From contig CAXKVR010000449.1 in assembly GCA_964058845.1 (NCBI GenBank), positions 51,791 to 115,790 on the forward strand: a stretch of 64,000 nt of DNA, read 5' to 3'. This document shows, in pieces, positions 1-64,000 of the stretch (positions within the stretch are counted from its first letter, which is position 1; each line of letters opens with the position of its first letter). Under the pieces are notes generated by a model, which was given only the letters and a program-made list of their open reading frames with translations, had not been told where the DNA came from and did not search any database. The position numbers and the translations under genes were made by a program. The stretch comes from Carex sylvatica (lineage: Eukaryota > Streptophyta > Magnoliopsida > Poales > Cyperaceae).

Positions 1-705
1 ATTTCTGCACACAAGATGTATTTCTCCTCTCTACACGGATTTATAGCTAAATATCCGTGTAGAAAGGTTATTTTAGAGTTTTGTAACATATAAAAGGCCT
101 TCTTCCAACGCCGTTTTGATAAATTAATAACTCTCTCTCTATGTATGGTTGGTCTAATTTCTATGCACAATAATCGAGGCCGAATCTGAGATCTTTGAAG
201 TTAATTTGCATTTCTCCTCTCTATCTTGCTTGCTAAGGTTAGTCATATATATATTTCTCTTTTCTTTCTCTAATTTCCTGTTACTTATTATTGCTTATTT
301 AGGTCATTATTAATTAATGCATGCATGCTTAATTTATTTAGATAATGTAAATAATTAGTGTATTGTGGTCCAATAACCGAACTATTGATGCTTTTAGGTC
401 CATGCCTGTTCAAAATTAATTCAATAGGGATTAATTTTGGATAGTCCCATGTTTGGGACTGCTCTTTGAATATTGTGTCTTATTTAGGATATGAACACAT
501 ATTAGCGGGATTTAATTAGTGTTTGAGAAAAGTTCGACAGTATTTCTCCTTAATATTGATCCTACAAGTATATGGTTTTTATGCATACTTGGAGAGTTAA
601 GGAGAAAATGATGATTTAATTAATGTTTGAGAAAAGTTCTAATGTAATTAAAATGATGATTTTTCAGGTTCCTAGTCCGAAAATATTGTGAGAATATATT
701 GAAAG

Positions 706-1480
706 GTAAGGTGAACTCGTGTGCATTTTTGGATCCCAGCAGACTTAATGCTCAGATGGTGGAATGGTATGGGGATGCGTCTGTCGAGTATATTTGTAAA
801 GTGATGCATAAAGCTCATGCGGAGCGCAAGAAATTTATTCTCCTACCATACCACCAATCGTAAGTTACTTGTAACCTTAACTTATGTATTGTTTATATTT
901 CAATTAAAGAATTAGAAAAAGGAAATAAAAGTGAAATATAAAAAAAAAAACGAAATCACACCGTGAACCATAACAAACACTTGTGTCACTATTATATGCT
1001 GAAATATATATGTCACTAATTATATGCTAAGGTACTACAATTCTTCTCATCCCACAGGGGGCCACTGGTATTTGATTGTGATTGTGCCACTTGAAAATAC
1101 GATTTTTATCATGGATTCTTCACAATCCACGGAAAAATCACTCCTCAGCAGGCTAAAAAAATATGTCCTTTTGTATCAAAGTAAGCAATATTAATTCACT
1201 TTGTCTGATTTTTTATCAATTATAACAAATTGTGAAATTGCTAATTACAGTCACTCAATTTTGTAAGGGCTTTTACGCAATATCTTAACGAGTGTGGATT
1301 GCAAAGCATGGGAAAGCATAGAAATAGATTGAATTGGATGTGGTTGGAAAAATTATTGTCATTCTAACATAGGCCGCTAAATATAAATTTCAGTGCCCAC
1401 AACAGGAGTTCGATTGAGAATGCGGTTATTACATGATAATTTATATGTATCACTTTGTCGATCAAATACAATTAAAATGG
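706..1480 (+). pseudogene. Ulp1-like (C48) cysteine protease remnant of the CACTA element
   Basis: Translated pieces read SCAFLDPSRLNAQMVEWYGD near 715-780 and FILLPYHQ near 835-857, then GHWYLIVIVP from 1060 with the catalytic His at 1063-1065. An Asp follows in IMDSSQS at 1114-1116. A Gln-Gln pair sits at 1400-1405, and the catalytic Cys in ECGYY is at 1421-1423. That is the His-Asp-Gln-Cys layout of Ulp1/SENP-type proteases found in plant transposons. An intron with donor GTAAGT at 859 and acceptor CCCACAG at 1056 is plausible, but the frame slips by one base across it. A TGA at 1415 lies two codons before the Cys. Non-functional relic. Confidence 0.72.
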
Positions 1481-1959
1481 CCACAATATCTGGTATGTAA
1501 TTCATATGTTTGCCTTGACTTGTCCATATAATTAATATTGATTTCCTCTAATATTTTATTCTACTAAATTTATTTTATTAGTTGCATTGTTATAATTACA
1601 ATATTTATTTTTATAAAGAAAAACAGATATGTAGTTGCTATATTGTATTTTTTTAACTTATATATTTTGAATTTTTGTAGTATACATCAAAGACAAAGAG
1701 TTACTCCAAGCAGCAGATAGATCATTTTAGATGTATGTGGGCAAGGTGGTTTCAATCTAAATATTGTAAACCAGAATATGAATTTCTATAATTTTGTATA
1801 ATTTAGTGTACATGAATTTTGTATCATTTTCGTATAATTTAGTGTACATGAATTTTGTATAATTTTATTTAGGGGTTTTGGTATTCTGATTTTAAAATTG
1901 ATTTTAAATGGCTAGTAAACTGGAGGCTGGCAAAAAAAAAATTGAAATAAAAAATAAGA

Positions 1960-2530
1960 CCATTCTACACGGATATTTAACAAAAGTCCATGTAGAAAGG
2001 TATTTAAAGTGTAAATAAAAATATAAGAGAGCTACATGGCTGATTATGTAATAAATCGTATAAAAATACTTATTATACACAAATATTTAGATAGACGTAC
2101 GTGTAGAAAGAGTGATCGTAAGCGGCTGTTTATGTAAAACTCCGTGTAGTTCTCCAGAAATTGTACACGGTTATTTATGTAATAAGCCGTGTAGAAATAC
2201 TAATTGTACACAGATATTAAGCTAAACGTCCGTGTAGACAGAGTAATTGTACACGACTGTTTATGTAATAATCCGTGTAGCTCAGTTATGGAGAGCACCA
2301 CTGGCAAGAAATTGTATACGGCTGCTTATGTAATAATCCGTGTAGAAATACTAATTGTACACGGATATTTATCTAAATGTCTGTGTAAAAATAGTAATCG
2401 TACATGGCTTTTTATGTAATAATTCGTGTAGCTCTCAGTAATTGCAAATGGGTAAATATCCGTGTATAATTTGTTCAGAGATTTCTACACTCTCACACTC
2501 CACACGACAGAAAATCTGTGTAACTCCCTT
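1960..2530. repeat. Subterminal repeats of the CACTA element
   Basis: About ten imperfect units alternate between TACACGGNTNTTTATGTAAT and CCGTGTAGAAA in direct and inverted orientation. In CACTA elements such arrays are the binding sites for the element's own DNA-binding protein. They occupy the last ~600 bp before the terminus at 2568. Confidence 0.75.
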
Positions 2531-2568
2531 GTTTATGTTCGTGTACAATCTTTATTTCTACAGTAGTG

Positions 2569-3734
2569 GAGTAAGTATTTTTTAAATTTTATGAAAAACA
2601 GCTTCACACTTCCCTGTAGCAGCTTCGGTGAAGTCGCTTCAGTACGTTTCATTTAAATGAATTTGTTTATTTTTATTTTTAAAAATAAAAAATAAAAATA
2701 AAAATAAAAAGAGAGATGTGAATGGGCATAGCGTAACATAATCTAGTGGGCCGTGCTTAGCATGAACGAGTCGGAATTTGTTATTCTTGACAAAGGTGCA
2801 ATTTTTGGGGTTATATTGTGCTTGTATATTTTTAGGCTTATGTTTTTGTGTCTTGCAAATCTTAATGCGGAGGTCAACAACAATAAAATTTCTCCTCGAG
2901 TAGAGTATGAGGATCACTTATAGTATATTTTCATAAGTTTAGGAGTCTATTTTAGAATGTATACATCATTTTTATTTAAAAAAAAAATAGTATCTAGCTA
3001 TTTGTAGATGATCAATTGATCCTTATTTTTCGTGAATGGATCCACCATGCTTAGATGTATTCAATACAGCTCTTCTAGTTCATGTGTTATCATTGACTCG
3101 TTAAATAACAACATTTAAAAAATGCTTTTCTTCTTTTGAAGGAAAAGCTCAAGCTTCCTTTTGTTCCTTCTGGATGAGAGATTATGCCTGCGACAAATTA
3201 GCGTATGCTTAAATTCTAACAAAACTTAAAAATGACCTCATCTTTTTTTAAAAATAATCCATTTAAAATATCAAAATCAGCATTTCCAGTTGATAGTCCA
3301 AGAATGTAAAAATAAATTATAAAATTATGGAATTATGTTTAGAAAGAATTATTAAAGTTGTTGTTGCGATTGGAAAATAATATTTTATATTGTTGAGATA
3401 GCGATGTTCTAATTTAACATTTAAGATAAAGTTCGATTTTGTCACCCATGAATCATGCATGAAAGTTCAAAGGGGTTCTTATTCAAGAGGTAGAGATTTC
3501 AAGATAGCTATCATGCTAGTAGCCTAGTAGATTTATTTTTGTGATACTGTTATTTATTTTATTTTTCAATTTTTTACTTCCTTTTTTTCTTGCTTTACAT
3601 AACTAATATCTTGTAAGATATTTTATCCTAAAGAAAATAAATATTATCGGAAGAATTGAGCAATTGACAGATTTATTATTTGCATTATACAAATTGACAG
3701 ATTCAGCAATTGACAAATTTATTAAAGCTACAAC
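2569..3734. other. Intergenic, no gene seen
   Basis: AT-rich sequence with a short A/T homopolymer stretch near 2660-2710. No reading frame with a recognisable family, no tRNA and no clear repeat boundary was found. Confidence 0.5.
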
Positions 3735-4476
3735 TAGGGGTGATTAATGAGAGAGCATGAGCGAGTTAGGGTATGCTCATGCTTGCTCATTAAGTAAATG
3801 AGCGAGTTTAAATGAGCGGATAAATGAACGAGTTGTAAATGAGCGAGTTATGAGCGGCTCACGAGTTATGACTTATGAGTACCAAAATTTAACAAATTGT
3901 CATAATTCATTTAAATAAAATATAATAAAAATCCAACAAAAATAAATTTCACAGTAGCATCAACAGACAACAATCAACATATTACAAAAATAGAATAATT
4001 CAACATAAACTAACAACAGAAACTAATAAAAATCCAATAGCTATCGTCTTGTCGATTTTGACGGCCCTACTTGTGACATACACACAGATATTTTCTTATC
4101 ACATACCTACAAATTTGTATTATGAAAACAATAAAAAAAATTCATCTTAAACAAGCAACAAGCAGTTGGCGGAGGTTAGGTTAGGTTTTTAATTTTAGGC
4201 GGAGGTTTTGGTTCTGTCGATTTACAAAAAAAAATGAATGTATGAAACTATGAATATTACATAGGATTTAATGAGGCAAAGCTGATGTTACACACGATTA
4301 CACAGAATTAAATATGGCAGGAATTAGATGTGGCAAATTCTTAATGAGCGAGTTGGGTCATGCTCATGCTCGCTTATTAAGTAAATGAGCGAGTTGTTAA
4401 TGAGCAGATAAATGAGCGAGTTTAGACGAGTTTTTAATGAACGAATTATGAACAGCTCACGAGTTGTGAGCGATTT
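3735..4476. mobile_element. Non-autonomous hAT-like element with GAGCGAG words (copy 1)
   Basis: It starts with TAGGGGTGATTAATGAG after the flank GCTACAAC; ACTACAAC follows at 4477-4484, giving a 7/8 match for an 8-bp target duplication. Two same-orientation blocks rich in ATGAGCGAG (3735-3890 and 4340-4475) flank an AT-rich middle. The reverse-oriented relative at 37917-38408 has the same layout with a cleaner duplication. The expected right terminus (as in GCCCCTA of the other copy) is missing here, so the right border is uncertain. Confidence 0.6.
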
Positions 4477-5039
4477 ACTACAACCCAACCCATAGGGAGG
4501 GCCAAACCGTTGACCAAAGTCAAAAAAGTTGCCATTTGCCATTTGCCATTCAGAGGCATAAACGAGCAGAGCTCCATGACTCCATTATTACCATAACTGG
4601 ATATATTCTTTTATTGCCGCGTTAAGACTTAAAAAATCATGGAGGTATCAAATGAGATATCCTTTTCGCATAAAATGGGCATTTATTAGGTACTCGAAGG
4701 AGCAAATGCAACAGGGAGAGCATTTAGTTTGTGTCTTTGTGACAAGTAGCAATAACTACTCCTCAAAGCAAATCCATTAAACCTCTCTGATTAAATAAAA
4801 CTCAAATTAATATTCATCGGTAGTCGATCCAACTAAAGCACAAAGCCGCCATAAAAGTACCACTTTTAAGAGCAAATTGCGCTGGAATTGCGAATCGGCG
4901 CGATAAAGGTTTATTTAGTTTATTTCTAGTTTCGAAGTTTAAAGTTAGAACCCTTCAATAAAGAAAAACCTCTTTGAAAAGTAAGACCAGCGTCCATCTC
5001 TTTCAGCCAAGTCTACGCGACGTACTTTACAAGGAGGAA

Positions 5040-5590
5040 TGGCGAGTTCAACCCGGATAACAGCGCTTCTCTCTTTCCATCTGCGAAAACTGTTTGCTTG
5101 AGGAGAATTACAGGGAGCAATTGTTTGAGTTGAGGTAGGTTTGTTGTTTCTAACGATGAGTCTTTTAGTTTCAGGTTTTCGAGTTGAGTATTTTTTTTTT
5201 TTTTTTGGTCTGGAATTTGGATCCATGAGTGTAATTGTAGCCTTTTGTTTTCTGACTCTTGGGGTTTCTGGTTAAAATAACTCTCATGGGTTTAATTAGA
5301 ATTTACTCAATTTTCAGGTTTAATGGGATTTTGTGGAGTTATGTTTCTTCACCTCAATTTCTTCCACCCACCCAACAAATAAAAGGAAACAAAAGGGTAA
5401 ATGCTCTTCTTAATTTTGAAAGCATGAAAAAAGCTTTTCTTTTTGTCAGAATTTTTTGCATTAGAAAATTTCACCCAATAAACATTTTATTCTTCCAAAT
5501 TTCCACAGAATTCTAACAATTATGAATGCTTTACCTTCGCAGAACATAATAAGCTCTCTGAAAAATCAGAAAAAGTGATTGAATTGAAGA
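5040..5590 (+). other. Probable 5' UTR and UTR intron of the CRLK2-like gene
   Basis: A donor (GAG|GTAGGT at 5135) and a strong acceptor (ttaccttcgcag ending at 5542) would remove about 408 bp, leaving a short leader of 48 bp before the start codon at 5591. This is inferred from splice-site quality only; the transcription start is not identified. Confidence 0.45.
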
Positions 5591-8500
5591 ATGCTAAGCC
5601 GAGTTCTCATAACAATTATTGGAGTAAGTGGAGGTGTTGTAGTCGGGATTTCTATAGCCATTGGTGTGTTCTACCTCATAAGATACTACAAAAAGAGGCC
5701 CAATTTGAAGAGACGAATCAGTAACACGTCTACAACCCCCATCCGTGTGAACGGAGAGAATTCTGTGAGTGTGGATTCTAGTGTGGCAATTTCAGATGAT
5801 TTGGAAATTGGGGATGAGAATCAGAACCAGATCCGGAAACAGTTTTGGGGTGGGAGAGGGAAGCGGAGTAGAGATGTGGGAAAGCCTCTCTCTGTTTCAG
5901 GAATCCCAAGATATCATTATAAGTAAGCTTAGCAATATTTCTTAATTAATATTTTAGATAATAATGCAGGACATGTTGGTTGATCCAAATGCAAACACAA
6001 CCCAATAAACAATTAATGAAATAACTTTGTAAATCACCCTACAAATTTCCAATTTGTTTATCACAACACAAGTCAGTTTTGCAATGAACTAAGTATTTTT
6101 GTTGGGAAGTATGTGAACTATGATTAAAGAGTACAAAAAGCACAAAGAACATAATCACAATAAGGAAATAAAATTTTGGGTGTTTGTTGTTCCCTTTGAA
6201 ATGTTTTTTTGGAACCCCCTTCTCTTTGAAATGTTAATGATGATGATTGTTCAAGTTAGGCTTATTTATATAAAGCACAGATTGTCCCGTGATTTACATC
6301 CAATCTCGATTTTTAAAGTTCAAACGGTCAATCCTTTCTGTTTAGTATGATCTCTATATGAAAATATCTTTGGAGACCAAATTTTACAGTTTTTTTACTA
6401 TTTTGTTTAATTATGCATTTATTGTAATATAAATGAAATGCTAGGATTGGATTTGGGGGGGGGGGGGGGGGGGGGGGTGGGTTGATATATACTAATACCT
6501 AACAAAGTTAAGAAGAATGGTTTGAAAGCTCAAAAGTAGTACTGTATTTAACGGATAGCCACACTGGCATGTGCCTGGTGGAATTGCAAGTCTTGGCTTA
6601 TATGTGAAAGTACAAAATTTTATCAGCATAATTGATTATGTTTATCTACTTAGGGATATCCAGAAAGCCACACAGAACTTCACAACCGTTTTGGGACAGG
6701 GGTCTTTTGGCCCAGTTTATAAAGCAGTGATGCCAACAGGAGAAGTAGTTGCCGTAAAAGTACTTGCGAGTGACTCAAAACAAGGCGAGAGAGAGTTCCA
6801 AACAGAGGTATGCTCCTACTTTTTCTGAGGGGTGAAGTCCAGCACTTGTATAAACCAACTACATCCTGTTTTTATTGTTCTTCTTTTGACTGGTATTCTC
6901 TCAATTTGGGGGTAAACTGAATCTAGTTTTAGTTAAATTGCTCAATTGTGAGTTAGTCAATTTACAAACTTAGAGTAAGCTCTACCTGAGGCTTAATTGC
7001 CCTATGAGTCCTAATTGTTTTGATTGAGCATTTGGAAGAACCGTACATGGCGTACCACACCGATAATGGATGCTTCGTAGTGTAACAGTGCATTTCATCC
7101 ATGATTAACTTGTTGAACTAACAAATACGTTGAATATTTTTAGTGCTCCAAATGCATCAAATGCTATAAAAGAAACTTTAGTAATAAGAGGTCCTTCACT
7201 AATTATTTATTTATTAGACATCCTGCTGACATGTTTCTTTTATTAAAATGGTTGCTTTCTTTTTATTTTATAGGTAGCATTGCTGAGTAGATTGCATCAT
7301 AGGAATCTTGTGAATTTAGTGGGATATTGTGTAGATAAAGGCCAGCGGATACTTATTTACGAGTTCATGAGCAATGGCAGTTTGGCAAGCCACTTATACA
7401 GTAAGTTAATCATCCCATACCAGTCATTTCCTGTATTAGTGGTACTCTCTTCTTGTCTTCTGGGCATCTGTTTCTGATTAAACATTCCAAAACAACTACA
7501 TGAATTAGCAATTTAGCATAATACCAACTAGATACCATTTTTAATAAATTGTTGGTTTTGCTTTTCAGGTGAAAATAATCAGAAAATTTTGAGCTGGGAA
7601 CAAAGGCTGCAAATAGCCAATGATATTTCTCATGGTATCGAATACCTTCATGAAGGGGTATGGCATACCAGTTTTGGTTTCATTAAAAATAAAAGGCTGC
7701 CTTTTAAATATTTTGAAAAAGCTACTCAAATTATTGTTTCATTCTAGTAGAATAGACGTGCACCCTCTTTTCAAAGTTTTTTTTTTTTTAACAATTTTTG
7801 AAACCCTTAAGGTGCTTTTCATAATGTTGATAACATCATTGGGGTGTGTATGTGTGTTCATTTATACCAGATCTGTTGGCTATCCTTAGTTATAAACCTT
7901 AGCTTATTTTTGTAGGCAGTGCCACCTGTCATTCACAGAGATTTAAAATCAGCTAATATCCTCTTGGACAGATCTATGAGGGCTAAGGTATTACAGCTTG
8001 ATATTAAATCAACATTTATTTGAACATAAATGGGAAAATTTAAGACTGAATTTTAATAGATACATTGCCCCTTGCCAGTCAACATTAATGTACCAAGCCA
8101 ATTTAACCAAAGAGTGTCCTTTTTTGTTTCTCTTTTATTGCTGAACTAAAGTTTAATTTGGTCAAACACCTCAAAACCAAAGTAGAGAAAGAATAGCCTG
8201 GCAAGAATAACTTTCAACTTTTCTCATTGAAGGTTGCTGATTTTGGGCTATCCAAGGAAGAAGTATTCGACGGGCGAAAATCAGGCTTGAAAGGCACATA
8301 TGGTTACATGGATCCAGATTATATGTCTACAAATAAGTTCACTAAAAAGAGCGATATATATAGTTTTGGGATTATATTGTTCGAGCTTATAACTCTGATT
8401 AATCCTCAGCAGGGTCTACTGGACTATATTAATGTTGTAAGTTCCCTTATTGTTGTTCATTCTTTTCTTAAGATCTTTTAAGTGGATCACATCAAAATTA

Positions 8501-9445
8501 ATTCACAAGATACCAAAAGTACTGTCATGCAATCCAATGTAATTCTGGGAGTAATAATATACCATTGACTTCAAAATCCAAAAGGACAAAATGATGCGAA
8601 ATAGTATTGAAACTGCTAAGAAACAATATTTTGGTACCATGATTGAAAAATAATTACGGAATTGGTTTTCGACTTTATTCTGAATATGAAGTCATCTTAT
8701 AATTGTTATCATTATCATTATCTAAATTAGTTGGAAAAATTGCAACTATGCACTTTCATTAAATAAGTGAAAAACATTACGAGATAGGAGGAAAAAGAAA
8801 AGATCAGAAATACAGGCACTGAATTAAAATAAATAAAACACTATGTTTAAATTGAGAAGAAAAGAAAAAATCATCTAGTTGCATACTGACTATGGTTCAA
8901 GTAGGGGCGGATCTAGGATAGGTATTAGGATGAGGCATAATTGTACGATTAATTTGAATATTAAGTATATTTAAAAAAATATCTGAGAAAAGTATAGAAA
9001 AAGAAACATATTTTGGGAAAATTCTCAGGGTGAGGCATAATTTTGTATTTTGAATCTCAAGTATATTTGCATAATTTAATTGTCTCTCTTAAATCAGATG
9101 TTTTCTAAAATGTTTCTGTATAAGGCTTCTTTAGGTGGAGACGGGAAACCCGACTGGAGCGAAATACTTGACCAAAATCTCTTAGGTGAAAGCAATCCCG
9201 AAGAGGTACGGCAGCTTGCTGATGTGGCACATCGATGCTTGCACAAACTGCCAAAAAGGCGCCCCTCCATTTCTGACATCACCCAGGCTATTTCCAGAAT
9301 AAGACAAAGGCGGTTCAGAAAAGATGCAAGTACTTTTTCGAGAACTGATACTTCAGGGGTTTTGCGGGCAATTGAGTTGCAGCAAGTGGAGCTCTCAAAT
9401 ATCACAAGCTTGAAGGAGATGCATGGAACTGCATTAGGAGCTTAA
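5591..9445 (+). CDS. CRLK2: CRLK2-like calcium/calmodulin-regulated receptor-like kinase
   Basis: Seven coding exons join in frame: 5591-5922, 6654-6807, 7274-7400, 7569-7657, 7916-7987, 8233-8436 and 9125-9445, giving 432 codons plus stop. Residues 4-30 form one membrane segment ([20 protein letters not shown]). The short juxtamembrane region ends in [20 protein letters not shown], as in Arabidopsis CRLK2. The kinase domain has the glycine loop [11 protein letters not shown], the ATP-binding lysine in [17 protein letters not shown] (RD type), DFGLS, and [11 protein letters not shown] in the activation segment. There is no leucine-rich or lectin ectodomain, which fits the CRLK family. Family members act at the plasma membrane in calcium-linked cold and stress signalling through MEKK1; that role is inferred by homology. 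All intron borders are GT-AG. Introns 1 and 6 hold transposon fragments and intron 1 a 23-G run. Length matches the family (~440 aa). Confidence 0.93.
6290..6425. repeat. Half of a palindromic MITE in kinase intron 1
   Basis: The stretch contains AAACGGTCAATCC and TTTGGAGACCAAATTTTA, the core shared by the palindromic MITEs at 34370, 55702 and 61020-61640. Only one half is present and no termini are visible, so it is an old fragment. Confidence 0.55.
6455..6477 (+). repeat. Poly(G) tract of 23 bases in kinase intron 1
   Basis: An uninterrupted run of 23 G, followed by TGGG, sits in the sense strand of intron 1, about 175 bp upstream of exon 2. Such runs are rare in an AT-rich plant genome and can form G-quadruplexes in DNA or pre-mRNA. 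Length may be a sequencing estimate. Confidence 0.9.
8900..9075. repeat. Truncated hAT-type repeat in kinase intron 6
   Basis: AGGGGCGGATCTAGGATAGG resembles the terminus of the hAT-type element at 36883 (ACTGGCGGATCCATATTC). The phrase GGGTGAGGCATAATT recurs at 9030, near the 3' splice site of intron 6. No second terminus or target duplication is visible. Confidence 0.4.
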
Positions 9446-10267
9446 ATGAATTGTAAATAAGATTGTCCTCCTTTATTTTTTTTTTTCCTTTTTTTGTTTT
9501 GTTTTTGCAATGGTCTGGTGTAAGCATGGATCATGAATATATGTATATTTCGAGCTCAAAATCTATTTAATCTGAGTTAGCCTGATGTATTTGTCGGATT
9601 GGGTGCTCCACGTGGAAAATTGATTCTGTTTCAGATATACTGGTGTTGGTTTTACAAACTTTTGATTTTGTGTTATGTGCTTCGTATTATTTATGTAAAT
9701 ATTTAGATTGTGGTGTGAAACCATGTAATAAGCGTAGAAATACGAAGTTCTAACTGTATAAGATATCTAATAACATTATATTTGTAATTTTCATTGGTTC
9801 TTTATTATTCTGACACAAACCTGATTTTCAGTTTTTCTTTCTGATATTGAACTCATTGCTCGGGGGATCCGTGAAGAGTTGAAAACCTCAATCGGACCGT
9901 TTAATCTAAATCAGGTGTCTGTATGAGACTTGATCGAAGTGTCTGCTTGTAATATGAAGGATCGGATAGAATTGTGTCATTATTCACAGTAACAGTAACA
10001 GCATATATGTCTAGGGATTCGGTTTCAACAGTAGGAAACTTACAAATTTTTGACAGATTTTAATTGTTTATTTGAGATTAGATAGTTCGGATCAAACCTG
10101 AGATTTTACTATTGAAATTGAACAAATGACAGGTAAAAGATAGTTGTATAGTCTAATTTCTATTTGGATTGTTTGATCTGAAATAAATAACGCAAATTTA
10201 CAAGGATCAGTGGACCAGCCAATGAGATTCATGGGCCTTGGTTTCTACCCGGTATTCACGGTAGCAC
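9446..10267. other. 3' UTR of the kinase gene and intergenic sequence
   Basis: The T-rich stretch at 9470-9500 and AT-rich sequence to about 9800 probably hold the 3' UTR. No canonical AATAAA could be tied to the gene and no other gene is seen. Confidence 0.4.
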
Positions 10268-10689
10268 TAGTGTGAAAAAAACGTGCTGTGTTGTGCCGTA
10301 CCGTGACTAATATGCCGTGATTTTGGTCTCGTGCTATGCCGTGACCAAGTGAACAGTGATCCATGCTGTACTATTACCAAAATGTAAAGGAATGATCACG
10401 GCACGTAAGGTGTGACTCGCGTGCCATGACTATTCGCGTGTCGTGTTCAAACGTAACCGGTTATGTTTATCACGTTTAACTATTTTTCATAATTTAAGTT
10501 AGTTTATTCATGTTTCATCATTTGATTAAAACCTAACGGTCCTAATTATACGTGACTCGAGTGATTACGTGCCGTGCTGTGACCGAATCTTTCGCGTGCC
10601 GTGCCGTGACAATAACACGTGCCGTTCCGTACCGTAATCGTACCGTTCCGTAACGGAGCTGCCTCTGCCGTGCCATTTTTCTCACACTA
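10268..10689. mobile_element. MITE rich in CCGTGCCGTGAC words
   Basis: The ends are TAGTGTGAAAAAAACGTGC and its inverse (TAGTGTGAGAAAAATGGCAC read from 10689), flanked on both sides by AGCAC. The interior is packed with CCGTGCC/CCGTGAC words at both ends in opposite orientation, as hAT elements often carry subterminally. A 5-bp direct repeat is shorter than the usual 8 bp for hAT, so the superfamily is uncertain. Confidence 0.6.
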
Positions 10690-11190
10690 AGCACTAACCT
10701 AAATTTTGTTTTATTTATTTTTGTAATTACTCTTCTGTTATCTTTGGGAAAGTAAAACTGCAGTAATAGTAAAATTTCTTGGAAAACCGTCAAATTTGTC
10801 AGTTTGACCGCAAGTAAAAAAATTGATATTTTTTTATTTAAATAACATTCAATCATTTAGCTTGCATAATTCATGTAGTCTTGTAACAAAATTATAATAA
10901 AAGATTAATTTAGAAAGATTTGAAATATATAATTCGAAATAATAATGATAAAAATATGGAAATAGTATCTTTATTATTATTATAAAATTATCAATATACT
11001 ATAATATTTATATTTTACGAAATAAACAAAGATTCATAATGTTCATGAATAATTTGAAATAAATAGCATGTTGTTCGTAAAATTTGTCAAATTTGAGAAA
11101 ACAAATCAGAGACCTGTTTGGAAAAAATAATGATTATATGACATATGTATTATTCAATGGAGTATGATAATTGTACTCCAAACAAAATTT

Positions 11191-12264
11191 CCGAGCGCGT
11201 TCTCCGAGTAGTTTAACAAAAAAAAAATTCAATGTTATCTAACTTTTATTTTCAGCGCTAATATTCAAACATTTAAAGCTCTGTTTATAATATTTTATAA
11301 TGCTACTAAATCTATATAGTTTTAACTTCTAACTACTTTTGTTTTCAAGTCAAAAATTGAAAGATTCTTGTCACCCACTTTTCTTTTCTTTTTTCTCTAA
11401 TCATTTTCATCCATTTTCTCGACAATTTGTGATGAATTTTACGAATCTAAAAAGATGAATGTATTTTATCCAATTTTCTCTTTCAAATGAGATCCATGAA
11501 AAATAATTTTTGAGTTATATTTGTGTCGTAATTTTTTTTACTACTTTGAATCTTTATGACTTTCAGTTTTTTTTTTTTTATTTTACTTCAAAATAATTTA
11601 AACCTCTATTTACAAGTATATAAACCTCATGTACAAGCATATAAACCTCATTAATAACACTTTAAATATCTAGAATAAAATATATAAACCTCATGTACAA
11701 ATAATTTAAACCTCAACAATGACATTTCAAAGTATATAAACCTCAACAATAATACTACATTTACAAATCTCATTTACAACGCATGTAAACCTCATGCACA
11801 AAGTCTTGAAAATTTTAATGGTTATAGACTGAGATTTAAAAATAAAAAATTTAAAGTGCTCAAGAGTTTTACTTAAAAAAAATAAATGACTTTAAAATTA
11901 CTCAAAAATATTTCGGCATGGATCTTATTTGAAAAATAAAATCAGATATAAAACATTTGTATTTTTAGATTCGGAAAATTCATCGAGGATCATCGAAAAA
12001 ATAAATTATAATGATCAGAGAAAAAATAAAAAAAAAATGGGTGAAATGAATCTTTCTGTTTTTGGCTTGAAGACAAAAATAGTCAGGAGTTAAAACTATA
12101 CAGATTTAGAATTTTAATGCTTTCAGACAGAGGTTTATATGATTGTGAGTAGTATTGTAAAATGTTATAAACATAGCTTTAAATATTTGGATATTAGCAC
12201 TGAAAATAGAATTTAGCCAACATTGAAAGTTTTTTTTGTTAAACTACTTGAGAGACGCGCTCGG
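11191..12264. mobile_element. Foldback element with ~380-bp inverted arms and a tandem-repeat loop
   Basis: The left arm begins CCGAGCGCGTTCTCCGAGTA and the right arm, inverted, begins CCGAGCGCGTCTCTCAAGTA at 12264. Homology continues through about 380 bp on each side, including TATAGTTTTAACTCCTGACT-type sequence. The loop (about 11590-11830) holds at least seven imperfect copies of TATAAACCTCATGTACAA. No target duplication could be read. Likely a non-autonomous Mutator-type or other foldback element. Confidence 0.65.
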
Positions 12265-12769
12265 ATATAATAGCTCGGGGCACCAGAACATTTCTCTTAT
12301 TCAATAACTTCATTACTATGTTTTAATGGTAAATCAGTTCTAGAGGCCATAGCATAGCAACAACCTTAAAGTGAAAACAAACTAAAAACAGGATCATTTT
12401 ATGGGTTAATGGAAGTAATAATGTATGCCTTCCACCACAAATTAACTGATTAATTACGATTGGATCCAAATCTCAATATATACGAACTGAATTAAGATTG
12501 GAGAACTGAAGGATGAAACAAAGCAATGCATATAGACTAGCTAGTAATAAAATAAAGGTTTTTAGTCACATACTTGTCAAAAATTTGAATTTTCTATTTT
12601 TTCATAAAAAGTTTTGAAATATTTATTTTTCCTCGTTAAAACTAGAGTAAATTGCCGGATACCATCCCAGCTTTCAAAACTTTCAATATATATAGGCCCA
12701 TCAAAACAACTTATTTTTCCATTAAACTCAATATTCTTTCTTCTATCCATTTTCTTTATTAAATATATA

Positions 12770-13443
12770 GGGTAAATTTTATATATATCCCTCAAAAGTT
12801 TCAATATTACGTATTTATCCCTCTAAAATCAGTAATTACATATTTATTCTTGAAAATTGTACAAATTCACATATTTGTCCAATCTAACTCTATGACATAT
12901 CAGATATCTCCAAAAATAATTAAATAATATTTTTTTAAATTTTAAATTTATTTTACAATATAATTAATAATATGTTGACCATTATGTTCTTTAGTCCGCC
13001 TGAGTTCTCTTCTGTATAAGGCGTCATACCTCCCTCGCCTCTCTCTCCAAACATGTCAAATTACAGATTTGTTGCCTCCTTCTCTAGTCGCCTCCCCTCT
13101 AACAGATTTCTGCCGCCCCTGACTGCTTTAATTTTCTATTTTCATTTGTAGAGAGAGATAGGAGGTTTGGCGTCTTATAGAGAAGAGAACTTAGACAGAC
13201 TAAAGAGACAAAAATAAAGAGTATAATAGTCAACATATTTTTTTAATTAATACTGTAAAATATTTTTTTTAAGTTTTAAATAATATTATTTCATTATTTT
13301 TGGAGATATTTGATATGTTATGGAGTTATATTGGACAAATATGTGAGTTTATATGATTTTCAAGGATAAATATGTAATTATTAATTTTGGAGGGATAAAT
13401 ATGTCATATTGAAACTTGTGAGGGATATACATAAAATTGTCCC
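12770..13443. mobile_element. Mutator-type MITE with long inverted arms
   Basis: Terminal arms of about 260 bp begin GGGTAAATTTTATATATATC on the left and, inverted, GGGACAATTTTATGTATATC on the right. Flanks AAATATATA (12761-12769) and TAATATATA (13444-13452) match 8 of 9, fitting the 9-bp duplication of Mutator-like elements. The central 130 bp is more GC-rich and not repeated elsewhere in the window. Confidence 0.72.
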
Positions 13444-14002
13444 TAATATATATAACAGGTGTCAAAATCTTTAGTGCCACAAACAGTGTAGCTAGCGATA
13501 GACATAATAAAAACATAACGTGTTTTACAATTAGAATACAAGCAATCCAGAATTTGTAAATTTAAAATAAAATAGCAAAGAAATTTAAATCTTATAGTTC
13601 TAAAGTGCAGACATCTTTAAGCGATGAGTTAATACTGATCTTCAATGGTTTTTTCAGATCTGATGATGGAGACCTTCAGTGTTTTCTTTACTTCTCTCTT
13701 TCAATAAAATAATGGACGAAACGTTTTCATAATGAGATCCCTCAAAATCAGTAACACAGAAAACGTTTCCAAATGTGATCCCTTAAAATAGGTGGGTGAA
13801 AAAACGTTTTTGGAATGGGATACGTCCAAATAGACTAGAAGAGGTATTTTATATAGTCTGAGAGAATCTTTGAGACCAGTATATTTATTAATAGCAATCT
13901 AAATTTTTTCATCAAAAATTTAGATGCTGTTTCATTAATTCTTTAAATAAAATTAATGCACAATAATAACATAGATCACATAATAAAATAAAACTAACAG
14001 CT

Positions 14003-14325
14003 AGATCATGGTTGATAATGCAATAAAATAAAGAGATAAAATGTTAACTCTTATATCATAAAAGAGTGATAATATATCTTATCTTTTTTACTTTATTTAT
14101 GTGACTTTCTACGAAGATATCTTGATCATGTTTGGTAATGCAATAATAAAATGGAGAGAAAATTAATAGATACAACTCCTAATCATACAAAAGCGATGAT
14201 ATTTCTTATCTTTTTCCTCTATTTTTGTGACTTTTTGAAAAGATAACTAAATCATGTTTGGCAAGTGATAACAAAAATGAAGAGATAAAGAGATAACTCT
14301 ATCTCATAAAAGAATGATGATATTG
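14003..14325. repeat. Three diverged ~120-bp tandem repeats
   Basis: Units begin GATCATGGTTGATAATGCAA (14004), GATCATGTTTGGTAATGCAA (14124) and AATCATGTTTGGCAAGTGAT (14250). Each continues with an AGAGATAA block and TCATAAAAG.G.TGATAT. No coding potential. Confidence 0.65.
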
Positions 14326-14616
14326 TTTTTCTTTCAAACGTGGAGTCTTTGTATGATCCTTAATAATATTTCTTTGTATGTTTTTCTCTCACGATAATAG
14401 TCATTGATTTTTCATGTCTGAAATTTGAACAATGATCTGATAAATGACAAAATGATTAAAAATAAAATAATATATGAAATACATCTCCATTCATATATTA
14501 AGCACTTAGATGTCCTGATCTGCCAACTACTGTGATTAAAAGATGAGACTTCATATTGAATATCAACCCTCCAATCAAATAGTTTTTCTTATTTTAATTA
14601 TATGCATCTTTTATAT

Positions 14617-14640
14617 GTATATATATATATATATATATAT
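14617..14640. repeat. (TA)n microsatellite
   Basis: About twelve uninterrupted AT dinucleotides. Confidence 0.9.
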
Positions 14641-14814
14641 TTTATGTGTAAAGGTCTAAATTTATTTAGATACATACTCATCACACATATTTGATTGTCA
14701 AATACTTTATTTTTCATATTGATCATGATTTCTTTTTGTTTTTTTAATGTCATTTATTTTTTTTGGATTAATTGATAAATTGTATAGGAACTTAGTAGGT
14801 TCTATAAAAAGTAA

Positions 14815-14940
14815 TAAAATCTATTTTAAACAACCTTTCAATTTTTGGATTGTAGAATTTAAACAACCTTTCAATAAAATGTAATAATTGATTGATAATT
14901 TTTGGATTGCAGAATTTAAACAACCGTTCGATTTTAATCT
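14815..14940. repeat. Short imperfect repeats
   Basis: The phrases TTTAAACAACCTTTCAAT and TTTTTGGATTGTAGAATTT recur three times and twice in alternation. Small local duplication without recognisable origin. Confidence 0.55.
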
Positions 14941-15354
14941 GAAGCTCAGTAATAAATACCTTTAGATACATTTTATTATGTATCATTTATATATCACAGA
15001 AGGATACTATCGATTTAAAAAAAATATATTATTGTATCTTCATACGTATAGAATTTACCTTGGAAACATATTAATTCTTACATATTTAAAACTACAAAAA
15101 AGACGATGCGTGATTTTTTTTTAATATCAAATTTATATGAATGAATGATGTCTAAAAGATACTTTTTTAAAACGTTTGGTAGACCTATAATAATTTTATA
15201 AGTTATTTTTCTTATATTAGTCTAAAATAACAAATTAAGTTTATTGAATGTTCATTTTTATGTTAGATACTAAAGTAAAATATTTTCACGAATCTACGTA
15301 CTTAATATAGGAGAGATGTTAGTTTGTATGAGAATTTTTTTTGTTATCTTATAA

Positions 15355-15579
15355 TTTTAGTGCATTCATTTTTTTTAATGTTTTTTGAACGCTTGATTTT
15401 ATATTAAATTAATTCGAATGTTTAAAATTTTCACATGTAGACGCATCATTTATAAGATAAGCGGGTTCCAACGATTCAAATTTATTATTTGAAACCGATT
15501 TGATGAATTTTGAAGTTAAGCTCACTAAATACCTGCATGAGCTTACCTGGGTGAGCTTAAGAACATCCTAGTTCTACTC
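15355..15579. mobile_element. Truncated half of the GAGTAGAACTAG MITE family
   Basis: The right half of the palindromic MITE seen complete at 21512-21904 and 29728-30140, ending CCTAGTTCTACTC at 15579. The left half is missing; homology starts abruptly near 15355 at the element's centre (TTTTAGTGCATTCATTTTTT). Confidence 0.75.
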
Positions 15580-16039
15580 TCATAATTAATATTACCGTTA
15601 TATATTAAATAATGCAGATCTTCTAAAGTGCCGTACCAACAGATTTTTTCAGATAATTATTCCTTGAATTACCTGCAATCCTGCATGCACCAGCTGTTAA
15701 AAGAAAATAAAAAAGAAAATGAAGGAAATCAGCACTGACAGATTAAACCGAACCAACAAGAAGTCAAGTCATTTTGTTCATTAGCAATTACTTCAACACA
15801 CAAGAACACAAAATAGAGAACAACACACAACTGATACATGAGACCTCGACATGTACGAACGACGCCTCCTAAGACAACCATACTGATAGACACCACCAAA
15901 CTTCATCCCCGTAAAATCCCCCCCTCCCTTTAATTTCTCTTACCGCCGATCCAAAAACATCAAACCCTAAAATCTACTTGCCCCTACTTGCCCAGAATTC
16001 AGACTAAGTACCACACAACTCTAACACATAGCATAAGAG

Positions 16040-16068
16040 CATGCATGCATGCATGCTTGCATGCTTGC
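16040..16068. promoter_or_regulatory. RY-motif (CATGCA) cluster 3' of the LEC1-type gene
   Basis: Overlapping copies of CATGCATG and CATGC lie 14-42 bp past the stop codon of the minus-strand gene, so probably in its 3' UTR. CATGCA is the RY element bound by the B3 factors ABI3, FUS3 and LEC2, which act in the same seed network as LEC1. The motif is palindromic, so chance expansion of a GCAT repeat is an alternative. Confidence 0.5.
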
Positions 16069-16081
16069 AGTTCGTCCCTGA

Positions 16082-16732
16082 TTACTTGAAATTATCATAG
16101 TTAGAACTATCATGATGATTATCAAGGTTGCTCATAAGTGGCAGGGTATGTGGAGTGCTTGGACCGTCGGTCCCACAATCGCTGTTTTCATGCGCTCCTT
16201 GCCCTCTGTAGTACCCATCAGGCATCCCGTTTTCTCCAAAAAATACATACTGATGATGTGGCGGTGGCACCTGAGTTGCCCCTGGGTATGCATGCTGCGG
16301 CATGACATGTGCCATCATTGGACCAGTAGCCATCTGATGCCTGTGTTTCAGGAGAGTGAGTGGTTCGCCGCGGATCGACCCGCGTTGGTCCCCTTCAAAC
16401 TCACGGTACCTCGACAAGTACACAGACAGCGGCTCAAGATAATCATCGAAGCCAAGCTTGCTCATGGCCCAAAGCACATCCTCAGCCGTGATGGTTTTGC
16501 GTTGCTCCCTTTGGCACCTGTCGTTGGCCTCACCGGTGACAAAGCTGATGTACTCCGATACACACTCCTGAATGGTCTCCTTTGCATCGTCAGATATCTT
16601 GGCGTGAGGAGGGAGCACACGCCGCATGATCCGAATCACATTGGCTATCGGCATGAACCGGTCTTGCTCCCGGATACCCGCCTGGGCTTGGCCTTGGGCT
16701 TCAGTCGGCATGGCCTGGTTCAAGCAGTTCAT
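16082..16732 (-). CDS. LEC1: LEC1-type NF-YB transcription factor
   Basis: An intronless 216-codon frame starts at 16732. Residues 22-112 form the NF-YB histone-fold domain: [20 protein letters not shown], then the [20 protein letters not shown] segment, then [20 protein letters not shown]. The Asp in ISDD, where ordinary NF-YB proteins have Lys, is diagnostic of the LEC1/L1L clade and is needed for embryogenic activity in Arabidopsis. The tail is His- and Pro-rich with no domain and ends in NYDNFK. LEC1 proteins pair with NF-YC, and with NF-YA or bZIP partners, in the nucleus to drive embryo maturation and storage-gene expression. A TATA-like box and an ACGT element lie upstream. LEC1 versus LEC1-LIKE cannot be settled without a tree; the RGEP motif after the domain is present in LEC1. 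Confidence 0.93.
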
Positions 16733-16888
16733 ACCAGCTTGATGTGACTTTGGTCAAAACGGTGGTAATGGTATGGAGCCTGTAATGTGTTATATATGGT
16801 GGTTTAAAAATAATTGTTCTTTTAGTGGAAAATAAATGCAAATTTATGTTGACGCACTGAGAAAGAGAGGAGAGGGTGGAGAGGCGTT

Positions 16889-16945
16889 GTATATAGAGAG
16901 AACAAAAGCACCGTCGTGTTTTCTCGTCCAGGAGGGACACGTGGC
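16889..16945 (-). promoter_or_regulatory. TATA box and G-box/ABRE of the LEC1-type gene
   Basis: On the minus strand CTATATACAACG (near 16889-16897) is a good TATA box about 160 bp upstream of the ATG. About 45 bp further upstream, GACACGTGGC (16936-16945, plus strand) contains an ACGTGGC core as in abscisic-acid response elements and G-boxes. Position and spacing fit a core promoter; function is inferred. Confidence 0.6.
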
Positions 16946-17794
16946 GCAATATCCTGGAGGTCACCAACTGGCAGTGGGCTGTAACTGGCTTGAAACTTGG
17001 CACCAATTCAAGTAATTGACGGTCAAACCATGACGAGGGATTATTTGTGGCGATTGGTAGGTAAACAAGCGTGTACCTCTAAACTCTTTTTTTTTTACAT
17101 ATTTAAACTACTTCCTTATATTATAAGAAAAAAATACTAGACAGATTTTCTTTCAAAAAAATCAAGCATATAATTGAATCTAATACCGAACGATTTTAGT
17201 TTTCGATTTGTTGCTTACACATTGACAGGATATATACATGCTGTTATAACATTGCCAATATATTATACATATATTTAAATTTAAAATAAAAGAATTTAGG
17301 AATTTTAAAATATATACGGAAAGATGAAATGCATTTAGAAATATGGAACCTACAGAAAATGAAGACTATATTATGTACAGAAGTCACATGTATGCGCATA
17401 TAAGTAATGATTACAATTTTGAAATGCAATTAAACAAAGGATAGTATTGGAAATTGATTTTGAAAAGTCCCATTTTTATTTTTATTTTGAAATTGAAATG
17501 ACATTTTGGTCCAAGTCTTTTACATATATTTCGAGAAAAAATACATTGAAAATTATAAAAATATATGGGACCGAATGTCATTTCGGTCCAAAAATATATA
17601 TTTAAAACCGAAATGATATTTTAATTCTTATAGTTTTTGTAAAAAAAAAAATGTAATCATATTGATTTCATAAAAATATTTTTTTCTAATTATGGTTTAT
17701 AAAAAAATTCTTGGAACTTTGCTCTGTTTATCTTAGATTTATAAAATGGATAGTTGAGTTCAAATCAGTCGCCACAGTTACGATAATCAATGTA

Positions 17795-18213
17795 GATGAG
17801 GGTTCAAATGCTTTCATTTTTAGTGTCTTTATCGTGTTTCCATTTTTAAAAATTTAATAACTAAAAATTTGAAACTTAAAAATTAAAATAAAATCATTGG
17901 ATATGATCTACATCATTTTATCTATGCACATGTAAAATATTATGACATTTCAACTTTGTTTTGGTTGTCATCAAGAGATTGTAAAAAAAATATACTAATG
18001 TGGATAATTTCTAGACATTGATTTTTGAACTTATTAATTCACATAAAAATAAAATTAAAATGTGATAATATTTTATGAATATATAGAGAAAATAACATAG
18101 ATCACATCTAATGGTTTTATTTTGACATTTATAATTTAAATTTTGAGTTATTTAAATTTTAAAAAATAAAGGCATGATAGAGTATAAAAAATGAAGGCAT
18201 TTGAACCCTCCTC
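17795..18213. mobile_element. Mutator-type palindromic MITE, GAGGAGGGTTCAAATGC family (copy 1)
   Basis: Termini GATGAGGGTTCAAATGC and, inverted, GAGGAGGGTTCAAATGCC. A perfect 9-bp duplication ATCAATGTA flanks it (17786-17794 and 18214-18222). 419 bp, AT-rich, non-coding. A relative with matching ends sits at 60934-61355. Confidence 0.88.
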
Positions 18214-18541
18214 ATCAATGTATTATGCTTTATAATTATCTGATTCACATGGCTCCGATATCAAAAGGGAAAATATGCTCATAAATATAATTTAAATCGA
18301 ACAATTCAAATTACATATTGTGAATTCCTTCTATGAGAACTACGGCAGCGATAAGCAGGAACATAATATAAAGGGAACTAAGATCAGAGATGCATACAAG
18401 AAAGCTCAAGGTTATTGAATTCAACTATATTCTATTTTCCAAAAAAAAAAAAAATTTTAGGAATTTAGAACCGAGTATGATGGTTTTTTAGCAAGCTTAA
18501 AAATAACTATTTAGAATAGAGAGGTTCTAATTTGGAGGGAA

Positions 18542-18999
18542 CATTGTTTTAATAGTCAGTTCTTGTTCGGTATTCAGAAAGCCACTGAATACCGCATATA
18601 CGATATGCGGCCGCATATTCGAATTTTATTCGGATTTTCAAATAAAATATCATAGGCATTAACTCTAATAAACATAAATATAGATAAACATATATAAACA
18701 TTACAAATAAACATAAATAAAACATAACATAAGTTAGAACAAGTTAACAATCCACAATACAAATTACAAAACTACAAATAAATCATATTCGGACAGTATT
18801 CAGATCATATTCGGATCATATTCAGACTATATTCGGATTCTTATTCTTTATACAGAAATAGTCAGTGGAATAAATTATATGCGGAAAAATATATTTGGCC
18901 AAATATTCGAAATCAAATATTGGACCGAATACTCATTTTCTATTCGGATTCCAACCGAATACAAATATTCAGCAGAATAGACCAATTTTTAAAACACTG
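18542..18999. mobile_element. hAT-like MITE with ATTCGG words
   Basis: Ends are CATTGTTTTAATAG and, inverted, CAGTGTTTTAAAAATTGG. The interior is rich in ATTCGGATT and GCATATACG words placed subterminally. Flanks GGAGGGAA and AGAGAAAA agree at 5 of 8 positions, all differences being G-to-A, so the duplication is only weakly supported. Confidence 0.5.
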
Positions 19000-19659
19000 A
19001 GAGAAAATGATGTCGACGCATATTTAATATTTACAGAAAAAAAAGTAAACCGCCTTCAGTACTTACACAAAAATTTGTACAAGAATCTAGAAACTGATTC
19101 CTACAACACACAAGCACAACAACTACAACCACCTTAAAAAGTTTTTTTTAAACTTATTTTCCATTTTATTTTTTCACTTTACTTTCTTTACTTTCTTTAC
19201 AAACTCTTTGAAACTTTATATTTTGCATTTATTCTATGTAATAATTGGACCTTGTACTAAAGGCATTTTGACCGATTTTTTTATAAATATTTTAAAAAAT
19301 AATTAAATTTAAAAAAATAACCAAATTTGCATTGGATTTCAAAAAGTATCTAAACTTTGCGGTTTTACAATTCCAAAACCACAGTTAAAAATAAATAAAA
19401 ATAAAATAAAATAATCGCAAAATTATTTTGCGGTTATACAATTTTTTTTCCATTTTTTCAGTTTTTTTATTTAATGATTGTTATTAAAAAGAATTCTCAA
19501 AATATAAATATTTTTTTTATAAATTAAATGCACTAGAAGGATGACAATATTTTCTGTATTTACTTACAAGTGACTTTTGAACCGGGATCAATAACTTAGA
19601 CTTCAAGCATTTTTATTTTTTTTTCAATAACACATAAAGAAATATATTAATTTTTCTTA

Positions 19660-20620
19660 GATTAAATAAATATTAATTTAAATATAATATAATATTAGTT
19701 CAAATGTTAAATGTAATATAATATTAGTTTAAATATTAAATGTAACATTATGTTAATATAAATATTATGTTAGTGTAATATCAAATTAGATTAATATTTA
19801 ATAAAATATTAAATTAAATATAATATAATATTAATTTAAATATTTATTGTTATATAATGTTAGTGTAAATGTTAAGTGTTGAATGTAATATAATATTAGT
19901 TTAATATTAAATAAGTATTAAATAAATATAATATAAGGTTAGATTAGATTATTATTAAATAAAATATTATTTTAGATATAATATATTATTAGTTTAAATA
20001 TTAAATGTTACATATTATTACTTTAAAGACTAAATTAGTATTAAATAAAATATTATATTAAATATAAAATAATATTAGTTTAAATATTAAATATAATATA
20101 TTACTAATTTTAATATTAAATGTAATGTAATATTACTTTAAATATTAAATTAGTATTAAATAAATAATAGATTAAATATAATATAATATTAGTTTAAAAG
20201 TTAAATGTAATATAACATTTGTTTAAATGTTAAATATAATATCATGTTAGTTTAAATATTGAATTAGTATTAAATAAAATATTAAAATAGCAATTAATAA
20301 ATATAATATAGATTAAATTATTTTGGTATTAAAAATATTATTAAATTAGTATTAAAATTATTAATTTAAATATAATATAATGTTAGTTTAACTATTAAAT
20401 GTAATATAATATTAATTTAAATATTAAATTAATATAATATTAGCTTAAATATTAAATTAATATAATATTAGCTTAAATATTAAATTAATATAATATTAGC
20501 TTAAATATTAAATTAATTTAATATTAGCTTAAATATTAAATTAATTTAATATTAGCTTAAATATTAAATTAATATAATAAATATTTAAATATTACATTAG
20601 TTTAATTGCTACTTTATTCA
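19660..20620. repeat. AT-only degenerate array with a 28-bp tandem repeat
   Basis: About 950 bp consist almost only of TAATATAATATTAGTTTAAAT variants. From about 20413 to 20580 it becomes regular: TAGCTTAAATATTAAATTAA recurs at 20441, 20469, 20497, 20525 and 20553, a period of exactly 28 bp. No genes. Possibly a scaffold-attachment-like or slippage-grown array. Confidence 0.85.
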
Positions 20621-21511
20621 TTCCCTTCACCGCTATTTCAATTATACAATTCAAACGATATTTTTACTAACTCGAATAGTCTAAAGTTAGTGTTATTTTT
20701 AAATCACTCAAATTAGCACTATTCTGAACCGCTAATTTAAAAATCGATATTCTTGCACTAATTTTTACTTGATTCAAACGTACCCAATCAAACATGTGGG
20801 TCTCACCCAGGCCTGTAGAATGGGATATGATGGGTTTTTCACTTTAATGAGTAATTCTTTATTTACCCTGTTCGTTTGACAATTTGTGTATTATGGGATT
20901 GGAAATAAATTCTATCTCATACCCACTTTTTTTCACAAATTGATGGGAAAAAATTTATTTGCTCCAATTTTTTTTTTTCCCCACAAGCTGAAACTTCATC
21001 CTCCCTCTTTAATGCCTCTTTGAATAATTTTGATAAGTGATTATATATTGAGGAGGGATTCAATTACACAATAAATAGTAACACATCTTGACACCATATT
21101 TTTATAAGTTATTTCTGTAATTTAAAAATTCAAACAGATGATCCGAACCGTTCAACATGATCTCCATATTAAAATGTTCTTGGAGACCAAATTTTTTATC
21201 CCATCAAATCTCAACCCATATTCCTTGCATTTCTTTTGGGCTTGTCTGACACCAAGTTCCCTCGGGTCTAGATCCCCTAAAGTAACTCAACTTTTGGGTT
21301 TTGGATCGAAACCGTCCGATTTGATTCCATCGCTCGAGATCACCTTAGAATTCAAATTCGTTGCTCAAGATGTATGCGCTCCACTTCAGATGGATTATTA
21401 CGGATTCGAATCGGACGGTCCGGATTTAAAACCCAACTTTTAGGCTACTTCACTGGATGACTAGATCTAAACTTGGGTTCCCTCTCCTCGCACTGATTCG
21501 ATATCTCTCAA
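20621..21511. other. Intergenic, with a MITE fragment
   Basis: No gene recognised. Around 21138-21195 the sequence GATCCGAACCGTTCAACATG followed by CTTGGAGACCAAATTTT is one half of the palindromic MITE core seen at 34370, 55702 and 61020. Confidence 0.5.
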
Positions 21512-21904
21512 GAGTAGAACTAGAGTGTTCTTAAGCTCACCAAAGTATTTGGTGAGCTTAACTCTAAAACTCAACAAATCGGTTTCAAATGACGAATCCG
21601 AACCGTTGGAACCCGCCTACCTTACGAGTGATGCGTCTACATGTGAAAATTTTAAATATTCGAATTAATTTAGTATAAAGTCAATCGGTCAAAATTAGAA
21701 TGTTAATAAATTAATTTTAGTGCATTCATTTTTTTAACGTTTTTTGACTGCTTGACTTTATATTAAATTAATTCGAATGTTTAAAATTTTCACATGTAGA
21801 CGCAATTTCAACAGTTCGATTTCGTCATTTAAAATCGATTTGATGGATTTTGGAGTTAAGCTCACCAAACACCTTGGTGAGCTTAAGAACACCCAGTTCT
21901 ACTC
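21512..21904. mobile_element. Mutator-type palindromic MITE, GAGTAGAACTAG family
   Basis: 393 bp that fold back almost completely: GAGTAGAACTAGAGTGTTC at the left and GAGTAGAACTGGGTGTTC inverted at the right. A perfect 9-bp duplication ATCTCTCAA is found at 21503-21511 and 21905-21913. Second copies at 15355-15579 (half) and 29728-30140. Confidence 0.93.
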
Positions 21905-21913
21905 ATCTCTCAA

Positions 21914-23135
21914 AACCCCCCTCTAAAATCGACTTAATTGACCGATGTAAAGATTCAAGATGAAGATCGAAGAAGAAATGGTTTTATTGCTTAAACTCAA
22001 ATTTTACGTGTACAATCTGGAGTCTATTTATAAGAGAATGTAGCAGTGTGTCAGTGTCTGATCTAACTAACTACGACTTAATCATTCTGCATTCAGTTAC
22101 AATTCTGTTACAACACAATTAACCAGTGACAAAACTGGAGATGTCCAGTTATTTCTTGACATGACCATTTTTATGTTCCAGAAAAGCTTGATCTAGTCCC
22201 TGACTATATTCCTTAATGCATGTTAGTCCTTGATTTTTTATATAAGGTCCATCAACTACTATTATTCAATCGAGTCCTTACAATAATGATTATTCAACTA
22301 GCTCACTAAACTTTTTGTATACGTTGAATAAAATTAGTTAATAGCAACTCTGCTGTAGGAGCATTGTGGAACTTGCTCTTTAATTATTTCTATATTAATT
22401 TTAATTATTATTCGCTACATAAATTGTTGAATTCGTATTAAAAATTTCAGCGACTTATTGAACTGCCAAAATTCCATAAGTTTGATTAGATAATATGCAA
22501 TGTGAGGTATTTTGATTCAATAAAAAAGTTTGGGATTTCATCTAATTAAATGGAATATGTAGTTGAAGGACTAATATCAAACTTCTTTTTATTTTATTTT
22601 ATTTTATTTTATGGGGTTGTAGATGTATAGTCATGAACAAATTGATGGTCTTCCAGTAAAACGGAGTTCCAAGTGAAAAAAATATTTTATTGTCTTGGTT
22701 TGAATGAATGTGTCACATATTTCTTGAATAAAAATAAAACGCATCTCTTCAATGTACCGTATTAAAAGTGTTATCTAAATTACAAAACTATTTGGTATTA
22801 CCATTCTGGCCAAACTCTACTACATATGTTTAATTGTAGACCCATTAACGTGTGAGATTAAGAGTATATATAAATACTAGCATCATATCCGTGCATTGCA
22901 ACGGAAACAAATTATTTTATTATAAAATATTATAAAATGAAGAAGATCAAGCGTTTCATTATTTTATTATTTTCGTAACCTTTTTGAAAATCAACCGTTC
23001 AAATATTTACTGCACAAATCTCAAAGCAATAATAATACTGATACGATACGAATACGGCGATACGGCAATTTTCAAAAATGAAGGATACGATACGGCTATT
23101 AATATATATATTTTTTTATTATTTTATATATGATA
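21914..23135. other. Intergenic, no gene seen
   Basis: AT-rich sequence with an (ATTTT)n microsatellite at about 22588-22612. A phrase CATATCCGTGCATTGCAACG near 22888 and a GATACGATACG cluster at 23040-23095 look like fragments of DNA transposons, but no borders are visible. Confidence 0.4.
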
Positions 23136-23353
23136 TTTATATAATTATAATTTAAATTAAATTTGTAGAGAAAAATAGTTAAGTATTATATTTATCTACA
23201 ACATAACACATGTGACCTCTAGTGTAGTGGTAAGAATTTTGGCACCAACAGAACTCAACAGGGTTCGAATATCCCGCCTTCAGCAGAAAAAAAGGGTGCG
23301 CGGTCCACAAGCTTTATATAATTATAATTTAAATCAAATTTGTAGAGAAAAAT
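23136..23353. repeat. 177-bp tandem duplication; second unit split by a solo LTR
   Basis: The phrase TTTATATAATTATAATTTAA begins at 23136 and again at 23313. The second unit stops at 23353, where the LTR starts, and resumes after the LTR at 26068 with ATAATATTTAAATATT, which matches AAAATAGTTAAGTATT of the first unit. Each unit holds one SINE-like tRNA-derived head. Confidence 0.8.
23211..23308 (+). mobile_element. tRNA-derived SINE-like sequence, copy 1
   Basis: A box-like TAGTGTAGTGG (23220-23230) and B box-like GGTTCGAAT (23262-23270) lie about 30 bp apart, as in polymerase III promoters of tRNA-derived SINEs. A 2-bp insertion splits the B box (GAATATCCCGCC). An A-rich stretch and GGGTGCGCGG follow. 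No intact tRNA cloverleaf. Confidence 0.55.
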
Positions 23354-26067
23354 TGTCACACCCCGCGGCCACGGGTCACGACAGTCCTCCGCCGTAAGCA
23401 TACAACTCCGCGTACGCTTACAAGGCGGTTCACATTTCAATCACCAATTCACAACACAATAATATGAAAACTAAGTTCATAAATATATGAATTAGAGTAC
23501 ACAGTTTGGTCAGACTTTAATACATCAAAAGTATCTCATCTGGATACTAACTATAAGGCCTACCCTAAAGCTATACAACAAGATATATATAATTATCTAT
23601 GGTCATTTAAGGGTATACTACTAAATGCCTACTAGTTGCGTGCCTCTCCGGAATCAGTCGCACCAGAACCTGTAAAATATCTCGAAGGGTGGGGGTGAGA
23701 ATAAATTCTCAGTGCAAATTTGCCACAGTTTAGATTATTGGATTTGCAATCAAAATCCATATTAAAAAATGAAACCCCAACAATAGCAGTTCAAACAGAT
23801 ACATAGTCATAAATAAAAGAATGCAAATGCTCGACAATAATCAAATCAAATGAATCACAGTTAACGGAATTTTCAAAATGAAGTTCAAAGAAACAAACAC
23901 ACATGTTTGGCTTAAGTCATTTATTAGGGCTTGTAGCAACTACAAATGTTCTTTCGAGCTGGACCCTTTATCTGACCCTAGTCTGTAGGGTTACTGACAC
24001 CTACAGACGTTCCACAAAGCTGGACCCTTTATCTGATACCCATCTGTAATCGCTTGGCTTAACCATTTTCTTAGGTCTGGTTCGAATCATATAAAGAAAA
24101 TTTACTTTGAAATCATTCCAATTGTCATAATAGTCAATTGACCGTCCAAACGCATTAACACGTAGGAGAATGTCACCGAGCCACAGACATTACACATGTC
24201 ACCCACGATCACAATCACAATCACAATCAATATCAATACAATCATTCACCCCTCCTCCCAACCAGTATTGGGAAACCATGAGGGTCGTTCACCTAAAGCG
24301 CTAGAAGGATCTGGGATCAAAGTCAGCTATCACAGCTCAACTTTGCAAATTCGTTGGATCCAAGTCAGCTATCACAGCTCAACTTCGTAAATCCACACAC
24401 ATACACATTCTCAATCATCCGTTTGTGGTGACTCTCAACCATAATCAGATCATAACAGATCGACACAACCAACAATCATACCAATATGCAAATCATTCAA
24501 GTCAATTCAATTCGAGTTTAATTTGATTTGGGCTATGCAAATAATTTACGCAATTCAATGATGCAAATAATCAGATATTCAACATGACAAACGAATAAAC
24601 AGTATAATTCCTGAAAATGAAATATCAAACAAGTCCAAGAATTCCACACCTGTGTATGACGAGCGTATTGTGCAATTACGGATCAGACGTCTCGAAATGT
24701 CCCTCAAATTCTTGCTCGACCGAGCATACACCTATATTACACGTATACTTGGCTTAATATTGGTTTAATGGTCGAGATACTTACTCGAGTTCATTTAATG
24801 TCTTACACATTCCTTAACCAATTCCTATGCTTTAGTATTGATTCTTTTGAATCTTTCTTTCCTACTCAAAATTCCTAAAACTCCACACATTTACATCTAG
24901 GTCCTTTAAACCATATACAATTTTCATTTGGTAACAGTTCATGCACCGGTTCTCTATTTTTGGTTCCCGTAACAATTCAGTTTACCGATTGATTAACCCT
25001 AATTTGATCGAAATCTCAAATTAACCGTTACACGTTCTAGCATTTCAGGATCAAGAGGTAACCCTACCGATTACAAGTCTAATTGGTTAGATTAAACTAA
25101 TCAATTAACGATTATGCTCACTTTTGGTTTTGGCATAAAACCCTAAAAGTCGAAATTCAAAATTGAGGTGGAATCGAGAAAAGATTCGACAAATAACAAT
25201 CAAAGAAGCTCAAGGGGCTAGCCTATAAGCAATTCAAACACAAATCTAAGGTTTAAAATAAAAACCCAAGCAATCGAGAAAATTCGAGGTTTTGAGAGAG
25301 AATAGGAGAGAAAGGAATACCGAATGGGAGGGCTAGACGAGATCTACGACTAATTTCTCACTTCTACCTTCGATTTCCCGGTCCTTGGGGCGATTTGGAG
25401 GAAGAGAGAGCGCTCTCTCTCTTTTCTTCTCTCTTTGGGCGGAGCTCACAGAAAAACGGGGAAGGGGGTGGAGGGGAAAGAGAGAAAAAAAAATCTAAGT
25501 TTTGGTTAAAAGACATCCTGAGTGCGGACGCACTCCAATTCAGTGCGGGTCGGTCACCCGCACTCAGTACTTGATAAAATTTCGGCAGTTCGAAACAACA
25601 CAGAAAAATACTCCAGTGCGGACGCACTCAATACTTAGTCAAATTTTCATGAAAATGACACTGAACAAGAAAAAGTCCGAGCCTAATGCGTCCGCATTAA
25701 ATTTCAGTGCGGGTCAAGACACCCGCACTCAGAATTTGTCAGATTTCAAAAAATTTCAGTCAATACAGAAATTGAGTCAGTGCGGATCATTCATCCGCAC
25801 TCCGCACTAGTGTGGACGCACTAGAAGAATTTCATAAAACCTTTTAAAGAAAAACAGGATCTAGTGCGGATCGGTCATCCAAAACTTCGTATTTCCGACG
25901 CGGTTTTGATTCTTAGCTAACTCGGGACGTATTTTAAAGTCAACATTAGACTTACTTATCAAGGGAAATATTATTTTAAAATTTAAATTTTTAGTTCGTC
26001 AGCACGATTTTCGATTCTTGCTTTTAAAACATTTAAAAATTAATTGTAAAAATTTTGTAACGTAACA
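23354..26067. mobile_element. Solo LTR, probably of a Gypsy-type retrotransposon
   Basis: 2714 bp bounded by TGTCACACCCCG and CGTAACA (TG...CA). The 5-bp flanks AAAAT (23349-23353) and ATAAT (26068-26072) differ by one base. The neighbouring undamaged copy of the same 177-bp unit shows the empty site, which supports the borders. No gag-pol frame is present. Its length and TGTCACACCCC start suggest a long-LTR Gypsy lineage such as Tekay/Del; that is inference. Within it, 25515-25880 carries many GTGCGGACGCACT words. Confidence 0.78.
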
Positions 26068-26106
26068 ATAATATTTAAATATTATATTTATCTACAAGAT
26101 AACACA

Positions 26107-26200
26107 TGTGAACTCTAGTGTAGTGGTAAGAATTTTGGCACCAACAGAACCCAACTGGGTTCGAATCCCGCCTTCAGCAGAAAAAAAGGGTGCGCGGTGA
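26107..26200 (+). mobile_element. tRNA-derived SINE-like sequence, copy 2
   Basis: Same sequence as the copy at 23211 but with an intact B box: TAGTGTAGTGG at 26117-26127 and GGTTCGAATCC at 26158-26168. It lies in the second unit of the 177-bp duplication. A GC-rich stretch with GGTGCGGTCCAC words follows to about 26280. Confidence 0.58.
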
Positions 26201-26299
26201 ACTGGTGCGGTCCACAGGCACCGTGCGTGGTTCAGAGGTGCGGTCCACGGGTGCGGCGCACGGTCTACGAGCGCTGGTATCATATGCGGTGTGACCAGT

Positions 26300-27232
26300 G
26301 CATGCTTAAGTGTTGAACGCATAATTTGAAAAATTCATCTATGTGCGATCTGAAAATTCAACGGCTGAGCATCCTTAAAAAAAACAGTAAATCAGAACCC
26401 TCTAGACATTAAGTTTCTTAATAAGGAGGAGAGATAATAAGCTTTTATCAATCTATCTTAAAATAATATATATCTTTTTATCAAGACTCTTATTATTAGA
26501 TATAAAAATTATCTTCTTATCGTTCCAATTTATTCTACAAGCACAATCTATATATTTTTATTTTTTTATTATATTGTTTATTATTTTATGTTTCAGCAAG
26601 CTCTCATACTTAATAGTGAACAACACATTCATCATTATTAAACATGACTGCTATTTTCATTAGTATCTTTAAGATTGTTTTTTTATAAACTATAATTTTT
26701 TTTCCAATCCAAACTCTCAAACAAAAAAAAAATATTCTGAAAATAATATCATTCTGAGTCTCCTAATCTCATCCCACATTTGTATTTCAACGTCTCCAAC
26801 TTTCAAACTATATTGTTTCAAATTTTGGAAATATAACAATTTGGATAATTTGATTTGCAAAAGCAAACTACAAAAATCAAGTTTGGAAAACGTGAATAGC
26901 AATAATTTTGATTACAAAATTATAAATAAATTAAGGCTTACTATTTGGTTTTGAAAACTTCCCACTATTATATTTTTTATTTTGAATATATTAGAATTTT
27001 GCCATATTGTTTATGAAAATGTGAAAATTTCTATAATCTTTATTATGAAAATTTGAAATCTGGACTAGGAAACTGTAAAAAAAGTTGGAGATAAAATTTT
27101 GAAATTGTCTGAATAATGCATATGGATTTAAAAAATTGCAAAGGGTGATATTTGAGCAGCTATCTCTTAAACATTGTCAATCCATCTTAATTTCAATTCG
27201 CGGGCCCCATTCAATTTGTGTGTATATTTATC
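26300..27232. other. Intergenic, no gene seen
   Basis: AT-rich. No coding family, repeat border or RNA gene recognised. Confidence 0.5.
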
Positions 27233-27837
27233 GGGGGAATTTCACGTATACCCCTCAAAAACTTCAAAATTACTTATTTTCCCCTTCAAAATTTGAAATT
27301 ACATCCTCTAAACTTCAAAAACTCACAAATTTATCCATTTTATTGTCTTTTATAATAAAGCACATTCTAAATTTACAAAATATCCATTTTTATCCTTTCA
27401 TTAAAAGCATAAAACGCTCATCTGACTAAAATTTAATTCTGAAGGGTTCTTCTACCGTCTGAATTACTTTAAGATCCGTGCACGCTATATCATCACGAAT
27501 CTTGAAGCGAACACGCACATATAATTATGCAACATGCATAGATCTTAATGCAATGCGCACGGATCAAAATTGCCTTAAGATTCGTGCACGCTAAATCAGC
27601 ATGAATCTTGAAGTGAACACACACTGATATTGAAGCGACGCGCACATATCTTAATGGGATGCACACGGATCGGACGATAGAGGAACATTCAGATTCAAAT
27701 TAAGTCTAACGAGACGTTTTATACTTTTAATAAAGGATAAGATTGGTATTTTTTTAAGTTTAGATGAGTTTTAATATAAAAGACAATAAAATGGGTAAAT
27801 TTGTAAATTTTTGATGGGTATATGTGAAATTCCCCTC
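27233..27837. mobile_element. Mutator-type MITE with long inverted arms
   Basis: Left end GGGGGAATTTCACGTATACC; right end inverted GAGGGGAATTTCACATATAC. Arms of about 190 bp flank a central region with GATTCGTGCACGCTA words and their inverses. Flanks ATATTTATC (27224-27232) and AAATTTATC (27838-27846) match 8 of 9. Same architecture as 12770-13443 but different sequence. Confidence 0.72.
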
Positions 27838-27958
27838 AAATTTATCTTAAACATGCAAAACTTTCAAATTAAAAAAAAATCGATTGTGATCGGAGAGGAG
27901 AATCTTGGTCGCTAAAAGAAGGCATATTGAAAAAAAAAATATAAACTATCAGATTTGA

Positions 27959-28273
27959 GGTGAATTTTTTATTGGTAGTAATTAATAGAAGAGAATTGAG
28001 AGAAATAGAAAGAGTACAGCTATTTTTTAATTGGTAGTAAAATTGGTATGAATAGTATCAATTCAAACTTTGATTTGTTTTAATTAAGTTGCAAAAAAAA
28101 AAGTTTAGATCGGTATGAACAGTACTAATTTAAACTTTGGTCTGCTTAATTAAGTTGCAAAAAAAAAAAAATAGATCAGTATGAATAGTACCGATTTTAC
28201 TACCCATTAAAAAAGGTTGTACTCTTTTTGTTTTTCTCTCTTCTTTTCTATTAATTACTACCAGTAAAAAATT
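27959..28273. repeat. Terminal MITE-like module, left tip of the palindrome
   Basis: Starts TTTTTATTGGTAGTAATTAA and ends with its inverse near 28271. The middle repeats TTAATTAAGTTGCAAAAAAA followed by GATCGGTATGAACAGTA twice. Its own right flank does not repeat the left flank, so it is not an independent insertion. Confidence 0.7.
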
Positions 28274-28370
28274 TCTGCCTTAGGCACTAGTACCGCTTTC
28301 TTGAGTTTTGACACCGGATGATGTTGCTTCAGCGGTTTCAGGTTAAATTTTAATATTAACCTGTCTCAAA

Positions 28371-29685
28371 TAGTGGTTTGCTAACACCCGCCAGGGACAG
28401 CCCGTGCCCGGTCCGCCTGTGCCCGCTGCCCGAGTATACACGGGTACACGGGTACGGGTATTAAACGGGCCGGGCACAGTTTTTGAGGCAAAACCCCGCA
28501 TGTACCCGGACTGAAATGTACCCGTGCCCTTCATGCCCGTGCCCGTACACATGTACCCGTGCCCGTGCCCATGATACCCTTTTTTTTTTTTTAAATTCAA
28601 AACTTAAACCAAATTTCCCCCCAAATTCATTTTTTTTTCTTCAAATTTCTTGTGACTGCACATGTGTATATATATGTATATCCAAGTAAATCTTCATTTA
28701 TGATTACAAATAAATATTTTCCTTCAAATCTTAAGCTAAATTTCAAGCTTTATATTTATTTCATACATAAAAGTTATTATAATTAGTGTATAATTATATG
28801 AAGTTTAACATCATTTTTCTTGATGCAAACATGGAGTTAAAATAGAAAATATAATTTAGTGTCTAATTAATTTATTAATAAAAGTTGTCATTTTAGTTTA
28901 AACTTGACTAATCTGAGTTTCTGATGAAAAAAATGACTTATAAGCATATATGCTCATATGCTTATGTAAGTGGAGTAGTCAACCTCTATATTATATATAC
29001 ATATACATATACGGTTCAGATCGACTTTTAAAGTAATTGATTTAAGTAACATTGTTTTAAAATAATTAGTAATTTTGATTTATAAAATATATTATCAATT
29101 TAAAATGAACGTTTAGAAAATATATTATCAATTTAAAATGTAAACTAAAAATTTTGAGATATAAATAAATTATAAAACTATATAATTAGAATGAGAATTT
29201 GAAACTAAAATAAAATGACTCGTTTAAAGAAATAAATAAATACATTTGTACATAGCCGAATAAACATACAAATTTTTGCAAGAATAATTTTTATATATAA
29301 GTTACAAATTTTATTTATTTAGAAATTATAATGATGTGACTTGATAATTTTATGTGTATATATATACACTATTTAATATTAAACTATTCATATTTTAAAA
29401 GTTGAATTATAAACACGTAATAATATTCGTACAACACTGTAAAAAAACAAAAACAAAAATAAAAAAAATAAAAAAATAAAAAACAGAAAAAAAAATCCGG
29501 ACCGCCCTGTCCCCCGCGGGTATAACGGGCACGAGTATAAGACTTTTTGAAAGAAAAAAAAACCGCGATGCCAGGCCCGTGGTACCCGTATACCCATATA
29601 CCCGCCGTGCTCGTGCCCGTGCCTACCCGTACCCATCCCCGGGTATGCCCGGCCCATCCGTGCCCTGTCCGTGATCCAAACACTA
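28371..29685. mobile_element. Non-autonomous hAT element with CCCGTGCCCG subterminal words
   Basis: Termini TAGTGGTTTGCTAACACCC and, inverted, TAGTGTTTGGATCACGG. Perfect 8-bp duplication GTCTCAAA at 28363-28370 and 29686-29693. The opposite arm of the GEX1 palindrome (near 33661-33680, inverted) has GTCTCAAA once, the empty site. Both ends are packed with CCCGTGCCCG/CGGGTACCCGTG words. The interior is AT-rich and non-coding. Confidence 0.93.
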
Positions 29686-29727
29686 GTCTCAAAACAATAA
29701 TACTATTAAAAAATGATATAAGAATAA

Positions 29728-30140
29728 GAGTAGAACTAGGGTGTTCTTAAGCTCACCAAAGTGTTTGGTGAGCTTAACTCCAAAATCCATCAAATCGATT
29801 TCAAATGACGAATCCGAGCCATTGGAACCCGCCTACCTTACGAGTGATGTGTTTACATGTGAAAATTTTAAACATTCGAATTAATTTAGTATAAAGTCAA
29901 TTGGTCAAAATTACAAGGTTAATAAATTAATTTTAGTGCATTCATTTTTTGAACGTTTTTTGACCGCTTGACTTTATACTAAACTAATTCGAATGTTTAA
30001 AATTTTCACATGTAGACACATCACTCGTAAGGTATGCGGATTTCAACGGTTCGGATTCGTCATTTAAAATCAATTTGATAGATTTCGGAGTTAAGTTCAC
30101 CAAACACTTTAGTGAGCTTAAGAACACCCTAGTTCTACTC
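29728..30140. mobile_element. Mutator-type palindromic MITE, GAGTAGAACTAG family
   Basis: 413 bp; ends GAGTAGAACTAGGGTGTTC and its exact inverse. Perfect 9-bp duplication TAAGAATAA at 29719-29727 and 30141-30149. Inserted in the left arm of the GEX1 palindrome only. Confidence 0.95.
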
Positions 30141-30221
30141 TAAGAATAAAAACAAAATTAGCTAAGTAGCAAATCACTGTTAGCAGCAAGCCAGCAGCTA
30201 CATCCAATAAAAAACTAAATT

Positions 30222-30401
30222 ATGATGAAATATTCCAATCTCCAGACTCCTAATCCCAAGCAGCTAATAAGTGAAATTAAGATGATGAAATATTCCAATC
30301 TCCAGACTCCTAATCCCAAGCAGCTAATAAGTGAAATTAAGATGATGAAATATTTCAATCTCCAGACTCCTAATCCCAAGCAGCTAATAAGTGAAATTAA
30401 G
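30222..30401. repeat. 60-bp tandem repeat, three copies
   Basis: ATGATGAAATATTCCAATCT starts at 30222, 30282 and (with one change) 30342. The opposite arm at 33541-33600 has a single copy, so the triplication arose after the inverted duplication. It lies just 3' of the GEX1 stop in the left copy. Confidence 0.95.
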
Positions 30402-30437
30402 CGAGGTCGGACTTGTAAAATTAAAAATTAAACATTC

Positions 30438-31107
30438 TCAGCTTTCAGAATTAATGTATGTATGTTTATGTTTGGCTAATTGAGACGGAAGAGACCTTAG
30501 ATTATATGAACTAGTAACCGAGGTCGGAGTTTTAAAATTTTCTTTGACTTCCTCGAAAAAGACATAGTTCGGATCGAGTTTGCTGTCTACTTTCTCTGGC
30601 AACTCCTCGGAGCGCCAAGAACAACCAAGAAGGGTATCATCATTCTCTTCTTGAGAAATCACACAAAAAATAACTCAATTAATTGTTCTAACAAATCAAG
30701 AATTATGATAGAACAGACAAGTTAAAAACCATCAAAAAGGCTCATAAAAGGTTAAAGGAATTTGTACCTGAAGATTCTTTAATAACTCCAGCTTTGTCAA
30801 CCAAGGTCTGGACCAATTGATTGTTCATTTGGAGCATTTGGTTATTTAATATTTCATAATCCCTAAAACAAATCGTTAAAAGATAACTTGAATGCTGTAT
30901 CATGATTTTTCTTAAAAGACCTGTACCAATTCAATGTGTAAAATGAATGGGAACACACTTACTTAAATGTAAACACAGTATATAAGATTTGAATGATGAC
31001 AGCTAACAAAAATATTGATCTCACCCAACTAATATCTACAACTATCCATCTTTTTTTGTCATCTCCATATATAATTCCTAACTCAACTACAACAGCAATA
31101 CAGAGCT
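30438..31107 (-). pseudogene. GEX1: GEX1 (gamete expressed 1 / Brambleberry) 3' exons, left-arm copy
   Basis: Three exons join in frame: 31107-30963, 30862-30768 and 30649-30438. They encode a membrane stretch with WVRSIFLLAVIIQILYTVFT, then YEILNNQMLQMNNQLVQTLV, then the acidic tail with EENDDTLLGCSWRSEELPE and PNYVFFEEVKENFKTP, ending in a TGA. This matches the C-terminal part of GEX1, the plant nuclear-envelope protein needed for nuclear fusion in gametes and embryos. All frames are open and the donor and acceptor sites are usable (the last acceptor is CTCAAG after a small deletion). The upstream exons are absent because the palindrome loop begins at 31205. About 150 C-terminal codons only; a fragment, unless joined to a new 5' exon. 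Confidence 0.78.
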
Positions 31108-31204
31108 CTACAAGAAAAAGGATCAAATCAGTTACATTATACATGGTTCTTCAAAGCAAGACTATAATTATAGATTTCCACCCATATGACACTCAAAGTT
31201 CAGT

Positions 31205-32200
31205 GATGTCTCGTTATTTGATCTATATTTCGACTAAATTTTGTATCAAAACCTGTGTCTTATACCACCAAATCGTGTCTATTTCATTGAATATCTATAG
31301 AATGTGGTACTGCTGTGCTTTTCCTCTTATTTTGCCAAAAACAGACAAAATCAGGAAAGATTGTGGAATCTGAAGATCTTCACGCGGGCCGCGTCACATC
31401 CAAAGTGGGATGCATTAACCTGAACCGACCACTGACGCGACCACTCATCATCCACACGAGAGACACAGGATCGCGGGCCGCACCACACCCTACGTGGGCT
31501 GCGTCAGTCTTTTTCGGAATCAGAACAGAATTGAAAACAGAGGCCAATTGAAGGAAGGTCGGCCAGAAATGCTATAATATGAGATATCTTGCTACAGAGA
31601 ATTCATTCTGGATATTCTGGAGCAAAGAAGAGGATTCTAGGGCTTGGACTTGGCGGCTAAGCTTGAAGACGAAGTTGAGAAGTGAAAGACACAAATTTTC
31701 GACAGATCTTCTTTGTTCTTCGGGTTTTGTCATGAACAATTCTTTTATCACTTGTTTTATTTACTTTAGAACTATGTCTGAGTAGATCTTTTAGTTTCTA
31801 GGGTTGTGATGTAATCAAATATTTTATTTTACATGTTAGTTATTGGATTTTTGTGTTGAAATTTGTATTTGTTTGATTGTGTTTGATTTTAATTGCTTAG
31901 ATTAAATTATTTGATTTATATTGATTTATCACTAAATGCATGGCCACTTCTAGAAAGTACCTGGCTTTTATAATCTCTCAACCAAACTAAGTACATGAGT
32001 TAGAATTAGTTATCCGAAAGGTGAAACCAAGTAGTAGTCGAAAGGTAAACATTTTCTCTTATCGACGGATAAGAGGCTACCTCTAGTATACTAAACAAGT
32101 AACTAGGTAATTCAGACTAACATACGACAGTTGAGTTTTAGAACCTGACGATGACACATATTGCAATTCCAGCAATCATAAAAGTAATTGAAGGTTAATT
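31205..32200. other. Palindrome loop with LTR-like sequence
   Basis: No homology to the arms. It includes GC-rich CGCGGGCCGCGTCACATCC and CGCGGGCCGCACCACACCC phrases (31385-31510). Near 31680-31810 it has CTATGTCTGAGTAGATC and CTAGGGTTGTGATGTAA, a style seen in plant LTRs. No frames of a known family and no clear borders or target duplication; a retrotransposon fragment is the best guess. Confidence 0.4.
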
Positions 32201-32323
32201 TTGTATTAGTGTATGGATTAATAGTTGTCAAGCACAGCATTATATTCCACGGAAGTTTCTCTTCCATGTCACACGTAGTGAACTATGATGATTTTAAAAA
32301 ACTAAGCTATTTCTCGCATGCAG

Positions 32324-33430
32324 GAGAAATTTGGACAGAACCAGGAACTTATTTTCTCGAATTTAGATAAGTTGTTTAAAGTGTTGCATGCCATCTTGAT
32401 GGAATCTCGGTCTTACAAATCAATATTGTACTATTGCTGCATCATTTTTATTCTCTCCAAGCTAACAGATGTAAAGCAAACGTATGCAATTCGAGGCCAG
32501 ATCTTCTTTGGTAAACTTTTGGTATATGATACAAGTGGCCAGAATTTAGTTTATGGTGCACTTTTTTATTAAAAATATTTGAGCCGATAAATAATATTCT
32601 AAGGTTTTCGGGTCATGTTACTACCATGAGTGGTACATACCAGAGAATTTGTTTGGTTCTTGTTGATCCTAGTTGAAGTGAATTATTATCATGGTCAATT
32701 TTAAAAACTGTAAATTGGTATTATGTATTTGCTGAACTTTGGGTGTCATATGAGTGGAAATCTATAATTATAGTCTTGCTTTGAAGAACCATGTATTATG
32801 TAACTGATTTGATCCTTTTTCTTGTAAAGCTCTGTATTGCTGTTGTAGTTGAGTTAGAAATTATATACGGAGAGGACAAAAAAAGATGGATAGTGTTAGA
32901 TATTAGTTGGGTGAGATCAATATTTTTGTTAGCTGTCATCATTCAAATCTTATATATACTGCGTTTATATTCAAGTAAGTGTGTTTTTATTCATTTTACA
33001 CATTGAATTGGTACAGGTGTTTTAAGAAAAATCATGATACAGCATTCAAGTTATCTTTTAACGATTTATTTTAGGAATTATGAAATATTAAACAACTAAA
33101 TGCTCAAGATAAACAATCAATTGATCCAGACCTTGGTTGACAAAGTTGGAGTCATTAAAGAATCTTCAGGTACAAATTTCTTTAACCTTTTATGAGTCTT
33201 TTGATGGTTTCTAACTTGTCTGTTCTATCATAATTCTTGATTTGTTAGAACAATTAATTGAGTCATTTTTTGTGTGATTTCTCATTTGTAGAAGAGAATG
33301 ATGATACCCTTCTTGGTTGTTCTTGACGCTCCGAGGAGTTGCCAGAGGAAGTAGACAGCAAACTCGATCCGAACTATGTCTTTTCCGAGAAAGTCAAAGA
33401 AAATTTTAAAACTCCGACCTTGTTTAATTA
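32324..33430 (+). pseudogene. GEX1: GEX1 3' exons, right-arm copy with one extra upstream exon, broken
   Basis: An exon at 32324-32510 (after acceptor GCATGCAG) encodes LFKVLHAILMESRSYKSILY and DVKQTYAIRGQIFF, matching the GEX1 membrane region just before the arm. The next exon (32828-32974) lacks its acceptor: TGTAG in the left copy is TGTAA here. It also has a 2-bp TA insertion that shifts the frame. The following exon (33075-33169) has CAA changed to TAA. The last exon (from 33292) has TGG changed to TGA at 33324-33326 and another early stop. It shares the left copy's 3' flank. Clearly non-functional as protein. Confidence 0.8.
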
Positions 33431-33757
33431 CTAGTTCATATAATCTTAGGTCTCTCCCGTCTCGATTAGCCAAACATAAACGTACGTACATTAATTCTGA
33501 AACTGAGAATGTTTAATTTTTAATTTTACAATTCCGACCTCACTTAATTTCACTTATTAGCTGCTCGGGATTAGGAGTCTGGAGATTGAAATATTTCATC
33601 ATAATTTAGTTTTTTATTGGATGTAGGTGCTTATTTCATTTTTTAATAATATTATTATTTTGAGACAGGTTAATATTAAAATTTAACTTGAAACTGCTGA
33701 AGCAACATTATCCGGTGTCAAAACTCAAGAAAGCAGTACTGGTGCGCGCTTAGGACG

Positions 33758-34074
33758 AAAATTTTCTCTTGGTAGTAATTAATAGAAAAGAAGAGAGAGA
33801 AACAGAAAGAGTACAATTTTTTTATGGGTATTAAGATCAGTACTGTTTATACCGATCTAACCTTTTTTTTTTTTGCAACTTAATTAAACAGACTAAAGTT
33901 TGAATCTATACTGTTCATACCAATCTAAACTTTTTTTTTTTTGCAACTTAATTAAAACATATCAAAGTTTGAATCGGTACTGTTCATACCGATCTTACTA
34001 TCAATTAAAAAATAGTTATACTCTTTCTGCTTCTCTCTCTTCTTTTCTATTAATTACTATCAATAAAAAATTTC
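33758..34074. repeat. Terminal MITE-like module, right tip of the palindrome
   Basis: Inverted counterpart of 27959-28273, with the same GCAACTTAATTAAA and TACTGTTCATACCGATCT phrases. It ends in AAAAAATTTC directly before the 9-bp flank CAGATTTGA. Confidence 0.7.
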
Positions 34075-34369
34075 CAGATTTGAGCGACGGGCAGTACAGA
34101 TTTTCTGTGGTGGAATTTTTTAGAGCAGGAGAGGATAAAGATGTATTTTCAAGAGAAGCCGAGAAAGTAAGGAGTTGGCGAAATGCAGGGACGGAATTTA
34201 AATTAAGTTGAGATTGAAGGTCAATAAATTACTATTTAGTAATTTTATTTTATGAGGGAGCTAATATTTTTTTTGTAAAAAAACAAAATATTTCTTTTAA
34301 TTCGAACCGATGACCTATAGACTATAGTGTTACATAATTCACAACTATTTATTCATTTGAGGACTAGTA

Positions 34370-34755
34370 GGGTTAAAATGCATCATTGATTTTGTGTCTC
34401 AATTATACTTCATGTCTCTATCTCTATTTACAAAGTTTAAACAGTTGATCCGAACCATTCATCTTGTTCGACATATTAAAATGTGCTTAGAGACCAAATT
34501 TTATATTTTTTTGAACTTTTTTACTATTTTTTTAGATAGGTACAAAATCACTGCATTTGGACCATACAGAAACAGTGATTTTGTATCTATCTAAAAAATA
34601 GTAAAAAAGTTTCAAAAAATATAAAATTTGGTATCTAAGCACATTTTAATATGTAGAACAAGATGAATAGTTCGGATTGACTGTTTGAACTTTATAAACG
34701 GAGATAGAAACGTAAAATATAATTGAGACACAAAACTAATGATACATTTTAACCC
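34370..34755. mobile_element. Palindromic MITE, GGGTTAAAATG ends
   Basis: GGGTTAAAATGCATCATTGA at the left and GGGTTAAAATGTATCATTAG inverted at the right; nearly the whole 386 bp folds back. The core TTAGAGACCAAATTTTATAT is shared with other palindromic MITEs in the window. No clean target duplication could be read. Confidence 0.75.
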
Positions 34756-36882
34756 TTGTTGACTTCAACACAGATAGAAACTCGAAAAATCACATGGATA
34801 CTCGGACACGCCTGGTGTCGGATCCAAACTGAGAATTAATGGATTGTAATTGCAAATTTTGTCTAGGGGCGCGTTATGGATCTATTAAATTGGGCTAACG
34901 CCTTTTTTAAGTCGTCACTCCTTAAGGCCGGTGAATCTCTCCTTCGACTCATTGAACTCGAAATCGGACGGAAATTTCGAGTTCTAATCATCTAAAGTAA
35001 CTCGAAAATTGAGTTTAAACTCTGACCGTTCGTTCCTTTTTAAATTCTTATCAGACGGTCCCCATTCAAACTTAGGATCCAAACCGGTGATCTCGCCTCC
35101 ATGATACCTAACCTAAATTAAGTGCCTACTTCAGACAATTTTTACATCACTGACAAATTGTTGCTTCAAATTCTCAAATGAAATGCCCTTGCAAAAGGAA
35201 GAAGATACACATCCACAAGAAGCACAACTTAACGAACAAGGTTGGTGTTTCTACTAATTAATTAATAGATCTCTCTTTTGATGACAAGGTAACCTCTAAC
35301 ATTAATTTTAACATGTGCCTTTCAAACAGTTACATGTTCTACAAAAAGTGTAGTTGATTCGGTGGTTGAGGAACTAAAAAAAAAAATCAATTAAAATAGA
35401 TTATTTAAGGAGTTCAAATTTAGCCATCACTTTTCTGTAGTTTCATGTAGTACAACTTACTACAACAACTTAATATTTAATTGCTCATGTACAGGGAATT
35501 TCTATATGTTGGATTCAATTATTCCTTATGAAAATACTTCAGATATTGTAGAATACTATAATTTATTAGAGGTATAGTACTTTGGATTACTAGAAATAAC
35601 CATCCGTGCTGTTGTTGGTTTATATTGTGTAAGAAGATTGTAGCTTATATCTCCTCATGTGTGGTGTGGAGAGCAACTAGATATCGCTGCTATCCATATT
35701 TAATTTTAGGTCCTAGTTTTTTTTTCTTAAAAAAAATCTTGTAGTATATATCTAAATGTTGGTAGGTTATGTTGGACTGAAAAGGTGACTTGGAAGGGGT
35801 TAAATATGTCAACTAGTTCAAATTTGCTTTCCTTTGTTTTGCTTTTTAAGGGACCAACCTTTAATTTTTTTTTTTTTTTTTTTGAAGAAGAAGAAGAAGA
35901 AGAAACGTGGAGGTCTAGCCTCCCGATTCCATTAAACAGGACATCAAAGATGTCAAATATACAAAGTTTAGAAAGAAAAAATAAAGGAAAAGAAAAAAAT
36001 ATGACCAACCTGTGAGTTTAAATTTTCTTTCTTTTATTTTGTTTTTTAAGGGACCAACCTTAAAGTTTAAATTTGCTTTCTTTTCTTTTTTTTTCTTTTC
36101 TTTTGTTTTTTATTAAAAAAATATTGATTTTTCATTTTTTTTCATTAATTCAAAGAGATTGTATATTTTTTTCCTGTCTTGCAGGAATTATATATATATA
36201 TATATAACAGTTTCACTTCAGTTAATGATGAAGAATGTACTTTTAAGGTTAAAAGCTTTTTAAAAATTAATAATCTCTTAAAAAAAATTCAATTTGAAGG
36301 AGGAAAATCATCAGTTTCATTAGCTTGTATTATTTAATTTGCAAAATTTATTATTTAATATCTTCTTATTGATTTATTATTTGCTTGGTCAAAAGAGATC
36401 GTTAACTTGACACTTATTTAAACTTCTTTGCTTGTTTTTTAAGGTACTGTATAACCATTGACCTTTATATGTGATGGGTTTGGTTGAAAACCTAAAAAAG
36501 CATGCGTAGGGTACAACTTTGTACCCACCCTGATGCTGATATATAAAGTTTTCATAGGCTGATGATATGTTTTACGTGATTTTTGACTTCTGACATCCTA
36601 CCGGTTAATTTGACTTTATGATACAACTTTCCCTTTTAAAAAAAATTTCATTTTTTTTGTTTCTGTTTTTAACACATGGTTAAAATATTAAATTTTAAAG
36701 TACAAAACTCAGATTAAATGCACGGAAATTGGAACGAATTCGTTCCTGATTTTGTGCATTCTGTACTTGAAAAAAAAAATTCAATGCCTTTCTTTTGTCC
36801 AAACGCATGCATCTAAATAAATCCAGCTTGTTTTGATTAATTTTTTTTCTTTTAAAGAAACTAAAATAAATATGTTTGCAAT
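34756..36882. other. Intergenic, no gene seen
   Basis: Contains a long T run followed by (GAA)7 at 35884-35904, duplicated phrases AGGGACCAACCTTTAA (35850, 36050) and an (AT)n stretch near 36190. No protein family recognised. Confidence 0.45.
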
Positions 36883-37492
36883 CACTGGCGGATCCATATT
36901 CAAATTGGGGTAGGCAAGTGTCTACCCATGAATTTGAATTTTATATTTCGATCCGGTTCTAATTGTTCAATGTGCCTACTTCTGATTCTATGTAGTGTCT
37001 ACTCCTGGTTCGAGTTAGTTCGGTTCTTGAACTAATTCTTTGAGAATTTTGGTCAATTATGTGTATTTCATTTTTTTTTATATGCGATACTCTATTTCGT
37101 AAATAGAATGAAAAATAATACCAGAACAAGAAAGATCTGACAGTGGGATCTATTATTGCAATTTTAAGGAAATAGATTGGCCGAACTTTTTGTAAATTTT
37201 ATTATTCAACACTTATATTTCTCTTAAATTTTTATCTAAACTTTGACTTCAATTTGCAAATTGCCTATGAACAGTCCCATTTTGAATTGTGCCAAACGAA
37301 TTTTTAATTAACTTACTAAAAATATTTCAATGCTGTGTCAATCGATTTTATGATTCGAACAGATTTTATAATAAATATAGTTATAGGAATTGAGTTGTAA
37401 TTGTGTATTTGATAAGTTAATGGGTTTGAACTCAATTAGCTATTTGAATCCAATTAGTGCCCTACCCTAACAGAATTCTGACTCCGCCTCTG
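36883..37492. mobile_element. hAT-type non-autonomous element, CAGNGGCGGA ends
   Basis: Ends CACTGGCGGATCCATATTC and, inverted, CAGAGGCGGAGTCAGAATTC. Perfect 8-bp duplication TTTGCAAT at 36875-36882 and 37493-37500. 610 bp, no coding capacity. Confidence 0.92.
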
Positions 37493-37916
37493 TTTGCAAT
37501 TTACATAATAACCAACTCTGCACCGAGCAATAGTCAATTATATATTATAAGAGTTAAACATATGTGTGTATCAGTACAATAATCAAATGTATATTTCTAA
37601 GATGTCAAAAAAAGACATTAAAAAAAACAAAGACATTTACCAAGTGAATTCATAAGAGATGGTGATAATATTTTTCTAATATAGTTTACGAATGCATGAA
37701 ATGCATGCGTTTTAGTGATGAATATATAACTATTAAAAAATTATATATAAAAAGATTAACATAAAATATTTAAATAAGCGCGTTAGGAAAAAAAAAATCA
37801 GCTCATTGTGTAGTGTGTACAGAAGACCTCGTTCTTGTATAATATTAAAGTTAAGAACCTTGTGACAGTGCTCTTTTGGATTATAATATTTCAACGATTT
37901 CTTGCAAAGTGCAAAT

Positions 37917-38408
37917 TAGGGGCGAGTAAATTGCTCGTAACTCGTTTATTAAAAATTTATTAAAAACTCATTTATTATTAATTCGCTTAAACTCGTTGAT
38001 TTACTTAATGAGCCCGAGTATGAGCACACTCTAACTCGCTCATTAAGAATTTGCCACATCCAATTCCCGCCTCATCCAATTTCAAATAAATCAATAAATT
38101 ATGTTGATGCTATTCTAATTTCTCGGAAAAAACTCTATAATATGTTGATGCTATTCTAGTTTCTAAGGAGAAACTTTGTAATATATATGTTGATTCTATT
38201 TTTTTTAGTTTCTGTTGGATTTTTATTCTATTTTTTAAAATGAATTACGGCAATTTATTAAATTATGTTACTCATAACTCGTGACTCGCTCATAACTCGC
38301 TCATTAAAAACTTGCTTATTATTAACTCGCTTAAACTCGCTCATTTACTTAATGAGCCGAGCATAAGTATACCCCAACCCGCTCATGCTCACTCATTAAT
38401 CACCTCTA
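37917..38408. mobile_element. Non-autonomous hAT-like element with GAGCGAG words (copy 2)
   Basis: Termini TAGGGGCGAGTAAATTG and, inverted, TAGAGGTGATTAATGAG. Flanks GTGCAAAT (37909-37916) and GTGCAAAC (38409-38416) match 7 of 8. Two blocks of AACTCGCTCATT words surround an AT-rich middle, as in the copy at 3735. Confidence 0.9.
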
Positions 38409-38471
38409 GTGCAAACCATTTCTTACTGACTTGACATTTATACAGGTGTCAATCTACATCATTGTCCGAAC

Positions 38472-38748
38472 CACAGTGACAAATGAATTATTCAGGTTCA
38501 GTTCGGCGAGGTCAAAAATTTGTGATTCGGGAATAATTCGAAAATGATTCGAAATTATCCGGATCAAAAATCTCAGTTCTGCAAGGGAGCAAAAAAAATA
38601 AAAAATGTTTTGGCAAAAATTCATAAAATTCGCGAATTATTCGGGTTTAATTCGGTCAAAGTTCGGTCAACCGAATAATTCAACGTTCGGTTCGGCATCA
38701 CCCAAAAAAAAAATTATTCGGGTATAATTTGCGAATCTTGTGACTATG
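38472..38748. mobile_element. hAT-type MITE A with ATTCGG words
   Basis: Ends CACAGTGACAAATGAATTA and, inverted, CATAGTCACAAGATTCGC. Perfect 8-bp duplication GTCCGAAC at 38464-38471 and 38749-38756. Interior rich in AATTATTCGGGT and GGTTCGG. Confidence 0.88.
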
Positions 38749-38756
38749 GTCCGAAC

Positions 38757-38939
38757 CAGTGTTGTCAAAAACGTCTGATTAAAGCGATTAACTGTTGGCG
38801 GTGACTAAACTCTTACAATTTTTTTTGACTAATCAGCTGATTATTTTCGATTATGACTGATTATTCTCGATTATTCTTGATTAGTTACTTGGCGGTACCA
38901 TGCCTGTCTGACAATCTCATATCGTTATTTATAACACTG
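38757..38939. mobile_element. hAT-type MITE B, at the same target as MITE A
   Basis: Ends CAGTGTTGTCAAAAACG and, inverted, CAGTGTTATAAATAACG. Flanks GTCCGAAC (38749-38756, shared with MITE A) and GTCCAAAC (38940-38947). 183 bp with GATTA words. Confidence 0.88.
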
Positions 38940-39021
38940 GTCCAAACTGGCAGCCAGTCAGCATATACAAAAGCCGGTTGTTTTATTAATAGAAAATAAA
39001 TAAATATAATATTAAAATAAA

Positions 39022-39326
39022 GTAGAATTTGGTGAAATTTTGAAATATAAAAAAAAAAAAAAATTATGAACGAGATAAACCATCACCTCTAGCTAATTAT
39101 GTCTCTAATCACACAAACTTGCTCATTAAAAAAAAATTCCTAGACAGAATAATTCATCTCGTTCAGCATGTTCATTGTTTTTTTTTGTTTTGTTTGGATT
39201 AAAAGAACAATAAAAGAAAAACAAATTATGAACTGACCAAATAGACTATTTCGTCCAGAACAAAATTAGCTAGACGAGATGAATCATCATTTTCTTCTTA
39301 TATTTCAAAATTTCATAAAAACCTAC
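39022..39326. repeat. Imperfect inverted repeat, probable old MITE
   Basis: GTGAAATTTTGAAATATAA at the left pairs with its inverse at 39298-39318. GAGATGAATCATCAT and its relatives flank the centre. No target duplication seen. Confidence 0.5.
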
Positions 39327-39569
39327 TCTTATTACTATAAGATTTTTTTTTTCTACTAATGAAAAAATCGGTATATAAAGATCTCAATGGTTCGGAGTCA
39401 TATCAGGATCATGCAATAATGATAAATTGATAATTAAACCGATAACATTTTCCTATTGGCTATCTATCGTACGATTGAATTAATTCCTATTCGACCCGTT
39501 TCACAAGGAAAACCCATCACTGGTGGCTCATACTCTCATCGGAGCAACCACTTGCTGCCGCTTTTCAAG

Positions 39570-39749
39570 AGAATTCGCATCCTCTGAGATATCTCATATT
39601 TTGCGTGACTTCTTGGAAAATCTCAACCTTTTCAATACGTTCTGCGCGACTCTCAAAGCTCAAATAATACTGGCCCCCTACGTCACCCCCGAATAGGCAC
39701 CAGACACGTCGGTCACACAAAATATGAGATATCTCAGAGGATACGCACC
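39570..39749. mobile_element. 180-bp Mutator-type MITE
   Basis: Inverted arms of ~45 bp contain TCCTCTGAGATATCTCATAT. Perfect 9-bp duplication CTTTTCAAG at 39561-39569 and 39750-39758. Confidence 0.9.
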
Positions 39750-39758
39750 CTTTTCAAG

Positions 39759-40993
39759 GTGCTTTGGGAAACCATTATAGTAGGTCGGGTGTCGTCTTCT
39801 TTCACTTTTTTTCTTTTTTTAATAGTACATTAAACTTTACCACTTGAGGAACCAATGGCAATGTAGCGAACTTTGAAACCGGATCGTGACAAGAAGTCTA
39901 GAGCTCAAAAAAAAAAAAGAGTCTAGACTCTAGAGCTGGGCACATTTTTTTTTTTTTTTTTTGCGGGATCCCGTTCTCCCAAAGTATTCCAATTTTTTTA
40001 GTTTGCATCCGGATCGTCCGATCATAATCCGGACTAATCTGCTCTGAAGTAGCATGCACATAGCCTTAATATTCCTGCCAAAACAGATCGTATGGTTCAG
40101 ATTCAAACTCAAACTTTTGATTACTTTAATTAGGAGATTTCAAATTCCGCTTGCCACTCGGCAAGGGTAAAGTCAGGCTTTTTGGCTATGATAGACCTAT
40201 ATTTATGTTTGAATTTCTATTATATAAAATTTTTATGGTGTAAATGGCCAAATGGGATCAATTACAAAGTAAGTAATATTTTACTCTAAAATATATACAA
40301 AATTGTGTAAAAGTACAAAATTTTGAAAAAACAATTGTACTTAATTGATCCTATTTCCTCTTATTATCTCTGCCTCTGAGACTCGGTGACTGTTATCTTC
40401 AATAATTGAATTTCAAAATTTTGATTAATTAATTTTAAAAAGCAAAAAAAAAATTTGTAAAAAAATAAACGGAAGTTTTCTTATTTCATACGATTTTCCT
40501 ATAAAATCCTAAAATTTATATTTATTTTTATAATTTTTTTAAATAAGAAATGAAAATAATTAAACTATTATATGCTCGAAAAACATTATTGTATTCCAGG
40601 CCTTTGAAAAATGCCGTACCATTGTATTAGCATAGAATAATGACAATAACATGGTTGATGACTTGATGTTGCCGTGCGTAATGACATTATTAGGATTGGT
40701 TAGGTTTCGCAAGATCACAATTCACGTGCCTAAATAAGCGTTGGAATGCGCGTTAACACCTTGTTGTGATTTGTGAAGAAGTACAATCTATGGAAAGTGC
40801 AACAATAAGAAAAAAATTAATCCGAAATTTGATTTCAAAGTATTAAATAAATTTCCAAACACTGCTTCCATGTGGGTGTTCTTCTAACAACTACTTTGAT
40901 AAATAAGGTGACACTAGGATTTGACAGATTTTGTCATCATTCATAAATAAGAACAAATTTAAATTATACAGGTTAAAAAATTTGCACCAACTT
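39759..40993. other. Intergenic, no gene seen
   Basis: AT-rich with A and T homopolymers at 39908-39962. No coding family recognised. Confidence 0.5.
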
Positions 40994-43900
40994 TAGGGCC
41001 GCACAGAAAGCTCGTAGCTCGTGGATCGCTTGCGACTCGCCGCTAGCTCGCTCGCTAACAGCTCGTTCGATAGTGGATCGAGCTGTTAACGAGCCAGCTC
41101 GGCTCAGGTTCGGATCAAAATAAACAAGTTGAGTTAGAAATCAGCACAGACCAAGCCAGTTCAGCTTGGCCCATAAAGGCCCATATAATTTTAGGTCAAG
41201 TGTCATTTTCAAACAGCGGCGAATTTGAATCTTTCACTCCCGACTCCTCTAAGTCCTCTTCACAGTTTCACTCCTCGTCCTCGACTCCTCGTCCTCGACT
41301 CCTCTTCACGACTTCACTCTCCTAGGTTAAATCTTGACTTGGCGACTCCCGAGTACTCCATCGGACAACAGACTCGCGTCGCCTCACGCAGTCGCAACGC
41401 CTCTTGTAATCGCGCCGCCTCACGACGCCTCTTGCAATCGCGTCGCCTCGCATAGTCGCGCCGCCTCGCATCTGATCCGAACTCGCGTTGTCATTGTAGC
41501 TAAGTAAGGGTTGAAGGTTTTTTTCTGATTTTTTTTTTTGATAAATGACGATTTGTTGATTTAGTGAATTAGCTTTGTTCTTGGCTTCTTGCAGATGATT
41601 ATATAAAATGATTTTACATTGTCATTTTTTCTGATTCTTCTGTTCAAATTATCATTTTTTCTAGTCAGAGGGTTTGGATTTTGCAAACAAATTGCTCTTT
41701 TTTTGTTGTTTCTTTATGCGGCACATACTATGTACAATTGTTTGGCATTAATCGAACTTTGCTGGTACTGTTGCTGGTACAATTGTTTCAAGCAATATAT
41801 GCAGCAACATTTACAATGACAGAAATATATAGCTTTTGCTGTTAGGTTTTTGCATTTTAATCAAGTATATATTCTCATGTTTTCTTCTTATAAGCATGAA
41901 TTTAAATCACAGGAGCTGCATGGATTAATTTTCTGAATTTATTTTCCTTTTTTAATTGAAAAGCAGAAATGTACTTGTTACATTTAAAATAATTTTTTTT
42001 CACTTTTTATTGTAAATATTCTTCTTATTATTTGCATCTATAACTTTCAGCTAGCTTTGACTAATATTTGTGAGCTTTGATTAATAGGCACAAATGTCGA
42101 ATACATCATCTGATGGTGCTACTGCAGCCGGCAGTAATCCAGTGATGCCGGAAAGTGCAAATAGCACAGCTAGTGCACATGCATCAGGTTCCAATACAAA
42201 TGAGGCTGGTCGGACTAAAAGGAAAAAAACTTCTGATGGTTGGGAGTATTTCAAGCTAATTGATGGTACTAATAAGGCTGAGTGTCAATACTGTAAGAAG
42301 CGCTATAAATTAGCGAAAGGTGGAACAACCTCAACATTGTTGCGTCATGTGAAGAAATGTTCCAAAATTAAGAGATTTAAAAGGTAATGATTCTGGTATG
42401 CTCCATTTAGATGACTCTGTGCTTACATCTGTAAAAGAGAGGGAGGGGGTGGACACGGGTATCGTAGATTATGGGAAGTATGAACATGCAAAAAGTAGGG
42501 AGTTACTTGCTAAGACCCTAATTTGTCATGAGTTGCCGTTCATGTTTACCAAATACCATCGGATGAACATATTCTTGAATTATTGCAATCCGTATTATCA
42601 AACAGTGAGTAGGACCACTATTAAAAAAGAGTGTCTAAAAGTGTATGAGAATGAGAAAGGCAATGTTAAAAAGGTTTTCCAAATTGTTGATAGGATTTCA
42701 ATTACTAGTGATTGCTGGACTTCCAATCAAACCATTGGTTATATGTGTTTAACGACACATTACATAGATAAGTCATGGAAGTTGCAAAAGTTGATAATTA
42801 GCTTTAACGAGTTGTCACCACCTCACAGTGGTGAAGCAATAGCCGATGCAATTGTGGAATCATTAGGAAAGTGGGGCATTCAGGATAAGGTTGAAACTAT
42901 AACTTTAGACAATACCGGTAACAATGATAGGGCAGCAACTATTTTGAAGTTGAATTTTGGTGCTCGAAATAAGTTGCATTTCAAAGGGTTTTTTTTTCAT
43001 ATTAGATGTTGTGCACATATCTTGAATTTGGTTGTTCAAGATGGACTTAGCAAGATTGATAAATGTCTGACCAAAATTAGAGAAGGGGTTAAGTACCTTA
43101 AGAAGTCGCCGGGTCGGCTTCTAAAATTTGGGGAACATGCTAAGCGGATAGGTATAATCACATCTCGATCTTTGTGCATTGATGTCAAAACAAGGTGGAA
43201 CTCAACTCACCGAATGCTTCAATCAGCCCTTTATTACAAAATGCCTTTAATGGCTATGCTGATCGAGATTCTAGTTTTAGTGAGTGGCTTCCCAATGATT
43301 CTGAATGGGACAAGACAGAAAAAGTTTGTAAATTACTTGAGGTTTTTGTCCAAGCCACAAAGATTTTTTTGGGCACATCTTACCCCACCTCAAATTTGTT
43401 TTTAGATGAGATGCTCAATGTGAAGAAGGCAATATGCGATGCCTACTTTGATGAGGATGATTTCACACGAGAGATGAGCTTTGCCATGTACACAAAGTTT
43501 GAGAAATATTGGGGGAAAGTTAATGTGTTAATGGCAATGGCTGCCATTCTTGATCCAAGATTGAAGACCCTCTCAATTAAGTTCTGTTATAAGAGGTGTA
43601 CCCTGAAGTTGAGGTTGATTCGCGTGTTAATGATGTGTTGGAAAAGATGCGAGCTATATACGAGATTTATGCGAATGAGCATACGAACTCTACTCCATCG
43701 AGTAAATACTTGAACTTTTTAAATGTTAATTTTGCATTGTTTAAAGTTTTACTTTTTTAATGTTAATCCTTGAAATTTTACTGATAGGTTCCGGTGCTTC
43801 ATCTAGTGTTGTCAGTGGTAATGAGGATACTGATATGTGGCGTTTTGTACAATCCACATGGAATGAAAAACAATCTACTTCAGATCTGGAAAACTATCTA

Positions 43901-45338
43901 AAAGAGGATGTTTTTCAGCATAGGCTTCATACACCCTTCGATATATTGAAATGGTGGCAGGTACATGCAGGGAGATACCTCATTTTAAGCAAACTAGCAA
44001 GAGATATTCTTACCATTCCAATCTCAACGGTCGCATCCGAGTCGGCCTTTAGTGCTGGTGGTCGTGTTTTAGATGATTATAGAAGTTCTCTTACGAAGGA
44101 TACAGTTGAGATGTTAGTTTGTGGGGGTGATTGAATTAGAGCAGGCACAAAGGCCGAATTGCAAACTTTTCAAGTGAGCTATTTATTCTTTTAATTTCAG
44201 TTGTTGTTTTAGCTTGTATTCATATATCTAATGTATAACATATTGAATTTTTAAATTTCAGCAAGCTGCAAGTGTGGAGGAGAGTTTGGAAATTTAGTTT
44301 CCAATGTCAAATCTTAGTATTAATTGATCTCAATCCTTATAATTTACGAGTGAGTTATACTTTTAATTATGCTTGTATGAGATTATACAAAAATATCTCT
44401 TGTTCCTATGTTAATTAATTGTTTGTGTATTTTCAGCAAGCTTTAAATGTACGGGGCTGATACTTGCATGGTTGCTGGTGTCCTTGTTGGCTTAGTTGTT
44501 GACTACTTGACTGGTAATTTAATTTTGTGGGATTTTGGCTTGGTTGTTGGCATGTTGCCTTTATGTTCTATCTTCTAAATTAATTAGTTATGTGAATTTA
44601 GTTGTACGAATTTAGTTGTGGTTGTTGGCATGGCATGTATGAATTTAGTTTTAACTTCTAGATTAATTGACTTGAATGTTGGCATGTTGTATGAATTTAG
44701 TTGTGTGAATTTATGTTATTTTGTGTGGATTCATATTTTGTCATTAACATTTTAGTTTTGCACTTCCTTTAAGTTTATTTGTTTTTCAGTTATACAGCTA
44801 AATTTGACAAGGTTGTACTAGACAATATAGTGGAGCTTATCAGTGGCTTGTCAGATGTAGAGGTGTTATTTTGTTTCTTTCAATATTGCACAATATATTC
44901 TTTTACAGTGATAGTTTTAAAACTTTAAATAGCATTTGATATTCTGCATAACTAGTATTGCCATATTATTAAGCATACCTTAGAGAGAGTAGATATGATG
45001 TATTGGGTACACGTATAAATCATTGAAAATAACCTTTATACACTGCTTCCCCCTTTTCTGATAAGTTCTATAAACGGTCTCTCTTAATAGAAGGAAAATA
45101 TGAGTATCTCGCTGGAAATTTGGCCAAGTGGGATCTAAAATTTGCATAACACAGCCCAATAAAGCCCAGCGAGCCAGCTCGTCAGCTCGCGAGCTATCTC
45201 GGGCTGACTTGTCACAAGTTGAGCCAAGACTTTTGGCTCGAGATCCTTAAATCCAGCTCGCTCGGTCCAGGCTTGGGCCAGAATTAACGAGCTGAGCCAA
45301 GGCCCAGCTCGGCCGGAGCCAGCTCGTTTATAGCCCTA
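40994..45338 (+). mobile_element. Full-length hAT transposon with broken transposase
   Basis: 4345 bp. Ends TAGGGCCGCACAGAAAGCTC and, inverted, TAGGGCTATAAACGAGCTGG. Flanks ACCAACTT (40986-40993) and GCCAACTT (45339-45346) match 7 of 8. Both ends (41007-41110 and 45160-45325) are packed with AGCTCG words, the typical subterminal transposase-binding motifs. It holds one transposase pseudogene (42094-44297). The 41225-41500 stretch with GCGTCGCCTCACG words is probably the 5' leader. Confidence 0.93.
42094..44297 (+). pseudogene. hAT transposase with BED zinc finger, frameshifted
   Basis: Starts just after acceptor GATTAATAG. The N-terminus has a BED-type finger (ECQYCKKRYKL with LRHVKKC, residues 67-92). 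Catalytic residues survive: Asp in ITSDCWTS (about 42714), Asp in ITLDNTGNND (about 42907) and Glu in STVASESAFS (about 44040). The HILNLVVQDGL motif and the C-terminal dimerisation region LTIPISTVASESAF are present. A GT-AG intron runs 43702-43787 and another 44174-44261, ending in a natural stop at 44295-44297. Frame breaks occur near 42372, near 43240 and near 43595, and TGG is TGA at about 44131 (after CGGD). In living relatives this is one protein of about 650-700 residues. Inactive here. Confidence 0.92.
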
Positions 45339-45346
45339 GCCAACTT

Positions 45347-46862
45347 AATCCATAAAGCCATCTAACCCATTGATAATTTTTTTATTTGTAGAAATATTAT
45401 AAATTAATAGAGAAAAAGAGAAAAGATATCTTGAAAATTTAATACATAGAAGAATCGGTTAAATTTTACCAATACAATTTTTTTAATAAGTTTGTGTAGA
45501 ATCTTCTGTAGTGCTAGAAACTGATGAACGTAAATGTGTTACGCGCTTTTAAATTTATAAATTCATTTGTACTTCTGATCAGATCACAAGCGTATGATTC
45601 TATCGAGTAGTATAATCGAATACCGATTCGTAGTGAATAAGGTGAACAATCAAATCATGACCCGTTGAAGGGCTAGATAAACCAGATCTTGAGAATTGTT
45701 GTTGAATCAAAGATGCACATTGTATTTCTAGATCAAAAGATAAAAAAATAGTCAAAAGGAGATGTGAATTCGTAGGATTTTGGCACACTGTTGTTACTTC
45801 AATCCGTTTTGATTCTTATTTTGGTTTGATTGAGTTGGTTTTCAATTGTTATAAGAGGATTTCTAATCCTATCGCAATGACTGGCGCTTTCGCTGTTCAG
45901 CCACACTACTAATCAAGCCTTCTCGTTAATGCTTGACTTGAGAAGTGTAAGTAGATATGTGATTAGCCCAAAGTGACAACCTTCACTTGACTAGGTCCCT
46001 CGACTGATCTTATATGATGTCCCCATCGTAAGGCAAGACAATGCGACACTCGTCTGTGAATGCTAGGACTCCCATGTATACTTTTGTGGATCCGACTGTT
46101 GTCTTCTTCGGTTAAGATCTCCCCCAATAGTCTAGTATTTTTATTCTCTTTTTTTCGATCCGATTAATCTAATGTGACTAACTTCCTCGTGTGGCTATCA
46201 CAGTAGCGTCCTAGAATAACAAGCAAAATCGAGATAGATTGAACATAAAGCGCAAAAGATATCAAACCACAAAAGACTAAACAATGACAAACACAAAATA
46301 TATATTAAAACATCATGAGTAACAAGGTTTATAGCCTAGCCCTAAGAAAAGATGTTTAGCAAAACGGCATGTTTTCACTCCTCACAACTAAATTATACAA
46401 TAAGAATACAAAGTAGATCTAAGATTATGTTGTTCTTCAGTCCAGAGGGTATATAAGAGTGAGGGAGCATTTGGAGATGAGTTGGAGTCCAATGGATCTG
46501 ATCTGGATACAGCCGGAGCAGTCATTGACAAAGGGGGCGCCTGCTGTTACGGACCGTACGAAGTGGTACGGTCCATAACCATACAGTGTTTCGTTGGATT
46601 TTGGCTATCTCCTGGTTTGTAATGAGCATCACCCTGCATAAGTTGATGCGGTCCATAACATAACTATAAAACTGATGCTACACTTTTTCGATCGACCTGA
46701 TTCTTGCTCCATGTGATGTAAAATAGTCCCAAAACATGATTTCTACATCAAAACATAAGCTTGGGCAATAGTAAGTGAATACAATGATAAATTAAACATA
46801 AAAGTGAGAAACTACGACAAAACTATAAGTAATTTCGTCACAAATATGTCTTGATCAGCAAC
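45347..46862. other. Intergenic, LTR-like sequence
   Basis: Between about 45900 and 46800 the moderately GC-rich sequence includes TACGGACCGTACGAAGTGG and ATGCGGTCCATAAC, a style seen in plant LTRs. No borders, target duplication or protein frames were found. Confidence 0.3.
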
Positions 46863-47515
46863 TAGGAGTGACAAAAAAATTCGTAGTTTGTGATTCGATT
46901 TGAGTTTAATTTGATTCGAAATTAGTTCATTTTGAAACCAATCAAACAAGTTCGGTTCGAATCTTATTCAAATCAAACTCAAACTGAGTATAATTCTTCG
47001 AATTTGATTCGCGAACTATTTAGGTTCGAATCTCAAATAATACAACTAATGGATTCAACAACTAATCTTTAATAATGCAGAAACCAAACTTATATCACAG
47101 CTATATATTATTAATATAATAGTAACTTATAATAGAAAAATATTTAAGCATCGTAACAAATTAACAATGAAATAAGTTCTATTTGATTAGGTCCATGCCG
47201 TGATTTTAATCATCCAGCAACGTAAAATATAAGAAATCTTGAATTGGTCCATAATTAATTAGTGTGAATTCGTGAAAGGTAAAACGAAACTGTGTCAATT
47301 TTATTTCGCGAGAAGAAAACTAATGCATAAACTACTAGTATAACTATGGCTGCCAAAAAATTTGTAGTTCGTAATTCGATTGACTTTGATTTGAAAAATT
47401 TGTAGTTCACAATTAATTCGATTCGAAACAAATCAAATCAGTTTGATTTGAATTTTATTTAAATTCAAACTCAAACTAGAGTAAGCTCAATTCAGTTTGA
47501 TTCGTTTACAGCCTA
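46863..47515. mobile_element. Non-autonomous hAT-like element with TTCGATTCG words (copy 1)
   Basis: Ends TAGGAGTGACAAAAAAATTC and, inverted, TAGGCTGTAAACGAATC. Flanks TCAGCAAC (46855-46862) and CTAGCAAC (47516-47523) match 6 of 8. A same-orientation relative lies at 59800-60441. Confidence 0.75.
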
Positions 47516-47644
47516 CTAGCAACCATGGTAAAAAATTTGAAAGCAACTATTTTCATAGGATCAAAATTTATCAAATTAAAAGAGGATTCAAGACAATTAG
47601 ATAAAAAAAATCTTTTAGATTGCAAATTTTTTACCTATTTAAAT

Positions 47645-47860
47645 TTTATATCGGTAAAAATTCTATCATTCCTTCATCAGAAATTTTTTTGATTACCACT
47701 CTAATAAATTGAAATTAAATAATTACCACTCAATTAATTAGAATTTTATTTTTACCACCCTCACAAATTAAATTCACGCATGAATCTCAATCAATTTACA
47801 GATTCAATCTGCACACTGAATTTGTTCGCAGACCCAGTCTGCGCACGGTGTTTTTTGTTC
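47645..47860. repeat. Single terminal arm of the Mutator-like element seen at 56551
   Basis: ATTACCACTCTAATAAATTG, TTACCACCCTCACAAATTAA and CAGTCTGCGCAC match the 180-bp arms at 56551-56740 and 58865-59040. Only one arm is present, about 800 bp upstream of the first GT61 gene. Confidence 0.65.
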
Positions 47861-48619
47861 GTTTTACAATTCGGATCCAGTCAAAGGCAAAATGATTTGT
47901 ACACTCAGTCTCATTATTATAAACTTTTCTTTTGGAGAGACATTTTAATTTTTCTTGTAGAAGACAAAGTTGTCAGACGGACAATTAGATTTTCTGTGCC
48001 ATGTCAGAACATATGCCACATTGGGTATATTGTTATATTCAGTGAAGGGAGCCACATTGAATCAGGCATTGATAATTGTGTATATCTAAATTTTGAAAAC
48101 TGGAAATTAATTAATTCACCAATCTTCAATTCGTTAATTGTATCGGTAACTATTCTACCATAATAAAACTGAAAGGAAATAACAAATTGATACAAGATAT
48201 GGATTCAACCAGAAAAAAAAATCCGTCCGCAAACTAAGTCTACGAATGGATTCGTACAATACTCTTTTTTCTTCCCTATATTATTTTATAATTTTTTTTA
48301 TGAATAAAAAATTCTCAAACCCATTTACCTTTTTTATTACTACAAAAGTATAAATGTGTTCCAATACAATTTTCGAATTGCAGAGATGATTTGCTACCCC
48401 TCTCCATCTCTCCCTTTCGCTGTCACTCACTTTGTCTCTTTCCTGGCTGTTGCAACCAAGTTGCTAGTCTAGTTCTAATCTTCCTCTCAACAATAAATTA
48501 ACAATATTTGCCCCATAGCTCTGGTGCAGTCCAGATCCACTGTTACCTCTCTTCTCGCGCAAATACAAGGTGAGATGGAATCCAGTGTAAAATTTCCAGT
48601 AATCAATTGAATCAAAATA

Positions 48620-51104
48620 ATGGGTCCAGAAGTTAGTTTCCTCAAGAGAGTTCGCCGGATCGAGCCGAGAAATTTCACCGTCGGCTTATTGCTCGGATGT
48701 TTTGTCGTGGCGTTTGCGTATTTCTTCACGACAAAGTTTGATAGCTTCCATTTCTATGCAGGTTAGTTAACAATTTCTACTGTGATTTGCTCCAATTTTG
48801 CCACTTTGGTTTGTTAAAGTTTCTTTGTTTTTTCCTGTTCTTGTTTTTGCTCGTTTGTTTTTCTTGTGCTTGTGATTGATGTTTCTCTCTTCAATTGGTA
48901 CAATTGTGAGTAATTTCTTTTAATTTGGATTTGGTACACTGACCACACTCTAAATAGTTTTTGTTTCTCTTTCAAACTCTCTCTTTATTGTTTTTCTCAG
49001 TACACTCTGCGTCAACGAAGATTGTAGCTACTCCAAGCGGAGACATGTTGCCAACAATGGTGAGCTCAGATCAAGTAGGTATGTATAAGACACCAAAACA
49101 AAAAAATCTATTATTACCAGAATAACGGTACGTAGTCCTATTTGCGACATTGGAAATAGTTCTGGTATGTAGTTAATTTCTACTTATGCAATGGCATAAT
49201 ACGAAATTGTCTTTGTGATCCCCTGAAACAAGACCTGTTTGCTCATCAATTTTCAATTTTGATATGAATTACGTAAACTTTTCTAATTGAAATACATGGT
49301 GACATGGTTAAAGTAAAAATAGATTAAAACATTGTGGTATTAGCGCTATATCAGGAAAGTTGAATGTCCAACAAACAAATGAACCGGTAATGGTTGTCAC
49401 ATGACACATGGGTCCCAATAGTGACTGAGACACATCATATGATTCATGCTGTCATCTAAGTAATTTCATAATTGCAACTTATTTTTCATTACTGAAAGTT
49501 TCCTTTTTATTTATTATTTCTTTTTTTTTATAATTTGCAAGGTATAATTACAAAACCTAAACCAAAGAAAGAAAACAGGAAGCAAGTGCCATTATGTGAC
49601 CTCTCCCAAAAAAGAATTGACAAGTGCGAAATTGAAGGAGACGTGAGGATCATAGGAAGAAACGGCACTATAGTGTGGGTCCCATCACCAGACTCAGATG
49701 ATGGTCCAGATTACGAGAGGAAAGTATGGCATATCAAGCCATACCCTAGGAAAGAGGATAAAGCGGCAATGGACCAGGTGCGTATGGTCACAGTGAAACC
49801 AATGGATATAGATGAAGCCCCAGCTTGCACAAATTACAGTGACGTGCCGGTTATTGTGTTCTCCGATAGCGGGTATACAATATTATTTGATTAGAATTAT
49901 GGTTTTGCAATCCCATATATTGGTTGTAATCCTAACCTTGTCGTGTCATTTCAGGTACAGTGGGAACTACTTCCATGACTACACTGACGTGCTGGTCCCG
50001 TTATTTACAACCGCTCAAAGGTTCCAAGGGGAAGTTCTATTTCATGTGACGGATCTTAAGATCTATTGGATTGGCAAGTTCCTTCCAGTATTCAAGAATC
50101 TTACAAAATATGACCTTATTAACTTCGATTGTGACGAAGAAGTCCGGTGCTATAAAAAGGTTTATATTGGCCTCACGACTCATGATGCTTTCGATATCGA
50201 TCCTGAAAGAATTCCCGAAAAATACACATTGGAGGATTTTACAAGATTTATGCGCACAGCTTACGATCTCAAGAGAGACACAGCCGAAATCCCTATACAG
50301 AAAACATTGCGAAGGAAGCCAAGGTTGTTGATTTTTGCTAGAGCAAAAACAAGGAGGTTTTTGAACCTAGATGATATTGTTCATGAAGCCGAGAGATTAG
50401 GGTTTGAAGTGGTGGCCACTGAGGCGACTTATAGATTGGACCGAGTTTCTCTCGATGTGAATTCATGCGATGCGATAATGGGCGTGCATGGTGCCGGGTT
50501 GAGTAATATGGTGTTCTTACCTGTTAATGCGGTATTCATTCAAATCCTCCCTTGGGGTGACCTCGAGTGGGTTGGTAAGTTATTATAACTTTTGTTCCAA
50601 CAAATGTTGTACCCAATAAGCTATTAATTTGTGATCCATGTCTAATAAGTTAGAAGTCCAGTATCCAACAGGTCTTTCCCAAATAGAAATCCATTTCAAG
50701 CCCAAAATGTAGAAACATAATGTACTGAAAACTTATTGTATCAGTCCAGTAGCCCAAAGTATCATTTTCTGTATCTATGGGGAAAAGAAGAATTGTGAAT
50801 TACGAATGAGATAATAAATTGTCCATAAAAATAAAATGCAGGGAACTATTTCAGGAGGCCAGTTGAGAAAATGAAGCTGAAGTACCTGCAGTATTTTGTC
50901 TCACCAGAAGAGAGCTCTTTAATAGATGAGTATCCAAGAAATCACACGATTTTTACTGACCCACAATCTGTACACCGTAAAGGGTGGGATGCAATCAATG
51001 AGATTTTTCTTCAGAAGCAAAGTGTGAGGTTAAACATATCTAGGTTTAGACCTACTCTGCAGGAAGCTTTAAAGCATCTCAATGCAGAGGATCCATTAAT
51101 TTAA
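48620..51104 (+). CDS. Glycosyltransferase family 61 protein, Golgi type II membrane
   Basis: Five exons join in frame: 48620-48761, 49001-49078, 49542-49872, 49955-50574 and 50842-51104, giving 477 codons. Residues 19-41 are one membrane segment (FTVGLLLGCFVVAFAYFF) after a basic start, the layout of a Golgi type II enzyme. The GT61 (DUF563) domain starts near VPLCDLS and contains GNYFHDYTDVLVPLF, KPRLLIFARAKTRR, the hallmark VHGAGLSNMVFLP, QILPWGDLEWVG and the tail RFRPTLQEALKHL. GT61 enzymes add arabinose or xylose to xylan, or xylose to N-glycans. The membrane start and the tail fit the xylan-decorating clade (XAT/XYXT/MUCI21), but the donor sugar cannot be read from sequence. Its neighbour at 52785 is a paralogue in convergent orientation. 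Confidence 0.93.
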
Positions 51105-52784
51105 TTGGTACATTATAGCCCCAGTTTTCCTTTTTTATGTTCTTTTATTCTTGTCGAAAGTGAATATTTAAAATGTTCTACTTAAGAAAGGTATATATAC
51201 TATATACCGTCTTTTTGTTTCAGAGAGAGAGATCCAAGATGAGTTGTTAACATGATTTGTTTATAATTCGACCTTGAGCATCCAATTTTTCTATCAGAGA
51301 GGTGGTGTCTCCTCTTGCACTTTTCAGACTTAATCAATTGTACACGTAAAATAAGAGACTATTGACATTCAAAATTTCATTTCGTCAACAATAAGAGACT
51401 GTGTATTGATTTTTTTTTTTTTTTGTTAATCTGCACATTGCTTACATGTAATAGAAAAACGAGCCAAATCGTTAACTCTTAATCTTAATCATACTAATGG
51501 CATTCGTATACAGGAAATATTTGGATATCTCTTTTCCATTTAAACTTTCTTTTTAAAAAAAATATCTACATTGGTTTTTGGATTTCTCTTTTCCATTTAA
51601 ACTTTCTTTTAAAAAAAAAATAGACACTTGAATAATTTGCACAGCAGATTCAGTGTTTTTTTTTTTTTCCATTAATTTTGCTTGGCCATGATGATCTTAT
51701 ACGAACGATTAATCGTTCATTCGCACTGCTGATTCAAATGTATGATTCTTCGAGTAAATCCAACTCTTATCTTCTAATATTGTTCCTACTAAGACTAGGA
51801 GCCGCAAACATGGACCCGAGTACCTGATTCCATGCGGTACCATAGGGGATCGGGTTTGGATTCAGATTTTTTTCTGATCCGTGGAAAAATACGTTGGATC
51901 GGATAAAGTCAATTGTTGGTTGTATGGTGCTGCTTGTATCATGATTTTGTGGTATTGGCCTATTGGGTAATCACTTTCTAACGCAGTTGGCATGGCAGCT
52001 GCGCTGCCAATTTTTTTCGAGAAGACATCATCAGAGATTGGTTGGTGCTCCTCCAGAGGAACTGATTTGTTTCTAAACGGGCCATTTAATTTCTGAAGGC
52101 CGATTGAACAGTTTAACATTCATATATTCAAATTTAATTGATCCATTGAAACACTGACAACTATTGCTCAAAGGCCCAAAATTAATGTTTCTCAGAATTG
52201 AGCCTATACCCAATACTTTTGTTCAATTGTAAGCAAGTCCAATTTGGATTGTTATCATTTTCATTCAGAAAGCGGATCATAGAGTTGAGGGAACAAACTC
52301 TGTTGTATTTGAAAACAAAGATTTTGTTATTTAACAAGCATTTTTGTTATTTTATTCGTATGGACCAAGTCTACAAAAAGATCTTTCTTGACCAAAACTT
52401 TGGTCATCAGAGCATGTTTTATTCTCGAGGACAAAAGAAAACTAATTAATAAACAAAAATTAATTTTATGTTTTTTCTGGATGTAAAGATAAAATCTGAC
52501 TGGAGGTTCTGTAAATCTTGCAAAAGAATTAACGACTAATGACAAGCTCTCAAAATACATGATATAACAATGCTGCTATGTATCAAAAAATAAGCTGCTC
52601 ATCTTTAATCCAAATAAATATACATATAAATAATAATAAATAAAAAGTGATCATCAATCTCCTATTGTAAAGACTTCTATAATTTATATATATTATAAGT
52701 TTTGGTCTTTCAATAGATAATACATAACTTTTAGCTGACCAAAAGATGTAGTGCTAATTACACTTTGGTCCTCAAAACCCAAAT
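51105..52784. other. Region between the two convergent GT61 genes
   Basis: Holds both 3' UTRs. A duplicated TTTCTCTTTTCCATTTAAAC (51528 and 51586) and moderately GC-rich 51790-52110 are seen, but no gene or element border. Confidence 0.45.
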
Positions 52785-55266
52785 TTATCTTAGTAATTCC
52801 AATGCTCTTGTCAGAGTAGGTTTGAATCTTGTTATATTAAGTTTTACATTTTGTTGGAGCAGATAAATCTTGCTCATCGCTGCCCATCCCTGTCTTCTGA
52901 TCGATTCAGGATCCGTAAACACCGCATGATCTCTTGGATATAGATCAATCAATGTGCTCTCTTCTTTGCTTATACTGTACTGCAGGTAACTCAGCATCAT
53001 ATTCCTTGCTGCCTCCCCGAAATCATGCTCTGATATCTTCTCGAGATTCCCGAAAGGAACTATTTGAATTAGCACTGCATTTGTCGGGAGAAAAACTTCA
53101 TTGGTTAGCCCTGCACCATGCACCCCCATCATCACATCAAATGAATTCACCATTCTTGCAAACTCACCAACATTAGTACGAAAAGAGGAATCGCTGACAA
53201 CAACCTCAAATCCCAACTCTTCTGCCACGGTCACAATTTCGCCAACATTTGTCATTTTTCGAGTGTGATTCCTTGCTATTATCAAAAGCCTTGGCTTCTT
53301 CTTACTACCCCCTGCCAGATTTATTGCGAAATTTCTTTCGAGCAAATAGGCCCTTCTAATTAGCCTAGCAAAATCTACCATTGAGTAATTATGCGGTGTT
53401 CTAGAAGGGTCCATTGTAAGTTCACCGTGGCTATAGAGCCCGACAATGACACGAGGGTAGCAGTGCACATTGTTTTCTTTGTTGAAATCTATGATTTCAT
53501 AATTCGATAGTTTGTCCAGGACCTCTTTGTATTTCCGAATCCACCAAAGGTTCATGTCAGCTACGAGCATTTGAACTTCACCTTCAAATTGTCGGGCAGT
53601 TATAAACAGCGGGATCAGCACATCACTGAAGTCATGAAAGAAGTTCCCTGTGTAACCTGCTGATGCAAATACAATTGCAGTGATGTTGTGATCTACGTTG
53701 CATTTAGGGGACTCTGTGGAAGCATAGAGGGGCCTTATGGTCACCTCTCGCACATTTTTCATTATGAAAACATCAAATTTGCGAGTGTATGGTCGAATTT
53801 GCCATGTTTTGTTTGCTTCCAAGTGCATGGTCTCGTCAGAAGTGAACAATATGGAAGATGAATTCCCATGAATTCTTACATTGCTGTAGATTTCGCATAC
53901 TGCTGATCTAAAGTTTTTAAGGTCACATGACAGAATCGGTGTGGTTTTTGAATTCTTTCCCTCGTTACCTTTTTGACATAAATTGAAACAAACTAATATT
54001 AAAAAACAAAGAAGCTTCAAATTCCACAATTTCTGATATACTATTTCATTTATATATAATTGATTTAGTGCATTAAAACCTCAGTTTCGATTGAACCGAA
54101 TAGGAAAATTAATAGTCAACCAAATATGGTGATATTTCAATGTGCAATATGGCTGTTATTAACTGATTTTTCTGAGCAAGAAAGAAAACTTCTAGTTAGT
54201 GATCATATGAGTTATGACTATGACATATCTCCTTGTCGAATACAAAATAATGCCAATTAAGATTTAGCCTGGTGATGAGATTATCTAATTTGACCAACCC
54301 GACCTGACTCTAGATTAGACTGTCTAAATAGTGGTAATTTGAGACCGATTATCTAATATGCAATTATATAGATGCTGCAAAAACTCAAAGAAATCCAGTG
54401 TATCCCTATTTAATTGCAAAATCACGCATTAATCTTTCTTATTACCCTTTTACAGTTTTACTGCTATGGAATCCAATATTGTTGCTTTTGTGAAAAACGC
54501 ATGATATAGTAAACACTGGTGCACATATGCATGGTAGTTTATAAACGTGAAGATTGATGAATAGTTTACTTTAGTAAAGTATTGCTATTGCTCCTGTGGA
54601 GAACACTTAAATCGAGTTTCCTTGTTAGATACCTGTAGTTGCTGAAATTATGTAATCATTTTCTAGCGCACTCGAATTTTGCACATCCAATCCCACTGTC
54701 AGGAGAACAGAAAACAAACAAAAATCATGACACTAAGCCAAAATATAAAAGTACGTAGAAGAAGAAATAAATTAATAAAGAATACAAAAATCATGACACT
54801 AAACTAGAATATAAACATATAGAAATAATTAATATTAATAAAGAGATAAAAAAGAAGAAGCAGCAGACAATATGAATAATTTCTATCAATGATATCTATG
54901 TGGTCATTAATTACCAACGCCACCGCAATAAAGAATTTTCGCAAATAGAATTGAAAATTATAAATATTAAGAAGATTTGGACACTGAAACTATACCCTTT
55001 TCTCACTGGAAATGGGATGTAACTGCAAAAAAATAATAGGAATGCACCTTTTCACAAGCCACATATAGCAAGTGTACTGTTTCAAAGAATGTAAATTATA
55101 TAGTCTAGACATTATCAGTACACCAATTACCAGATCTGACAGGGGCAGTTAATGGAAATGAGATAGGAGAATGATAGAAATGCACCAAAGAGACAAGAAA
55201 ACAAGCAACAAAGAGACTACTGATCATCTCCCCGACACTCCTAGCCCACTTCATCTGGTACCCCAT
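52785..55266 (-). CDS. Glycosyltransferase family 61 protein, paralogue
   Basis: Three exons on the minus strand join in frame: 55266-55131, 54695-54633 and 53968-52785, giving 460 codons. Exon 1 encodes the basic start and a membrane segment (SLFVACFLVSLVHFY). The large last exon carries the whole GT61 domain: ILSCDLKNFRSAVCEIY, GNFFHDFSDVLIPLF, KKPRLLIIARNHTRK, VHGAGLTNEVFLP, QIVPFGNLEKIS and KPTLTRALELL. The Met at 54029 opens a longer frame, but it lies in intron 2; the upstream exons with clean GT-AG borders restore the membrane anchor. It has lost the two introns that split the domain in the partner gene. Probable Golgi xylan-modifying enzyme by family; substrate unknown. Confidence 0.9.
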
Positions 55267-55377
55267 TTTCCAAATATATTCTTCTTTAATTTAGTTTGAG
55301 ATAGAGAGACAACAAGCGGAGGAGCTGACAAGGTTTAGCTAGAGAGATAAGAGATTGGATGAGAGGGGGGAGGTGGT

Positions 55378-55388
55378 CTATATATATT
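55378..55388 (-). promoter_or_regulatory. TATA box of the minus-strand GT61 gene
   Basis: Minus-strand CAATATATATAGACC lies about 115 bp upstream of the start codon at 55266, in a pyrimidine-rich leader context. Confidence 0.6.
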
Positions 55389-55701
55389 GTGAAAGAGCTA
55401 GTGACGATGTATGGATACTCAGATATATGAATTTTAAAAAATTCATATATCTAACTATACAGAAATACCTGATCAGGTAGTCAAGTCAACCACCTATAAT
55501 TTACTTGGAGGATTAATTTTTATTTACAGAAATGCGTGTTAATTATGTGTTACAAATATGCTAACTATGCAGAAAACATGTGTCCAAATATGCTGAAGTT
55601 TTATCTCAGAGTTATGGATCGAGGCCTGATAGAAGTTTGTATTACTTTACTTCGTTTTCAAATGAAACGGATCTAGCAGACTTTTATCAATATATATATA
55701 T

Positions 55702-56133
55702 GAGGTTGGCTACTATGCTTATATAAGCATATTCTCACATATGCTTATAACTCATTTTTGTGTTTCTAATGTCTAAATGGTTGCATCTGAACCGTTAGAT
55801 GTGATCTCTATATTGAAATGTGCTTGGAGACCAAATTTTATATTTTTATGAATTTTTTTACTATTTATTAAGCCAATTTGAAAATCTCTAATCCAACGGT
55901 AGCTTCTGATTTTACTGTTTTGTTAAGCCACCGTTGGATTAGTGATTTTCAAAATTACTTCATAAATAGTAAACAAATTCAGAAAAATATAAAATTTGGT
56001 CTTCAAGTACATTTCAATATAGAAATCACATCTAACGGTTCAGATCGACCATTTTGACATTAGAAACACAAAAATGAGTTATAAGCATATGTGGAGATAT
56101 GCTTATATAAGCATAGTAGCCAACCCCTCTCTC
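55702..56133. mobile_element. Palindromic MITE, GAGGTTGGCTAC ends
   Basis: GAGGTTGGCTACTATGCTTA at the left pairs with its inverse to about 56133. Almost the full length folds back, centre near 55915 with CCAACGGTAGCTTC. The 9-bp flanks TATATATAT match but are low-complexity. Same family as the outer element at 60896. Confidence 0.78.
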
Positions 56134-56550
56134 TATATATATAGGCTGAAGTAAAATAAAATTATGATTCTGAAATTTGAAATCTGAATCGGCATTTTTT
56201 ATTTTTTTGTAGATCGAGAACTCGATCTTGCTTGGATAGTTACTCTTACAATAAAAAAAATAGAAAAAATCAGATAAAAGAAGATTTGTTATAAATTATT
56301 TTAGGACAAAATATTCTACTCATAATCCATTAATATAATATATAATGAAGCATTCGAAAATAAACAAAAAGTCAGATATAACTGATATATTGTAAATGGG
56401 ATCAGCATATATATTCTTAATGGCAGATGCTATGCCGGCCATGCTGTTTGGGTTTATACGTATATTAAGTTTAGTTTAGTCAGGATTCCTTTGTAATATG
56501 ATGGCTCAGCATATATGTTATTGAAAATACAATTAGTGTAATTTTTTTCT

Positions 56551-59040
56551 GGTAATATTTACCGAATTTTTTTTTTGTTACCACCCTAATAAATTGAAAT
56601 TAAATGATTACCACTCCATTGGTCGTATCTCGTTTCCTACCACCCACGCATACTGGGTTCACGCACGGATTCCAATTTGGTGTGCAGACTCAGTCTGCGC
56701 ACTAATCAATGCGTAGACTAGAGACGCGCACCTATTATTTTTTTTTATGTTCTGTTTCTGTTTTGAGTTTTTTGAGTTAAAATTTTATTTTAAAATTCTG
56801 AATTTCTATTTTCTTGTAAAGATAGAAAATTTAATAATTAGCTAGTTTTTAACTAAAAAATATAGTTCAAATAAAATCACAACATAAAATTTTACTACAT
56901 TCAAACTAATAAATTCGACTTGAACAAAACATAAATTGTATTACAGTCAAAATTAATAAATCCTACTACAACACAACATAAAGTCCTATTAAAACATAAG
57001 ATAGAAATTTTCATCTCAAATAACCACATCTTGAACGATGAAACTGCAATGAGAAAATATATATATTAAAATAATTATTAATTCTTTGACATGCAATTTA
57101 AAAAAAAATACATAGGTTAAAAAAATTACCTTTTGAGTACGGTTTCTCGCATCCCTTCTTCTTCTGCATTCTTCTTGAAGGTTGCTCTATTGTTTGGTGA
57201 CCCCTTTGTCGTCCTTCTAATATATCCATCCACATTTGGATCTGGTTGTGTCGTCTCCTATCCAACTTCACCAACTGATGCTATGGAATTAAGATCGCTC
57301 CTTCGTGCACAGACCAATCACTTTGATTCACCACTCCATGTGTCGAGGAATGTTTGAATGTTGTAGTAGTAATTTATGAAGGCATTTAGATCCAAGTTTC
57401 TATATTGTTCACACATTTGTAAGTAACGTCATTCCCAATATCAAGTTATGAAATTAATAGTACATATATACCTTAGACGACACACCACCATGACATGAAC
57501 ACATGATATTCCGGTGAGCTGAGGCTTCTGGCACGTACATTCCACCTCATGGTCGCTCTTCACAAGTACCCTGTACCTACAGTCTTGAGACGTGTACACC
57601 CATCTGCCATCCTCTATATCAAATGAGATTTTTTCGCCATGTGAGGTCACCATAAATTCTCCATGGCCGAATGCAATTCCCAATGTGCTTCGCCAGCTCT
57701 TCATGTAAACGAGTGACCTTCTGCTTGGCATTGCACAACCTTCTCTCTTTTTTCAACAAACTAGTTGACACACTTGTAGAACGTCTCATCAATTATTGCA
57801 ACAACTTGTAACCTACAAGAATTAAAAATTATAATTAAATAAATAAAACAACAATAAAAATAACATACAAGGATTACAAATTACAAACATGCGAGAAGTT
57901 TTGAAGACATTATTGAGCAATTCAAAACCATTGTTAGTCATTATTTTCCAACGAGACCCGTTGTCCATAGCTTGATACACCTTCCAGGGCTTAGACGATG
58001 ATCTAATACCCCACCGTCTTCACTAACATCCCAATTTTTCTTTGCCTCCATTTCTTTAGGATCCTCGTTCGTATTGTCAGCATAATAAAGCGGTTCCGGG
58101 GTTTCAGATCGATTCTGTTCAGATTGGGCCCGGTTAAAGGATGAGGATGGAATTCAGGATCAACTCCGGTCAGATTGGACCCAACTAGGGCACTCTACAT
58201 ATGGGGCCCGACTAGGACCCGCTACAGAATGCTCGAGGCCCCGACCCTGGATCAACTTCAACAATGGTCTGTTGTTCTGCTTTGAGTTTGGTCTAGGATT
58301 TTGTCTGGGGTTGACAACCACATATAACTCTAGAAACTTGAAAAAAGTAGTCATATTCATTGTCATTTGGACATACAACCCCCAACTGGTATTGTCTTGT
58401 ACCGGAAGCTGTTGGAACCAGGTTTGGTTGCCTTGGCTAAGATTGATCCTTGCGGTAATTACCAGTTGATAATTATGGTGGTTAATACCGAGTTGCTAGT
58501 ACACTTCCCTATTTATACCTCTAAAATCCAAACCTGAGCCGATATTGAATATTTTATGAGGTTGGGTACTGTAATAAGTCTCATTTGGTCCTTGTAATAC
58601 TTCATCACCAAAATAACAATCAATTTCAATCATAGTTGGTTGAAATATGGAACAAACCTAACAATTAAAAAAATTACACTAAACTAAAAATACTGTCAAA
58701 AATATATTATTTTTAAAATAAAGGGACCAAAGTGTAAAAAAAACTAGCAAGTTGCTCTTTTTCAGATTGTTGTCTCACTTGCTCTTTCTCTCTCTGCCAT
58801 GTTTCCTTGTTAGAATTAATTGGGAGGTATAATTTCCGCTGTTATAGCAGCAATCAATTGGTGTGCGTTCTCAGTCTACGCATCGTGCGCATTTTCAATT
58901 CGCGCACCGAATTAAAATTCGTGCATGAATTAGTATGCGTGGGTGGTAAGAAACGAGATAAAGCCACTAGGATGGTAATCATTTAATTTTGATTTTGATT
59001 TATTGGTGGTAACAAAAAAAAATTCGGTAATATTTATTGT
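56551..59040 (-). mobile_element. Mutator-like element (MULE), decayed
   Basis: Inverted arms of about 180 bp at 56551-56740 and 58865-59040 share TACCGAATTTTTTTT, GATTACCA and TACCACCCACGCATACT. Inside is the C-terminal part of a MULE transposase on the minus strand. The exact ends and the 9-bp duplication could not be fixed. Confidence 0.8.
57441..57985 (-). pseudogene. MULE transposase C-terminal fragment with SWIM zinc finger
   Basis: On the minus strand, near 57970-57890, RWKIMTNNGFELLNNVFK matches the conserved TNN..E..N segment of plant MULE transposases. Then FYKCVN, a TAG, and FVEKREKVVQ follow (57800-57740). The frame then shifts into SWRSTLGIAFGHGEF and the SWIM finger ECTCQKPQLTGISCVHVM (57530-57480), with its C-x-C and C-x-H pairs intact. 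The catalytic DDE core is not recognised in the remaining 900 bp. Non-functional. Confidence 0.85.
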
Positions 59041-59799
59041 CAATGTGGAAAATATTCAAGTAAATTTCTAAACACCAAAAAGAGAATCATAAGAATAAAG
59101 GTACCACAAAATCTTGATTATTTATTATATGTAATGTGTTACAGAGACTAGGGTAACGAGTCAAGAATATATATTAAATTGACCCGCCATATGAAACAAA
59201 ATAGATATGCAAGAATCAAATCTGACCCGCCATATGTGTGACAGCCTGGCTTTCCTTCACAAACAAAAAACTTAAAAGGCCTCCGATAAAATTATGATGC
59301 ACAGTATCCACTATCCACCTTCAAGTCTCACTTGAAAGAACATTAGGTGAGAAAGATGATTGCAAGGTGCTACGTACCTCTCCTCTAGGAGAAATGGTTC
59401 CAAAAATTAGTACAATTAACAAAGACAAACAGACCTAGAAAGTTTTGGATGCTACTAACCTCCAATGTCACGGTGCTACTCGCATAGGCCTAACTCTTTT
59501 GTTGTGACATGGAAACAATCCAGCAGTAAGGTGAATAGATTCAAGAAAAGAAATCAAAGGCGAAATTTACGGGAGGAGTCAGATATATACTTATGTATCT
59601 TTTGTTTTAATAGATATATACTTATGTATCTTTTGTTTTAATTAATTTTATAAATTTAAATGACAAAATAAATTTATAAGATATAATCTATCATTATTTT
59701 TGGATGCATGCATGTAAGACATATATATAATAACATTTCGAACTTTTTTGATAAAAAGAATCAATAACTTTATAATTTAACGTCCAAAAAAATTATCCG

Positions 59800-60441
59800 G
59801 ATGCACAAAAAATTCGTAGTTAGTGATTCAATTTGAATTTAATTCGGAAAAAAATTGTGATTAATTCGACTTAAAATTAGTTCGTTCTGAAACAAATCAA
59901 ACTAGTTCGGTTCGAATATTATTCAAACTCAAATTCAAACTGGATATAGTTCGTTTGAAATTGCTTTCAACCATCAATCTTTAATAATGCAATTAATGAC
60001 TTCAACCATCAATATTTAATAATGCAGGAATCAAACTTATGTGAGAGCTCAAAATTATTAATATAATGATACCTTATAATAGAAAAATGCTTCAGCAGCG
60101 TAACAAATTAATAATGAAATAAGTTTCATTTAATTAGGTCCATGCCGTAATTTTAATCAATCTAGCAACGTAAAATGTAAGAAAATTTTGGACTGACTCA
60201 TAATTCATCAATGTAAATTCGTGAAAGGTAAAAGAAAATCGCATGAAGAAAACTAATGCATAAACTCCGGTTGCTGCCAAAAAAAATCTATAGTCCATGA
60301 TTTAATTGACTTCAATTCGATTCGAAAAAAATCGCAATTAATTCGTTCTGAAACAAATCAAACCAATTCAGTTTGAATCTTATTCAAACTCAAACTCAAA
60401 TTGACGTAAGTTTGATTTGATTCAATTCATTTGCAGCCCTA
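59800..60441. mobile_element. Non-autonomous hAT-like element with TTCGATTCG words (copy 2)
   Basis: About 640 bp collinear with 46863-47515, including AACAAATTAATAATGAAATA and AGGTCCATGCCGTAATTTT. Right end TAGGGCTGCAAATGAATTG (inverted). The left terminus is eroded (only ATGCACAAAAAATTCG remains), so no duplication can be scored. Confidence 0.7.
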
Positions 60442-60895
60442 TCCACAACCAGTGTAATAAAATGCTATACGGCGCATATGCAGTGCTAGGCCGCATAAAA
60501 TCTAACTATGCAGATTTAATATGCGAATTCAGTGAATTCAGTTTCAGAATTAACCAAAACCGCAACACATTTAAAATATCTAATTTTTTTAACAAAAAGA
60601 TCTGGATTCAGACCCATTATTGTTTCTACAAATTTAAATTATAACTCATGTTCATGAATCCAAACCCATGCTGAGTCCACACCCATTAGCTGAGTTTGGA
60701 CTCGTTCAGATGACTCTTACAACGCCTCATGGCTTTTTTTATAGACTGGGGAGCAGTTTAATTGCTCTCTGTTGAAACTGTGGGACTAAGGTTATTCATG
60801 TTCCGATATAATACATTGATTGGCAATTATTTAAATTGGGTCGTCCGAATAAATTTGGGCTGATGCGTTAGTTCTTTTAATGTATATAGCCGTAG

Positions 60896-61746
60896 GAAGT
60901 TGGCTATTCTACTTTCGTAAGTATATGTAGGTAGAGGAGGGTTCAAATGCACTCAAATTTTTGTGCACTCAAATATTCTCTATCTTTCAAATCTTTTTTC
61001 TCCATTTTTATAGTCTAAATAGTCAATCCGAACCGTTATATGCGATCTATATATTAATTTGTGCTTGGAGACCAAATTTTATATTTTTTGAATTTGTTTT
61101 ACTATTTATTAAGCCACTTTGAAAATCGCTGATCCAATGGTCCAGAAAATATAAAATCTGCGATTTTCAAAGTGGCTTAATAAATAGTAAAAAAATTTCA
61201 AAAAATATAAAATTTCGTCTCCAAGCACATTTTAATATATAGATCGCATCTAACGGTTCGGATTGACTATTTGGACTTTGAAAACAGAGGAAAAATATTT
61301 GAAAAATAGGATGCATTTGGGTGCACAAAAATTTAGGTGCATTTGAACCCTCCTCATGTAGGTATATGCTTATAACTCATTTTTGTATTTTCAATATTCA
61401 GATGGTCGATCTGAAGCCCTTAACATGTTCTCCATATTAATATGTGCTTGGAAACCAAATTTTATATATTTTTAATTTTTTTTACTATTTTTTTAGAATT
61501 TTTCAAAACGGTTATAAAAAATATTAAATATATATATATATATATATATATATGAAAATTCTGTTTTGAAAAATTCTGAAAAAATAGTAAAACAAATTTC
61601 AAAAAATATAAAATTTGGTCTCCAAACACATATTAATATGAATAACATGTTGAGCACTTCAGATTAACCATTTGGACATTAAAAATACAAAAACGAGTTA
61701 TAAGCATATACTCTCATATGCTTATGGAAGTAGAATAGCCAACCTC
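60896..61746. mobile_element. Palindromic MITE, GAGGTTGGCTA family, split by another MITE
   Basis: Left end GAAGTTGGCTATTCTACTTT and right end inverted GAGGTTGGCTATTCTACTTC. The left arm breaks at 60933 and resumes at 61356 with ATATGCTTATAACTCATTTT. Its centre has an (AT)n run at 61528-61553. No clear target duplication for the outer element. Confidence 0.85.
60934..61355. mobile_element. Mutator-type MITE nested in the outer MITE
   Basis: Ends GAGGAGGGTTCAAATGCAC and its exact inverse. Perfect 9-bp duplication ATGTAGGTA at 60925-60933 and 61356-61364. 422 bp, nearly fully palindromic. Confidence 0.95.
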
Positions 61747-62439
61747 TACAGTGTAGTATATGCTTTTGTTTTGACTGATTTGAGAAGGAACCATTCATTT
61801 TTTTTATTCTTTTGCTTTTGGTTGATGTGTTAGTTCTTTTAATATTATGGATCTTGGCTGCTACGAGTGTCCGAATTTATCTACATAAATAATAAAAGCA
61901 TAGGTCATATTTGGTTGTAGAGTAAGTGGTGGAGTAAATCTTCTACTCTATTTTTAAGAAGTCAAACGAGGAGTAAATTTAAAGGAGTAAGATGGATTAA
62001 CATTTGAGTTAATTCGGATTAAGTTACTCTATTTCTCTAGGTGGAGTAACTTACTTTACCTGTGGGTTCCGCAATTAGAGTAACACAGTGTTATAATTTT
62101 CTCTCTCTTCATGAGCTTACTCCACCAAACTCCAATCAATCTCTAACTAAACATGATTATTTTAATCTACTTTAGCTTGAAGTAAGAAATTTAATCCGGA
62201 TTAACTTTACTCCACAACCAAACATGACCATAGTAAATATTTAATTGAATTAAGGGTGTTATATTAATATTTTATAAAAGAATCCGTATATACAAGTCCG
62301 CATAAAAATTGACATATGCAGCCGCATACCGTATATGCGGTGGTGGCCTTTCACATACTGCATGAAAACTACATTTTAGAACATTGTCCACAACAGTGTC
62401 TCTGTGGAAGCTCATGATGTCATTCTAAATAACATTCAA

Positions 62440-62705
62440 TGTTGGCTGTTTTTTAAAGTTTAAACCTTCAATCTGAACTGCTCAACATGATACGCATTTT
62501 AAAATGTCCTTGAAGACCATTTTTTTTTTTTTAGAAATTGTTCATTTAAAAAATATAATTTTTTTTTAGAAAAATATAAAATTTGGCTTCCGAGCATAAT
62601 ATGAACATTATGTTAAGCAGTTCTAATCAACTATTTAAATTTTGAAAATGAAAATAAAAGATGTGAGACATGATAAAGTATGAAGGATGTGCCATTTGAA
62701 TCCTC
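62440..62705. repeat. Decayed palindromic MITE
   Basis: Opposed copies of TTGAAGACCATTTT and AAAATTTGGCTTCCGAG flank a T-rich centre. The right end GAGGAGGATTCAAATGGCAC (inverted) resembles the GAGGAGGGTTCAAATGC family. The left end is lost. Confidence 0.6.
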
Positions 62706-62749
62706 CTCCTCCTCCTCCTCCTCCTCATAATAATAATAATAATAATAAT
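62690..62749. repeat. Compound microsatellite (CCT)n(AAT)n
   Basis: About nine to ten CCT triplets run directly into eight ATA triplets. It grew at the right end of the preceding MITE, whose terminal CCTCCTC may have seeded it. Confidence 0.9.
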
Positions 62750-62775
62750 GACGACAACTGTGAATTAGAAAAAAT

Positions 62776-63290
62776 CAGTGTTCCTATAGCAGTTTTGGAC
62801 CTAGAAAGCTAAGCTACGGGATAAAATTGCGCTAATCGAGCTACGGCCGCTATAGCGCTAATAGCTGTCTGCTATGCTACATAGGCTTATGATTTTGCAA
62901 TTTTAATGGGCCTTAATGTCCAGATGGGCTTTTTTACTTTATCAAGCTATATCAATACAATGGAGCATGTGCAGGCTATACCGCTATATCAATTAAATTT
63001 TGTATCATGCATTAATATATGGTAGTGGTGTATTTTGAATATAAAATATATCGATAGTTTTTTAATTAGAGATATTTTGAATGACAATTTGAACTTTGTA
63101 TTAGTAAAATATGAATATTAGAACTTCTTAATCAGTTTGGTGTTTTTTTTTTCTTGTTGAGACATGTTTACTATTAGTAGAAATATAAAATATAATTTAA
63201 AAAGATGCTATTTATGATAGTTACGCTATTCGCTAAAGTTTTTTTTTTTGTCTCCCCGCTATGCCGTTATAAACGCTATTTAGAACCTTG
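62776..63290. mobile_element. hAT-type non-autonomous element with GCTAT words
   Basis: Ends CAGTGTTCCTATAGC and, inverted, CAAGGTTCTAAATAGCG. Flanks GAAAAAAT (62768-62775) and AAAAAAAT (63291-63298) match 7 of 8. Both ends carry GCTATAGCG-like words. Confidence 0.75.
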
Positions 63291-63298
63291 AAAAAAAT

Positions 63299-64000
63299 AC
63301 ACATAAAAATTAAGCAATGTCCTTTCAGAGCATGTGAAATCTAATCTATGCAGCTAACTCTTTGTTGAGTTTTAAACTAAGCAATGTAATTTTAGAGCAT
63401 TATGCATACCATTGTGGCAATATAGATGCTAACATAATAACACTATGTCACGGTTAAAAAGAAAACCAGAATCATTACAATTTACAAGAACAATTGGAAG
63501 AGGTACACGGTGTGTGAAACTGACATCTCGGCCCAGACGAAACGCATTGTGAATTTAGTGAGATGGGCTTTCTTGGCCGATTAATAGGCTTCTGTTAGAG
63601 GATCAAGTGAGGATCAGTTTCAGCTATCTTTGCCTGATTTAACAGAATCTAATGCGCGCATGGGCATGGCCTTCTAGGGTGACCGTGTGGGAGGACCCCA
63701 GCCTATTTTTTTTTTTGTAATCTTTGGTCAACACTTCACAATTATTTATAAAATGAACTGATATAATCGAATCGACTTATACTACTTGGAGGGGATTTCA
63801 AAACTTACCTGATATGATTTGTTAAATATAAATCGGATGATCCTGACAAAACAAAAGATGAATGTTTTCCATGAGATTAATAATAAAAGAAAACAAATCC
63901 TTTATATTGATGGGAAAAAAAGGGACAGAAATAGAAGGAGAAAAGAATTTAAATGAATAGTTAACTTCTTAAACTCCGTTTTTTTTTACAAATCGAACAC
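63299..64000. other. Intergenic, no gene seen
   Basis: No protein family, RNA gene or repeat border recognised up to the window end. Confidence 0.5.

Follow-up and report, generated by a model that had tools for sequence, protein, structure and literature searches.

A palindrome with mirrored GEX1 exons in Carex sylvatica appears to be a non-autonomous, Pack-MULE-like foldback element that moved as one unit

The window (the whole 64-kb stretch of DNA analysed) contains a 6.1-kb palindrome at 27959-34074, in which two inverted arms carry the same last three exons of GEX1, each arm ends in a self-complementary tip, and a perfect 9-bp repeat lies just outside the outer tips only (Table 1), confirming the observation of a first-pass annotation of this DNA. 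Identity between inverted segments is 93.5% for the inner pair (32732-33602 versus 31203-30342) and 87% for the outer pair (33659-34072 versus 28370-27963). With two nested inserts in the left arm left out, divergence is 5.3% between the arms (53 of 1003 aligned sites) and 12.1% between the tips (38 of 313; Fisher p = 1e-4 for the comparison). A 60-bp unit is present in three copies in the left arm and one in the right. The inserts confined to one arm and the 5% divergence between arms speak against a fold-back artefact of assembly.

Table 1. Features of the palindrome and its flanks, in window positions (GEX1 residues are those of Carex GEX1, P0001; TSD, target-site duplication).
Feature	Position	Strand	Remarks
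Left TSD, CAGATTTGA	27950-27958		9/9
Left tip, 317-bp self-complementary MULE-end/MITE module	27959-28275	+	
Left arm, including two nested inserts; last three GEX1 exons and outward flank, reading leftward (outward)	28276-31203	-	
Later insert, putatively hAT-like	28371-29685		8-bp TSD GTCTCAAA (28363-28370, 29686-29693)
Later palindromic MITE	29728-30140		9-bp TSD TAAGAATAA (29719-29727, 30141-30149)
Left-arm last GEX1 exon, aa 521-574	30495-30656	-	tblastn
Left-arm GEX1 exon, aa 495-522	30769-30873	-	tblastn
Left-arm GEX1 exon, aa 447-498	30962-31108	-	tblastn
High-copy loop repeat	31204-32171	+	5' end intact; 3' end shorter than in longer copies
Upstream (fourth) GEX1 exon in loop, right side only, aa 379-446	32306-32509	+	tblastn
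Right arm; GEX1 exons and flank of the left arm, reading rightward (outward)	32732-33757	+	
Right-arm GEX1, aa 447-522, intron between	32827-33168	+	tblastn
Right-arm last GEX1 exon, aa 523-568	33291-33428	+	tblastn
Right tip, inverted copy of left-tip module, 12% diverged from it	33758-34074	-	
Right TSD, CAGATTTGA	34075-34083		9/9

GEX1 is a nuclear-fusion protein, required when nuclei fuse in reproduction, and the cargo was therefore misdescribed as a fragment of a gamete-fusion gene. The naming of the cargo follows its identity to the GEX1 proteins of Carex (64%), Rhynchospora (58%) and Dendrobium (41%); the only Pfam match of the fragment is to a DUF, below its cut-off. With the Carex protein as the tblastn query, the left arm corresponds to aa 447-574 and the right arm to aa 447-568, aa 379-446 are matched by the loop on its right side alone, and nothing upstream of aa 379 is matched anywhere in the 64-kb window. 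Two in-frame stops interrupt the right-arm exon sequence, which has also changed in length by 2 bp; the left-arm exons are open. None of the six window ORFs of at least 150 aa (stop to stop) lies inside the element, which carries a fragment of a host gene, as Pack-MULEs do, and encodes no transposase.

The left tip folds with a z-score of -17.6 against 100 shuffles, and the two tips, compared over 316 bp, are 87% identical in inverted orientation and only 73% in direct orientation. The first-pass annotation had proposed searching the assembly for the tip module, and the search found a family of Mutator-like (MULE) ends to which the tips belong. A 6.4-kb member (C140:304086-310494) has 415-bp terminal inverted repeats (TIRs) that are 97% identical, carries a repeated CTCTTTGTTG at its ends as its own TSD, and matches the tip ends at 83-87% over 86-103 bp; its ORFs match PF10551 (3e-13) and SWIM above the cut-off, and PF03108 and PF00872 below it. 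The tips thus have ends in common with a transposase-encoding MULE, which supports the suggestion that a Mutator-type transposase mobilised the GEX1 palindrome. The tip sequence also occurs as a free element of about 390 bp (L044, 82-87% identical to the tips), flanked by GTATAAAGG at 9/9 if its set right end is shifted by 2 bp; being short and non-coding, with TIRs and a TSD of its own as a free copy, it justifies calling the tips MITE-like. A 25-end tree groups the outer ends of both tips with one end of L044 (90/87) and their inner ends with its other end (91/89), at forks that are not starred. A profile scan of eight extended loci (L077-L084, of which L078 overlaps L077) found an end pair duplicated at 9/9 only in the C140 element, the pairs of L084 reaching at most 6/9. 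Within the window, the same scan gave weak ends at 45374 and 48315 that pair with 8/9.

Later additions, namely a hAT-like element, a MITE and the loop repeat, account for about 2.7 kb of the 6.1 kb, and the unit that moved was about 3.4 kb long. The assignment of the first insert to the hAT-like class is suggested by its 8-bp TSD and similar end sequences; its GTCTCAAA site is single in the right arm. The loop repeat was found at 39 other places (74-84% identity) among the best 40 of 293 candidates. A solo-LTR reading of this repeat was not adopted, copies elsewhere extending beyond its 3' end and inspection of its flanks by eye showing no TSD. With the later inserts set aside, the loop is about 0.56 kb and the long inverted arms with their tips make up most of the element, as in foldback elements.

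Other copies, a donor gene and an empty site, which the first-pass annotation had expected to be informative, were sought in the same assembly. Arm sequence was found only at the window locus and in two short pieces on contig C499 (all three candidates scored); a broader copy search, in which the best 40 of 2236 candidates were scored, alone says nothing on rarity. Besides the window, protein searches for the donor returned one N-terminal piece, on contig C828, and no full GEX1 gene; the pieces on C499 and C828 (2 kb of the latter) read as fragments. The joined flanks matched only the two flanks in the window and a 59-bp piece on contig C45, so that no empty site with a single CAGATTTGA was found in the assembly. 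Plants have about nine MCM genes, and the assembly has MCM matches at four multi-hit loci and on two single-hit contigs; it therefore looks incomplete. Since searches of this seemingly incomplete assembly yielded no complete GEX1, the element is called Pack-MULE-like.

On the plus strand of the window CAGATTTGA occurs only at 27950 and 34075, and on the opposite strand once, at 59216. From the base composition, the probability of a perfect 9-bp match between two fixed ends is 1.1e-5, and among 420 mismatched pairs of flanks from family members, with shifts of up to 6 bp either way allowed at each end of every pair, none matched at 9/9 and seven at 8/9; terminal duplications of at least 8/9 are found in 11 of 21 other family copies tested and are absent from 10. 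Scored as separate insertions, the tips have 5/9 and 6/9, the commonest values among the mismatched pairs. The inner borders of the two tips agree at 8/9 (AAAAATTTC/AAAATTTTC), which is not counted as a TSD because this AT-rich sequence belongs to the inner ends of the tips themselves. A TSD of the length usual for MULEs at the outer tips only indicates that the palindrome transposed as a single unit. The first-pass interpretation is partly supported: movement as one unit stands, but not the size of 6.1 kb given to that unit.

It is extremely improbable that a GEX1 fragment already lay in the genome as an inverted duplication, that each tip is a MITE that landed there on its own, and that the outer repeat is fortuitous: the tip family does exist as stand-alone MITEs, but the poor duplications at the individual tips, their placement at the same arm position and the chance of about 1e-5 of the exact outer match all argue otherwise. 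Only slightly more credible, and still very unlikely, is that the locus is a rearranged remnant of a resident GEX1 rather than a captured copy. This would account for the failure to find a full GEX1 elsewhere, no other locus of the assembly having these exons and only fragments lying on C499 and C828; against it, the TSD lies outside both arms, GEX1 residues before aa 379 are unmatched in the window, and the MCM matches indicate that genes may be missing from the assembly.

The element is probably a non-autonomous, Pack-MULE-type MULE with foldback-like arms, whose end module was duplicated together with the GEX1 fragment. An end module of the local MULE family, also existing as a free MITE, may have adjoined a GEX1 copy at its 3' end; an inverted duplicate of the module together with at least about 1 kb of GEX1 would then have arisen, for which gap repair or conversion on a stem-loop is the simplest route, giving module-GEX1-loop-GEX1-module. 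A MULE transposase of the family, acting in trans, could have acted on the outer ends of the two modules to insert the unit of about 3.4 kb, creating the duplication of CAGATTTGA; the hAT-like element, the MITE and the high-copy repeat would have inserted afterwards, and a deletion beside the loop repeat probably shortened the inner left arm. Both tips join the arms at the same position within about 15 bp, which favours duplication of one module with the gene fragment. However, joint duplication predicts equal divergence of tips and arms, and the tips are 2.3 times more diverged; furthermore, L044 and the left tip are equally similar to the right tip (86-87% and 87%), whose outer end resembles one end of another family member, L048 (89% in one comparison and 91% in a second), more than it does the left tip (85%); the two tips may therefore be distinct members of the family. 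It is accordingly possible, though rather unlikely, that the element is a Pack-MULE with two separate older TIR/MITE-like end modules, to whose arms GEX1 was later added or homogenised by TIR extension, and that it still moved as one unit; extended TIRs with acquired sequence are stated in section 4.2 of the available text of PMC3310237. Less easily reconciled with older, separate tips are their equal length of 317 bp, inverted register and shared arm junction, and the match of the C140 TIRs to the tips over only about 100 bp.

Pack-MULEs, reportedly described by Jiang et al. in 2004, resemble this element in being non-autonomous MULEs with a 9-bp TSD and a host gene fragment with introns but no transposase; they differ in having the gene fragment once between the TIRs, whereas here it forms an inverted pair in both arms. 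The element had been considered unusual, but the available text of PMC3310237 already describes MULEs whose extended TIRs contain acquired sequence and MULEs with additional TIRs. Like the latter, the element has more than one TIR at its ends (the inner ends of the tips also match the MULE end family), a TSD only outside and none at the internal TIRs, and gene cargo, as some of them have. In that text the extra TIRs are mostly tandem, whereas here the second terminus is inverted relative to the outer one and faces inward, making the tip palindromic. The Tm1 Mutator/Foldback elements, according to the available text of PMC3169594, are similar in their complex foldback-like inverted ends, mostly 9-bp TSDs, and MITE-like and transposase-bearing members within one family, but are of the Phantom type, from a root-knot nematode, with TIRs mostly of short tandem repeats rather than a captured plant gene. 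In the literature searched, no paper was found on GEX1 together with Pack-MULEs, and among the matches listed in searches on palindromes, gene capture, siRNA, composites, hairpins and alternative transposition, no title or abstract opening described this structure.

The mechanism by which MULEs and other DNA transposons take up gene sequences is unsettled; aberrant excision of neighbouring Pack-CACTA elements has been described, and other mechanisms may be undiscovered (PMC13317346, available text). The element keeps readable joints, namely the tip/arm junctions at the same place, the asymmetric loop and the step in divergence between tips and arms, so that complete assemblies of the host and its relatives could help to choose between models of capture. 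Mirror-image exons from a reproduction gene make a natural candidate for hairpin-derived small RNA. A more specific reading, which is doubtful, is that a complete MITE beside the gene was duplicated in inverted orientation with the gene end and so came to form the two termini of a new composite transposon, the mirrored exons possibly being transcribed as a hairpin that feeds small RNAs against GEX1. If true, this would be a route from a cut-down MITE to a gene-carrying foldback element.

Self-comparison of the window bears out the structure that the first-pass annotation described at 27959-34074: the inverted arms match over 30342-31203 and 32732-33602 (93.5% identity), an inverted match of 87% identity joins 27963-28370 to 33659-34072, and CAGATTTGA forms a direct repeat directly outside both element ends, with no further occurrence on the + strand of the window. 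The tips are 317 bp each, with self-complementary ends, and the left tip folds with z = -17.6 (100 shuffles). The repeat was claimed for the outer tips only, and the flanks of the whole unit indeed give a 9/9 duplication with zero shift, whereas the left tip alone gives a 5/9 and the right tip alone a 6/9 match; the inner tip borders match each other at 8/9, the letters compared being the tips' own AT-rich inner ends. Among 420 mismatched flank pairs of family members, the best match was 8/9, reached in 7 pairs. The probability of a perfect 9-bp match, calculated from base composition, is 1.1e-5 at fixed ends and 2.7e-4 with a two-base shift allowed at each end. With this whole-unit duplication, the inference that the palindrome inserted as one unit stands.

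A protein search with a doubled query, made by translating the exons of the left arm and the loop (E <= 0.001, 5781 candidates), matched three proteins, the two best from sedges: gamete expressed protein 1 of Carex rostrata (64%), a GEX1-named protein of Rhynchospora breviuscula (58%) and GEX1 of Dendrobium catenatum (41%). With sedges as the two best matches, the host would probably belong to Cyperaceae or be close to it. An excerpt of PMC7586128 describes GEX1 as a nuclear-membrane protein needed for nuclear fusion. In tblastn with Carex GEX1, the left arm matches amino acids 447-574 and the right arm 447-568, and amino acids 379-446 are matched on the right only, in the loop. The exons are oriented outward in both arms; left-arm matches contain no stops, right-arm matches contain two and a 2-bp length change, and whole-genome matches extending past the exons contain stops on both sides. 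Neither side of the element can encode the whole of GEX1. Protein searches of the plant's own assembly for the presumed donor found no intact GEX1, and the rest of it did not turn up next to the pieces on two other contigs (table). Plants have about nine MCM genes, and MCM matches in the assembly lie at four loci with multiple hits and on two contigs with one hit each, so the assembly looks incomplete. The proposed empty site, an allele with a single CAGATTTGA, was not found in it either.

The insert at 28371-29685 would be hAT-like, judging from TSD length and end sequence, and its target site is single in the right arm, which therefore represents its empty site. The palindromic MITE has many relatives; among the matches listed, full-length ones in like orientation reach 91-93%. 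The repeat at 31204-32171 shares its 5' end with other copies, and left-arm homology breaks off exactly there; its 3' end falls short of copies that align mutually over 1.07 to 1.44 kb. On the simplest reading, the repeat would have inserted in the left arm, and a deletion would then have taken its 3' end and the inner left arm. Later inserts sum to ~2.7 kb, so the unit that moved would have been ~3.4 kb.

Features of the element, its relatives and its surroundings (window coordinates unless a contig of the plant's own assembly, G000, is named)
Feature	Coordinates	Details
Putative hAT-like insert	28371-29685	GTCTCAAA on both flanks; site single in right arm
Palindromic MITE	29728-30140	TSD TAAGAATAA
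More copies of this MITE	21510-21904; 15352-15589	88%; 79%
60-bp unit	30222-30401	three copies in left arm (98-100% identical), single in right arm
Repeat	31204-32171	at least 39 other places (best 40 of 293 candidates scored)
Inverted-repeat stretch, left of element	27234-27835	
Palindromic stretch, just right of element	34357-34768	176-nt arms, 87% complementary
hAT transposase-domain ORF	43183-43710	
Weak pair of family-like ends	45374-48315	8/9 flank match; may be chance
Glycosyltransferase-61-domain ORFs	49812-50588; 52785-54080	on opposite strands
GEX1 fragment, L043	G000:C499, ~27855-28058	degenerate, with intron
GEX1 fragment, L085	G000:C828, ~24165-24410	N-terminal exon piece
C140 element, L077 (G000:C140:303800-310900)	304086-310494	6.4 kb; 415-bp TIRs 97% identical; CTCTTTGTTG repeated at ends

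A 25-end tree covering the window and 12 family loci groups both outer tip ends with one end of a free MITE, L044 (support 90/87), and both inner tip ends with its other end (91/89), both values being moderate and unstarred. Together with the tip/arm junction, which lies at the same place in both tips within ~15 bp, this grouping favours a single tip module duplicated together with the adjoining GEX1. A serious rival is that the tips are older, separate modules: they are more diverged than the arms (38/313 vs 53/1003 sites, p = 1e-4), the right tip is equally close to L044 (86-87%) and to the left tip (87%), and one end of another locus, L048, is the nearest match to the outer end of the right tip. 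The higher tip divergence could, however, also reflect conversion of the arms or faster decay of the tips, and the shared junction speaks against separate modules.

The element, called unusual by the first-pass annotation, otherwise sits within known MULE behaviour, sharing with the MULEs described in a portion of PMC3310237 its Pack-MULE-like cargo, extended TIRs that contain acquired sequence, and additional TIRs whose inner copies lack a TSD. It departs from that pattern in that the second terminus at each end faces inward and that the cargo is placed as a mirror pair.

An own-genome search with the tips scored all 31 candidates, and 28 loci were extracted for these ends: 20 have a recognisable end on each side, at a distance of 0.36-0.72 kb, and 8 are single-ended as cut. 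The unit itself is single-copy in the assembly as far as the arm-sequence search shows. Across 21 copies (the 20 two-ended loci and the C140 element), terminal duplications are 9/9 in 3, 8/9 in 8, some of these being low complexity, and less in 10. One strand of the C140 element has ORFs with PF10551 (3e-13) and SWIM domains that pass the cut-off, plus sub-threshold matches to PF00872 and PF03108. By these results the tips belong to a MULE family that has a predicted transposase-bearing member; the proposed Mutator-type link holds as membership of the family that includes this PF10551-bearing MULE, whose putative transposase may act on the tips. The opposite strand has two ORFs with the plant mobile domain (PMD), and an element with both transposase and PMD ORFs bears on how PMD genes travel with MULEs.
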